DNA from: Scenedesmus sp. ARA3
Lineage: Eukaryota > Chlorophyta > Chlorophyceae > Sphaeropleales > Scenedesmaceae
Assembly (NCBI GenBank): GCA_004335835.1
Contig: RWJK01001438.1
Coordinates: 33,220 to 97,219, forward strand
DNA length: 64,000 bases
Direction: 5' to 3'
Shown: positions 1 through 64,000 of the stretch, piece after piece
Layout: each line of letters starts with the position of its first letter
Numbering within the stretch: the stretch's first letter is position 1
The notes under the pieces: model-generated
What the model saw: only the letters and a program-made list of their open reading frames with translations
Database searches by the model: none
What the model was told of the DNA's origin: nothing
Made by a program: the position numbers and the translations under genes

Positions 1-297
1 GCTGATCGTTTCGGACTGCTGTAAAAGACATCAGCTGTGTACACGTGTTGCTCCTTGTGCTTACTGCTCAAAGTCCATTCGAACGGCAACTGAACAGACG
101 AAACATGCCATAATCACAGCTGATCTCGGTACGGTCCCCCACACTGTCCATCATTACCTTGAACGTTTGATTTCTCTTTTTATCGATTGAGAGGACTGTC
201 GAGCTGCTGTTCTTACTCAGCAGCAGTCTGCTGCAGTCGAAAAGAAGCCTGATTCTGCATTGGCAAGCAAGCCCGTTTCTTGCACCCGCCATCGGCA
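1..297. other. 5' flank of the C3HC gene, no gene seen
   Basis: This stretch precedes the first start codon and has no supported coding exon on either strand. It presumably holds the promoter and 5' UTR of the gene starting at 298. I see no clear TATA box. Confidence 0.4.
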
Positions 298-3008
298 ATG
301 TCTGAGGCCTACAACAGGGCCAAGCAGCTGCTGGATCAGCTCGTGTATGCACCCCCAGGCGCCAATGGCACTGCAGAATCAGCCCAGCAGCAGGCGCCAA
401 TCATCCCATTAGAGCAGCAGGCATTGTTCAGCAGGCTGCAGTCGTTTTCCGTTACGACCTGGTTCGGAAAGCCTCCTGGGCTGTCTGCTGTAGAGTGTGC
501 AGTCAAGGGCTGGCGCAACACAGGGCCTGATGTGCTGACATGTGACTCTTGCGGCTGCAAGGTACGCTTGATTGTTTTTGCCCAACATTACCAAGTCATA
601 TCTGATGTCGCCTCATCCGTTTTACTCTATTGTGCATAGCTGCTGGAGTGTGCGGGCATGATCCGTGCAGCACTGCAGCTTGCCTGATGCCTGTTGTCTG
701 TGGTCTCTAGCCTGATACAGCTGAGCGTGCAGCGGTAAATCATCAACACTACACTCACCAAAGACTTTGCTGCACTCTGGCAGGGCAGATGCAACTGTTA
801 TACATTGTTCAGCAAGGGCTGCAATCGCGGCGTTGCACAATCAACTGTGCCAGCATTGCGTAACCGCTTGCACACCGTTGCCGCCTTTTTCTGCAGGTGT
901 GGGTGAAGCTGCCGGCAAACCCGCTCACAAATAGCGGCGCAGGCATTGTGCGTGACTTCATACAGCAGCTTACGCAGGGCCATGACCCCTGCTGCCCTCA
1001 CCGCAGCAGCAGCAGCAGCAGCAGCCTTGTTAGTACTCCGGGTCCCACCTCAGCTGCTGCTGCTCCTGCTGCTGCAAGCCAGTTGCGGTTCCCCATCTTG
1101 CCCAGCAGCCGGCTTGCAGGAAGTTACGCCAGCCGCTTGCAGGAACTGCAGCGGCTGCAGCAGCTGCCGGCAGTGCCGCAGGCAGCGCTGTCACAGCTTG
1201 CAGGAATAGCAGTGCAGCAGCTGCAGGATGCGTCACTGCTGCAGGCACTGGCTGCACAGATGCACATGCCACTTGAGGCAATGCAGCAAGCAGCAGCAGC
1301 AGCAGCAGCAGGTTGTGCTGCGGGCCGCAGCAGCAGCAGCAGCGGTGTGCTGCTAAGTAGGCAGCAGGCAGCGGTGCTGCTAGCGCTGTGCGGGTGGAGA
1401 GTGCAGCAGCTGCTGCCACAGCATTCGGCCACCAGCAACGCCGCCGCTACTGGCAGCGCATTTGGAGTGTCGCACTTGCTGCCGAGCCGCCGCCACAGTG
1501 CTGGAAGCAGCTCAGCAGCAGCAGGATCTGGCGCTGGTGCCGTGTCAGCTGATGGCAGCAGCAGCAGCAGCATCAGTAGTGCGCATGCAGTGCTAGACTG
1601 TGAGCTGTGTGGCAGCCGTGTTGGGCTGTGGCAGTTTTGCTGCTCCGGGCCCTTTTATGCTGCCCAGCTTGCTTCCAAGGCAGCTGCACTGGTGAGTGCT
1701 GCAGAGGCAGCAGCAGTGAGACAAGTGGAGCCAATTGCAGCAGCAGATGCAGCAGGTGTAGCGCAGGGAGGTGAGGCAGACATGCCAGCAGCAGCAGCAG
1801 CTGAAGTAGCAGGGCGGCCGCTTGCAGCAGCTGGGGCTGGCAGCCCAGGGGCAAGTTTGTCACATCCTGCAGCAGCTGACATGGAAACCGACCATCAGCA
1901 GCAGCAGCAGCAAGGTTTGGATGCAGCAGCAGCAGCAGCAGCAGGGGCAGCACCTGATGCTGTTGTGAGCAGCCTGTTCCACACCATTGCCGGAGGGTCC
2001 CTCCTGGCACCTGCTGCTGCAGGGCCATTCGGCCGCGCCAGTGCAGGCAGCGGCGGCGGCAGCTTTGGGCCGGGTGTTAGCGGCCAGGGCTTAGGGTTGA
2101 GGTTCAGCAGGCAGGGTTCTGGCGGCAGCGGCATGCTGCTAAGCCCTAGCAGGGCCAGCCCCGGGGTTGCTCTTGTCCCGGCAGCAGCAGCAATGGGTGG
2201 CGCAGGGCCGTTTGGGTCGCCGCCTGTGCCTGCATTTGGCAGCGCTGCTGCTGCTGCCGCTGCGCGTGCCAGCGCAGATCGGCAGGACGGTGCTGATGGT
2301 GCTGCTGGCAGCAGCAGCCTGTTTTGCATGGCGGGTTCTGCTGCTGCTGCCAGTGTGTTTGAAGGCGCGGCGGGGCCTCCAGCGGCAGCAGCAGCAGCAG
2401 CAGCGCAGGCTGGCTCTCCTGCACCTGTTTTTGGCCTGGGGGCACTGAAGGATGAGGAGCAGCGCACCAAGCGGCGCAGATCATCCAGCGCTGCTGCCGC
2501 TGCTGCTGTTGTGTCTTCGCCGTCGCCGGCACCAGCTGCTGCTGACGCATCAGGCACAGGTGCAAATGTAGGCGACCCAAATGCACATCAAGCAAAGGAG
2601 AATGCAGCAGCAGCAGCAGCATCTGGTGGTGCGCTGAGTTTCATGAGGCAGCCTAGCCTGCTTGCAGCAGCAGCAGCAGCATCACACGATGCTGGCCCTA
2701 GCCGCTGCTTCAACCCTGTCTCCCAGCACAGGGTGTGGTGCCCCTGGGTGCACTTGTCAGCAGCAAAGGCAGCAGCACCAAACAGCGCAGCAGCAGCAGC
2801 AGCTGCGCTGGCGCTAGGTTGGTCCAGCACACTGCTTGCATTGCAGGAGCAATTGGAGGAGCAGCAGCTGGCGGCTGCAGGCAGGCAGGGGCAACAGGAG
2901 GCTGCTGCTGCTGCTGGGCAGCTAGGGAGTGTGCCGCGGCCGGGGCAGTTTGACAGCACTGCTGCAGTGCTGGCTAGGGCCAGGCAGGTTGTGGATGCTT
3001 TGGAGTAG
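298..3008 (+). CDS. C3HC-type zinc-finger protein, ZC3HC1/NIPA-like
   Basis: Two exons, 298-561 and 897-3008, join in phase 0 (donor at 562, acceptor CTGCAG 891-896) to give about 791 residues. Residues about 45-123 form the first C3HC (BIR-like) finger: WFGKPP, Cys67 before KGW, C82-x2-C85, then H117-x3-C121-P. A second, stretched module has CGW near residue 253, CELCGSRVGLW near 321 and HRVWCPWV near 698. This order matches zf-C3HC followed by the Rsm1/NIPA C-terminal domain. Known family members bind the nuclear-pore basket; human NIPA was also described as an F-box-type adaptor. A nuclear-envelope role here is inferred. Hundreds of Ala/Ser/Gln-rich residues separate the second-module motifs, so the protein is much longer than the roughly 500-residue human protein. 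The ATG at 298 is chosen because the reading frame upstream of it (from 280) has only a TTG. Confidence 0.82.
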
Positions 3009-3106
3009 GTGGTTGTCCCAGGCGGTGGTGTCAGCAGCTGGGGTTCTGTGTTTGTGAGGCTACCGAGGTTTCATGTGGTGGGGCTTCGGGGATGTTTTGG
3101 AGCAGG

Positions 3107-3170
3107 TAGTGCTCTGATTCGGTGGTTGCCCAATGAGCCTGTGATTGGCTTGAAAACCGGCTGTGTTTCC
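3107..3170. repeat. Dispersed repeat A, copy 1
   Basis: The core GTTGCCCAATGAGCCTG followed by a GAAACCGGCTGTGTTT-like block recurs at about 61240-61316. Both copies lie downstream of a stop codon (3008 and 60693). It could be a short non-autonomous element or a shared 3'-end sequence; no terminal repeats are obvious. Confidence 0.55.
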
Positions 3171-3584
3171 GTCGCTCAGCATGAAAACGTGGCCCCAGGC
3201 GGTAGTTTAAGCAATGCTTGCAGGATGTTTTGTGTGGTGAGGCTTCCTGATGTGTGCCCACAGCTGACGTGGTGCTGCGGCTGTATGGTGTCTGCTTCTC
3301 TGGCTGTTGTCAAGCAAATGTGCTACGTATGTGCTGGCATGGCTGCAGCGCACTGCAGCCACCACTGGTGTACAGGACGAATCTATAACGCTCCAGGATC
3401 CCGAAGGACCCGATCCCGAAGGGGTGTGCAGTGATTGGCAGTCTGATCTGCAGCAGCCCTCGTCCTTGGCATCACTGCATTGTGTAAGTACAGGTGCTGC
3501 TGGCTGCACTTCCAGTGTCCGAGTACAGCGCACTGAGCCTCAGCCATGGTGCCTTTGGGGGGGGCCTTCTAGATAGGTGAGTGA

Positions 3585-3645
3585 GCAATATGTTGCATGC
3601 GGCTATTGCAGATTGTATTGTCTTCCCTGCGATTCTTTATACAGT
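3585..3645. repeat. Dispersed repeat B, copy 1
   Basis: GCATGCGGCTATTGCAG and the following TGTATTGTCTTCCCTGC-like block recur at about 12448-12495. A diverged copy lies at about 56185-56235, in an intron of the MYND gene. The family is not recognised. Confidence 0.6.
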
Positions 3646-3806
3646 TTGTGGTGTGCTGCTGTCATCAGCATAGCGTGCGGCGGCATGCAACTTGCCTTTG
3701 ACACTGCTCCCAGTGACAGTGTCTGTCTTGCCAGGTCTGGGTGCTCAATCAAAGTTTGCATGATACGCAGCAACGCAAGGAAGGCGCACTCACACAGCCT
3801 AGGGTA

Positions 3807-4335
3807 TCAGCTTGCTGACTGGGCCGACAAATTTAATTCAAAGTTTGCGCAGCTTGTGTGTACTGTACCCCCATGCATGCAGGCAGTAGATCGCGGTGAA
3901 AACTCAGGTATCACACGACATTCCAGCAGCGATTGATTCAAATCAAGGTGAAACTTGTACACAAACATGTCGTTGAACCGCATTGGTCCCATGCAGGAAT
4001 CAACAAATTGCATAAAAGGGACGTCAACTTTACGATGATGACGATTGTTGTCTCCTCTTGCCAGTACATTGGCATTCACTTCACACCTCAAATATTATTC
4101 ATTGAATCAGGAAGCGTTGCAGGTGATTGGCGAGGATTGACGGACCTCTCAGGAAGATCTGAACTTTCCAGTAATGATTGTGGAACGCACGCGCGGCATT
4201 TGTATCCATTTTGTTATAGTTGAAAAACTGTGGCTTAAAAAATTCGCTCTTGGCCTTGCCGCTCTCCATTAGCAAAACCTGCTCCAGCTTTGACGGTACC
4301 ATAGGCTCAAGACTGCTGAGGTACGCACTGGGCAC
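3807..4335 (-). pseudogene. Low-GC fragment with two minus-strand reading frames, unknown
   Basis: Two adjacent minus-strand frames (4099-4335, 78 codons; 3807-4091, 94 codons) read through sequence that is visibly more AT-rich than its neighbours. They lack the poly-Ala/Gln shadow signature of other spurious frames here, and their predicted residues look protein-like (for example FMQFVDSCMGPMRFND and KSEFFKPQFFNYNK). I do not recognise a family. It could be a decayed mobile-element or foreign gene fragment, or simply non-coding. Confidence 0.2.
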
Positions 4336-4821
4336 AGCTTTTTGTATTTCTTATTACCTCTACGTATTCAGATGATCAAACAGTACGTATTGATCAACCA
4401 CAGCCACATTGCTCATCAAAGTTGCTGCTCAGTGAAGGCTGCACGCAGCAGATGAAGGCTTGAGGTTATCGTACCCCTTTTGCGTTCACTCCGCAGTCTT
4501 TCGACTGCTGGGCTTCGGCCGCTGCTGCTTGAGGTGCGCAGTCCTTTTGGTGAGTGAAGGGTGCTGGTGTTCGTGCTCCCTGTTGAGACATGTGGCAGCG
4601 CAAATTGCTTGATTCAGTACAAAGATGCCGCCCTAAGCGCTGAGTCAGACTCTGCACACGCGCGAACAAGCACCTCCGCCTGAGTCCTCCCAGCAGCGTA
4701 GCGGGGACCATCCGTCCGTGTACAGCCATGCACGATCTTCGCTGCTGCTGCTGCAAACCATTCGCGCTGCTTCACAGCCCGGAATTTCTTCCCGTCATGG
4801 GCTGGCTAGAAGCTGCCCTGC

Positions 4822-6867
4822 ATGCCTCCTCGCCCTGACACAGCATCAGCACAGCAGCAGCGAGCTGTGCTAGGGCAGGAGATGCCAGGCCGTGGCCAGG
4901 GCGATGTGCGCCAGCAGCAGGATGTGAACAGCAGTGATGCAGGCACGAAAGCAGCAGCAGCAGCAGCTGGCATACTTTCCACCGTGTCCACACCAGCAGC
5001 AGCAGCAGCAGCAGCAGCAAGCCCCAGCGTGCCGCAGCCCACAGCTGCGTCCGCTGACACAGCAGCAGACAGCGATGTGGCTGCAGCACACAGCTCCTTG
5101 CAGCAGCCCCGCCGAGGCGAAAGCTTTGCCCAGAAAGCAGCACAAGAGGCACTGCAGCGGATGGCCAAGCAGGACCAGCTGCGGCGGCAGCTGCAGGCAG
5201 CAATGCAGGCCCTGCCAGGTCCTGTTGACGATGACCCTTTAGAGTCCAAAATGCGCCAGGCAATGCAGCAGCTGAAGAGCTTGCAGCCGCAACCGCAGCA
5301 GCAGCAGCAGCAGCAGCGGCGGCAGCAGCAGCTGCTGCAGCTTGCGCAGGGTGCCGGCCCGCACAGTCACACTCTGCAGGAAGCCCGCAGCGGGTCAATC
5401 ACAGGTGCATCGCCATCATCGTTTCCTGCCAGCAACATGCAGTCACTGCAGCAACTGCTGGCTGTGTCACCGGCTGCTGGCACAGGCACATCGCTCACTG
5501 CCAGCAACATGCAGTCACTGCAGCAGCAGCTGCTGGCTGTGTCACCGGCTGCTGGCACAGGCACATCGCTCACTGCCAGCAACATGCAGTCACTGCAGCA
5601 GCAGCTGCTGGCATTGTCACCAGCTGCTGGCAGCAGCCTGCACTTGCCACTGCGGCCACCTGCAGCGCTGCGTGACCAGCTTATCGAAAAGATCAGCCAG
5701 CAGGTATTCGCCCTACTTCAAGACCACCACCAGCAGCAGCAGCAGCAGCTGCCGCAGCAGCAGCAGCAGCAGCAGCAGCAGCACCTGGTGCAGCACCTGG
5801 TGCAGCTGTTGCTGCAGCAGTTGCGCGCACGGGTGCAGGAGGATCAGCAGCTCATCCCGCAGCTTACAACGCTGCTGTCAGCAGCGAATGATGCAAGCAC
5901 AGCACCAGCTGCAGCAGCAGCAGCAGCCCAGCCGCTTGCTGTTGCTGGTGCAACTGCGTGGCAGCAGCAGCCGCAGCTGCGGCTGCTGCAATCCTCACCA
6001 AGTTTGCCAGCTGCTGCTGCTACAATCTCTGCCGCCATGTCGCCACAGAGGCAGCAGCTGCAGCAGCAGCTTGCAATGGACCAGCAGCGGCACCTGATGC
6101 AGCAGCAGCAGCAGCAGCAGAATGCAACAGGTCAGCAGCGGCCGGCGCAGCTGCAGCAGCAGCTGTTGCAGCAGCTTCGAGTGGCTGTGCTGCAGCGCCT
6201 GAGGACCTCTGCCTCCCCAGGTCCCCCTGAGCTGCCTGCTGCTGCTGCTGCTGCTGCTGCACCAAGTCTTGACAGAGAGCCTTCGGGCGGCAGCAGCAGC
6301 AGCGGCGCTATGGACCCTGCAGCTGTAGATGAAGTGTCGGCAAGGTGCGAGCGGCGGGCTTCGAGCGATAATGTATGATGTTGTGACGAAACGCATGTGG
6401 TGTAGCGATGTACATACGGCGTGTAGCACCTGCTGCTCTAGCTGCATTAGGCAGTCTGTGTGCTCAGCAGCGAAACGGCGAGTGCTGCAACTGTGCCTGG
6501 GGGTGTTGGCTGGCCTTCAGTCCACATACAGCTAACACAGGCTGCCGCCGCTGCTGCTGCTGCTGCTGCTGCTGAGCAGGCTAGAGGCAAGCATAGGGGC
6601 TGACCCTCGCTGGAGCCAGCTGCCTGCAGACTCGCAGGCGCGACTGAAGGAGCGCCTCAGGTGGGGTGCAGCAGCAGCAGCAGCAGCACGTGTACATGCT
6701 CATCAGTGGTGCCAGCACAACCTTTCGACACAAGCTGTCCCTCATTTGGGGTGCGTACAGCTGCTGCTGCTGCAGCAGGCAGCAGCAGCAGTAGCAGCAG
6801 CGGCAGCAGGGGAGGGTGGCCATGGTTTGTGGCGCAGCGGCGCCGCCGCAAATGACAGATGCAGAAC

Positions 6868-6914
<47 letters not shown>

Positions 6915-7696
6915 TTCAAGGCTCGCTGTGCCAGATGCCAAGGCGCTGCAAGCGCAGCAGCCGCACAGCTAGCAGCGCTGCACTTCAAGCTGTGCTGCGC
7001 ATGCTGCCTGCATGGCTGGATTGTCGCGCGATGCGATGCAATGCAATGCAATGCAATGCACCATGAATTGCAATGCCATGCCATGGAATGCAATGCCACG
7101 TAACGCAATGCCATGAAATGCCATGCCATGAAATGCAATGCCATGCCATGTAATGCCATGACATGGCATGCCATGTAATGCCATGCAATGCAATGCAATG
7201 CAATGCAATGCAATGCCTTGTAATGCAATGACGTGAAATGCAAAACAACATGACTGGTGCCTTCTGCTGCAGGCAAATTGTGAAGCAGGTGTTCAAGCAA
7301 ATGCTGCTGCAGAGCAGAACCAGCCCAAACACTCTGCTGCCACCACCACCTCCAGCAGCAGCAGCAGCAGCAGCAGCACGCGCAGGATGTGTGGGCCTGC
7401 AACATCAGCCTTCGGCCGGGCAGAGTGACCTGGCGCTTGCAGCAGCACTGGAACCGCTGCTCAGGCAAGCACGAGCAGTCACACAGCAGCAGCCGCAGGG
7501 GAGTGCATTGGGCATGGCAGCTGCTGTGGCAGCGCAGGCAGTAGCAGCTGCCCTGGAGCAAGCAGCACACAGCAACATGCAGGAGCCGAGCTTACGGCCC
7601 CAGCAGCAGCAGCAGCAGCAGCAGCAGGTGTTGAACAGTAGCTGGCTGCTGCCAGGGCCTCAGATACGGCGAGATCTGGGTGCCACATCAGTGAAT

Positions 7697-7728
<32 letters not shown>

Positions 7729-8113
7729 GGCTTTGCTGGCTGGAGGTCCATTTGCGAGTGCCGCAGCTGCCCCCTTCAGCCCAGCCCTGCCTGCTGCTGC
7801 CGCTGCCGCTGCTGGGATCAGCGCTGTTGAGCCGCATCTGTCGGGCTTGCTGCTGCATGGTGAGGGGCTGAGTGTGAGTGCCTCATGGGGCCTGCCTCCT
7901 CAGAGCAGTGCAAATGCCGCACTGCAGCAGCAGCAGCAGCAGCAGCAGCCAATCGCGCACGCGCTACCTCACAGTGCAGCAGCAGCAGCAGCAGCGGATG
8001 AGGCGTTGGATCTGGATCCCAATGCGCCTGATCCGCTGGCACACCTTGTGATCCCGCCAAAACACAAAAGGGGCCGGCCCCGCAAGCGGCCTCTGGAGCC
8101 GCCACCGCCGCCT

Positions 8114-8146
<33 letters not shown>

Positions 8147-8377
8147 GATGTTACGTCTGCGTCTGGGGTTGATTCCGACGTCCGCAGCGGTGCGGCAGCA
8201 GCAGGGAGCGGGGGCGCGGCAGGGCCCAAAGACAGCAAGAGAGCAAAGGCAGCTACAGCAACAGCACCACCAGCAGCAGCGCAGCCAGCTGCGGTGGATG
8301 AGGAGTTGGGTGCGATTCCAGCGCTTGCTGCATTGCTGCAGCAGCATGGATACCTTCTAACCAGGCCACCAGGATAG
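4822..8377 (+). CDS. Gln-rich AT-hook protein, probable chromatin or transcription factor
   Basis: Exons 4822-6344 and 7273-8377 join in phase 2 (donor AAG/GTGCGA, acceptor CTGCTGCAG) to give about 875 residues with no internal stop. Near residue 772 there is one AT-hook, KHKRGRPRKRP, the minor-groove DNA-binding GRP core with flanking basic residues. The rest is Gln/Ala/Ser-rich low complexity, with three tandem repeats of about 25 residues (5428-5634). Some stretches look helical, for example around LLLQQLRARVQEDQQLI. No other domain is visible. The 932-bp intron holds an ATGCA microsatellite. An upstream exon cannot be excluded, since 4822 is simply the first in-frame ATG. A DNA-binding role rests only on the AT-hook. 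Confidence 0.6.
5428..5634 (+). repeat. Tandem coding repeat, about 75 bp x 3
   Basis: Three head-to-tail units (72, 75 and a partial unit) encode ASNMQSLQQQLLAVSPAAGT-type repeats in the AT-hook gene. Units 1 and 2 differ by one CAG codon; unit 3 diverges at its end. Confidence 0.85.
7026..7236. repeat. ATGCA/ATGCC pentanucleotide microsatellite in intron
   Basis: About 210 bases of interrupted ATGCA, ATGCC and ATGAA pentamers inside the AT-hook gene intron, ending some 35 bases before the acceptor. Period five leaves all frames open, which makes spurious long reading frames on the minus strand. Confidence 0.9.
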
Positions 8378-8782
8378 GACGTGCCACTTCCTGCTGCTGC
8401 TGCTGTTGCTAGCACAGGACATAGTCCATCCTGGTTGCTGCAGCAGCATTAACAGCTTGCAAGCGAGCCGCTGATTGAGCTGGCACAGCCGCGTGTTGTC
8501 ACAGAACTGCACTGCAACTTAGTGCTGCAGTGCAACAGGTTGTGGCAGGCACAGAGTTTTGATCTTGATACTGGTATCAAATCATATTTGCACTGCATTG
8601 CCATGCCTGATGGCACTGGAGATTGGCAGCTGCCGCATGCCTGCACAGCAAGAGTGAGCAGCGCCTCAGCCAGGTGTTGCTAACACAAGTGTTGCGTTTG
8701 GAAGTGTTGGGTTTAGAAGTACTTTGGATGATTGTTGGGTTGCTAGGGCTCAGCAGCATGCTGGCTAGCGACCAATGGTTGG

Positions 8783-8830
8783 TTTTAGGGCTGGTGGGTT
8801 TTAGGGCTGGTGGGTTTTAGGGCTGGTGGG
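8783..8830. repeat. 16-bp repeat with telomere-like motif, x3
   Basis: Three units of TTTTAGGGCTGGTGGG. Each begins with TTTTAGGG, the octamer used by several green-algal telomeres, but is interrupted by CTGGTGGG, so this is not a telomere tract. Confidence 0.8.
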
Positions 8831-9074
8831 ACTGGGGCGGGTGGGTTCTGCAAAGTCTGGTCTGCGTAGAGGGCTGGCTGATGTATAAGGGTTCGGCAAT
8901 ATCAGGGCTAGTCGGTAGCCTAGGATGGTTTGGAGACTTGTAGGCTTATGTATGTGAAGGCTTGGCTATGTGTGCAGCTGTGCTGGGCTTGTTGCTGCTG
9001 CTGCTTTTGGTAGTATGAGAGAGGGTAGCTGAGTGTGGGTCCTGGCATCATCTCGGACGGTATGTAGAGTGCAG

Positions 9075-9119
9075 GTATATATACACTATATATAGTATAT
9101 ATAGTGCAGGTATATATAC
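9075..9119. repeat. AT-rich palindromic cluster
   Basis: Two GTATATATAC palindromes flank an ACTATATATAGT palindrome within about 45 bases, so the segment could extrude as a cruciform. No flanking gene uses it in any evident way. Confidence 0.7.
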
Positions 9120-9978
9120 GCTTGCTGACGGCTGCTTGCCAACAGCAGCCGCTGTGGTGGTGTACCTCAGTCTGCTGCGCAGTTACAGTTGCCGGCAGCA
9201 GCAACAGCAGGTGCACGATAGTCGTACCCGGGGGATCGGCAGCAAGCTTTACTCTAGAATCCAACAGCTGCATTGCCAATCCAGTGCACAATATTGCAGG
9301 TGCAATTGGCGGCCTGCTTTGGATGCTTCACTTGACAGGACAGCGGTGTTCCGTAGTGTTGGTGGTGATGGCGTGTTTTCGCATCATTCTGCACTGTTGA
9401 ACGGCCTACAAGCTGCGGTGCCTCTTCAAGCAGCGTAGCGCCGTGTTGCACCACAACACTTGTTGCTGCTGCTGCTGCTGTTGCCAGATGTATGGTGGCC
9501 CAGCACCAATGCACGTTGCATGCTGTTTGTGTGCATTGCAGACGGGACCTGTGCTCCACCTGTGCTCGCAGTGCCTTGTTATAACGGCTGTTACTAACAT
9601 CAGGTGTAGCTGACACTGGCAGCTCCCTGGTGCAGTCGAATGCACTCTTGCCTGGTCAATAGTTTGCTGCTTATCCAGCAGTTTGCTGACGCGTCTGTTG
9701 AAGGCTTATCAGCCTGCTGATGGGCCAACATGCACTCTGTTGATCCGAGCAGTGAGTGCAGCAAGGCGCTGTTTGATGCACAGCTGTTGCAGCTGCCCTG
9801 TTCAGGTGTGTGGCGAATGCTTGGGCCCAAAAACCGTTGACTACTGCCCATGAATCCCCATGCCGGTGTGTTTGGTGCTGTGTTGGACGTGCATCTCATC
9901 TTATGCACGCAGCTACGGCTACGTTTGCTGCTGTACAGGGCTGCATAGAACTGCACATGCTGCTGCAGGTAGAGACCG

Positions 9979-10230
9979 GCTGCATTGTGTTCACAGCATG
10001 CACAACTGCACATGCATTGTGTTCACAGCATGCACGACTGCACATGCATTGTGTTCACAGCATGCACGACTGCACATGCATTGTGTTCACAGCATGCACN
10101 ACTGCACATGCATTGTGTTCACAGCATGCACAACTGCACATGCATTGTGTTCACAGCATGCACAACTGCACATGCATCCTGTTCACAGCATGTACGACTG
10201 CACATGCATCCTGCTCACAGCATGCATCAT
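9979..10230. repeat. 32-bp minisatellite, about 8 copies
   Basis: The unit contains GTGTTCACAGCATGCAC and repeats every 32 bases with few substitutions. The last two copies (CATCCTGTTCACAGC) are more diverged. One N occurs at 10100. Because 32 is not divisible by three, all three plus frames stay open, giving Cys/His-rich pseudo-proteins. Confidence 0.92.
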
Positions 10231-10345
10231 TGTAGGTTGTACAATCGTGCACATGCCAGTGGTGCAGCACTTGCTGCCGCAGCAGGGTGGCAGCTCTCTC
10301 AGCAGCGCATATGCTGATCTGCTGTGGCAGCTCTCATGTAGCTGT

Positions 10346-10437
10346 GTTTCAGCTGATGCAATAGGCGGGTTTCAGCTGATGCACAAGTGTGTTTCTGCTG
10401 ATGAATTAGGTGTGTCTCAGCTGATGCATAAGTGTGT
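10346..10437. repeat. 22-23-bp repeat, x4
   Basis: Four units of TTTCAGCTGATGCA-type sequence with alternating AATAGG and ACAAGTG tails. No gene overlaps. Confidence 0.75.
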
Positions 10438-10937
10438 AGGTATAGGCTCCAGCACTCACCCGATTCTGTCAATGATTGTCAGCTATTGAGCGCCCGCAGC
10501 ACGCTGTCGTTGCAGTGCTGTGGGGTGTGAACACAGTGCTCTCTTAGCAGCAATCGCTGGCTGGCATTTGCACAGCTGCACATGCGCCTTGCTTGGCCAT
10601 CCTGCCTCAACCTCACCTGTGTGCACGCTGCAGCGGTCCGGGAGGGCGACCGTGGTTGGTTTTGCGCAATGTTTGGTCTTGTAGCAGCTAGCAATGTTGA
10701 TGAGGCCGTAACATCAGCTGTAGTCTGCGGATTCTTGTGTGCGTGCGTGTGTGTGTGGTGTGTCGTTGGCTGGAATGCTCTGCACTGCATCACTGGAATA
10801 CCAGCATTGGTGGGTTGGGTACGCATGGTCAGCACTCCCGACTGTTCAACACCGGCACTTGCATTGCCGATCGCCCATGTGTGCTGTGATGCCGGCCGCA
10901 TTGTTGACAGTGAGATGCGCGTACTACGAACACAGCA

Positions 10938-11175
10938 GTTTACAGCACGCGGTGATCTGCATCGTTATTGGTGCATGTGATGTGACATTGCCACACAGCA
11001 CGCAGTGATCTGCATCCTTCTTGGTGCAGCACTTACCAGCACGTAGTGATCTGCATTCTTATCATTGCAGCACTCACCAGCACGTGGCGATCTTCATCGT
11101 TGTTTATGCAGCATTTGGCAGCACTCGGTGATCTGCATCCTTATTGGTGCATGTGACGTGACTTGGCCACCATAG
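10938..11175. repeat. Diverged 41-60-bp tandem repeats
   Basis: GTGATCTGCATCCTT-like cores recur about five times between CAGCAC and GGCCACC blocks, with a detached copy near 11342-11392. Confidence 0.7.
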
Positions 11176-11769
11176 GTGTGGCGGTGGTGTGATCATACAC
11201 GCCTTAATACTTGGACGTAACCCGCTGTTGTCTGCGACATTGCTTCTGTGATGGTGTGATGGTGTGAGAATCGACACCACTGCTGTTGGTGTTGCTGTGT
11301 GTTCCTTGAACTCAGTTGCCAGCTGAAGGCATGTGCCTGTGTGCGGTGATCTGCATCCTTATTGATGCATATGACATTTCATTGCCACCATTGTTGGGAC
11401 CTCTCAAAGCCACTTGTTATATGACCATCAACTTTGGCTGCAAGTGCATGCCCACTCATTGACACACACGGAGGTTGTTGCTGCGCATATCCTTGCTCTC
11501 TTGTGGGTTGGCGGGTTGGTATGTTGTGCCATTGCATGCAGTGGCATATTCCCCTCAGTTGATCTGTCGCTGGGTTGCAGCAGTGGGTTGTGGGTGGTGA
11601 TCAGCACTACACAATGCAGCAGCAATGCCTTGGGTGACTGGGCTGCAAGCATGTATTTAATTGCGACGCTGCATTCTAGAATTTCTTGACGTAGCAGCAG
11701 TAATGTGGCTGCAGCGTCTGGGTGCCTAGTCAGCAGGGTAGCGTATTATGCGTAGTATGTTTGCGGCTA

Positions 11770-12068
11770 CACGGGGGGCTGAGGCAGCTGCAGTCATGTG
11801 GCTAGCACATGTCAGCATTGCTTGAAGGTGCGCAGCTACGCATTTACCACGGTCCCTTGGGATCCTGGAGCCGTTTAGATTCGTCCTTTTACATGTGTGT
11901 GGACAGATGCAGTGGTGGCAGGCAGCTGCAGTCACATGGAACGTCCATGTGTGGCAGATACAGGGGTGTGGGCCAGCTGCAGTCACATCGCTATATGTAT
12001 GTATGTGGGCTGATACAGGGGCGTGAGGCAGCTGCAGCAGCGTAGCAGCTGCAGGGGTGTGTGAGGCA
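11770..12068. repeat. Diverged repeat around CAGCTGCAGTCACAT
   Basis: The block GGCAGCTGCAGTCACAT followed by GATACAGGGG occurs about four times with decreasing similarity. Confidence 0.6.
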
Positions 12069-12447
12069 AAACAGCTGCAAGCGTGTAAAACACCTGCCGT
12101 CACATATATTGCTGCATCCGGTGGTCCTGCAGCAGGAAAAGGGCGGGGTGCGCAACAGCATGCGGTTGCATTCTGTAATTGTGTCCTCAGGCAGCAACAG
12201 TTTGCTGTTGTGCCCTCAGCCGGCAATTGCCAGTTTAGGGAAGCGCTGTGGACGTTTGCAACAGCTGCAGTAGCTGTATGTGGTGGGACTGCAGTGCCGC
12301 GGCAGAGCTGCAGGTCTGCTGACCTGCATAGCATGTTTGTGGGTCTGTTTGCTGGAAGACCAATTGCAGTGAATATGAACGTGCGCACAGTGCGCAAAGC
12401 AAGGCTCTCTCAAGCACCCGCCATGCTGATCAGCAGGCCTAGGCGTG

Positions 12448-12495
12448 CTCTTGCATGCGGCTATTGCAGCATGTATTGTCTTCCCTGCAATTCTT
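12448..12495. repeat. Dispersed repeat B, copy 2
   Basis: Closely matches 3585-3645 over GCATGCGGCTATTGCAG and the following TGTATTGTCTTCCCTGC block. Confidence 0.6.
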
Positions 12496-14490
12496 TATTC
12501 TGGTCGTGCTGAGCAGCAAGGCTGAGCTTGTGTATGCGGCAGTAGTGGTGGGCAGCGCTAGCGCACATGGCCTGTACAGGCAGTGCACTGCCACTGCCTG
12601 CTGCACCATGTATGGTGTGGTCGTTGTGTGGAGGTCTCCGTACTGTGCCGGCCACATGGAGCAGCCCCAGGCAATAATGTTGGACGATACGATTTCGTCA
12701 GTGGCACTCATTGAGGTTGCAGTTTTGCTGTGGCACGTGTGCTACTATGACAACTAGTGCTGCTTCTGTCTGCCGTCATTGTGGCGGCCAGTCGCTGCTG
12801 TACATGTACATGTTCTCGAGTGGGTATTAAAGGCAGGGGGCAGCACAATGGCAGCCTGCCCCGGCAGTGTGGTGTCTGCCGATAGATCTAGTAGGCAGTA
12901 GTAACTTCTGTGGGCATTTCTTTGACATTATCGTGCAAGTGCCTTTGATACTTGAAGCTGACTGCACTTGGTCTGTTATCCAGTTTGTACCGGTAAATGT
13001 TCGTACCTGGAATCAAAGTAAGGAAGCAGGGCGCTTGTTACACATAGCGATTGACAGCCTGATGGCTGTGTCAGGTTTGGCATTCGCCCATGGCATGCAT
13101 GCCTGTCTGGCATAAGCCAGAACAGCCACCTGAAACTGCCTCAACCACTAGCACAGGCATCAAGGCATGTGCAACGTTGTTAACACTTGTCTCCACATCT
13201 GAGCCATCAGCACATGCACACAGCCACACACACTTGCATCTACAGACATCTCTGACGTGCATCAAGTATCCGAAACTACCAAAGGCACCAACGACCAAAG
13301 TAAGTACTGCGTAGCCTGAGCCATGGCACAGGTGTAAATGAAATATGGACTTAGGCCTCAACATGCCGATAGTGCAGTGAGTACTCACTGCAACCCCTTG
13401 GACGTGCTGCACAGTGCTATGACAGCTTTTGCAACGCCAAAACTGCTAAAAAAAATCTGCGCCGCAGCTCAGGCAGGCCAACACAGCTTGACATGATGCA
13501 GCTGGCCAGCTGCTGCTAATCCTTGCAAGCTATAACAATAGTCAGTTCAGCAGCATTCACAGCCGGTGCTCACAGGAGCACCTATGTGTAGGCAGATGTC
13601 TGCAGTCTTGACAACACATACCCAGGACTGTTTCCCTACGAAGCAAAGTGCCACAGTCAGTCAAGCCAGGTACTAGTTGCTAAACCTGCGACCTGCAATT
13701 CACGCACTTGCTTTGTAACCAAGTGGTTGCAACCAAGTGGTTGAATCTTGCCTTGGCAAGGTCAGACATGGAAGATATCACAACAAGCTGCACGAGAGGG
13801 CACAATCAGCTGCACGCACACTCAAATAAAACACAACCACTGCATATCTCAAAAGAGTAACCTGATCAGGTTAGGGTCATGACCCTGACATCAGCCGATT
13901 CAGCCGCAACATTGTGGCATCAATGCGATCCACAGGAGTACTGTTTCTGTGATCAGATTCTCCCTAGCTCTGACAGAAAATGACATCACATCACCCACAC
14001 AGATGACATGTGTAATCAAGCCAAAGATCAGCAGACCATAGCGTCGGTACAACACACACAGATCACCGCTGCATTTAAGGCTGACTGTAACACAGAATAG
14101 CAACTAAACTATCTGCATTCCTTCTGCAGGAAATATCTGCAAGCACGCGTTCAATTATAATAACTGGACATTCACGCGTGAATGCCGTACGGCAATGCCA
14201 CCTCTGGTCATCAGTCGTGCATACAAGCAATGGTTTCTGGTTGAAGTAGGGTGGGCTAGGCTGCAAGGGCAGGACAGTTGAAAAAGTACCGGTACAGCTG
14301 AAACGACTGTCGGCTGCCAATTCAATCACAACATCATATGCTGCTACTGTTTGATATTCTGTATTGAACACCATAACAACAGTACACAGGAATGGCCTGA
14401 CACGTTCAGAATACATCAAAAATCATTTCCCAGCTCATTTCGTCCTTCAGTGCAATTCATCAATCAAGCCTTCACAATCGTTCAGAATCC

Positions 14491-16824
14491 TCATTTGCTG
14501 CTGCTGCCGCCGTTTCTCAGGCAGCAGCTCACTGCGCGCATACAATGCACAGCAATTAAACAACAATCAACCCTTTTTTTAAAGGCGCGGCTGGACTCGC
14601 GCACACATATGGGCTGCTGCTGCAGCAGCTGGCCGTTGATATTGCGCACCGCGCGCTGCACCGCCCGCTGCCCGCAGCCTGCGTCATACACCACGTAGCC
14701 GTAGCCCAGGCTCGCCTTGGTGGCGGGGCTGCGCAAAATCCACAGGCTGTGCACGCGCCCGCAGATCGAAAACAGCTGCAGCAGCGCGGCCTCGTCCACA
14801 AAGCCTGGCAGGTTGCCCACATACACGCCAGCACGGCGCGCACTGCCAGCTGCTGCACTGCTGGCAGCAGTAGCACCCGCTGCTGTGTGTCCCGCGGTCC
14901 TGCCGTTGCTGCTGCGTGCGTGTGCCGCTGCAGTGTGTGAGGGCCTGAGCGCTGCTGCAGCAGCCCCCGCTGCAGGGTGGCCCGCGGTCCTGCCGCCATT
15001 GCTGCTTGGTGCTGTTGCTGCTGCTGCTGCTGCTGCAGTGTGTGAGGGGCTGGACTCTGCATCCGGGTGGGCTGCGGGTGCAATGCTGCTGCTGATAATG
15101 GTGGGGCTGCGCGGCCGCGTGCTGCCTGCTGCTGCTGGCTCCCCGCGCTGCGCCGCCTTGGCATTGCCGCTGCTGCTGCTGTTGTTATTGCTCTGCAGCA
15201 GCAGGAGTAATGCTGGCTGCGCGTACTGTGCTGCTGCTGTTGCTGCTGCTGCTGCTGCCACTGTACTGCCGCCCTGGGCGAAGCTGAAGCGGCTGCGGTT
15301 GCGGCTGTAGGGTGATGCGCTGGCGCCAGCAGCGCTGCTGGGGTGGTGGCTGCCGGGGGGTGGCGCGCCCTGCCGGCTGCCCTGCTGGCCCTGCTGCGGT
15401 ACCTCAGCCTGTGGGGCATTGCCGCTGCTGCTGCTGCTGCTGGCGCTGTTGCTGCTAGCATTGTCGTTGCTGTTGTCCACCAAGCTGCTCCATGCCTTGG
15501 TTGCAGGGGCCTTGGCGCCGTGGGCAGGCGATGCAATCAGGTGCACGATCGCGTCAGCTTCGTGGCTGTTACATGAGGAGCTGTCTTCCAGGTTGGTGCT
15601 TGGCAGCTCAGCGTCTGCAGCAGCGCACAGGTTGTTGTCTGCTGCAGGGGCAGGGGTGGTGGGGCGCTTGGTGCTGCTGGCAGCCAGGGTTGCTGCTGCT
15701 GCATTGCTGCTGGAGGTGGCTGGATAGGGCAGGCTGTTGCTGCCAACTGGAGCAGCAATGGCCTTCATGGTGTTGCTGCCAATGGTGGTGACGGTTGTGG
15801 TGGTGCTTGTGGTGCACCACAGCCATGTGGTGGTGGTAGTTGTGGTAGTTGTGGTAGTTGTGGTAGCTGTGGTGGTGGTGGCAGGCTGCTGGCTGGCTGG
15901 GCAATCCACAGCTGAACCAGTCACAGCAGGGAAAGCCGTAAAGGTGTGAAAGGTGTTGGGCTCAGCTGTCTTGGTCAGGGCAAGGCTGCTGCTGCTGCTG
16001 TTGCTGGGCGAGCGGGGTGCCAGCAGAGAGGACAGCACAGCACCCTTGGACGCAGCACACCACCTGTGTAAGGCAGCAGGGATGAACAAAGCAGCACGCA
16101 GATGATAGGTTATGGAGCCTTTTCGGGTTGCAATGTTCTTAGCCTGAAGCAAAGAGAAGCAAGGCATGCAGCCTGACATCTGCAGCAGTGGGCAGTGCTG
16201 CTGCTTCAACTCAAAATTTGAAATCATCACATCAAAAACACTGCCAGGCTGTGCAAGCAGCACCTCAGCACTGCTGCATTTGCTGCAAGTGAATCATCCT
16301 CACCTGTATGATGCTTTTGCGAATCGAACAAGGTAGGCAGATGCTGGGCGGGCGAAGTACAGCGCCAGGTGAGCCAGCTGCTGCACTGCCTTCCCGCCAG
16401 CGCTGCTGATGTTGCCGGTGAAGCGCCACTGGCTCGCCAGGAACAACTTGAAAGCCCGGATAGAGTTCTGGATGGCAGGGCTGTGCGCGCTGGCAGGGCT
16501 GCTGAGCGATGTCCTGCTGTGCTGGCATGCCACGGCGATACGTTTGCTGGTGTAGTGCGCTGCGCCGGCCGCCAGAGCAAAGGTGAATGCCACGAGACTA
16601 GGTTTGAAGCTGCAAGCCACTGGCATAGGGAAGTGGTTGATGGCGAGGGCTTCAATGGAGTCGCAAGTTGCCATGGCCATCTTGGCGAGAGTGTTCGTAA
16701 AGTCTGGGCGCCTCAGCTCAGTCACAAACCGGCGAAAAGACATGAAACTAGCTGAAATTGACGTTATCAGGCACAACAGGCACGCGAGCAGTTCGAGAGC
16801 ATGAAAGACCGTTGTAAGAGACAT
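14491..16824 (-). CDS. RRM RNA-binding protein with hydrophobic N-terminal exon
   Basis: Exon 1 is 16824-16304 and exon 2 is 16063-14491, joined in phase 2 (donor TACAG/GTGAGG, acceptor CTTACACAG), giving about 697 residues. The C-terminus has one RNA recognition motif (residues about 587-665): RNP2-like VYVGNL and RNP1-like LGYGYVVY at the expected spacing. Exon 1 (about 174 residues) has a Leu-rich hydrophobic stretch right after the start (ELLACLLCLITSISASF) and another near FTFALAAGAA, so it may be membrane-anchored or organelle-targeted. The middle is Ala/Ser/Thr-rich low complexity, including a Thr run. The splice joining the two parts is phase-consistent but unproven: exon 1 may be a separate small gene with the RRM gene starting near 16263. 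An in-frame ATG at 16866 would add 14 residues. Confidence 0.6.
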
Positions 16825-17390
16825 CTCAACAGCGTTTCGTGAAGAGTAAAGAAAACAAGTAGTCACGCTTTACTTGACGAAAGAAGGTGTGTTAAACCAC
16901 TTTGAAGGCTCTTTTGGTGTATGCGCTGCCCTGCCTGCTACAAAGTGCCTATGTTGTAGTGACTTGTCACTTTTCAAAGCTACAGCCACTCGAGTCGGCC
17001 GCTGACGCTTAAAGTGCTATGTAAAGCACTAAACGTATCGCCTTAATATAATGTAAATAACGAAAGGCTGTTCACCGGTGGCAATGGAACTAGTGACTTG
17101 GCTGTAGCAGCGAAGCAGCTGCACAGTGGACCGGTAGAGTGCACTGCCGGAGGTGACAGCCCGGCAACCAGTATGTACCATGACGCCCATGCTCCCACGT
17201 AGCTGCTGTCCCACTTATTTCGTACAACAACTGTGAAACATCTTGTGAAGTAGTGCAGCACTCATCGATCACTGGCAATGCTGGTACAGCAGCAGAATAC
17301 TTTGGCGACGTACAGCACCCAACTCAAGCGCTGCGGCTGCGAATCTCAAGGTCACCATCAACGTCGACGCTTAAGCTGTAAACCTCTCGC
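16825..17390. promoter_or_regulatory. Divergent intergenic region, candidate bidirectional promoter
   Basis: It separates the RRM gene (minus) from the gene starting at 17391 (plus). It has no repeats and no convincing exon. No core promoter motif is clear; the promoter role is inferred from gene orientation. Confidence 0.35.
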
Positions 17391-19885
17391 ATGCTGGTGC
17401 TGATCGACACGTTCAGGAGCAGCTCTCTCGATGATGCAGTTGCTGCACTCCTTTCCGGCGTCTGCAGCTCCACGGACAGCACACGCACGCAGGTAACCGA
17501 CTATAAGTCTGATCCAAAGCTAAGATAGGGCTAGCTATCTGCTGCAGGTGCTTCAGGGCGCCCCAGCTGCTGCTACTGCTGTGCTGATTACTGCTGTGAT
17601 GCGCGCTGCCGCTGCAGCAGACATATCGCCTGCGCCTTGAGCTTATTCAGCCTCAAAGCAGCCACAAGCAGCGCAGGGAGCCGGATCTTACGCATGCTAC
17701 GTTTGAAGCGCGTGTAGCCGCTGGCAGCAGCAGTGCTTTGCGGTCAGTCACTGTCTGGCACCGCCTCAACAGCACCAATCCGGCCACCGCCTCCAAGGTT
17801 AGGTCGATACAGCACAAACAGCATGATCTGAAGGATACAGCACAAACAGCATGATCTGAAGGATACAGCACAAACAGCATGATCTGAAGGATACAGCACA
17901 AACAGCATGATCTGAAGGATACAGCACAAACAGCATGATCTGAAGGATACAAATAGCCTGCTTCTTATAATTGATCTGCTGCATGCTGATCCAGTTGTGG
18001 CTGGACATCCTGCTGCTGCTAATGCATGTCCAATGCTGCAATGTATCGGCAGACTGCTGTTTTCTCAGTTCCTCTTACAACCATGTTACGCAAGCGGCAA
18101 AACACACCACCGACACAGATGTTCATACCTGTTGTGGTGCTGTGGGTGCAGGGCTACACTGTGCACTGCCATGGCTGCGGCTGTAACAGCCCGCCCCTGG
18201 CTAATGAGCAGCAGGCACTGCAGTACGCGCAGCAACATGTGATCAGCAGCGACAGCAGCAGCAGCAACCGCAGCCGCCTGTATGCTAGCGGCACTGCAGC
18301 CAGCCAGCAGCCACCACTGTGCAGCAACTTGCTGCAGTATGTGGCACAAGAGCTGAGCTGTACAGCTGCAAATGTTGAGGCGCAGGCATCTGCAGTTGAT
18401 GCGTGCATAGTGCAGGTGCTGGCTCGTGCACTAGCACTTGCAGCGCTGCATATTGTTGCTAGCACACAGCCTGGGCAGCAGCAGCAACTACAGCCAGACA
18501 GTCAGTTCAAACCTACCGCAGCAGCGGCAGCAGCAGTTGCAGCAGCATGTGATGCTGCATCGCTGGCACCCATGCCAGCAGCAGCAGAGCTGCAGCCGTG
18601 GCGCGGTTGGGCCATCAGCTGCCTGACAAGCGACACACAGCTCATCACTGCCGTCAATGACTGGCTGAGGCCTAGCTTGCATAGCTGGCGGCTGCACAAC
18701 GGCAGCAGCAGCAGCAGCAGCAGTGGTGCGCAGCAGCTGCGTGCTAGCCTGCTGGATGTTATAACGCAGCCGCCGTATATTGCTGTAGCCCAGCAGGGTG
18801 CAGAGGCTGTAGTGGAAAAGCTGGCGGTGCTGCTGAAAAGGTATGCGTGTGAACACAATGCACAGCAGGCAGCAGCTACAGCAGCAGCAGCAATGACACC
18901 ACGCAGCTGCATCACAACTGGTGATTGCAGCATCCTCTCTAGTAGCAGCAGGAGCAGCAGCAGCAGCAGCGCTGGTGCGTTGCTGGAAGATCTGCTGTCA
19001 GGCGATCCTGTGTTCAGCCAGCTGCTGCCACCTCAACGTGTGCCAGCACTGCTCAGCCGAGCAGGCATCAGCAGCTTGGCAGCTGTTGAGGCAGCAATGC
19101 AGCAGCCGTTCATAACTGACACGCATGTGCAAGTGTGTGCGCGGTGCGGCCTGTCGCCTGGCGGCCTAAGGGGGTTGAAGTACAGCGCCCAGCTGCGGGG
19201 CTGCAGCTACTGCACAGTGTGCGTGTGCATCAATTGCATTGCCAAGTATGAGGCACCAACGGCAGCAGCAGCAGCAGCAGGGGTCAAAGCAGTAGCAGCA
19301 GCAGCTGCTGCGTCGCCGTGGCCCCACGGGCTGTGCATGTGGTGCCAGGATCATGCTGATGCACAAGCCTTTGTTGCCAGCTGCTGCAGCAGCAGCAGCA
19401 GCAACAGCGGGCTGTTTGCATGGCAGCAAGGGCCAGCGACAGCAGCAGATGTAGAAGCGGCTGCTGCTGCCGGTGTGCCGCTCACGCTGCCTCAGCAGCA
19501 GCTGCTGCTGACCTGCCAGCCGAGCTGCCCTAGCGGGGTCGGCCTGAGCAGATGCAGCTGGCGGCTGGTTCAACCGCCCAGTAGCAGGCAGCTGCAGATG
19601 CCACCTGGCTACCTTGCACTGCAAGTGCAAGAGGAGGCTGAGGTGCAGCAGATGCCTCTGGATCATGCAGCAGCAGCAGCAGCAGCAGAAGGTGGCGCAG
19701 TGTCTGCTGCTGCTGGCTTGCTGCTGCTGGGTCCTGATGGGCTGTTGGCTGTCAGCTTGCAGGAAGCAGTGAGCAGGGCAGAGCAGCAGGCATTGCAGGC
19801 AGACACGCAATACAAACGTGCACAGAGGCAGCAGCAACAGCTGCAGCTGCACCTGGAGCTACAGCAGCAGCTGCGACAGCAGCAA

Positions 19886-19976
<91 letters not shown>

Positions 19977-20177
19977 TGCAGCAGCAGCCTGTGCGAGTAG
20001 TGGAAAGGCAGCCGGCGTTGAAGCGACACGATCAGCAGCAGCCGCCACATGGCTGGTCATCACAGCAGCAGCCACAACAGCACTTGCAGCAGCAGCAGCA
20101 GCAGCAGCAGGTGGGCGGCTGTTTACAGCACCCACCAACGCCGGAACTGCAAGAAGGCTGCGTTCCACATGCTAGCC

Positions 20178-20220
<43 letters not shown>

Positions 20221-21292
20221 CAATAGTACAGACAGAAGTAGCAAGCACAGCAGGCCTAGTCCTAGCAATTCCGCTGCTGCGGCTCCTGCGCCGCAGCTCA
20301 ATAGTCAGCCGATGCAGCTGCAGCCAGCCTGCCACCTGCAGCAGCTGCTGCAGCACCTCATGGCCCGGCATCAGCAGCTGGCTGCAAGCTGGCAGGCTAG
20401 TAAAAACAAACTGGATTGGCAGGGGCTGCAGATGCTGTCACAGATCGCCACAGCACTGTCGAGCCTTCCTGCCAGCAGCAGCAAGCAAGACTTTGCGCAG
20501 TGCCTGCTGCAGCCGCTGCCAGCAGAGCTGGCTCCTGGCGGGGCGCAGGTGTCACATGGTGGTGGAAGTAACAGTGTTAGTGACAACGTAACAGGTGTGG
20601 CGGCTGGCAGGAGGGGCAGCAGCGGCGGTAGCAGCTGCATGCTGCTGGATCTGCTGCTGTTCAGTTGGCTGGCAGAGGTGCAGCAGACCGGCTGCGAGGT
20701 GATGCAAGGAGCCGCGGCAGCAGCAGCAGCAGCAGCACAAGGCAACGGCAGCAGCAGTGTGCGTGAGGTGCTTGCTGGCACGTGTGTGCTGCTGCTGGCG
20801 CTGCTGGTGCAGTGCTGGCAGCCGGCAGCTGCTGAGGCAGCCGTCGCCGACGCAGCAGCAGCAGCAGCAGCAGAGCCTGCAGCCCAACTTGCCGCACAGC
20901 CTGCAGCAGCACAGCTTGCAGCCACAGCAGAGCCTGCCAGCGCTGTCGCAGCTGCGACAGCAGCAGCAGCAGCAGCGGATCCTTCAGTAGCAGCAGAGCC
21001 TACAGCAGAGGCCACCAGCATCACCAATCTCAAGCTGCAGCTGGCAGCTGGCCTGGTGCAAGGCACTGCGCTGCTGCTGCTGCACTGGCCAGACAGCAGC
21101 AGCAGCAGCAGTGACAGCAGCAGCAGCAGCAGTGCTGCTGCTGCTGCTGGGCGAGCAGCCATGCACAGGTTGGGCATGGCGAGGGTGTGGAAGCAGCAGC
21201 TGCTTGAGTTTGGGGAGGGGCTGGACCTGCCTGCTGCTGTGCGGGTGGTGCAGCAGCAAGTGGAGGGGATGTGGGGGCTGTGCGGGGTGTAG
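17391..21292 (+). CDS. Large Cys-rich, Gln-rich protein, unrecognised
   Basis: The model has three exons: 17391-17492 (starts MLVLIDTFRSSS), 17618-17797 (acceptor CCGCTGCAG, donor AAG/GTTAGG) and 18152-21292 (acceptor GGGTGCAG). All join in phase 0, about 1,140 residues. The exon 2 donor is the weakest point; the last exon could instead be translated from 18026. Its N-terminus has VHCHGCGC. Further on there is a Cys-rich block: CARCG, then CSYCTVCVCINC, then CMWC, which looks metal-binding but matches no finger I can name. A Gln tract of about 30 residues (19889-19978) is followed by Ala- and Ser-rich stretches and several Leu-rich helices. A regulatory or chromatin role is possible; I assign no function. 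Its C-terminus is duplicated downstream (21188-21665). Confidence 0.6.
17806..17952. repeat. 28-bp tandem repeat, x5
   Basis: Five almost identical units of GATACAGCACAAACAGCATG plus ATCTGAAG lie in intron 2 of the 17391-21292 gene, starting right after the predicted donor at 17798. There are no spacers, so it is a minisatellite. Confidence 0.92.
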
Positions 21293-21665
21293 GCTGACCT
21301 GCAACAGCACTATGCATGATTCTTGTGTTTCTGAAAGTTCACGGATAGCCTGTTGGGGAGCCGTTGGCTCGGCCAGTGACATGCTTACAGCAGTTCAAAG
21401 GGTTGAGCAGCAGCGGTGGAAGCAGCAGCTGCTTGAGCTGGTGGAGGGGCTCGACCTGGAGGCAGGCAGGCAGGCTGCCTGCTGCTGTGCGGGTGGTGCA
21501 GCAGCAAGTTGGGGGTATTCGGGGGCTGTGCGGGCTGTAGGCTGATGTGGAAAAGCACCATGCAAATATCTTTTTGAATTTTGAAGGACACGGATAGCCT
21601 GTTGGGGAGCTGATTTGGCTCCCCCAGTCACACTGATGGCTCGTAGCAGTCAAAGCGTTGAGCAG
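21188..21665 (+). repeat. Tandem duplication of gene 3' end and 3' flank
   Basis: The segment from GGAAGCAGCAGCTGCTTGAG (about 21189) through the stop codon to TTGAGCAGCAG (about 21412) recurs at about 21418-21668. Both contain GTGCGGGTGGTGCAGCAGCA, a TAG stop and CACGGATAGCCTGTTGGGGA. The second copy has extra GGCA units and substitutions, so it is diverged rather than a recent identical copy. Confidence 0.88.
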
Positions 21666-21668
21666 CAG

Positions 21669-22336
21669 GAGCATGGGTTTGCAGGAGCAGCCAGTGCTGC
21701 ATGCACAGGCACGTGTTCGCGGGCCCGGTCCCGTGAGCACAGCACTCATTCGTGCTCTTTTTACGTGTCATTACCATTTGGAAGGGTCCAGTAGTGTGCT
21801 GCACAATTGTGTTTCTGCCTGGCCCAGGCTGCATCAGGTGCACTTGACACCACACTAGACACACTGTTGGTGCAGCATCATGGAGTGAGCACAACAAGAG
21901 TGCTCTGAGGTGAGATCACAAGAAGCAACACAAGCAGCAAACATCTGCTGTACTACAGAGCTAAGCTCTAGACTAGTTGTGCAGGTGAGAACAGAAGAAC
22001 AGACGGTTGTGTCTCAGCAGCCGACATACTTGTGTCCACATTCAACCGTCCAACCTGAATCGTACACACCACACACCACGGAGCAGGAACTGGTCGCACC
22101 TGGTTTGTTTTGAACCAAGCGTTCAATGTCACTGGACCTCTTGTTGAGCATGTGAGCATTGGGTTGCTCTGCTGGGGTAGGCAACTCACTCTTGGCCACG
22201 TTGCGTGCACTGAGCTGCAAGACGGCCTCGTCGTCAGCCTGCTGCATATTATCCCAATTAGAAGCAGAGCCTGCTGCTGCTGCTGCTGCCTTGCTGCAAC
22301 AGCTGCTGCTGCTGCTGCTGCTGCCCTGCTGCAACA

Positions 22337-22379
<43 letters not shown>

Positions 22380-23127
22380 CTGCTAGCTACTAATGCTGCT
22401 GCACTGACGTCCACAGCCGTTGATTGGGTGTTCTACACGGCAGATAATGAAGCAAACAACATTGCACAAACCACAAAATTCCGAGGGGAAGGGGGGGGGG
22501 GAGCAGCAAGCGAATTTTCGGAACATGCGGCACACGCTTGACCCCGGGTAAGCGATTGAGGCAAATGGGTACAAGTTGATCCACCCCGGGTAAGCGATGT
22601 TAGGCCCGTTTTCATTAATTCGGTGTCTCAGTCTCAAATACACCGCCCCCCAGCACTGGACAACGCCCTAAAAAACCCTGCTGGTTTTGTCTTGGGTCAT
22701 GTAACATATTATGCAGTAATCAACTATTAGCTGGGGCAAAGTTGCACGTTGATAAGGGACGGCCACATTCAAACGCTGTCACATGTGAACCACCTCAACT
22801 GCCTGACTGCTCATCTTCACTTGACTCCGGTCCAAACGGAACGAGAACCGCCGTTGCGTGACGTTCAATAAATGCGACACGAAAAAGTACGTTTGAAGCT
22901 TAAATGACGCGTCGATCGCCATTGGGATTTGATTGCGTCAAGCAGCACAGTACCCGAACACTATCTGTTGCTGCCTGCCTAAGACATCGCCTTACCACTG
23001 GATTTGGCCCCTGATAGCACCGATCACGATTGAATGGAGGATCTAGTGTGCAGTATGTAAAGCAACCAGCTCGGGCTGGGAGGACGTGCAGCCAGACAGC
23101 AGCAGAAGCAGCACCTAGCAAGGCAGC
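21669..23127. other. Intergenic region upstream of SEC3
   Basis: It contains CTG runs (22272-22382), a G run near 22490 and two close copies of CCCCGGGTAAGCGAT (about 22542 and 22585). 22600-23050 is more AT-rich and may be the SEC3 promoter. No exon is supported. Confidence 0.4.
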
Positions 23128-26100
23128 ATGGACCAAGACACGCACAGGAGTGCTGCTCAGCTGCTTGCTCGCGTGGAGGAGCTCTTTGCTGACAGTGAAT
23201 CCATCGTTGTTGCTGCCTTCGAGGTAGGCCCGTGCAGCAGCAGGCAGCATACAGCGGCGTAGTGCCTAATTGAGCAGTTGATGCTCAGTATGCAGGTGCA
23301 CTGCCACTGCCATTGCCTGGGCCCTGTGCAGCACTATGCAGCTATGCAGCATTCAACACCTGCAACATGTCATTGAGGAGTAGGCGTATGGTGTGTTGCT
23401 GCATTACATCAGCGGGTGAAGTGCTCCGAGCTGCTGTCTTGCCTGTGGGCCAGATGGGTGCTAGGCTTTCAAAGCCTTAATCACCTATGCAATGGCTGCA
23501 GCATGCCAAGCAGATGGGTCAAATCGGCAATGGCTGCAGCATGCCAAGCATCTGAATCACACATCAGCGCCGCATAGTGAGCATGCCCTGAGCTGCAACT
23601 AGTCCAACATGCCAACTGGCTATTGTTGTATTTGGCGGGGCGTGAACCATGCTGTCCTGCAGGCTCACAAGGTGTCCCACTCATCGGAGTCAACAGGCGC
23701 ACAGCTGCTCAAAGCACTTGGCGGCAAGGTGAGCAGAAAGAGCGCCGCAGCAGGCAGCTGGTCATATGTCCAACAGTGCAATTAGCCTGCCACACACGGA
23801 GGAGAGGAGAGAGAGAGCCGCAGCTGGCAGCAGGTTGATAGCTGCGGACTGCCACCAGCAGACTGCATAGCATGTAGTGCGCACCAAAGTGCAGCAGCAG
23901 CAGGTGTGGCTGGTGACGGGCGCAGTGCAGCTGACACAGCCTGCAGTGTTCAGTGTGCCTATCAGCATATGCAATGGCATATGCAATGCCTGAGTTATTT
24001 GGCCTTGCCGCTGCTGCGGGCGTTTGCGGGCGAGACGCTGCGCAGCGTGGTGCTCATGTTCACCGTGAAGCGCAGCCTGGCTGACCGCGGCTTCCAGGCG
24101 GCACTGCACTTGAACATGCTGCAAGTATTTGTGCCACGCAGGTTGCGCTGCTGCTGCTGCTGCTGCTGCGGGTGTTTTGCACATGACGCGCTGCGCTTCA
24201 AGGTGCTGAATACCATGCTGCTGCTGCTGCTGCTGTTGCAGGCCTTTGCGCGCGAAGCCCTGCGCAGCGTGGTGCTCATGTTCACAGTGAAGCGCAGCCT
24301 GGCAGACAGGGGCTTCCAGGCGGCGCTGCACTTTGCGCGGCCGCTGCTGCTGGGCCAGGGCGGCACCCGCAGCAGCAGCGATGACGGCGGCGGCAACCCA
24401 CGCCTCGAGGTGCGTTCACGTGACAATTGCTTTGCGCAGTGGACGTGCACAGCACATAACGCAGTCGAGGACGTTCTGCTTGTGCAGACGCGCTAGTGAT
24501 AGGCCGCAGTGTTCTGCGATGGTCAGTGGATTGGTGTGCGTAGTACTGGCTGCACTTTGCGCGGCCGCTGCTGCTGGGCCAGGGCGGCACCCGCAGCAGC
24601 AGCGATGATGGAGGGGGCAACCCACGGCTCGAGGTGCGCTGGCTATAACATGAGTGATGCAACATACGGTTGTGCAGTGATTTGTGCAGCAAGTTGGTTT
24701 GAAGGACGTGCATCAGGCGCGCACCTTGTGGCAGACAGGGGTACGTCACGGTCACCTTGTCGCTTCATTCAATGTAGCAAGATGACATGTACACGTGCTG
24801 CTTTCGTGCCTGTGCCTGCACCCCTCTGCAGCTGCGCAAGAGCTACCCCCTGAAGAGCCTGCACGTCATGCGCCTCAGCTCCCCGGGCAGAGCCTCAGGC
24901 AGGAGTGAGGCAGCGCTGATGGGCCAGGGGGCAGGCGATGCAGCGCTGCGGCGGCAGCAGGTGGGAGGGTGAAAATTTTGTAATGCTGTCGTAACGCGGC
25001 TGACAAGACTATCGCTGCGGCCACTGGACACATGGGGCCATGTGTCCTTGACCCTGTTGTGGGGCATAGGGGTTGCCGTGTGAGGGCTGTTGATGTTATC
25101 TGTGCTCCAGGCAGGGCCGCAGATAGGTCGGAGGCGGCCCTGCTGGGCCAAGTGGCAGGCGGAGATGCAGCGCTGCGACGGCAGGTGGGGTGATCTGGAA
25201 CTACAGTTGATGTGGGTTTCGAATGACGTGTCTGCAGGCTGGCAGCAGGTTGAGGTGTATGTTCAATAGATGTCTGAACATTTGCTAATGCAGCTCGTCA
25301 CCAGTTGGTTGTGTCTCCTGCTGCTGCTGCTGCTGGCTCAGGTGCTGGAGCTGCGATGCGCCAGCCACCATGCGCAGCCGGAGCACCGTGCACAGTACCT
25401 GCTGCCTGACGGCCACACTGCCATGTTCTTCGCCAGCCTGGCGGTGCAGCTGCTGCGGTACGCACCACATGACATGTGTTATGTATCAGGTGTTATTGTG
25501 TTATGTTAGGGTGATGCTGCGTGTTGCTGCAGCGTGCAGACTGTCGTTCAAACATTCCTGCTGTTGTGTTGTGGTGTCAGTCACATGTCGACATGTGTTG
25601 CTGCTGCTGCTGCTGCTGCTGCCGTGCAGGCACCAGGATGCTGTGCTGCCCAGCATCTCTGGTGTGACCTTGGAGCGGGAGGTTGCCCGGTGGGCCAGCG
25701 ACAACACTCCCATGTATTCACACACATATTGTTCCTGCCTCCGCTGCTGCTGCTGCTGCCCCTGCTGCTGCTGCTGCTGCTGCTGCTGCAGGCACCAGGA
25801 TGCTGTGCTGCCGAGCATTGCTGGTGTGACGATGGAGCGGCTGGATGCCTGGTGGGCCAGCCACAAGGAGGAGGTCACTGCAGGCCTGTCATCTTTTGCG
25901 CTGGAGGTGGTCACTCCGGGAGCTATACTGGTGCGTGTTTTGGGGGAAAGAGAGCCTACAAAGGCAGCGCGAGGTGTGACAGGGGGAGGAACAGCAGAAA
26001 ACAGAGTGTCTGATTGGGATGGAGCTGCAGCACGTGTGTGTCTTTTGAGTGTGGCATGTTTGGCATTGCGCGCCTGGTGGGCCAGCCACAAGGAGGAGGT

Positions 26101-29100
26101 CACTGCGGGGCTGTCATCGTTTGCGCTTGAAGTTGTGACGCCAGGCGCAATATTGGTGAGGCAGGGTTGTAGCGGTTGTGTGATTGGGGTGTGAGGGAGA
26201 GGGGAAGGCAGAAAGGGACGGGAGAAATGTGTGTGCTTGTTGAGCGGGGTTCCATTGCTTGTGTGTGTTGGGTGTGCCATGTTTGGCTTGGTGGGCCAGC
26301 CACAAGGAGGAAGTCACCGCAGGGCTGTCCTAATCTGGAAGTTGTGACGCCGGCGCAGTACTGGTGCGCTGCTGCTGCTGGGAAGAGAAGGGCAGAGAGG
26401 GGCAGTGGCACGGAGGGATTGGGAGACGGGACCTGATGTACTGATTCGCGCCAAGTGTATGATATGTATCCACGTGCAATGTGTGCAAACTCTGCAACTT
26501 GTCAATATCATCTATATACAATACATTCATGCTTTCCACAGGTGGGGCGCTCGCCAGAGAACTCATCTGCTGCTGATTCGCTGATGCGCACCAAGCATAC
26601 ACACCACCACATTTGTGCATGCCCAAGCAAGCAAAAACCCTAACACTCTTTCTGTTTGCCGCAGGTTGGGCGCTCGCCGGAGGACTCATCTGCTGCTGAT
26701 GTGCTGATGTCAGCCAAGGAGGCGGCTGACCTCAATCTCTCCATGCGTGCCCCTGCTTGCTGCTGTGTCTTACGCTTGACGCAGGTGGGGCGCTCGCCCG
26801 AGGACAGCAGTGCTGCTGACGTGCTGATGTCAGCCAAGGAGGCGGCTGACCTCACGGAGCTGCTGGCCAGCTTCGACATGGGTCTGGGGGAGGCAGATGC
26901 CTTCGCAGCAGCGCTGCAGGTGGGGTTTTTTTTGGGGTTTTCTGGGGACAATTTAGCAGGGTGACCAGGGTTCATCACGCTTCAGGGCACAGCCGCAGCA
27001 GCAGCAGCAGCGTTTGGAGGCCTGCGCAGCAGCAATTGCATGATGGCGGGGTTGTTGCTGGGCAGGGCAGGGCAGGCAGACCTCACGGAGCTGCTGGCCA
27101 GCTTCGACATGGGCCTGGGAGATGCGGACGCTTTTGCGGCAGCACTGCAGGTGGGCGTTTTGGTTTTGGCCAGCCAAGCGGTTGTGACCCTGTTGTGCGG
27201 CAGATATGGCACAAGACACCATGTTTGTTACCCTCACCACGGAGTGAGGCGGCCGGGCGTCGAACCCGGGTCTTCAGGTTGGATGGCCGATGCCAGCTGT
27301 GACATGGGCCTGGGGGAGGCGGACGCCTTCGCAGCAGCGCTGCAAGTATGTGCTGGTTGTTATCATATTGTGCCGTGATGCTCTGCACTGTGACTGTTTA
27401 GGCGTGCATGCAGCAGGCCCTGCAGTGCTGCAGGCTCGTGCATGGCCTGCTGGCGCAGCTTCTGTCTGGGTGGTTGCCTTTGTGAAACTGCTGCAGGCGG
27501 CGGCTGCCGAGCTTTTCACTATGCCGTGTCTGTTACTTCCTTGCTCCCACAGTGTCTTATCGCTTCATCCTGCATGTTACCCTGCTCGCTGAATTGTCTG
27601 TTTCCATATTGCAGGAAGAGGCAGCCGCGCTGGAGGCAGCCAACGTGGCTGCGCTGCTGGGCTGTGGCCCTGCTGTGGAGGGCGTGCTGGGGCAGCTGCG
27701 GCTGTGCTGTTGTTGTTTGTGCCTGACTGTTGCCTTGGCAATCGTGTGCAGGTACAAGGGGCTTCTTTTAAGCAGGGCAGCGCTGGGCCTGACAGCGCTG
27801 ATGGCCAGCTTATATGTGTTCAACTGTCTTGCTGTTTCGCCCCTGCAGGAGGAGGCTGCTGCGCTGGAGGCTGCCAACGTGGCTGCGCTGCTGGGCTGTG
27901 GGCCTGCTGTGGAGGCCGTGCTGGGGCAGCTGCGGCTGTGCTGTCCTTCTGTTCTCTGTTGTTTGTGCCTGACTGTTGCCTTGGCAATGGTCTGCAGGTA
28001 CATGGGGCTTGTGCAGCGTCTTGGTCGCCTTCATCCAGCATCACTTTGCCCTTCCAAATGTCTGCTGCCAATTTGCAGGAGGAGGCCGCTGCGCTGGAGG
28101 CGGCCAATGTTGCTGCGCTGCTGGGCTGCGGGCCTGCTGTTGAGGGCGTGCTGGGGCAGCTGCGGCACACACAGGCGGTGCTTGACGACCTGGACCAGAG
28201 CTTGCAGGTGTGCTTTGTTGATTATGTCACGCTGGTTATGTTGTTTACTGCTGTTTACTGCTGTTTACTGGGCATGAGCTGGGCGTGATCCAAGGTCGGC
28301 TGCAGGCGGGTGCTTGACGACCTGGACCAGAGCCTGCAGGTGTGTAGAAGTGTGTGCATGTGTGTGGGGGGGNNNNNNNNNNNNNNNNNNNNNNNNNNNN
28401 NNNNNNNNNNNNNNNNNNNNNNNNNNNNNNNNNNNNNNNNNNNNNAGGGGGAGGCCGCCGGCTGTGCTTGATGACCTGGACCAGAGGCTGCAGGGGTGAT
28501 GCTGAGGCTGAAATTGTGGTTGTGTGCTTTTGACAGTTGATCTTGAACCGGCTGCCAGGTCCATGATTCAAAGCTGCGCCACATGCGCGATGGCATAGCA
28601 GCAAATGAGCCAGCAACAGCAGCTGGTTCATGTGCTGCAGATCAACCCTGGCCATGCTTTGTGCTGCTGCAGGTGTTTGACTTCAAGCTGCGCCACATGC
28701 GTGACGACATAGCCGCCATCAAGGCCAGCAACAACAGCCTGGAGCACTCAATGAACCTGACTTTCAGAAAAGCCTACTGCCTTGCACCTCACCTGCCGCA
28801 GGTCATTGACTAAAGCGCAACAAGTAATTACCAGTCCGTTGCCATAAATCATCCAATGCCCATTCTTTTGCTGCTTGCTGTGCTGCAGGTGTTTGACTTT
28901 AAGCTGCGCCACATGCGTGATGACATAGCAGCCATAGAGGCCAGCAACAACAGCCTGGAGCGCCAGGCGCGCCACAACACGGCACTCAGCAGGCTGCTGG
29001 AGCAGCTGCTGGGGGGCCTGGGCGTTGACAGGCACCTGACAGCTGCCCTGGAAGCACCAGACCTGAAGCTCGACAGGTGCGGGGTTCAGATCTTTTGTAT

Positions 29101-29837
29101 CATGTAGGGTTTTGGGGCAGAGCTTCAAGTGTTTAGAGATGCTGCTGCGGCTGCTACAGCAGCTGCTGGGGGGCCTGGGCATCGACAGGAGCCTGACAGA
29201 TACTCTGGAGGCGCCAGACCTCAAGCTCAACAGGTGGGCGGAAAGTTTTGACGCCAGGGCTTTGCCAGGGCTGGAGGTTTTGGGGCTATAGCTATGCCGC
29301 CTTGGGCAGGGAGACACGACGGCTGAGATCAAGCGGATGCCGTGCTTCGTGGTGTCTGCTGCAGGCTCTGTAGGCTCTTATTACTGCTGCTGCTGCTGTT
29401 GCTGCTGCCGCAGGCTTGCCCCTGCTGTGTCTGCCGCCTGGCAGCTGCATGCCAAGCGCACCTGGCTGGCAGGGGGTGCCTCTGACAGCCTCAACCCGCT
29501 GCTGACTCAGATGCGGGTGGTCAAGGAGGCACAGGCGCGCCTGCACCAGCTGGCCTCACGGTGAGCTGCGGTTTGGTTTTGATGCTTAAATAGATTCCAT
29601 GGCTTGATGCTGGGCCTTTGCAGGGAACTAGTTGTCAGGTTGTGGCGGTTCCATCTGCGCCAGCTTGTGCTGCGTGGAGTGGCTTAAATGGCACACTGGA
29701 GCATTCAGTAGCCTGTCATGTAACATACCATGTTGCAAGCAGGCGCAAGCTGCAGAGGTCATCGCTTGATGTGCCTCAGCGCCCCTGGATCTTCTGCACG
29801 TGGCGTGTCGACTCTTCAACAATCTGACTCAGCTTGC

Positions 29838-29885
<48 letters not shown>

Positions 29886-30659
29886 ACAGCTTTGTGGGTG
29901 CTGCTGTGGGCTTCATCACCGGGCTGGTGGGGCAGCTCATGGGAGAGGCCATGGAGGCCGGTGCCAGGCATGCTGACAGTGAGTGGCCAAAATGTATTTT
30001 TATTTGCCTAAAGTTCTTAGTCAATGGCAATCATCTAGGTACACTGTTTGCAGCTCATGGGCGAGGCCATGGAGGCCGGTGCCAGGCACAGCGACAGTGA
30101 GTGATAAAAGATGAAGTTGTGTTTTGCTATCCGGCTTCATTCGCTGTCAAGTGGTTGCATTGTTTGCAGCTCATGGGAGAGGCCATGGAGGCTGGTGCCA
30201 GGCACAGCGACAGTGAGTGACCGAAGATAAAGCTTGTGTTTTGCTGTCCGGCTTCATTCGCTGTCAAGAGGGTGCACTGTTTGCAGCTCATGGGCGAGCC
30301 ATGAAGGGCGGTGCCAGGCATGCTGACAGTGAGTCGCGCACATGATGTGCTTTGTTTGCTTTCATGTTTTAATTGCAATCAAGTGGGTGCACTGTCTGCA
30401 GCTCATGGGCGAGGCCATGGAGGGCGGCAGCAGGCATGCTGACAGTGAGCGGCGGTGCGCGGAAGCTCTACCAAAGGTTGCTCAATTTGTTATCTCGTTG
30501 CTGTGCTACATACTGTCAGCATGCATGTGTATGCACCACAAGCAGCTGTTAACCTTCCACCAAGGGGTCCCCCAATTGGTGCTCTGTTTTGCAGTCTGTC
30601 CCTGTTGCTCGTTGACAATGCATGTCTGATGCTGTTTTGCTGAATGCGCTCTGCTGCTG

Positions 30660-30692
<33 letters not shown>

Positions 30693-33600
30693 GCCACCAG
30701 GGTGGAGCAAGGTGTCCCCGCCGGACCGCGCTAAGCTGCACGGCGTCATGCTGCGTGTGAGGCCGCTGCTGCAAGTGCTGGCGGTGCTGGAGGCACGCGC
30801 ACTGCAGCAGCTGCAGCAGCAGGTGCGTGAGGTTGAGTGCTGCTTGTAGCCGGCAATTCACATAGCAGTAGCTGCAGAAGCAGGCGCGGCTGGGTGACAC
30901 AGCACAGCAGTTGTAGTGTGTGGCTCACTCAGCAGATGCTGGTAGGCTCTGCTTGATGGCATCGCCTATGACAGCCTGAGCAGCAAGATAATTGCAGCCG
31001 GAGATTGCTGCTGTTGATGGAGGTGTTGGAGGGCACGCTGATTCTGGCTGCGGCTGCTGCTGCTGCTGCTGCTGCCAGATGTTTGTTGACGTGAATGCGC
31101 TGCTGCGTGTATGCTGTCCTTACGTGTTGATGCCGCACTGCTGCTGCTGCTGCCATTGCCAGGTGTCTGTTGAGGTGAATGCGTTGCTGCGGCGCGAGCT
31201 GCATGCGGCGGCCGGCGAGCTGCCGCACTGCTGTCCCACTGCCGCACTGCTGCTGCTGCGCTGCTGCTGCCTTGCTGCTGCTGCTGCTGCTGCCGCCAGG
31301 TGTCTGTGGAGGTGAATGCGTTGCTGCGGCGAGAGCTGCGTGCGGCGGCCGGTGAGCTGCGGCGCGGCGCGTCTGCAGAGCTTGCAGCCAGCGGGCAGGC
31401 TGGCGAGGGGGACTACAACCTGTGCAAGGAGAAGGGAGGCAGCAGCAGCAGCAGCAGTGCGGCACAGCCCAGGTGAGCCTTTGTGTCTGTTTTTGATGTG
31501 ATTTGCATGTTGGGTTTCAAAGAGTGTGTACCAAATACTATAAGTCAGGTGGAGTGTGATTCATTGGCTGCACGAGTCTTGCGTGCATGGTCGCATACGT
31601 CTCTGTTTTTATGTGGTGTATGTGTAAGGATTGCGTGCAATCAAAGAAGTGGTTCCTGCATTCCACAGGCAAATGGCTTTCTATCCAGCCTAATGACAAC
31701 ATACGCGTGAGCTGTGGCTGCAAGCTGCTGGCCATTGAAAGTGTGAGCCGGGAGGAATAACAGTTTGTTACTTTTCTCCCAGTGCCGCGCACTGCTGCCG
31801 GTGCTGCATCCGTGTGTGGGAGTGCTTCCAGCAATGCATCGGCAAAATCCATCGATAAGACCTGTATAATATCATATGGTTGGGCTGTGGCTGTAAGCTG
31901 GTGGCCATCGAAAATGTGAGCAGGGAGTAGTAGCAGTTTATAACTTTTTTCCCAGTGCCGCGCACTGCTGCCGCTGCTGTATCCGTGTGTGGGAATGTTC
32001 CGGCAATGCAATGGCAAATAATTGTTCCGGCAATATACACTGGCGGCGGTGTGCATCATTCAAGGACGGGCTGAACATACAAATATTTGCCTAACATTCT
32101 TTGCTGCCTGTCATGCGCTGCTCCTGTGCATTTTATTGCATGCCTCTTCTACGGCAGCGGCCCTGGCAGCGCACAACACCCAGTGCTGCATGACAACAAA
32201 CCTGCAACTGTAAAATGAACACTTTAAAGACGAAACACAACCCTCGACGCTGCCTGCGATGTGCTGCTGCTGCTGCTGCTGCTGCTGCTGTGATGCGCTG
32301 CAGGCAGCGGGTGGCTCGCCTCTCCTATGGCAGCGGTGGCAGCGGCCCCGGCAGTGACAGCGTGAGCGAGTGGCCCGCAGACCCAACCGAGCTGTCATCA
32401 GGAGCAGCGGGAGCCAGCGCAGCAAAGCGGCAGGCCTTCCTGGATGGTGAGCAGGACCAAATTTGACCATGTTTGACCGTGTTGGCGGCAACTTTGTATT
32501 TGACCACCTTTTTGTTTCCCTTTTTGACTGCGTTTGACCGTGTTTGACTGCCTTCTGCTGCGTTCCTGCAAGCACCGTGCCTGGAGTGCCGGTGCAAGGG
32601 GCGTTGAGCTTGCTGATGGGCGGTGTCCCGCCAATAATTGGGGCAACTTTGTATCTGACAAGATTATACTTTGTTTGACTGTATTTGACCATCTTTGGCC
32701 GCCTGTTGCTGCATTCCTGCAGGCAATGTGCCTGGCCTGCCACTGCATGAGGCATGGAGCCTGCTGCTGGGCGGCTTCCTGCCATTCTGGCGGCAACTTT
32801 GTACTTGACCATGTCAATTATGTTTGACCATGTTTGACTGTGTTTGACCGTCTTTGACCGCCTGTTGCTGTATTCCTGCAGGCAGTGTGCCTGGCTTGCC
32901 GCTGCACGAGGCGTGGAGCCTGCTGCTGGGCGGCTTCCTGCCATTCCTGGCTGCAGAGGCAGCCTTCTACGCGGACCTGCTGCTGCTGTACAGGTGCGGC
33001 AGCTGCAGTGGCATAGCAGCAGCAGTAATCAGACGTAGCAGCCGCCGCAGCATCAGCAGCAGCCATAGTAGCAGAGGCAGCCTTCTACGCTTACCTGCTG
33101 CTGCTGTTCAGGTGAGGCAGCGCTTGGTCAAACGCCAGGAGCAGATTGCATGGAGCAGCTGCTGGTTAGCAGCCTTTGTGTTTGACCTGTTGGCGACATC
33201 ATCCCGCAACAGGCCTAGTTTTTGCTGCTGCTGACAGGCGTTGTACAGGCAGGGATGTTCTTCAGGAAGACAGCCGCAACACAGCGGCGACTGGTGTCAG
33301 CATGCAGCCAGTGCATGCGATGCCTGGCTTCCTGCAACCGTACAGTAGTGGTTGTCACATGCAGCTGCAAGCTGCGCAGACATCAGCGAGCTGTTGGCCA
33401 ACTTGCACACACCACCTCATGCTTGACCTGCCGCTGCGGCATTGTGCTGCTTTGCAGAGGCGACGAAGAGCGGCTAAGGGATGGCCCCGACAGCAGCGCA
33501 GCGGATGCAAAGCAGCAGCGGCAGGGTCAGGCAGGCGTTACTGTGGTCATCAGCCGCCCCCCAGGGTGCCCGCTGACGTATGCTGGCAGCCAGGCAGTGG

Positions 33601-36600
33601 AGGGCATGTTGGCGGGGCTGGAGGGCGACTTTGTGGTGAGGTGTCACGGTGCTGGGTCAGATGTTATTTTATGTGATGTTATATCATGTGGGATCGTTCA
33701 AACAGTCGGCAGCCAGGCAAGGGCAGGCAAGCCGGCAGGACTGGAGGGATTTTGTGGTGAGATCTTACACTGCGCCACATCTGGCACCCACGTAACACTG
33801 ACTCAGCCATGCGTCGCTGTGTTGTATTCGTGCTTGCTCGCCTCCTCCAGGACGTCTCACTCATCCCGTCGTGACTCACAAGATCACTCTTCTTGTCCGC
33901 CTGCCTTCACTCTCCTCACCCAGGCCCTCGCAGATTTGGGCTCCCGCTCGCACCAGGTGCTGCTGCTGCCGCTGCTGGCCACTGCCCATCACTATTTTTG
34001 TCCGCCCGCCCTCACTCTTTCACGCAGGCCTTATCAGACCTGGCCTCCCGCTGGCACCAGGTGCTGCTGCTGCCGCTGCTTGCCACTGCACTGGCCTGGC
34101 AGCAGCACCTGGCAGCAGCGCCTGGCAGCTTCTGCGCCCCTCCGGTTCAGCCGTGCATCACTGTGGCGTATTCAGGTTCCCCTGTCCTCCTTCAACACGT
34201 CTCACTCTTCTGTTCACGACTCACATGGTCACTCTTCTTGTCCATCTGCCCTCACTCTTTCTCGCAGGCCCTGTCAGACCTGGCCTCCCGCTCGCACCAG
34301 GTGCTGCTGCTGCCGCTGCTTGCCACTGCACTGGCCTGGCAGCAGCGCCTGGCAGCACAGCCGGCTGCTGCTCCGCTTGCAGCGCTGCTGGAGTCACTGG
34401 CTGGCAAGCTGCGGGGGGGCTGGGGCAGCTTCTGTGCTGGGCAGGTGGCAGCGGTGGAGCAGTACGACAGCCGGAGCAAGATGGGCCTGCAGCAAGGTGA
34501 GCTAGCTAGCAGTAGCACTACAGATAGAGAGGGGCGTGTGCGTACAGTTGGGTGTGTGCTTGTGCGTCCGCTGGTGTGTGCGCGTTTGCTGTGCAAAGTT
34601 TGATTATGTTTGTCAATGGGCAGTTTCTGTGCTGGGCAGGTGGCGGCTGTGGAGCAGTACGACAGCAGGAGCAAGATGGGCCTGCAGCAAGGTGAGCTAG
34701 CTAGCAATAGCACAACAGATAGAGAGGGGCGTGTGCGTACAGTTGGGTGTGTTTGTTGGAGTTTCTGCTGTTGTGTGTGTGTCCGCTTGTGTGCATGTTT
34801 GTTTAACAGGTGCTGATGCTGGCAGCACTGCTGGAGTCACTGGCTGGCAAGCTAAGGGGGGCCTGGGGCAGCTTCTGTGCTGGGCAGGTGGCAGCGGTGG
34901 AGCAGTATGACAGCAAGGTGAGCTATAGAGAGAGTGGCGCGTGTGTGTGCAGCTGTGTGTGTTTGTGCGTCCGCTGCTGTGTGTGTGTTTCTTTTAGAGA
35001 GTTTAATGATGTTGTCAATGGGCAGCTTCTGTGTGGGGCAGGTGGCAGCTGTTGTACAGTATGACGGCAGGAGCAAGCAAGATGGGCCTGCAGCAAAGGT
35101 GGGTGGGTGCAGGACGGATGGGGCGTTGGACGACAGCTAGCATTGCTTGCAGCTGCAGTGTGCATGGCTGTTCACACTGCACTGGCCCGGCAGCAGCGCC
35201 TGGCAGCACAGCCGGCTGCTGCTCCGCTTGCAGCGCTGCTGGAGTCACTGGCTGGCAAGCTGCGGGGGGGCTGGGGCAGCTTCTGTGCTGGGCAGGTGGC
35301 AGCGGTGGAGCAGTATGACAGCAGGAGCAAGATGGGCCTGCAGCAAAGTGAGCCACAGATGGGGAGGGACATGTCATGCAGTTGTGTGTGTGCTGTTGTG
35401 TGTTTGTGTGTGTAAGCGTGTGTGTACGTTGGTTTTGAACAGTTTGCTGATGCTTGTCAATAGGCAGCTTCTGTTCGCGGCAGGTGGTAGCTGTTGTACA
35501 GTATGACAGCAGGAGCAAGATGGGCCTGCAGCAAGGTAGGACAGCTGTTTGAAGAGAGCGCGGCCTGGGCCCTCAGTCAGCTAGGCGAACAGCTGTGGAT
35601 GTGCTTGCCGTTTATGCGTGTATATGCGTGTGTGGGCATAGTTTGTATGTCTGCTGCACTGCGTTGTCTGACCACACATACACACTGTTTCCGGTTGCCC
35701 TGCTGCTGCTGCTGCTGCTGCAGGCATCAAGCACCTGCATGTGCTGCCCTTCATCAGCCAGTTCTGCCTCATGGTGCATGACCCACTGCTGCTGCTGCTG
35801 CTGCTGCTGCAGGCATCAAGCACCTGCACGTGCTGCCTTTCATCAGCCAGTCCTGCCTCATGGTGGATGACCCGCTGCTGCTGCTGCTGCTGCTGCCGCA
35901 GGCATCAAGCACCTGCATGTGCTGCCTTTTATCAGCCAGTTCTGCCTCATGGTGCATGACCTGGAGGTGGCTCTGGTGGAGGGCGCGGCAGCAGCAGCAG
36001 CAGTGGCAGCAGCAGCACCTTTACAACAGCAGCAGCAGCAGCAAACAGCAGGAGATGATGGTGAGGAGGGGCAGCAGTCGCTGGAGCAGGCGGCAGCGGC
36101 TGATGCTGCACGCAGCGTGCGCGCAGGTGAGGGGAGCACGCGGTGTAAGCAACTGAGTGATGCTGTCTTTGTAGATCCAGTTGGCATTGTAGCAGTTTAA
36201 GTAGAGCAACTGCCTGCTGAGTTCACAGACGCTGCGCCCGAACTCCTGTTGCATATTGGCAGCTGCTGACGCGCTGTATGGCAAGCGGTGCCCGCGGCTG
36301 CTGTCTGTACAGCTGCTCCGACTCCGCGCTTCATGCTCACTGCCTGCCTCCTTGCAACAAACCGCTGCAGCTGCCGACGCGCTGTATGACGAGCTGTGCC
36401 CCCGGCTGCTGTCGCGGTTGGAGCGGCTGGCGTCTTCGGATGCCAAGTACGGGGAGCGCTGCCGGCTGGAGAACTACGGCTACCTTGGAGAGGCGCTGCG
36501 GGGGCTGGCACAGAAGCTTCCGGCACTGCAGCAACACTGGCAGGTACGAGTTGAAGCTTGCGCCTCACCTGAGCTTCAGCGCTGCGTTGTGTGCAGCCAG

Positions 36601-38157
36601 AGGGTTTTTGGGGATTGTATGCCGTTGGTGCAGATTACATCTGTCGCCCCACAGCTGTTCTGCTGTCTGCCTGTGTGCAGGTTGCTGAGGCGCGGCGCGA
36701 GGCTGCGCTGTCTGGCGGCACACTAGCGCATCCCATAGCACGTGCACACGCTTGCACTTACGCTGCCGCCTTGATGCTTGCCCGACTGTCTGCCCTTGTC
36801 TATGCATGTACATCTGAGCCGCTGCCTTGCTTCTGCCTTTTGGCCTTGTCGCCTCACTGCTGCTGACCATTCAGGTTGCTGAGGCGCGGCGTGAGGCTGC
36901 GCTGTCCGGCTATGTGGCTGAGCAGCTGGCGTACAGCAAGCTGTGGAAGCTGCTGGAGTTTGGCGACAAGCTGGATGGCCTGCTCAAGGTGGGGTGACAG
37001 GGCCTGATACAACCATTTTGGTTTGGGGCCCACCACAACTGTGAACCCTTGCGGTGACATTTGCTGGAGCACTGCCAACACTGCCACTGAAAAGGTCTGA
37101 GCAGACTAGGCGCAACAACCTCTGCGCTACCTGCCTGGGCCGCTGTCGCCGCCCTTACAGAAACCTTTGGTGCTGCCTGTTGCAGGTGGTGTCGCCCCCC
37201 GAAGTGTCATTCCAGAAGGACTGCTCACCCGCTGAGGTGCGCAGCCTGATGCGGTCCACCATGGATGGCACAGACAAGAAACTTGAAGCGCTGGCAGGCC
37301 GTGTGCGCAAGCATTTAGGCGGCGGCGCGCTGTTCAACGTGGCTTGGGCGGCTGTCAAAGAGGCACTGCTTGCACGGTGAGCGGGTGTATTGTATGTTGT
37401 TGTGCGGCATCATGCGGCACATTGCGAGCTTGTGATTTGAGAATAGCGGTTGCGGCACATGGCGGGAAGTTGACTTGAGACAAGCAGCGACAAGAAGCTG
37501 GAAGCACTTGCAGGCCGTGAGCGCAAGCATCTGGGGGTGAGGCGCTGTTCAATGTGGCCTGGGCCACAATGAAGGAGGCGCTGCTGGCACGATGAGTGGG
37601 TTAGGTTGTGTGTTGTGTATCAAAGTGCCACATTGCGGGGTGTTGCGCGAGCAGTTGTGTCTGTGAAATTAAAGTTGACTGCTGGCGGTTGCCTGCTTGC
37701 ATCTTGACTTGCACAGTTCATGCTGGCGTGCATGGCTCTTATGCTGCTGTTCGTGCTGTTGAGACTGCCAATATGACATTATTCAAGTTTCCTGTCTTCC
37801 TGCAGGTACGAGCACCTGGAGTGGCTGCTGGAGCAGTGCTACCCCACCACATGGTCCTGCAGCTGATGCTGCTGTTTGTGCTGTTGAGGTTCCCATATAT
37901 AAAATTATTCAAGTTTTCCGTCTTCCTGCAGGTACGAGCACCTGGAGTGGCTGGTGGAGCAATGCTGCCCCACCACGTGGTCCTGTAGCTGATGCTGCTG
38001 TGCATGGCTTGTTGATTGCAAACACGACTGTGTTGAATGCATGCCTTGCAGGTACGAGCACCTGGAGTGGCTGCTGGAGCAGTGCTACCCCACCACGCCG
38101 CTGCGGCCCTCACCCGAGGAGCTGCGCGAGCTGTTCAGGGCCACCAGCGCGGGCTGA
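23128..38157 (+). CDS. SEC3: Exocyst complex component SEC3 (EXOC1)
   Basis: SEC3 is the plasma-membrane landmark subunit of the exocyst, tethering secretory vesicles before fusion. Twenty-two exons: 23128-23223, 23663-23728, 24242-24409, 24832-24960, 25342-25457, 25792-25930, 26785-26919, 28079-28207, 28889-29076, 29414-29560, 29890-29978, 30701-30822, 31300-31472, 32304-32446, 32882-32993, 33458-33635, 34268-34496, 35902-36126, 36371-36543, 36875-36988, 37186-37376, 38052-38157. All phases match; 3,168 nt, about 1,055 residues (plant SEC3 about 890; excess is mostly Ala/Gln/Ser inserts). Landmarks collinear with plant SEC3 are DMGLGEADAF, LEAANVAALL, FDFKLRHMRDDIAAIEASNN, YGERCRLENYGYL and the C-terminal YEHLEWLLEQCYP. 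The N-terminal part should form the lipid-binding PH-like domain, but similarity there is weak. Most exons have partial tandem copies; the set above is the only full-length, in-frame set I found. Confidence 0.93.
24010..24633 (+). repeat. SEC3 exon 3 stutter array
   Basis: The full exon is 24242-24409. A 5' copy at 24010-24110 keeps the TTTGCG..CTGCGCAGCG start but has lost its acceptor. A 3' copy at 24550-24633 (TTTGCGCGGCCGCTGCTGCT to CTCGAG) keeps a GTGCGC donor. Confidence 0.93.
24880..25184 (+). repeat. SEC3 exon 4 stutter (3' copy)
   Basis: The last part of exon 4 (24832-24960) recurs at 25111-25184, with a new acceptor-like TGTGCTCCAG before it and a GTGGGG donor after it. Confidence 0.9.
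25630..26363 (+). repeat. SEC3 exon 6 array with possible cassette exon
   Basis: The full exon 25792-25930 is preceded by 25630-25713, which shares HQDAVLPSI but ends in WASDNTP before a GTATTC donor. It is followed by 3' copies at 26072-26155 (donor GTGAGG) and 26287-26363 (internally damaged, donor GTGCGC). The upstream copy is 84 nt and phase-compatible, so it could be included without a frameshift. Confidence 0.9.
26542..27345 (+). repeat. SEC3 exon 7 array, five copies
   Basis: Two 5' copies (26542-26597, 26665-26740) each keep a CACAG or CGCAG acceptor. The full exon is 26785-26919. Two 3' copies (27075-27150, 27299-27345) keep GTGGGC and GTATGT donors. Confidence 0.93.
27253..27269 (-). 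other. tRNA-like T-arm in SEC3 intron
   Basis: On the minus strand CCGGG-TTCGACG-CCCGG makes a perfect 5-bp stem with a seven-base TTCGANN-type loop, followed by CCGCCTCA like an acceptor 3' strand. I find no matching 5' acceptor half upstream, so it is a fragment (for instance from a tRNA-derived element) or chance. Confidence 0.25.
27615..28492 (+). repeat. SEC3 exon 8 array, five copies
   Basis: 5' copies at 27615-27709 and 27849-27941 keep acceptors and the EEAAALEAANVAALLG code. The full exon is 28079-28207. 3' copies are 28309-28339 (donor kept) and 28451-28492 (donor GG/GGTGAT, weakened). An N gap separates the last two. Confidence 0.92.
28373..28445. other. Assembly gap, 73 N
   Basis: A run of N lies between two 3' copies of SEC3 exon 8, next to a GTGTGTGGGG tract. 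The array may be longer or shorter than shown. Confidence 1.
28563..29233 (+). repeat. SEC3 exon 9 array, four copies
   Basis: 5' copies are at 28563-28610 and 28673-28755, the second with an intact CTGCTGCAG acceptor. The full exon is 28889-29076. A 3' copy at about 29133-29233 covers the LLEQLLGGLG region and keeps a GTGGGC donor. Confidence 0.92.
29935..30444 (+). repeat. SEC3 exon 11 array of 42-43-nt mini-exons
   Basis: The last 43-44 nt of exon 11 (LMGEAMEAGARHAD) recur four times: 30054-30096, 30170-30212, 30287-30328 and 30402-30444. Every copy has its own TTTGCAG or TCTGCAG acceptor and a GTGAG donor, with intron-like spacers of about 73 bases. Confidence 0.95.
31079..31472 (+). repeat. 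SEC3 exon 13 array (5' copies)
   Basis: Two 5' copies (31079-31111 and 31163-31225), each after a CCAG acceptor, precede the full exon 31300-31472. All encode V-V/E-VNALLR. CTG runs lie before each acceptor. Confidence 0.9.
32571..33111 (+). repeat. SEC3 exon 15 array
   Basis: 5' copies at 32571-32630 (acceptor mutated to GCAAG) and 32723-32787 (acceptor intact) precede the full exon 32882-32993. A 3' copy at 33071-33111 keeps CAGAGGCAGCCTTCTACGC and a GTGAGG donor. Spacers repeat GTTTGACCGTGTTTGAC-like motifs. Confidence 0.92.
33590..33756 (+). repeat. SEC3 exon 16 stutter (3' copy)
   Basis: The end of exon 16 (GGCAGCCAGGCA to TTTGTG/GTGAG) recurs at 33708-33756 with the donor retained. 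Confidence 0.85.
33924..35535 (+). repeat. SEC3 exon 17 array, eight copies
   Basis: Two 5' copies (33924-33990, 34028-34150) with CCCAG or CGCAG acceptors precede the full exon 34268-34496. Five 3' copies follow: 34618-34691, 34821-34917, 35022-35098, 35175-35347 and 35461-35535, each ending in a GTGAG, GTGGG or GTAGG donor. The intron start GAGCTAGCTAGCA is duplicated with them, so the unit spans exon end, donor and intron. Confidence 0.95.
35724..35965 (+). repeat. SEC3 exon 18 array, 89-bp period
   Basis: Copies start at 35724, 35813 and 35902, exactly 89 bases apart. Each consists of a CTG run, an acceptor and GCATCAAGCACCTGCA onwards to ATGACC. Only the third continues into the rest of the exon and a donor. 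Confidence 0.95.
36263..36543 (+). repeat. SEC3 exon 19 stutter (5' copy)
   Basis: 36263-36306 repeats the start of exon 19 (36371-36543) after its own TTGGCAG acceptor and ends next to a GTACAG donor-like site. Confidence 0.88.
36681..36988 (+). repeat. SEC3 exon 20 stutter (5' copy)
   Basis: 36681-36720 repeats the first 40 nt of exon 20 (36875-36988) after a GTGTGCAG acceptor. Confidence 0.9.
37270..37591 (+). repeat. SEC3 exon 21 stutter (3' copy)
   Basis: 37486-37591 repeats the exon 21 end (GACAAGAAGCTGGAAGC to GGCACG), but the donor is changed from GGTGAG to GATGAG and a 1-2 nt indel breaks the frame. Confidence 0.88.
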
Positions 38158-38374
38158 TACAGGCGCAGCCATCATGTTGCGTGGTGTCGTGTGACATCAC
38201 CGCACATCGCATACCAACACTCACCACAGGCGTGCGAACCCTGAATACGAGCCGCCGAAAGGCTGTTGTAACGTTCAGATTTGTCCTTGGGTTTGATGCT
38301 ATGAGGAGCTGGGGGCCTTGCCAGGCTTGCCCGAGGAGCTGTGGGAGCTGTTCAGGGCCACCAGCGCGGGATGA
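37806..38374 (+). repeat. SEC3 exon 22 array
   Basis: 5' copies start at 37806 and 37932, each after TTCCTGCAG, and match about 45 nt of the final exon (38052-38157). A 3' copy of the exon end, including a TGA stop, lies at 38326-38374 in the 3' flank. Confidence 0.93.
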
Positions 38375-39224
38375 GCAAGCAGGCGGTGCAACGTCTGGTG
38401 TCAAGGAAGCGGCCATCGCTACAACCTTGTGTTACCTTACGGTGATCCCAAGAAGGCGGCATGGTGTAGTGCGCAGGCTTGCTTGCGCTGCTGCCGCAGC
38501 CCCACTAGTGGTGAGGTGTTGGGAGCTTAGGCGCTGACAGGCCGGCTAGGCTTGGCATGTATGCCTGCAGGCCTGCAAGCTGCGACTGAGTGGCCATGGT
38601 CACACTGTCAAGGAGCCCGTGTTGAAGCTCCGATGGGGCACACGGTTGATGTCGTTGTCGGATGTGGTCCGTATGGCTTTCTGTGTAACACGATTATCAT
38701 GGTTGACGGCGCACCAAGTGCAGGCACAGTTTTGACGTTACATGGCGGTCAGCAGTGCCCACTTTGGGCCAACAAAAGGCTCTTTGGGCCAACATCCACA
38801 GCTGCAGCTGCTGTTATGTGCACTGCGGAAACAGCGCTGCTGCCCTGGCGTGGTGTGCCATGGCGTGGACGCACTCATATGGCATAGGGCTGATGATAGC
38901 AACCAGCCAAGACGTAGCTAGTAACATCAGAAGATGCAGCCTAACACCCGTGTATGTCGCACAGCCGAGCCACCATTGCAGGCGTGCAGTGCCGCCTCTC
39001 GAGGCTGCGAGCACACGCGTGCAAAACAGCACTGAACACATGCAGCTGTACTCCAGAGTGCAATTCGGCAACTATCTTTATATAGTGTTGCCTTGGGGAT
39101 CCCCAAGGCTGCGCAGTGCTGAGGGACACCAACAATGCTCAGCGGCCCTGCACAGGCAACAACGCCACTGAGCCTTGCTGAGCACAAAAAAGGCAACACA
39201 TGTCATGCAGCAACATGCTGACGA
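38158..39224. other. Convergent 3' region between SEC3 and TOP3A
   Basis: Both genes end into this 1.07-kb stretch. Apart from the partial SEC3 exon 22 copy at 38326-38374 and a candidate poly(A) motif I see no gene. Confidence 0.5.
38267..38271 (+). terminator. Candidate TGTAA poly(A) signal of SEC3
   Basis: TGTAA lies 110 bases past the SEC3 stop, the motif and distance typical of green-algal 3' ends. Confidence 0.4.
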
Positions 39225-39693
39225 TCATGCGTTTGTGCACGATGATGCCCAGTGCCCTGGCTGCTGGCACTTGTGGCACACATTCATGGGGGCACCAGTG
39301 GCTGATACAAAGCCGCCCCCGCCCCCGCCCCAACCACCTCCTGCTGCTGCTGCTGCTGCTCCCTGCCAGCCTCCTGTTGCTGCTGCTGCCCCTGCTCTAC
39401 TGCCAGCCCCTGCTGCTGCTTTGCCCCTGCCCTTGCCTCGCGTGCTGCCCCTGCCACCAGCAGCTCTACTGCTGCTGCCACCAGCGCCCCTGCTAGACGG
39501 CCCAGCAGCAGCAGCAGCAGCGCCGCCTCCCTGGAACTCATCTGCCCAGGCAAAGGTGACGCACTGCTGGCCCTCCTCCCGGCCACACTTGTAAAACACG
39601 CGGCCGGGGTTTTTGGCGGTGTTGCTGGTGCCTACCCGCAGCGGCTCATGGTGCCCCGGGCACAGCGGCACACCCTCACTGCCATACTGGGAC

Positions 39694-39731
<38 letters not shown>

Positions 39732-40442
39732 GGCACTAGCTTTGGAGGCTTTTGTGGCTCGAGGTTTGCGTGTGCCGCCGCTGCTGACGCCGCCGCCGCT
39801 GCCACCTGCGCCTGCTTTGGATCTGCTACGCTTGGTGCCTGCCTGTTTGCGCTGCTTTGCTGCTTCTTTGACTCCCCAGTCAAACGTTGACCCGCGCTGT
39901 GTGGGGGCCGGAGGCACAGCCATGACACGCGGCTGAGCTTGCTGCTGCTGCTGCTGCGGCCAGGGCGACGGCTGTTGCTGCCAGGGCTGCTGCTGCTGCT
40001 GGTGATGTTGCTGCTGCTGTGACTGCTGCCAAGCAGGCTGCTGCTGCTGCAGATGCTGCTGTTGTTGCCATGGTTGCTGCTGCTGTCGCGGCTGCATGCC
40101 GCCTTGCTGCTGCTGCTGCTGCTGCTGCTGCAGGCCACCGCCTGCCATGCCACGGCCATGAGGAGCGCCCCCATCACCGCCACCACGTGGAGGGTTCCCT
40201 CCTCCGCCACCGCCACCGCCACCACCCCTACCACCTGCATGACCACCACCATCACCTCTAGGCCCTCCACCACCACCACCACCACCACCTGGCGGAGGCC
40301 TGCCGCCTGGGCCGCTTCCACCACCCCCGCCGCCACCACCTCCCCCAGGCCCGCCACCGCCAGGCCCGCCACCGCCTGGTGCTGCACCGCCTGGTCCCCT
40401 GCGCTGGAAGAAGCGCGCCACCTCGTTCAGCATCAACTGCAG

Positions 40443-40480
<38 letters not shown>

Positions 40481-43475
40481 CATCGTCAACACCATGTTAC
40501 CAGTGTAGCCATAGAAGCACGGCTCAACATAGCACCCCAGCGTTCCGTTATCCCAATACGTTCTGACAATATCTCGCAGGGACACTTAGTAGCCAAGTCA
40601 CTTCGTTCAGCCTGCTTACATGCAACATGCACTGTTAATGACAGTGAGTGTGTGCTGGGACCGCGATAACAGCTAGCGCGTGCTGATCTCACCTGTGTGC
40701 GCGTGTTGGCCAGCTGGAAGTCTGTGCGGAAGGCGTTGATGGCCTGAGACAGGATCTGCAGAGGAGCAGGGGCAGGACGCAGTGGTGTGATCAGCGGGTG
40801 CCCGGCTTACCAGTGGCAGCAAGACCAGCGGCGCCCTAGCTAGTGGCAGTTTAACCTGTAGGAACGTGACGAGGCGTGCCTGGTGCAGAGCATGTGGTTG
40901 CCGCCAACCAAGCAGTTTTGCTGTCTACTGTAGCCCCCTGCGAGCAGACATGCACTTGGCCGGCTAGCTCGCATCATGGTGGATATTCCAGGTGGCAACC
41001 TGACTGACGATGCGGCAGCTGCCAACCTGCCTCCAGCACTATAAAACGGTGTTTGGACGCTCACCATGTCCTTGGAGACGAGCCCTGCTGTGATCCTGCT
41101 GCAACCAGCCCCAAGCCCAACTCATGCAGAGTCACACACTGCATTGAGAAGGCTGATGCCTGCCTTGTTGCGCAGTGCTCACCGTGTCCTTGGTGACGAG
41201 CCCTGCTGCAATCCTGGAGATGCCCTGCTCGATGCGGCCCCGCAGGTCGGGCTTCCACAGGTTGTCCAGGCCCATGCGCCTGCAGGGTATGACACGACAA
41301 AACGATGATCTCAACCATGGTGCTGATTTGCATCGTACGTCAACCATGCTGCTGCCTCCTTGCAACGAAACATATGTGCTGAGCATGAGCTGCTCATGTA
41401 CTGCATCAATAGAGTGCACCCAACAGAAGCAGCGGCGTAGCATCCTGACGATGGTTAGACAGCATAACTTACACACACAGGCACCTCACTGCACGCGTGC
41501 CTGGCACATGCTTGCGCAGTCCCACCTGTAGGAGCTGATGAGGCTCTCGCCCAGGTTTGTAGGCCCAAAAACCCAAAAATGCACAACAGCAGACGCAGAA
41601 CGGAGAAAGGAGCTTGCTGTTTTGACCCTGTTCCCTGCTCCACCGCCCGCTCACTTGCCCGCTCACTTTCCCAGCCTCACCTGTAGGAGCTGATGAGGCT
41701 CTCCCCAAGGTTGGTGGGCCAGAAGGTCAGCGCCGCGTCCTTCTCAGCATAGCCGCGCTCAATCTGCTTCTGGATGTGCTCTGAGAGAAACGAAACAGCA
41801 CAGCACACGCAGCAGCATGCGGCAGTGAGCAGCAGAACAGCAGTCATGCAGATGAGCAGGCAGTTGCACAGTGACAGAAGCAACAGACAGCCAATTGGTG
41901 GGCATACCTTGTGGCGCAGTGCATGCTGCTACCACTAGCGGCAAGAAGGCTGTGGCAATGCAGCGCTGCAGGAGAATGACAGCAGCTGGCTGCGCAGCTT
42001 ACTCTGCTGTCAAACAGCACACAACACAGAGCAGAAACAGTGGGCTGCCAGTCGACAGGAAATGCAGTGCACAATGCAGAGCCAGTGGCAATGCCGTAGC
42101 CCGCTATGCGATGTACACGAGACAAAAGCGCAAGACCTTGAACGAGCAGCAGCTGCGGCAGACACCCGCGCTGCACCTGCTACAGTCGCATCAGTGCCGA
42201 TGCCGTAGCGCTCCATGGCAGCGATCAAGTCCCTCTCCGCCAGTCGCGGGGGCGGCTGCGTGGCGCCTTGGCGCAGCGCCAGCTCGCTCGGCAGGAATGT
42301 TTGGCCCTCCACAAAGTGTGGCAAGTGTGCGTTGCCGCCCCAGGTGGCCCAAGTGAACACATCCAGCCAGTTGCGCTCCGTGATCATCAGGCCTGCGGAC
42401 GCAGCAGGGTTTGTGTATGGTTTGGTGTTATAGGTGCACAACAAAAGCCCCAGGGCAACACATCTAGCAGCCAGTTGCACCGTGTGATGAAGCCTGCAGG
42501 CAGTGCCAACGGCAGCAGCAATGGCATCATTAGCAGCAGCATTTTGGGACCCAGGTGGCACAGGTGTACAAGTCCAGCGATTTGCGGTCCATAATCATCA
42601 GGCCTGCAGGCGCAGCGAGATGTGCGCATACGGTGCAAGGTAAGAAGTGCAAATGAAGCCTTAGGTGGCCAAGTGAAAGGCGGCGGCTGCGTGGCGCCTT
42701 GGCGCAGCGCCAGCTCACTCGGCAGGAAGGTCTGGCCCTCCACAAAGTGTGGCAGGTGTGCAATTACGCCCCATGTGGCCCATGTGAACACGTCCAGCCA
42801 GTTGCGCTCCGTGATCATCAGGCCTGCGGGCACATGGTGTGTGTGTGTGGTGTGGTGATATAAGCGCAGAACGCAAGCCTCACTGAAACACATGCAATGC
42901 ATTGCTGCCGCATGTGGCCCATGTGAACACGTCCAGCCAGTTGCGCTCCGTGATCATCAGGCCTGCGGGCGCAGCAGGAAGTGTGTGTGGTGTAATGGTA
43001 TAAGCGCAGAACACAAGCCTCACTGAAACACATGCAGTGCGTTGCCGCCCCAGGTAGCCCAGGTGTAAACATCTAGCCAGTTGCGCTCCGTGATCATCAG
43101 GCCTGCGGGCAACGCGCGATGCGGAGACAGAGTCGAGGAAATGCAAGCATGCTATCGACACACCCTTTTGGCTGGTGTGGTGAAAGGCGTGCACAACACA
43201 AGCCCCAATGAAACACATGCAGCCAATTGCGCTTGGTGTTTATTAGGCGCGAGAGCGGCGGAGGTTGCAGCAGCAATGGCATCAGCAGCAGGAGCAGCAA
43301 CAACGGCATCAGCATCACGCATGCGAAGCTCAAGCTTAGGCCCACCTGTCGTTCTGAAGGCCTCTCCCGCAATATCGATGGTCACGGTGGTCTCGAAGGC
43401 CACTGCGTCCTTGGAGCAGGAGGCCAGGAAGTGGCGCACCACAAACTCATACAGCAGGCGCTTGTCTGCAGGCGG

Positions 43476-43511
<36 letters not shown>

Positions 43512-46500
43512 GCAGCAGCACATGTGTTGATAGAAGGAGGCCAGGAAGTGCCGCACCGCAAGTTCATGCATACAATCGCATGCAGGTGCATCTCCAGCTG
43601 CCATGATGTGTACACACGCCCATGCAGGCTGCAGACACACCATGTGGCCAGTCATTTGAGTTCTCGCCCGCGCTGTAGCGCGTGGGGTGGATGGGCGGGT
43701 GCGCATGCAAGTGCACGCAGAATCACCATCATGTAGGAACACACAGTACTGTGCAGGCTGCAGGCTCACCATGTGACCAGTCGTTCTCGCCTGCGCTGTA
43801 GCGCGTGGGGTGGATGGGCGGATGCGCCTTGTCATCGTGGCCCCCTGGCCGGGGCGGCTTCCACATGCTGCCTGCCAGGATGGCTGCTGCGTGAGGGCCC
43901 CAACGGCCATCACCAGTGTGCTCTGATACGATCGCCTGCAGTGGTGGGTGGGGTGGAGTGGGGTGGGGTGGGGAAGTGGCAGCAGTGTGAGGGCCCAGCG
44001 CCCTTGTGTGTTTGCACAAATCGATGGCCTGCAATAGTGTGTGGCTGGGTGAGGAAGCAGCAGCAATGTCAGGCACCAGCGGTTGGTGTGCATTGACACA
44101 ATAGCAGTGGGCAACTTCCTCCCCTGGTGGCTTCACTGCTAATTTTTCCCCCAAACCCTCACCGCAGGTCCATGCATGAAACATGGCTCCTGCTTCACTC
44201 AGCTACGTTGCATGCTGAGCAGCCCCACTGTCCCCACCGCGGCCTCTTTCCTTGCCTCACCCGCAGGTCCATGCCCGGGTCGTATGCGTCCGTCTCCTTG
44301 CGCCTGGCAAACTGCTGCTGTTGCGACTTGCCGCTGCCCCATTCCACCCCTGCTGCCCTCACCCGCAGGTCCATATCAATTCGCTACGTCAAAATGTGCA
44401 GCTATTAAGCCCGCCNNNNNNNNNNNNNNNNNNNNNNNNNNNNNNNNNNNNNNNNNNNNNNNNNNNNNNNNNNNNNNNNNNNNNNNNNNNNNNNNNNNNN
44501 NNNNNNNNNNNNNNNNNNNNNNNNNNNNNNNNNNNNNNNNNNNNNNNNNNNNNNNNNNNNNNNNNNNNNNNNNNNNNNNNNNNNNNNNNNNNNNNNNNNN
44601 NNNNNNNNNNTGCCGGGGTCGTATGCGTCCGTCTCCGTGCGCGGGTAGCTGATCCAGCCGCCCTGGTACAGCTCCTCAGCCAGCTTCATGATGCGCTCAC
44701 CTGGCCACAGCAGCAGCAGCAGCAGTGGTGGCAGCAGCAGCAGCAGCAGCGGCGGGGGAGGCAGCAACGGCAGTGGCAGGGCGCATTCGGTGAGCTCTGC
44801 ATGGTGGTGGGAGGATTTGGGTGACAACGAGCACATCTACATGTCATCACGTGGTGTGTTGATTACTTCACGTTGCGAGGCGCACCATCTGCCGCTACTA
44901 CTGCAAAAGCGCGTGCCTGCCTGTAAGGTGCTTGCGGCACCGCGCAGCTGGTTCAAAGTGATGCTCTTCAGCAGCAGCATACGACAGGGCACGCTGCGAG
45001 TGTGGGCCCACATACAGTCAAACCCAACAATGGTTGTTTTGCAGGCAAAGCCAACAGGCAAAGCCAAAAGGCGACTTGCGCACCAGATATGCGCAGGATG
45101 CCGCTGGCAGACTTGCACATCTCCAGTGTGGCCAGCGGCACAGGGGCACGCTTGTAGGTGGCACGCCCATGCACCTGCAGGTTGCAGCAGCAGTGCATGC
45201 GGTACATCTCTCATGCCGCCGGCTGCTGCTGTGATTGACAGAGGGCACCAAAATACACTAGTTATAATATGCAGGCCCAGCCGCCGGCAGCATATGATGA
45301 ACAGGGGCGCCTGCAGCGCTGGAGTGCCGTGTCTGGCATGACAACTGCTTGGCAACAAACTGCAAGAAGTGCGCGACTTGCCACAAGTGCAGCATGAATG
45401 GTGCCAGACAGAGCATAGATTGCATCACACTGCTTCATTCTGTCCATAGCTCATGCAGCGCACAGCATCAGCCAGTGTGCTTCAAATGCCAGTACTGATT
45501 CAGTGTGCATGCTGCCGCACTTGCCTGCATGACTGTTGCTGTCGGCTCCTCTGCACACTGCTCATACAGCAGTGCTGCCACCCCCTGGTCAAACAGCCTG
45601 TCTCTAGCCCATTTGAAGTCGCAGTGCAGCTGTTGCCCTGGCTTTCGCTGCGGTTGGCCCTGCTGCTGCTGCTGTCCATCATTTGCTGCTGCTGCTGGGT
45701 CGGGCCTGTAGCTGACAGCTATGTACCAGAATGGCTCTGGGATGTGCGACTGGATCTCCCTGCAGGGCCAGCACAGCAAGCAGCACAGCAGTTGACAGTA
45801 GGGGTCTGTCGAATACAGCAGGGCACTGCGGTATAAAAGCACAACAGCATAATTGACGGTTTCGGTGCTTGCAAGCGCATCATCACAGGTGCAATTGGCA
45901 GTACGCAGAGCAGTGATGGGGTTTCCGGGTGTCGATGTGGCTGCTGTCCGCCGGCCGCGCACCATGATCAAAAACATTGCAGGGATACAGGGGTGAGCAC
46001 TCATGGCAGAAACTGCATGCACAGGTGACACCAGGCTCACCATGCGCGCTGCACGATGATGCCCAGCGTGGGGAACTGGCAGGGCCCGTAGCTGAGGATG
46101 AGCCGCTCAGCCTCCACGCCGCCACCCGCCCAGTCAAACTTGTCCTGCAGGCAATGCTCACAACCTATGAGATTGTGGCAGGCTTGGGTGTAACCAGAGA
46201 CCGCCAGCCAGTACCTATGCCCCCCAAGAAGCGTGAGAAGGACCTACAACATGACAAACTTGTCCTGCAGGCAGCGTGCGCATCAAACAGTCCAAGCAAC
46301 ACCAAGCACTTCCTGGTTGTTAACTGGCGCCCAGCCCTGCTGAGTTACCTGCAGTAGAAGCGTCTGGAAGCGCGTGAAGCTTGCGCCTATGCGCAGGTCA
46401 ATCTCCTGCCTTGCGTCAACAGCTGCTGCGTCTGCCGCGTTGGGTGCCACCAGCTGCTGCAGCGCCCGCTGCAGCTCGCGCGGAATGAGGGCACTGAAGC

Positions 46501-46880
46501 GCGCTCGCAGGATGCGCATGTTGCGGTTGACCGCTTGGCACACATTGATGACCTGGCAGCAGCAGTAGCAGCAGCACCAGCGGGCACGTGCATGGGTGCA
46601 GGGTCTGGCTTGACCCACGCTGCTATGACTTGAACATGTGCTGGTAAATGGCTGCGAGCAAGCTTGTGATTCCGCCTCTGCTGCTGCTGGCACAGCAAGC
46701 ATACAGCATGCAGAGTCCCTGCAGCAGCACTTGTCTCTCTCTTTACGCTGTGCTGCCACTGCTTTGGCTTTGCTGGTAACCAGCAGCGTGCCCTGAACCT
46801 GTTGCTGTTGCTGCTGATTTGGTTACAGTCAGGACGTTCCTGCAGCCTGCAGCTATCACTGCTGCTGTTGCTGCTATTGC

Positions 46881-46921
<41 letters not shown>

Positions 46922-47909
46922 CTGGCTGCTGCTGCCCTCACTGCCTTTGCTGCTGCTGCTGCTGCTGCTGCTGCTGTCAGCAACACACCTCAAAGCTGAT
47001 GTTCTCCCCTTCTCTATCACAATCCAGCCACAGCACCAGCCATTGGCACTGCCTGGCAAGCTCCTGCAGGTTCTGCTTCAGTGGCGCCTTGTCCTGCAAG
47101 CAGGACATGCCAGGTGCACAGTGCAACACAGTGCACAACAGGCAGGGGAGAGGTGGTTCGAGCAATTGTTACAAGCAATGGTTACAAGCAAAACTGCCAG
47201 TGCTGCAGTCGAACCTGCTGCACACCTGCCGGTGGTCCCATGGGCCATGTTGGTGCTGCGGCAAAGTGAGTGCCAACTGCCCATGCAGGAACTGGGTTTG
47301 CTTGCACAATTGGCTCTTGGCGACACATACAACCGCGCCACCCCAGGCGAAGCAGGCGCTGCACGCTGCAACCTGAGCATCATCACCAAGGGTTTATATA
47401 CTGATATAGCATATGAAGCAGTCGCACTCACTGCAGGAACGTCCTTGACCACTGGCGCTGTGTACAGGTCCAGTGGGCTGCAGCCCCTCCAGCGCTTGTA
47501 CTGTCCTGCAAACTCCAGCTCCATGAGGTGCCCGGCGACTGATGTGAACACCATGTCGCACTGCTGGCCATTGATGGTGTAGCAGAACTCCCAGATTGGG
47601 TTGTACTGGGACCTGCGCATGGGGCACCGGATATAAGAGGCAAGCGCAGCATGCACAGCACGGCTAGCATTGGGGCACACCATGGGCACACATACAGCTG
47701 GGTGATGCATCGCAGTACCTGCTGCTTGATTGCAGGCATGTGTTGAGGCTATATGTCCACGCAAGCAAACATGTCCAGCTTATGATGGCCAACACTGCTG
47801 CTGCAACCCACCTGCCCCTCCTGCTCCTGGCACCCCCATTGCTGAGGATGCGGGAGACCTCCTTGGCTACGCTAGGTTTTTCGGCTACATTGAGAACCTT
47901 TATGGGCAT
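39225..47909 (-). CDS. TOP3A: DNA topoisomerase III-alpha
   Basis: Type IA topoisomerase; with RecQ helicase and RMI1 it resolves recombination intermediates in the nucleus. Exons on the minus strand: 47909-47812, 47612-47432, 47093-46989, 46552-46349, 46144-46041, 45759-45525, 45174-45084, 44700 into the N gap, 43935-43770, 43465-43346, 42392-42177, 41780-41681, 41279-41183, 40755-40693, 40436-39225. Phases match. The start [16 protein letters not shown] is the TOPRIM beginning; LDCDREGEN is the metal-binding part. [11 protein letters not shown] holds the catalytic tyrosine, then [14 protein letters not shown] and GIGTDAT. The last exon has a Gly-Pro-rich linker, Gln runs, a GRF zinc finger ([19 protein letters not shown]) and a CCHC knuckle, [14 protein letters not shown], as in plant TOP3A. 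Intron 6 uses a GC donor. Exon 8 is broken by the 44416-44610 gap. Confidence 0.95.
41067..41279 (-). repeat. TOP3A exon 13 stutter (3' copy)
   Basis: 41067-41098 repeats the end of exon 13 (GCAGGGCTCGTC-CCAAGGACA on the minus strand) with a GTGAGC donor. Confidence 0.85.
41526..41780 (-). repeat. TOP3A exon 12 stutter (3' copy)
   Basis: 41526-41556 repeats the exon 12 end (GAGAGCCTCATCAGCTCCTA on the minus strand) with a GTGGGA donor. Confidence 0.88.
42177..43248 (-). repeat. TOP3A exon 11 array, six copies
   Basis: The full exon is 42177-42392. Upstream in gene sense are 5' copies at 42541-42603, 42678-42823, 42907-42962, 43040-43102 and a decayed one near 43219-43248. Four keep a CCGCAG or CTGCAG acceptor and GCCTGATGATCACGGAGCGC or a close variant. 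Spacers share GTGTGTGGTGTAATGGTATA-like intron sequence, so intron was duplicated as well. Confidence 0.95.
43346..43566 (-). repeat. TOP3A exon 10 stutter (5' copy)
   Basis: 43526-43565 repeats the [11 protein letters not shown] code of exon 10 (43346-43465) on its upstream side. The copy has substitutions and the CAG run of the intron lies between the two. Confidence 0.85.
43627..44023 (-). repeat. TOP3A exon 9 array
   Basis: The full exon is 43770-43935. A 3' copy (43627-43697) covers [14 protein letters not shown] with an insertion and a GTGTGT donor. A tiny 5' copy at about 44012-44023 keeps TTGCAG/GCCATCG. Confidence 0.88.
44163..44375 (-). repeat. TOP3A exon 8 end copies beside gap
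   Basis: ATGGACCTGCGG/GTGAGG, the expected end of exon 8 (MDLR), occurs at 44261-44272 as part of a longer copy reaching to 44297 ([13 protein letters not shown]). Shorter versions lie near 44163-44174 and 44363-44374. Which one is used is hidden by the gap. Confidence 0.8.
44416..44610. other. Assembly gap, 195 N, inside TOP3A exon 8
   Basis: N run immediately after the [12 protein letters not shown] code on the minus strand, flanked by partial copies of the same exon. Confidence 1.
45519..45524 (-). other. GC donor of TOP3A intron 6
   Basis: The minus strand reads ATGCAG/GCAAGTG. Only this position keeps phase 0 into exon 7 (45174-45084). CAG/GCAAGT is the usual strong context of GC-AG introns. 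Confidence 0.7.
46251..46264 (-). repeat. TOP3A exon 5 acceptor copy
   Basis: CCTGCAG/GACAAGTTTG, the acceptor and first bases of exon 5 (46041-46144), recurs about 120 bases upstream in gene sense. Confidence 0.7.
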
Positions 47910-48342
47910 ACCCTTCGGGCCAAGAACGCCAAGAACGAGTCACCTACAGCAATCCTGTTTGAATCCTGCAGTAGCTGCTGGTGGTCTCGGCCAGCTGAAG
48001 CTGTCAAACTGGGGATCAAACCAAACAAAAGATCGTTTCAAACCAGCGTAAACAGCAGCAAAGGTAAGCAGAACTGAAAACAACAAAACAGTGGTAACCA
48101 GAGCTGCAACGTAATCGCGGTGACTGGTACTTTTTTACTTTTGAAGACAGATTGTGGTCTGTAAGCGGTGTCAGCTGGGCAAGCGGGCGGCCACTGTCAC
48201 CGAACCCTGGTGCTTTGCCAGCATGTGTACTTCAGTAGTGCTCTGTTGTGCGTTTGCTGCTGAACAATTTGACTGTACTGATAAGACTAAATACCTCCAA
48301 TGTACCGCGTTTGAGACAACAAGACAGTGCAAGGCATTCAAG
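47910..48342. promoter_or_regulatory. Divergent region between TOP3A and the coiled-coil gene
   Basis: 433 bases separate two outward-facing start codons. No CAG repeats and no exon are visible, unlike the surrounding DNA. A shared promoter is inferred from layout. Confidence 0.4.
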
Positions 48343-51300
48343 ATGAAAAGGCTGTCCAGTTCGCCTGTGAGGGCAAAGGGCTCTCCAGGCAAATGGGTAT
48401 GTTTGTCGTAATTCAGCTGGTACAACTAGTTACAATCTATGTAGGCGGCTGCGAGTGCGCCCCCTGCATCAAGTTACTTGGTGATACAGCTGGTCACTGC
48501 TTCAACCTGTTGACCAGCAGATTACAGACAGACGCAGTTTGCAAACTGCAATATTGCTATCTTGAATCTATAAGGTTTACTAGGGCAATGCTTTACACGC
48601 TGCAGACAATAGGCACAGAGCCTGCATCAGACAAGCCTTCACTGACAAAAGTGGTCGGGACGCTCAAGCGAGCAGTGGAGGTGAGGTCACATGACAGATG
48701 CTGGCAGCAGCAAGTGTGCTGTCTTAAACCTGACCATCCCTCACATGCGATATAGAAGCTACAGCTGGCGCAAGGCCTTGAGGCAGAGAAAGAGCGCCGC
48801 ACGACGCTTGATCACTATGTTTCACAGGTGCGCAGCACAGCTTCCAGACATTGCTGCTTATGCTAAGCGAAAGCTTTGTCAGCACCATCAGCACCATCAG
48901 CAGTAGTGTCAGTAGCGGCAGCGTCAGCAGGCACCTGCTAGCTGCCACATCTGCAATGAACCACGCAGCTGGCTGAGCATCGCTCTTTGCTGCGCGTGCT
49001 GCAGGTGGAGCTGCTGCAGACAGCATTCACATCGCTGGCAGATGCAGTGCTGGAGGAGCTGGGTGGGTGCTGACACAGCAGTGCACGAGCCACTCTTGGC
49101 AGCAATGGTGCCGAGATAATGCACTGCAATGCAGTGTTGAGCGGCTGAGCAGACACTGTCGCTGAGAACACTGACATGGTGCTGACAGCCTGGCAGGCAC
49201 CAACGCAGCACTTACGCTTGTGGGGCGCCTACGCACGTCCCAACAAAGTTTTAGTTCAGTGTGAATGACTCACTGCTGCTTCTGACCTGCAGATGAGCTG
49301 GCCACTGAGCGCATCAAGGTGCAGCGTGAGCAGGCCGCATGGTCCAGCTCAGTGCAGCAGCTGGAGCAGAACGTGCAGGTGGGCCGAGCACTACCTCCCG
49401 GGCATGGCCAGCATGGCTGCAGCATACTATACCGCATACCGGGTGCCACCTGTGCTGTGCACAGTAGCTCAGCAGCAACTGCAGCACCAGCAATTGTCAA
49501 ACGTTAGGCACATTGCTGCTGTCTGATGAACCATCCTCAGCAACCAAGTCAAGAGGCAGGTACGGTTGCAGGGCTTCGACGAGACTCTTGCAAGGTTTGC
49601 ACCCTTTTGTTGCGCTCTGCTGTGTGTGTGCGTCCATCCTGCAGGCCAAGCTGTCCAGCCTGGGCAGGCTTGAGGACCGGCTGGACATCAAGCTGGCAGT
49701 AACAGCAGACCTGCCGGGCCAGCTGGAGGGCCTGGCGCGGCAGCAGCGCTCAGAGGCAGCCGGCATGGAGGGGCTGCGCGCTGAAGTGCGGAGCCTACAG
49801 GCGCAGCTGGGCAGGCTGGAGCGGGGTGCGGCGCTGGCCAAGTCGGAGGCGGCAGTGGCGCCGCTGAACCCCACGCAGCTCAGCCATGTGAGCACAGTTT
49901 CGTCGCAGCCGGACATACTGCATGCTGATGATGGCAGCGGCAGTGGCGGCAGTCTTAGTAAACAGTGCATGTACAAACACACACAGCCGCAGTGGCAGCT
50001 TGAGGCTCAGACTCAAATCTTACTGACCAGCAGTTGAGGGCGTCAAGATAGCAAGTAAACAGCTGGCCACGCACAGCCACTTGCAACCTGTACAGCCTCT
50101 CTGGCTGGATGCTTGAACAGCTCGCAACTGCTGCTGCTGCTGCACTGCTGCAGGTGAAGGACCTGGCGCATGACGCTGTGCGCGAGCAGGTGCCTGGATT
50201 GGTGGCTGCCACCATCAGCAGCCACGTGCCAGCCATGATTGACGAGGTGAGGGCCGTCAGCAGCACCCGCCAGTGGGGCCAGCTGATAGTGCTGTCGACA
50301 CTAGAGTGGGACACAGCCGCCTGAGGCCTAATCAGGCCGCAAAGCCCCACATAATAGTAACGCACTGCTGGATCATGTGCTATTGTAATGAGATGCAGAG
50401 GGCTTGGCTGTGTTCGGCAGGGTGTACGTTGGGAGCTGCTGCAGAGGTTGCCAGCGCACGCAGACCAAGCATGTGCCGTTCGTGCTGGTGCTGCGGGCTG
50501 TGCAGGTGGTCGAGCAGCGCTGCGGGGAGCTGCGCCGCGACTTCACGTCCACGGCTGACATGCTGGCGGCTGACTTGTCACGGCTGGCAAAGGACGGCGC
50601 GTCCCTGCGTGGAGATGTCTGCAGCATCGCCGGTGAGGTCTGCTCAGCTGCACTTTGCACCTGCGAGACTGTCTGCGTTTATCTGCTTCAGATCTGCAGG
50701 TCTGTGAGTTTGTGTATGCACGCGTCCCTATCCGCCCTCAGCGGTCAAGCTAACTGGTTGTCACTATGCCATAGTCAGTGAGTGCCAGAAGTTCTGCGCT
50801 GTGCTGCCTGCAGCTGGGCTGAAGCGCAGTGAGGCTGAGCTGGCGGCGCTGGGCAGCAGGCTGGGGCGGATGGAGGCGGGCGAGGCCAGCAACCCCAAGG
50901 CCAGCCTGCGGCTGCTGTCGGCGCTGGAGGACAAGATTGAGAGTGCGGCGGCGCAGCAGGTGCGCGGGGTGCTGGTGCTGGCGCGCTGCATGTGTGTGCG
51001 TACAGCCGTGGGTTATGGCCGGGCAACTTTGCAACCGGACAGAAGGTGCATTATCCACACGTCTCGAGTATGCCGCGTCAAGCTTATTGGTTGCCGCCGA
51101 ATGTGTACAGCGCACGTACTGCTGCTTGGTGTCATGTGTCAGGCTCATCATCATCATCATGTTACTCATCAAGCCATAGCATCAACGCCATCGGCCCCGC
51201 GCCCCAATAGAGCGTGTGTGTGTCAGGCTCATGGCACCTGGCACACGGCAGCAGTTGCTGAATGCCGCTTCCCTGTGCTGTTGCTGCTGCCAGAGCCGCT

Positions 51301-51853
51301 ACAGCAAGTCTGTTGAGAGCGTGGTGAGCGCGCTGGTGGACGACACGGTGACGCTGAACAAGCGCGTGGGCGGCATGGAGGGCCTGGTCAGCAGGCAGCA
51401 GGGCCAGCTGCAGGACACCAAGGAGGCGCTGCTCAGGTGAGGCACACCGACAAGAATGCATCACAGGTTGGAGCAGGCCATAATTCATGTGATGGCGGTG
51501 GCTGAACAGTACAGTGCTGGTTGGGCTCCACTGTTTGCTTGCTTGGACCCATGTGCAAAGTGTACCTCTTGCAAAGTTAATTGTGCGCAGCATACTTTGG
51601 ACATCAGCTGCCCACTGAGCAGTGTGGCGTGCTGCACTTCATTCTTTGCAGGTCTGCGCAGGTGTTCAGCTCGATGCTGAAAGTGCCCTCACCCGTCAGC
51701 AGCACACTGTGGAGCAGCCCCAGCCGCAGCCACGGCACAGCAGGTGCAGCTGCAGCAGCAGCGTCTGTACATGGCAGCCCAGTGCGTCCAGGCAGTGCTG
51801 GCGGCTCCCCTATGCTGAGCTGCACATACTCCAGTTTTCTGTCGGGGCTCTGA
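48343..51853 (+). CDS. Coiled-coil protein, possibly SF-assemblin-like
   Basis: Eleven exons: 48343-48396, 48606-48680, 48765-48827, 49005-49062, 49293-49378, 49645-49887, 50154-50246, 50506-50632, 50814-50959, 51294-51436, 51652-51853. All phases match; 429 residues. The N-terminus MKRLSSSPVRAKGSPGKW is basic with Ser-Pro motifs. It is followed by a nearly continuous heptad-rich rod (for example LEAEKERRTTLDHYVSQ, DELATERIKVQREQAAW, GLRAEVRSLQAQLGRLER). The Ser/Pro-rich tail has SPVRP and no coiled coil. The head-plus-rod design recalls SF-assemblin and other basal-body fibre proteins of flagellate algae, but I cannot show homology; any cytoskeletal or centrosomal coiled-coil protein fits. 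The first exon is short, and the joining of exons 1 and 2 is the least certain part. Copy-number stutter is not seen here. Confidence 0.8.
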
Positions 51854-51956
51854 TGTAGTGGCACCGTCAAGTTCAGGGTAGTGACTGTCACTAATTGGTT
51901 CCCCTCCACTTGACACATCGTACATTGTCGTGTAGTGGGTGGATGGGTGACACTGC

Positions 51957-51961
51957 TGTAA
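51957..51961 (+). terminator. Candidate TGTAA poly(A) signal of the coiled-coil gene
   Basis: TGTAA 104 bases downstream of the stop codon. Confidence 0.4.
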
Positions 51962-52053
51962 CAGTTAACCACCAAATTGTATTCTCTAATGTCATCTGAG
52001 GTGATATCAGTAAACGTCGGGGTCTTCAAGCATGTTCAGACCGCTTAGGGTTG

Positions 52054-52074
52054 TGACTGTCACTGTGACAGTCA
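52054..52074. promoter_or_regulatory. 21-nt near-perfect palindrome
   Basis: The arms TGACTGTCAC and GTGACAGTCA are exact reverse complements around one central T. A half copy, TGACTGTCA, occurs near 51885. It could be a dimeric factor site or the base of a hairpin. Confidence 0.45.
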
Positions 52075-52297
52075 TCACTGTCCATTCAATGCATGCCCCT
52101 GTTCAGCTTGGCTACATTTCACAATACGTATCGGTGGCATGCAGCTGACGCACGACATTGCACCTGTTGGAATGCATACGCCCTGTCAGGCTCTCAACAC
52201 AGGCGTTTCACAAGAGACCAGCCGATTTGCTCTTGGACGCCTTAGCCATATGTTCCGCCTTACGACCGATCTCTGAACATACGCTGGTGTGAGCTAG

Positions 52298-54818
52298 ATG
52301 TCGTCCACTGAAGATCTGTTGGAGCGGGCGGAGCGGGCTTTTGAGCAGCACCTGCAGCCTGTCTATAACCGTGATGAGATAATCTCATCCAGCAAGTTGT
52401 TTGCCAAACTGGTCCAAGCGGTCAGAGGGTTAGCAGGGAAACTACCTTTTGACAACCTCCAGGATGCAGGTGAGTGGCGAGCCTGCCGTCGGCTGCACAA
52501 GCAGCAGTAGCAGCAGCAGTCGCATTGCATGCAGCATGACCCAGCATCAACTGATGGCATGACTTTATCTCACATCCTGCACCATCCGGGGTTTCTTGCA
52601 GGTGCTGTCTACGAGTGGTGGATGCTATATTATGACCAGGACTTCCCATCACTGCCAGCCCCACCCAGCAGCTCAGAGCAGCTGGATTCTGAGATGCGCA
52701 ATCGCTTTGCTCAGGAGGAGGTGCGTCTGCAGTTTCGTCAGTTTCAGGGCGCGAGCTGGACCGCAGAATGCTACAGGCTTTGACCTGGGCCAGCCCTGCG
52801 CCGGCAGCTCTGACATGGCGGCAGCACTTACGCAGCAAAGCAATGTTGTGCGTCAGCACTTGCCATGGCTTCACTGCCAGTCAAACATGACTAACCTCTG
52901 GCAGACAACTAAACGTTACTGTGTGTGTGCTGCTGCTCTGCTTGCTGCTGCCGCAGCTGCGTGAGGCAGCCTGGCTGGCTGCAGGGCAGCACGGCTTTGC
53001 AGCGCTTGCAGGAATACCGGAGCTGCAGCAGCTCGTGCAGCGCTGTTGCATGCAAGCAGTCGACGAGTCGTACGGCATAGTGGAAATGCAATCAGCTATG
53101 ACAGACGAGAGGTTCCGCACCTTTCTTGATGGCGTGCCGCTGCTGCACCTGCTGGTGCCGCAGCTGCGGCTGTGCCTGCTGGCTGAGGTGGCTGCAGGGC
53201 TGCTGGTGCCCGGGTGAGTGCAGCGCCTGGGTTTAATGAGTAACGCAGCAGCGTGTCAGCTTGAATGCGCAGCCAGGGTAAAAGTCTCGCTTGCGGCTGG
53301 CCTGCTGGTGCCTGGGTGAGTGCAGCGGCTGGGTGTAACAATTGATGCGGCAGCGTACAGCCTGGATTCGCAGCAGAAGCTAAGTCGTGAGGCCGCTAGC
53401 AGCACTTTGCCTGGTGCTGCAGGCACTGTGATTCTGCAGGCTGGGCAATGTATCTGGCAGCTGTTCTGAGGCCTAGCATCAGTGCTCAATGCACTGGTAG
53501 GCGGTGTACAGCTCGCGTGTGAGCTGCTGCTGGTGGCGCTTGCAATTGAGTGACCGCGTACATGCATAGCACGCTGGTTGATGTTGTTGCTGCACTCACT
53601 AGCTGTGGGCTACACTCATTTTAGCATCTGTTGCTCCCTAGCCCCGCGTGAAGCATGCTCTTCAATGCCTGAATGCTTGGTGCGCCTGCTGCCTGCTGCT
53701 ATTTCCTGTGCAGGCACCCGCTGCCGCCAGACACGCCTGAGCATGGCGCGGCGCTGCAGTACATGCTGGCTTCTGCGATCCATCTGATGAAGCATGAGGT
53801 GCATGAGGCCTGCTCTCCAGTGATCTCGCTCAGCATGTTCAAGGACTTTCAGTCCTTGATGCACAGCCTAGTCTCCCTGCAGTTAGCTGCGCCTGGGCAT
53901 GAGCTGCTGGAGCTGCTGTGCCAGCTGCTGGATGAGGGGCAGCAGCAGCAGCAGCAGCAAGCCGCTGATGGTGATGATGGTGGCTGGGTTGCTGGTGCTG
54001 GCGGCAGCAGCAGAGAAGACAGCGGCAGCGGCAGCAGCAGCAGCAGCATGCAGCAGGAGGCGATGCGCCACCTAGCTTGGCGCTGGATGCCTTCGGTCAA
54101 CCTATGCAGACAGCTGCAGCAGCAGCAGCAGCAGCAGGAGCAAGCAAGCTGCAGTACTGCTGCTGCTGGCAGCAGTGCCTCTGTGCAGCTGATGTACAGC
54201 ATGATGGTGCATGCCTGCGAGGCATCAGCTGCACAGGCAATGCTAGAGGACCCCGCAGCATCAGCTGCACGGCCAAGGATGGAAGGAGCGGCTCACTGGT
54301 CCAAACAGCAGCAGCAACAGCACCCGTCATCAAGCGCGGAGATGGCTGCGCAGTTACTGACTTCAGCAGCAGGTGCACAGCAGCGAGTGGGCGAACACAT
54401 AGCAGAAGGTCGCAGTACAGAATTGGTGGCAGCAGAAGCGCTAGCGGAGGAGCTGCGCGTGTTGGGTGGCGCGCTGGTGCTTCGTTTTGTTGCGTCTGCG
54501 CGTGCTGCTGGCGGGCCTGCGTGGCAGGGTGAGGTTCCGCTGCAGGCGGTGGTGCTGCTGGCGGCACTGGAGCAGCTGCAGGGGCTGGCACTGGTGGCAG
54601 TGAGGCAGCAGGACGTGCAGCAGGCACTGCAGGCCGCACGAGCAGCAGCAGCAGCAGCAGATGAGGAGCGACAGGAGAAGGGCGAGGCTGCGTCACGCAG
54701 TCATCGTACGAGCATTGCCTTTAGCGTAGAAGACAGCAGTGAAGAGGGAGAGGACGAAGGCCAGCAACAGCAGATGCAGCAGCAGGGGCAGGAGCAGGGA
54801 CAAACGTCTTCCACAAAT

Positions 54819-54856
<38 letters not shown>

Positions 54857-54947
54857 CCCACCAAACAACAGTCTGCTGCTGCTGGTTCAGAAGTTGCTGG
54901 ACATCATCCACCTCACCCGTCAGTTTGCAGAGCTCAATGCAGCACTG

Positions 54948-54981
<34 letters not shown>

Positions 54982-56611
54982 GTAGTGTCCATGTGGGCAT
55001 CAGCAGCAATGGCAGCATGGCGGCAGCCGACAGTATGGTAGCATTTGCTGACCTGTGTGCTGCAGGGGGCCCTGTTCACGCCTTGTACCCTGAACCCTGC
55101 ACACTGGGTGCCTGGGCTCAGCCCAGCTCAGGTTGTGCTGGTGCAGCTGCAGCTGGCAGCAGCAGGACTTCTGCAGAGACTCCAGAACATGCTGCTGCTG
55201 CTGCTGCTGCTGCTGGTGCAGCAAGCAACGGCAGTGAGCAGCAGCCGAAGCAGCGAGGGGTGAAGGGCACAGTGGCACAGCAGCAGCAGCTGCAGCAGCT
55301 GCGGAGTGCTGCTGTGAAAGGGGCGCTGCTGCTGTTTGGTGCGCAGCGGCGCGCAGTGCATGAGGTGCTGTCAAGCCCTTTTGGTCAGCAGCAGTTGCTG
55401 CAGGAGAACGACAGCACCTCAGCGTGGCAATGCAGCAGGGCGTACCTGCAGCGTGCGTGCTGCGACGAACATGTGCAGCGAATGGCGGAGGAAATTCTTT
55501 CACAGGCACTTCGGAACAATGTGAGGGGCATCACGCAGCCTGAGCAGCTGATCCCAGCCATATGCTGTGGGCGTGAGATGCTAACGGAGCTGCACCACTG
55601 GGTAGGGCAGCAGCTGCAGCAGCAGGGGCTTGAGCCAGATTGGTTCACAATACTGGATGCCGGCACTGCTGTAGGGTCTGTCAGCAGCAACAGCGACAGC
55701 GAGGGTGACAGCCCACGCAACAGCAGCAGCAGTGGCGGCTGGTTTGGCAGCTGGCAGCACCAGCAGCAGCAGCAGCAGAATCCAGAGGGTGCGTCTGAGT
55801 GTGCAGCGGCCATCAAGGAAGGCGGTCAGGCACTCAGGTGCGTGAGCTGAGGTGCGGTTTGGTGCCTAGTACGCAGCACTCAATGTGCAACTTGTTGTGC
55901 CGGCTCTAGCTTCCGCAAGCGTGACTGCGTTGGGTGTGCAGAAACAGCTGCTGCTGCTCTCAGAGGCCCGGCTGCCAGCTGCAATGCAGGTCTTCTACAA
56001 TACCACAGCACCGCTCGTGCTCGCTTGCTGGCATGGCTGCTAGTGCCTTCTATGCATGCATGCCTGCATCAATCAAGCATTGCGCGCACCGTGTATGTTG
56101 GCAGACACAACTTGTGCTGCACTGCTTCAGAATATCTGAGGTTAAAGCAGCCATGGTGGCGAGGGCCCCTTCTAAACATGTGATTGAGCAGTATATTGCA
56201 TTTAGCTATTGCAGTGTGTATTTCCTGCAACCCTTTTTTTGAATGCACTGCTGCGTGCAGAGCCCTTGATGAGATGTGGCGGGCTGCACAGATGGAACCA
56301 GCTCGCAAGTTTGTCAGCCAGTGGTTACGCGAAACGCGGCAGCAGCAGCGCCTCGCATCTGACTGGTGGCATGATCAGGAGCACGGCCGCGCTGCGTGGA
56401 TGCAGCAGCAGCAGAGTGCGGCAAAGGGGCCTGCACAGGACGCAGCAGCAGCAGCAGGTGGCGTGCTGAGTTCGGTGAGCAACTGGATCTCACGCCAAGC
56501 GCAGTGGGCCACCAGCAGCAGCCACCGGGACGCCGCAGACAGCGCTGCAGCTGACAGCACTCAGCAGAACGGCCACAACGCAGCAGCAGGCGGCTGCCCG
56601 ATGTGCGCGCA

Positions 56612-56642
<31 letters not shown>

Positions 56643-58974
56643 GCAGCAGCTGCAGCTGCTGCTGGCGATGGCAGCGCTGCTGCAGCGAGCATGCCGGCCG
56701 GTGCTGCTGCAGCCTGTTTCGCCCCTGGCGACCCGCAGCAGGCGTGGCGTGACGCATTTGGCTGGCGGCGGCTGCTGTGGGGGCTGCTGGGGCGGCTGAA
56801 GCCCACAGCTCAGGCCTGGTATGTGCAGTACTACGGCATGTGCTCGCACTGCCCTGATCACAAGCTTTGGGCGGCTGTGTGTGGCAGCCTGATGCGTCAC
56901 CTGTGGGTGCCACCCGGCGCTGATGCCGTGGCATGGCAGCTGTCAGGGGCGCACTGCCCGCCGCGGTCAGCCTGGCCGGAGCAGCCGGGCAGGATGGCAC
57001 AGTATGCGCGCGCATTGAATGCGGCTTTCAAGGTGTGTGTGGTGTGGTGTGTGTGTGTGTGTGTGTGGACAGCTTTGAATGATTATAGTGCCTCTGTTCA
57101 GGTTGGTTTGCACTGCCGTTGGTATGGAGGTGGCTGGTTCAACAGTAGGACTCAGTCAAAGCAGCAGCATATAGAGTGATGTCGGCGGTGTCATTGACTG
57201 GTCAAACGTTTGACTTTTCTGCATTGCAGGCCAGGGCAGGCAGCTGCGAAGCTGCTGACAGCGACTGCTTCAGCAGCAGCCATGATGCAGCTACAATGAT
57301 GTCACATCAGGTGCTGCTCTCGCTGTCGCCGCTGCAACACAAGCTGCACCCAGCAACAGAGGTCACACCGCTGTGCCCCAGCAGCTTTATGCCAGCAGTC
57401 AACAAGCTGCTGCAGCAGCAGCTGGGCATGGCGCAGCTGCTGCACTCGGCTTTGGTAAGGTCAGGCCAGCCGCTGATGTGGCACGTGTGGTGGCACATAG
57501 GCATCCGGAGATACCACTGGGTGCAGCAGCAGCAGCAGCGCCAGCAGCAGCAACAGCAGCAGCAGGATGAGGAGTTTGCGGAAGATGTTGAGCAGGCAGG
57601 AGCTCGGCTCGGAAAGGCACCCCAGGGCACTGCCAGCAAGAGCAGCAAGGCGCGCATGAAGCAGCGAGCACGCAAGCAGCAACAGCAGCAGCAGGCGCTT
57701 GATGCAGCGCAGCAGGCCGGCCTGGCGCCGCTGTCTGCCGGCCAGCTGGCGGCGCTGTATGCTGACCCAGCTGCCCGCTACTACGCGGCAGGCTTTGCAG
57801 CAAGGCAGACAGCAGCGTACGGCACCGGCCTGCGGGCGCGTGCTGCGCTGCGCACGCCTCACATGATAGCAAGTAAGGTTGTGTCTGAGAAGCTGCAGGC
57901 AGGGCGCACATTTGAGCTCTTGAGGGAGCTTTCATGGAGCTCAGATGGTGACGAGCTCAACAGCAGCCTCAACGTGTATGAGCAGCTGCTGGCGGCACAG
58001 TTGCATGTGAGGCGGTCGCGAGTTGTGTAATGCATCGAAGCACAGCCAGCTGCCGCCGTAGCTGTGCCTGCATTGCTGTCCGTGCATTGACAGCAGCAGT
58101 TTGTCCCAAAGCAAGCAGCGGCATCAGGCACAACAGCAGCGTTCTGTTTAGTGGAGGGAAGCCTTTGGTGCATTGGCGTAGCACTGCTGGCTCCGGTTGC
58201 TTGTTGCACCAGCTGCTTCTGTGCCAAGCTCTGCTGTGGCCATGGCAGGGCTTGGACATAATGCTTGGACCTGAAGCTGTGTGATGCATTGAAGCACAGC
58301 CAGCTGCCGGCGTAGCTGTGCGTGCATTGCTGTGCGTGCATTGATAGCAGCAGTTTGCCCTTACAGCCGCACAAGCAGCGGCATCAGGCACACAGGCAGC
58401 ACCCTGTTGTGTGCTGGAGATCAGATTTGTTGTATTCAGACGTGGCAGGGCCTCCTCACCTCAATCCCAACTCACCTCACCGCAACTCAACCCAACTCAC
58501 CTCACCTCACCTCACCTCACCTCACCTCACTTTGTATCACGCCGCTGCGTGTTGTGGCGGTGCTGCAGGATGCTGACTCGAGAATGAGGCTGGGGCGGCC
58601 AGCTTTCCCGCCACTGTTCCAGCCAGAAGGGCAGGTGGGGCCAGGTCAAAGGGGGCAGGCATGTTTTGGTTGGTGTGGGCTACTGATGGGGATCTGGGAG
58701 CTGCGTGTATGTGCATCAGCTGCTGAGCTGGAAGTGTCTGTTGCTTTATTGCACCAAGTATGGAAGCATGGAGAGTCCCCTGCGGTTGCGTGGTGACCTG
58801 CAACTGCTGATAGAAAGTCACAATCCGCTAGCTGCGCTGCTGCAGCCTGCTGCTCCTTGTGGTTGCTGCCTGCATTGTCATGATGTGAGCAGGCACATGG
58901 CACAGTGAGGAAATCACACCCACTACAAAGTCGACTGGTCCAGCAGCACATGAGCTGCTGCAAGCTGGCGTCCG

Positions 58975-59007
<33 letters not shown>

Positions 59008-59979
59008 CTCAACCCTCCTGCAGGTGGGCCCTGGCAATGCAGCACTGCAGGATGAGGGCCTGCTGCTTGCCAGGGAGGGTGAGGCACACCAGCTCATGGC
59101 TCTGGGGGCTGTTGATTGCCTGGTGGGACCCGCAGCGCAGCAGTGGTGGCAGCGCTACCAGCGCCTGATGATGGCACGCTGCGATGCTTGCGGGGAGCCT
59201 CTACCTGAGCAGCAGCAGCAGCAGCGGCGGCGGCGAGGCGGGGTGAGTTGCAGCTGAGTTGAGGGTGTGCTGCAGCTGTTTGTGTTGAACTGGAGTATGT
59301 GTGTGGTGTGCTGCAGCTGTGTGTGTTGGGCTGGTGTATGTGTGTGGTGTGCTGCAGCTGTGTGTGTTGGGCTGGAGTATGTGTGTGGTGTGCTGCAGCC
59401 TGTGTGTGTTGAACTGGAGTATGTGTGTGGTGTGCTGCAGCTGTGTGTGTTAGGCTGGAGTATGTGTTTGGTGTGCTGTGCTGGGAGGTGCCTGCTGTGC
59501 AGGTGCTGTGCAGGTGCTGTGCTGTGCAGGTGCTGTGCTGTGCTGTGCTGTGCTGTGCAGGTGCTGTGCTGTGCTGTGCTGTGCTGTGCTGTGCTGTGCA
59601 GGTCTTCAAGCGACAGTCCGCTGCATGTGGCAGGCTGCGTTGTCCGTGTCAATAAGCACTGCATGCAGTGTGTGCATGGCATGCCTTTGCTGCAGAGCTC
59701 TTGCCGCTCATGGTGTTTCGGCAAGAGTTACGCCTGTGTAGTGAAAACAGGGGGCAGCCTGTTGCAATAATACAGGCACACTAAGAATCTATGCTAAGCT
59801 ACAGTTGCCTGGTAGGGCTGACAACAGCGCGGTGACTCAAACACAGCAGTCATCACCAGCTGCCGGCTGCCATGCTGTGTTGCTGCCGCCGCCGCTGACA
59901 TCGTGGCCAGCTGCGCCACCTGTGGCATCTCCCGCTACTGCAGCGGGGCATGCACCATGAATGTGTGGGTACAATCCTG

Positions 59980-60025
<46 letters not shown>

Positions 60026-60693
60026 GCTGCCGCTGCTGCTGCAGAGTGGCGGCCTTGCCAGCTGCGCCACCTGTGGCATCCCCCGCTACTGCAGCGGGGC
60101 GTGCCAGACGCGGGACGAGCCACGCCACGCGGCACTGTGCGGCCACCTCATTGAGGCACAACAGGTGTGCATGGCAGTGCAGCAGAGCGTATGGGGGTGT
60201 TGCAGGCTATAATCCCTCAAGGCGTGGGGCGGCATTGTCATCAACTCGAGCTGCAGGCGAGGGGCAGCGTCCTGCTGTGCATGCACTTCGACAGACCCTC
60301 GACTATGGTCTTCCACACTTGGACAACATCACAATCAAACACAAGTGTTGGGGCTCAGCAGGCGCCTGGACAGCTGCACAAGCACACGGGTTCTGCAAGC
60401 CGTGCTGGTTGGGTGGGCCAGTTGTTATGGCAACCATTGAGTACAGCGTCCTCTGCCACACCGTTGCTGCCACACTGCTGGGCCCAACACCATGAATGCT
60501 CTGTCACCCCTGCTGCATTGCTGTGCACCTGCAGAGATACTCCCCAACCAGCAGCAGCAGCAGCCGCAGCACTGCTCTGCGTGCTGTTGGTGCTGGTGCC
60601 GCCGCGCCCCGCCATCATGCGTGGCGTGTGCTGCAGCTGCTGCAGCCCGAGCCTGGGCCGCTGGGCATGGCCTGCCAGGCGTTTGCGGTTTGA
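52298..60693 (+). CDS. MYND zinc-finger protein, large, uncharacterised
   Basis: Ten exons: 52298-52469, 52602-52720, 52957-53213, 53714-55837, 56261-57032, 57230-58006, 58569-58634, 59024-59242, 60045-60164, 60535-60693. All phases match; about 1,594 residues. The C-terminus carries one MYND finger split by an intron: CDAC near residue 1482 in exon 8, then CATCGIPRYCSGAC and H-x3-C in exon 9. MYND fingers bind proline-rich partners, often in transcriptional repressors or methyltransferases; I see no SET domain. The rest is helical, Leu-rich sequence (LREAAWLAAGQHGFAALAG) broken by Gln/Ala/Ser runs. An internal CPMCAQ and CSHC pair might bind metal. The first three exons and the start of exon 4 are shared with the tandem paralogue at 61897. 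Function unknown. Confidence 0.82.
53198..53372 (+). repeat. MYND gene exon 3 stutter (3' copy)
   Basis: The exon 3 end, its GTGAGTGCAGCG donor region and some 60 bases of intron recur at about 53290-53372, roughly 100 bases further on. Confidence 0.85.
56185..56235. repeat. Dispersed repeat B, diverged copy
   Basis: GAGCAGTATATTGCATTTAG then CTATTGCAGTGTGTATTTCC resembles 3585-3645. Here it lies in the intron just before MYND gene exon 5. Confidence 0.45.
58025..58425 (+). repeat. Intronic tandem duplication, about 140 bp
   Basis: ATGCATCGAAGCACAGCCAG at about 58030 recurs as ATGCATTGAAGCACAGCCAG at about 58282. Similarity continues for roughly 140 bases (AGCAGCGGCATCAGGCACA in both). Confidence 0.85.
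58496..58530. repeat. CTCAC pentanucleotide microsatellite
   Basis: Seven CTCAC units in the intron before MYND gene exon 7. Confidence 0.9.
59270..59605. repeat. Intronic minisatellite plus GCTGT pentamer tract
   Basis: Five units of about 38-39 bp contain GTGTGCTGCAGCTGTGTGTG and GGAGTATGTGT. They are followed from 59475 by CAGGTGCTGTGCTGTGCTGT pentamer arrays. This fills much of the intron that splits the MYND finger. Confidence 0.9.
59895..59965 (+). repeat. MYND gene exon 9 stutter (5' copy)
   Basis: The ASCATCGISRYCSGAC code repeats the first half of exon 9 (60045-60164) about 140 bases upstream, without its own clear acceptor. A CTG run separates it from the full exon. Confidence 0.9.
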
Positions 60694-60890
60694 GTTGGTG
60701 CTGGCTCAAGGAGGCTTTCAAGTGCCGAGTTTTCGACTTGAATTTGAAATTGCTGGCGGCAGCTGCAGCGCTGCAGGGAGACTCTTGGTGGTGGCATGCT
60801 TGCGTGCAGGAGACGTCAGGTGAGTCGGTGTCGCAGAGTGTGAACAGACCATATTGCCAGGTGCAGTGCTGCGCAGGTGCATGCTGAATG

Positions 60891-60895
60891 TGTAA
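60891..60895 (+). terminator. Candidate TGTAA poly(A) signal of the MYND gene
   Basis: TGTAA 198 bases past the stop at 60693. Confidence 0.35.
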
Positions 60896-61239
60896 TGACG
60901 CCAAAATGCGCAGTGTGCCTGGGTGCTGCACAGATGCTTGCCGGCAGCTGCACCAAGTTGTGCGCCCCCCGAAGAAACCTGCTCAATTCTGCGCAGTGTT
61001 GCACTCGTCGTACGCAACAGTTTTGTCGACGTGCCAATTGCCTGCAGGTGATGCTGCCCACATGCTAAGGCTGTCAGTGGATGTCGGAATTGGCGAGCAG
61101 AGGAGCACAAGATGTGCTGCATCATCCAGTGTCGAAGCTGCTGGCCTGCACAGAAGCTGCGGCGTAATGGCTGTTGCAGATCACGTCCAGGAGGCACCTA
61201 GCTGCAGCAGGGGTGTCTGTGCAGTGACAATGCGCCCGT

Positions 61240-61316
61240 CATTGGCTCGCATCGGGCTGTGTTGCCCAATGAGCCTGCCACTGGCCCGGAAACCGGCTGT
61301 GTTTTTGTTGTGTAAC
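61240..61316. repeat. Dispersed repeat A, copy 2
   Basis: Shares GTTGCCCAATGAGCCTG and GAAACCGGCTGTGTTT with 3107-3170. Confidence 0.55.
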
Positions 61317-61519
61317 ACACAACTTGTGTGTTAGTGACTAGTGACATGTCCTGATGGCAGTTACGTGGCGGTGTGTGGTCAGTGTGGAAATCAGCAGGGC
61401 AAACTTGAAGTTGGGACCACTGCTGCACCTGTCGGCAGCAGCAGGTGGCTGCGGCACTATTCTTATTGGAAAATTGCAGGGTACGTGCGCAATTATCTTG
61501 TATGCTGTAACCGTACTAC

Positions 61520-61540
61520 GGCAATTGTAGTACAATTGCC
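61520..61540. promoter_or_regulatory. Hairpin upstream of second MYND gene
   Basis: GGCAATTGT and ACAATTGCC are exact reverse complements around an AGT loop. Possibly regulatory; no further evidence. Confidence 0.4.
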
Positions 61541-61896
61541 ATCACCCGTGTGAAGAGAGGTATGCGATTTTTCGCTGTAACACAAGGCCGCAGCCATGTG
61601 CATGCCTGGCATACTCTTGTATGTCCACACTGTGGTGTGCCCGAGGAAAACCCTAATAACACTGTAACTTCTTTTGTCACGGCCTGTCACTATGCTTGTC
61701 AATGACACACAGCAGTTGGTAGCTTTTAGAACCAAATCGATGGCTTTAGAGCCCTTTGATCTTTTGATGTTGTTGGTTGGTGCTCTTTTGTGGCAGTTTG
61801 CTGTTGTCAATGTGTGAAGTGGTCACTGCCTCTTGCTTGTGTAATAGCTGCGGCCTGCGGCAGAACGTGTCGTAATGATGTCGATATAAGCGAAAA

Positions 61897-63957
61897 ATGG
61901 CGATCGAGGATCTGAAATCGCGTGTAGAGGCTGCTGTCATTGAGCTCGTGGCACCACACTATCACCCTCCACCTCGTGGCCTTCCAGCTGGCTTTGCTCA
62001 GCGTATCAGGGCGTTGGCGAAGCTGCCATTCCACAATACCTCGGATCCTGGTACGCGAACAATCCTGCTTTTTTGCGGACCCATGCAATGCAGCGCAACT
62101 TCTGCTCTGATTGTTTTGCACATTTCTCCATGTTGTTTCAAAAGCGACATGTGCACAGAAGAGGCTGTACTTTCTGTGTCCTCACCTCAACCATGATGCT
62201 TCCATCCCAGCTGCGAACTGCCTAGCCTGTGCGCTCTGTGTCAGATTGAGACTTTCACTGTGATCCTCTGCTGCTCACCACGCCATCACCTGCAGGTGCA
62301 GCGTTTGAGTGGATTCTGATTCACAGCAGCAATCAAGGCGTGCTGCCACCATCTCCTGTGCCTGGCACTGAGCAGGATGCATTGCTTGACAACTTGGCAC
62401 GTGAAGAGGTGGGCAGCTGCAACGCACCAGACTCTGAGAGGCATGTGTAGCACAACAGCGTTTTTTGCGGCGAATCCTGCTGCGCGGCCCATGTCCTGCA
62501 AGCTGAAATGGACAGCCACAGCAGCCGCACTGGCAATCCCACGACGCCTGTCAAGCTGCAGCTGCTGTGCTGCCAATACGGCTGTTCCTGCAAGCATGCA
62601 AGTGCCTGAGGCCTGGCCAGCATACAGGCAGCTATCCTCACTGAGCGCTGCTCCTTCCTGCCGCAGCTGCGTGAGGCAGCCTGGCTGGCTGCAGGGCAGC
62701 ACGGCTTCGCAGCGCTTGCAGGAATACCAGAGCTGCAGCAGCTCGTGCAGCGCTGTGCGATACCAGCCATGGAAGCAGTGTCAGTGCGCGTGCAGGTGAC
62801 CCAGGCTGCTAGCGATGAGGAGCTGTACGCGCTGCTGTGCAAAGAAAACGGCGTGCTGCTGCACCTGCTGGTGCCGCAGCTGCAGCTGTACCTGCTAGCG
62901 GAGGTGGCTGCGGGGCTGCTGGTGCCCGGGTGAGTGCAGCGTGTAGTTCGAAAAGTAACGCAGGGCAGCACGGCTTTGCAGCGCTTGCAGGAATACCGGA
63001 GCTGCGGCAGCTGCTGCAGCATGCAGCAATGCCGCTGGTGGAGGAGCTAGTTCAGCTGGATGCCAGGGTGCAGCATGCACCAGGCGCTGCAGGGGCTGCG
63101 CAGCAGCAGGGAGCAGATACCGCTGCTGCCGCACCTCTCGCCGCAGCTGCTGGCGTGCCTGCTGGCTGAGGTGGCTGCTGGCCTGCTGGTGCCCGGGTGA
63201 GTGGTGCACAGGTAGAGGGTGTGGCGCCAAGGGGGACCGCCCCTGGCCACACACACCTGCTTAGCCTTGACTTACCCAGGAGCTGCAGAGCTGCCTGGGT
63301 AGTCACTCACTCACTCATGAGTGGTGCTGAGGAGGCGGCGGGGGCTGCTCGTGCCTGGGTGGGTGGTGCTGCACGGCTAGGGTTGGGCGGGGCGCAGCTG
63401 CCTTTTGGGCGCTCGTGCAGTACCATGACAATGTGACAGCATGACAATTTGGCAGCAGTAACAACAGCTTCAGCACGTGACGGCATTGCAGCTGATGGCA
63501 CATACAGAGAGGGTGAGCGAAGCACGTGCCATGCTGCTTCGGGTTCTCCTGCTACACTGCAAGCAGCCAGAGCACATGCTGATCACTGCTGCCGCTGCTG
63601 CTGCTGCTGCTGCAGGCAGCCGCTGCCGCCAGACACACCAGAGCACGGTGCAGTGCTGCAGGCTGCCATCTGCCACGCCTGCAACCAGGCAATGCAGGAG
63701 GCAGCAGATGCTCCCAATGAGTACTTAGGGGAGCGCTGGGTTACTGTGGTGAGGCAGTGCAGCAGTATGCTGGATGCAGCAGTGCAGCTGCAGCTGAGAG
63801 AGCGGCTGTAGTGCACCGGGAGTTGCTGCTGCTGGTGTTGCTAGTGAAAGCAGCAGCAGCAGCAGCAGCAGCCAGATGGAAGCACTGCGTCAGCTGGTAT
63901 GGCAGTGGCAGCCGTCGATGGAGCTGTGCAGGCACTTGCAGCAGCAGCAGCGGCAGC

Positions 63958-64000
<43 letters not shown>
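61897..64000 (+). CDS. MYND-gene tandem paralogue, 5' part, cut by window edge
   Basis: Exons 61897-62050, 62296-62408, 62667-62929 and 63616 onward use the same intron phases (1, 0, 2) as the gene at 52298. Exon 3 is nearly identical at its start (LREAAWLAAGQHGFAALAGI in both); exon 4 starts QPLPPDTPEHGA versus HPLPPDTPEHGA. In exon 4 the paralogous frame meets a TAG at 63809. Similarity resumes in another frame: MEALRQLVWQWQPS from 63876 parallels MRHLAWRWMPS of the first gene. A one-base frameshift, a decayed gene or a short unrecognised intron would explain this. The finger-bearing 3' end lies outside the window, so MYND membership is inferred from the paralogue. The window ends in a CAG run. 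Confidence 0.65.
62700..63365 (+). repeat. Paralogue exon 3 stutter, two extra copies
   Basis: 62966-63198 repeats most of exon 3 from GGGCAGCACGGCTT to the GTGCCCGG/GTGAGT donor, with an altered middle (ELRQLLQHAAMPLVEELVQL). A third, decayed end copy lies near 63325-63360 (GTGCCTGG/GTGGGT). Confidence 0.9.

Follow-up and report, generated by a model that had tools for sequence, protein, structure and literature searches.

Sixteen of the 22 exons of SEC3, an exocyst subunit gene of the green alga Scenedesmus sp. ARA3, lie beside diverged partial copies of themselves, and these copies follow a strict geometric rule. Copies of the 5′ end of an exon are found upstream of the complete exon, copies of its 3′ end are found downstream, and a complete second exon never occurs. 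Exon-end copying is recurrent in this genome, and SEC3 is among the strongest cases of what seems to be a general pattern. The copying amounts to a new type of intragenic tandem duplication and is apparently a route of intron growth and of the origin of spare splice sites.

Partial copies of SEC3 exon ends

The analyzed window comprised 64,000 nt (contig RWJK01001438.1, positions 33,220 to 97,219) of an assembly of 87.3 Mb in 1,567 contigs. Its SEC3 gene has GT-AG at all introns and a coding sequence of 3,168 nt, which is in frame over 1,055 residues, as an earlier note on this DNA had stated for the complete set of 22 exons. The product contains the Pfam domains Sec3_CC (E 4.2e-15) and Sec3_C-term (E 1.3e-10), and the closest protein, with 97% identity, is P0001 of Tetradesmus obliquus (OEZ86_009092), which is encoded on a 5.02-Mb contig; we regard the alga as a near relative of T. 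obliquus, perhaps the same species. Scans of the whole window for tRNAs and Rfam families yielded no matches.

Copies were searched with the exons as queries on the plus strand of positions 22500-39000 (E ≤ 1e-3, microsatellites soft-masked), and matches of exons to themselves were excluded. This yielded 42 diverged partial copies, one to seven per exon, at exons 3, 4, 6, 7, 8, 9, 11, 13 and 15-22 (Table 1). These are exactly the 16 exons that the earlier note had named, and its coordinates were correct. All 20 copies of 5′ ends lie upstream of the complete exon and all 18 copies of 3′ ends lie downstream; the remaining four of the 42 are internal exon pieces, all of them downstream. None of the 42 copies is complete or on the wrong side, in agreement with the former claim that one complete exon is always kept. 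The spare splice sites that had been postulated are present as well: at the extrapolated positions, the SEC3 copies have kept the AG in 18/20 cases and the GT in 15/21 cases. At exon 8, two diverged copies have an identical break followed by identical bases.

Local direct repeats cover 48% of positions 23128-38374, with 53 direct pairs (E ≤ 1e-6, microsatellites masked) and no inverted pairs, and therefore neither chance nor low complexity can explain them. The 3′ copy of exon 22 sits past the stop codon and outside any intron; it is harmless there, and the same rule fits. Both N runs of more than one base in the window are located among exon copies.

Table 1. Positions in the window of SEC3, of its partial exon copies (all found by exon-query search) and of the examined part of the neighboring gene
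Feature	Position	Strand	Remarks
SEC3 (exocyst subunit) gene	23128..38157	+	22 exons: 23128-23223, 23663-23728, 24242-24409, 24832-24960, 25342-25457, 25792-25930, 26785-26919, 28079-28207, 28889-29076, 29414-29560, 29890-29978, 30701-30822, 31300-31472, 32304-32446, 32882-32993, 33458-33635, 34268-34496, 35902-36126, 36371-36543, 36875-36988, 37186-37376, 38052-38157
Exon 3, 5′ partial copy	24020..24111	+	AG lost
Exon 3, 3′ partial copy	24549..24633	+	four differences, all synonymous
Exon 4, 3′ partial copy	25107..25184	+	
Exon 6, 5′ partial copy	25630..25704	+	
Exon 6, 3′ partial copy	26072..26155	+	codon differences 12 synonymous, 0 non-synonymous
Exon 6, 3′-side copy	26286..26329	+	truncated
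Exon 7, outer 5′ partial copy	26542..26586	+	
Exon 7, inner 5′ partial copy	26665..26734	+	
Exon 7, 3′ partial copy	27075..27150	+	
Exon 7, outer 3′ partial copy	27292..27344	+	
Exon 8, outer 5′ partial copy	27615..27702	+	
Exon 8, inner 5′ partial copy	27849..27936	+	
Exon 8, 3′ partial copy	28303..28339	+	
Exon 8, outer 3′ partial copy	28460..28493	+	adjoins N gap
Exon 9, outer 5′ partial copy	28571..28623	+	
Exon 9, inner 5′ partial copy	28673..28745	+	
Exon 9, 3′ partial copy	29149..29233	+	
Exon 11, four 3′-side copies	30050..30444	+	array of ~116 bp (TRF period 116): 30050-30088, 30166-30204, 30283-30328, 30398-30444
Exon 13, outer 5′ partial copy	31080..31107	+	
Exon 13, inner 5′ partial copy	31163..31226	+	
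Exon 15, outer 5′ partial copy	32577..32633	+	
Exon 15, inner 5′ partial copy	32723..32795	+	
Exon 15, 3′ partial copy	33071..33111	+	
Exon 16, 3′ partial copy	33708..33756	+	
Exon 17, outer 5′ partial copy	33924..33985	+	
Exon 17, inner 5′ partial copy	34028..34137	+	
Exon 17, 3′ partial copy	34618..34691	+	
Exon 17, internal/3′-side copy	34818..34914	+	
Exon 17, 3′ partial copy	35020..35096	+	
Exon 17, long 3′ partial copy	35175..35346	+	98%; 35303-35347 encodes AVEQYDSRSKMGLQQ, AG before, GT after
Exon 17, 3′ partial copy	35463..35535	+	
Exon 18, two 5′ partial copies	35724..35872	+	tandem-repeat array of 89 bp: 35724-35783, 35813-35872
Exon 19, 5′ partial copy	36263..36305	+	
Exon 20, 5′ partial copy	36681..36716	+	
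Exon 21, 3′ partial copy	37489..37591	+	GT lost
Exon 22, 5′ partial copy	37806..37850	+	100%
Exon 22, 5′ partial copy	37932..37977	+	
Exon 22, 3′ partial copy	38330..38374	+	includes stop codon, in 3′ flank
Neighboring gene (TOP3), part	40693..45173	-	partial copies 44272-44303, 43641-43704, 43532-43570, 43204-43248, 43037-43102, 42898-42962, 42679-42823, 42550-42603, 41526-41565, 41067-41098

Exon-end copies in other genes

The uniqueness of SEC3 that the earlier note had implied turned out to be wrong. The minus-strand neighbor, which we take to be the gene for DNA topoisomerase III (TOP3) on the basis of its motifs, follows the same rule in the part examined, with 6/6 of the 5′ partial copies upstream and 4/4 of the 3′ partial copies downstream. 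TOP3 contributed eight exons to the single-gene count and six to the pooled count; in the single-gene count an N gap breaks its frame, so that its first two exons were translated in the wrong frame and the row of synonymous and non-synonymous changes for its exon 2 is invalid. Two chaperonin genes were modelled with the aid of T. obliquus proteins. CCT1 (locus L021) has 36 copies at 9 of 11 exons, with exclusion of the last exon, where the locus ends, and CCT5 (locus L022) has 27 copies at 9 of 13 exons. A 45-nt mini-exon of the protein P0133 was excluded from the CCT5 exon list in the pooled count; if it is included, five further matches are scored as "both". The searches for CCT1, for CCT5 and for the four pooled genes also excluded matches in other true exons and matches more than 2,500 bp away. 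For the four genes together, 57/57 of the 5′ partial copies are upstream, 47/47 of the 3′ partial copies are downstream, and 10 internal pieces are all downstream. A complete exon was not found among these 114 copies. In all 17 introns that contain 5′ as well as 3′ copies, every 3′ copy comes before every 5′ copy.

A search of the genome for the chaperonin family (PF00118) gave matches on 11 contigs, and 10 loci were taken for repeat scoring. L021 and L022 had been picked because the family search hinted at repeats, and the other eight loci were the remaining contigs with more than two matches; C1192, with two matches, was left out. Local direct repeats cover 55, 37, 40, 40, 41, 25, 17, 12, 9, and 0% of the 10 loci and are thus present in 9 of them, and inverted repeats are absent from all 10. 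For comparison, stretches at fixed places were scored (L005-L020; 20 were asked for, 16 existed, and 15 were scored, L009 being below the scorable length), and the cover by direct repeats was 0-24%, with one inverted pair; L020 consists of 58% N. For the DNA of exon 9, the one exon used for a search of the genome, the matches found were all at its own locus, at no fewer than four places on one contig. For this exon, a mobile element or introner, i.e., one element at many loci, was therefore rejected. One scan of IMG/VR with P0013 revealed no related DNA.

Probable junction-spanning duplication and intron growth

Introns in this alga probably lengthen at their ends via local direct duplication of units that span exon-intron junctions, with the half-exons being spliced out. 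From the observed copies, their geometry and direct orientation, the lack of whole-exon copies, the recurrence in four genes, and the relation between intron length and copy number, we infer a duplication event, its timing, selection on its products, the splicing outcome, and growth of the intron. The duplicated unit would be about 100-250 bp long, direct and local, and would cross the junction. A unit that runs from the intron into the exon would leave an acceptor and the 5′ part of the exon upstream of the intact exon, and a unit that runs from the exon into the intron would leave the 3′ part and a donor downstream of it. Because a half-exon carries a single splice site, it would not be recognized as an exon and would be removed by splicing, and duplications that place a second whole exon in the message would be removed by selection. 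The fact that one complete exon is always kept would thus follow from the geometry of junction-crossing duplication together with selection. Repeated duplication would lead to short arrays in many genes, and database proteins suggest that in T. obliquus some copies have turned into short in-frame exons.

Several quantifications are consistent with this proposal. The spacing of nearest repeats, pooled for the window and the loci, has a peak at 100-140 bp and a shoulder at 220-260 bp. As the earlier note had claimed, the duplicates span junctions: 37/49 pairs in SEC3 and 31/44 pairs in CCT1 cross one, compared with 36% and 25%, respectively, of randomly placed units. Whole-exon duplications were not found in any of these 93 pairs, which are not mutually independent within arrays, versus 13-14% for randomly placed units, and this absence is expected if such duplications are selected against. 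Four of the 93 pairs (one in SEC3, three in CCT1) align entirely within an exon; they are not rarer than for random units, which is not predicted by selection alone. Intron length and copy number are correlated (rho 0.81, 48 introns); more copies can be accommodated in a longer intron in any case, and thus the correlation supports growth but does not prove it.

The spacers did not yield uniform results. For 10 of 49 copy pairs they are clearly homologous, and the identities of exon part and spacer are 90.0% and 88.8%, respectively, as in plain tandem arrays. For the other 39 pairs spacer homology is weak or absent beside exon parts that are about 90% identical on average, a contrast that would not result from simple tandem duplication if all parts had decayed uniformly. 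Complementary breakpoints, with 5′ and 3′ halves adding up to one split exon, are not claimed, as P was 0.0005 against uniform breakpoints and 0.18 against a permutation.

Indirect evidence for the copies

At exons 8 and 17 of SEC3 and at exons 3, 4 and 10 of CCT1, the same exon part is present in at least three versions that have all diverged from one another. The 79 amino-acid differences between SEC3 exons and copies were polarized with five homologues, and the change was on the copy side in 64 cases, on the exon side in 8, and undecided in 7. P0001 agrees with the exon at 76 of the 79 differing residues. The same protein holds AVEQYDSRSKMGLQQ twice, and this peptide is also encoded within a copy of exon 17. 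VLESGSVVP, the peptide at the end of CCT1 exon 10, occurs twice in P0015 (4.41-Mb contig) and once in P0013, two proteins that are both named OEZ86_010546, and it occurs once in P0014. In L021, 3′ copies of exon 10 lie downstream and match the repeat of P0015. For CCT5, the UniRef protein P0133 of T. obliquus contains an insert of 15 residues relative to P0135 and P0136, and spliced alignment assigned these residues to a copy of exon 11 at L022:8474-8518, although the residues DNMVR of the insert fit better to the neighboring copy at L022:8366. P0133 differs from the CCT5 of this genome at 2 of 551 residues, both within the insert; as it is identical elsewhere, it may stem from the same genome and was not counted as independent. 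The matching peptide repeats in P0001 and P0015, which belong to another, multi-megabase T. obliquus assembly, speak against an artefact, and, judged from sequence, the copies are real and recurrent in this genome. Gene predictors for this algal group may insert half-exons into proteins.

An assembly artefact would arise if the alga were a heterozygous diploid with strongly diverged haplotypes and pieces of both had been joined consecutively, so that the "copies" were exon ends of the other allele. There are precedents in related algae: the S. obliquus DOE0152z assembly has 208 Mb, about twice the size of UTEX 393 and twice that expected (PMC5552973, PMC5255914), and NREL 46B-D3 was called likely diploid, with haplotypes on separate contigs, in the accessible parts of PMC7590803 and PMC7955037. 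Two functional alleles would likewise show mostly synonymous divergence, good splice sites, and introns that cannot be aligned, the N runs of the window sit among the copies, and the possible origin of P0133 from the same genome leaves only two independent proteins. However, more than two mutually diverged versions exist for the exon parts named above, and the amino-acid changes are one-sided (64 versus 8, with P0001 nearly always on the side of the exon), whereas they should be symmetric for two functional alleles. The shared break and following bases of the two diverged exon 8 copies and the matching repeats at SEC3 exon 17 and CCT1 exon 10 on contigs of 4-5 Mb also argue against this explanation, and it is quite improbable. 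Pure interleaving of two haplotypes as the whole story was rejected, since the versions are not limited to two functional ones and the changes are one-sided. It is highly improbable that the copies stem from RNA-templated or exon-targeted repair, in which exon pieces would be copied as far as the splice site, instead of from tandem duplication across the junction. For several copies with 95-100% identity, homology indeed stops no more than about 5 nt from the splice site, e.g., a 68-nt copy in CCT1 with 100% identity, for which homology ends about 5 nt beyond the donor. Yet other pairs run far into the intron (exons 15, 17 and 11 of SEC3, exon 11 of CCT5), and exon-piece copying does not predict the strict upstream/downstream geometry.

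Coding-like divergence of the half-exons

In the four genes, copies and exons differ at 5.4, 4.7, and 18.1% of codon positions 1, 2, and 3, respectively. The 582 changed codons comprise 375 synonymous and 207 non-synonymous changes, with 1 stop, whereas an N:S ratio of 2.6-2.8 is expected for neutral change. The non-synonymous changes are too few for copies that have been neutral since birth. Simple neutral decay of tandem copies as the whole story was rejected, as the differences cluster at third positions even after correction for the mutation spectrum of the locus. Changes confined to one copy were 39 synonymous and 31 non-synonymous in SEC3 and 39 and 41 in CCT1, and the exon-specific changes were 15 and 0 in SEC3 and 10 and 1 in CCT1. 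The copies are heterogeneous, from 12 synonymous and 0 non-synonymous to 0 and 6 (dispersion P<0.0002), and the acceptor tracts of 30 copies, which share no more than 50% identity with the tract of the exon itself, score 1.82, compared with 2.20 for true acceptors and -2.94 for random intronic CAG (P 1.6e-10); P values pooled over copies are too small because of the mutual dependence of the copies. In a gapped test, 22 copies with a tract unlike that of the exon still had a pyrimidine share of 0.68. Overall, the copies of the four genes have kept the AG in 48/57 and the GT in 40/46 cases. Junction-spanning duplication with removal by splicing does not explain why the half-exons have kept signatures of coding and of splicing, and coding-like divergence of pieces expected to be junk is a separate puzzle.

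Our preferred guess, tentative and still somewhat unlikely, is that the arrays are real and old and that diverged functional alleles refresh the exon part, together with the acceptor, through unequal exchange or through ectopic gene conversion, while the spacers drift to saturation. This would account for near-saturated spacers beside exon parts that are about 90% identical and differ mostly synonymously, as well as for the strong spread between copies and the good acceptors, and a high allelic divergence is plausible in these algae. However, refreshment needs a large synonymous allelic divergence, and CCT1 differs from P0013 of T. obliquus at 1 of 463 residues; moreover, conversion from the resident exon alone would be expected to raise, and not to lower, the non-synonymous share. 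An unlikely alternative is that selection keeps the half-exons because they function where they are, whether as alternative splice sites, as points of recursive splicing or as mini-exons, in which case the array would be a functional splicing device. The acceptor scores and pyrimidine shares, the synonymous bias with its single stop, and the presence of such peptides in the T. obliquus proteins of SEC3, CCT1 and CCT5 would fit. Against it, the mini-exon with the highest score keeps the frame in 20/46 5′ copies (P 0.10 in a test for a share above one third) and in 7/40 3′ copies (P 0.99), i.e., an excess of in-frame mini-exons was not seen. Of 41 SEC3 cases, splicing at the alternative site would preserve the frame in 17 and would also leave it open in 6. 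In addition, the exon parts are not better conserved than the spacers in the 10 pairs with homologous spacers, and the AG is lost in 9/57 and the GT in 6/46 cases. Recursive splice points were rejected, as 5′ copies occur at 11/16 exons that start with GT and at 18/32 others, without a clear preference. The more far-reaching version, a selected genome-wide device in which the half-copies would serve as reserve acceptors and donors on in-frame coding half-exons, with spacers turning over and new mini-exons being fed from them, is very unlikely.

Comparison with known systems

Mutually exclusive or duplicated whole exons also have exon-derived copies beside exons, as is the case here. Unlike in those systems, no copy in the four genes combines both splice sites with a whole exon (0/114 copies; 0/93 pairs in SEC3 and CCT1). 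The pattern is not described for Scenedesmaceae in the literature searched, in which subscription papers were thinly covered. Intron lengthening and the origin of spare splice sites are usually inferred from old, faded traces. In the present genome such traces are plentiful, readable and in order, so that intron growth and the origin of mini-exons can be tested in a single culturable alga.

According to the accessible part of PMC2812944, about 7% of human genes in segmental duplications have internal tandem repeats at exon-intron boundaries, with units averaging about 30 bp. The repeats described here are likewise direct and local and cross exon-intron boundaries, as boundary-spanning internal tandem repeats do. 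In the human genes, splicing was altered, introns were created or extended, and some copies were found in the message. The algal repeats differ from them, as far as that part goes, by a spacing of 100-140 bp, by their presence at most exons of single housekeeping genes, by consisting of half-exons in all cases, and by their coding-like divergence. PMC7291106 was a further paper in this comparison. For intron gain, the part of PMC3443670 available to us describes how an exon segment that carries AGGT undergoes tandem genomic duplication, with the unit lying within one exon and the new intron splitting it. In both cases a local tandem duplication converts exon into intron sequence; in contrast to that process, the algal duplications would copy a junction that was already present and enlarge an old intron. 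As an internal AGGT is common to copy and exon in only 24/114 copies, intron gain by the AGGT model was rejected as a general account. In Chlamydomonas and Volvox, tandem repeats are enriched near intron-exon junctions and consist of short motifs in introns, e.g., GT/AC dinucleotides (accessible part of PMC3887541). That part does not mention exon copies like those found here, but in both cases the repeats belong to green algae and crowd the ends of introns.

Exon-end copies beyond SEC3

Exon-end copies, i.e., diverged partial exon duplicates beside the complete exons, were also found in the minus-strand neighbour of SEC3, and one exon of this neighbour is preceded by five 5′ partial copies. 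Judged by its motifs, the gene appears to be topoisomerase III-like. Both N runs of more than one base in the window (2/2) fall within stretches of exon-end copies and have similar sequence on their flanks.

At the CCT5 locus of the same genome (L022), the end of exon 11 and six copies thereof form an array, in which the spacers of two compared pairs were 100% identical, indicating that these pairs are young. The T. obliquus CCT5 from UniRef (P0133) is identical to the L022 gene outside its insert, which gives a hint at the possible strain of origin of the window. L020, one of the stretches sampled for comparison of repeat cover, is N at 58%.

Features in the window and at the CCT5 locus
Feature	Position	Strand
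Minisatellite, 32-bp unit	9981-10226	
Minisatellite, 28-bp unit, perfect, 5.2 copies	17806-17951	
N run	28373-28445	
Gene with exon-end copies like those of SEC3	40693-45173	minus
N run	44416-44610	
Stretches about 10 kb apart, dispersed pieces at 80-96% identity	52992-53759 and 62702-63661	
Minisatellite, 41-bp unit	59264-59478	
108-bp array, CCT5 exon 11	L022:8042-8765	

The two stretches about 10 kb apart are perhaps a duplicated gene. Local repetition was also seen within 62691-63203.

SEC3 and CCT1 proteins of relatives

By eye, two transcript-derived SEC3 sequences of relatives end in unrelated tails: P0003 breaks off where exons 20 and 21 meet, P0006 soon past the junction of exon 14. 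The tails look as if they were products of a retained or mis-spliced intron. CCT1 of Scenedesmus sp. NREL 46B-D3 (P0016), likewise inspected by eye, has the unrelated residues CNMCTRNLVWLSAVALYRMRPQA instead of the exon 4 end, probably a gene-prediction error.
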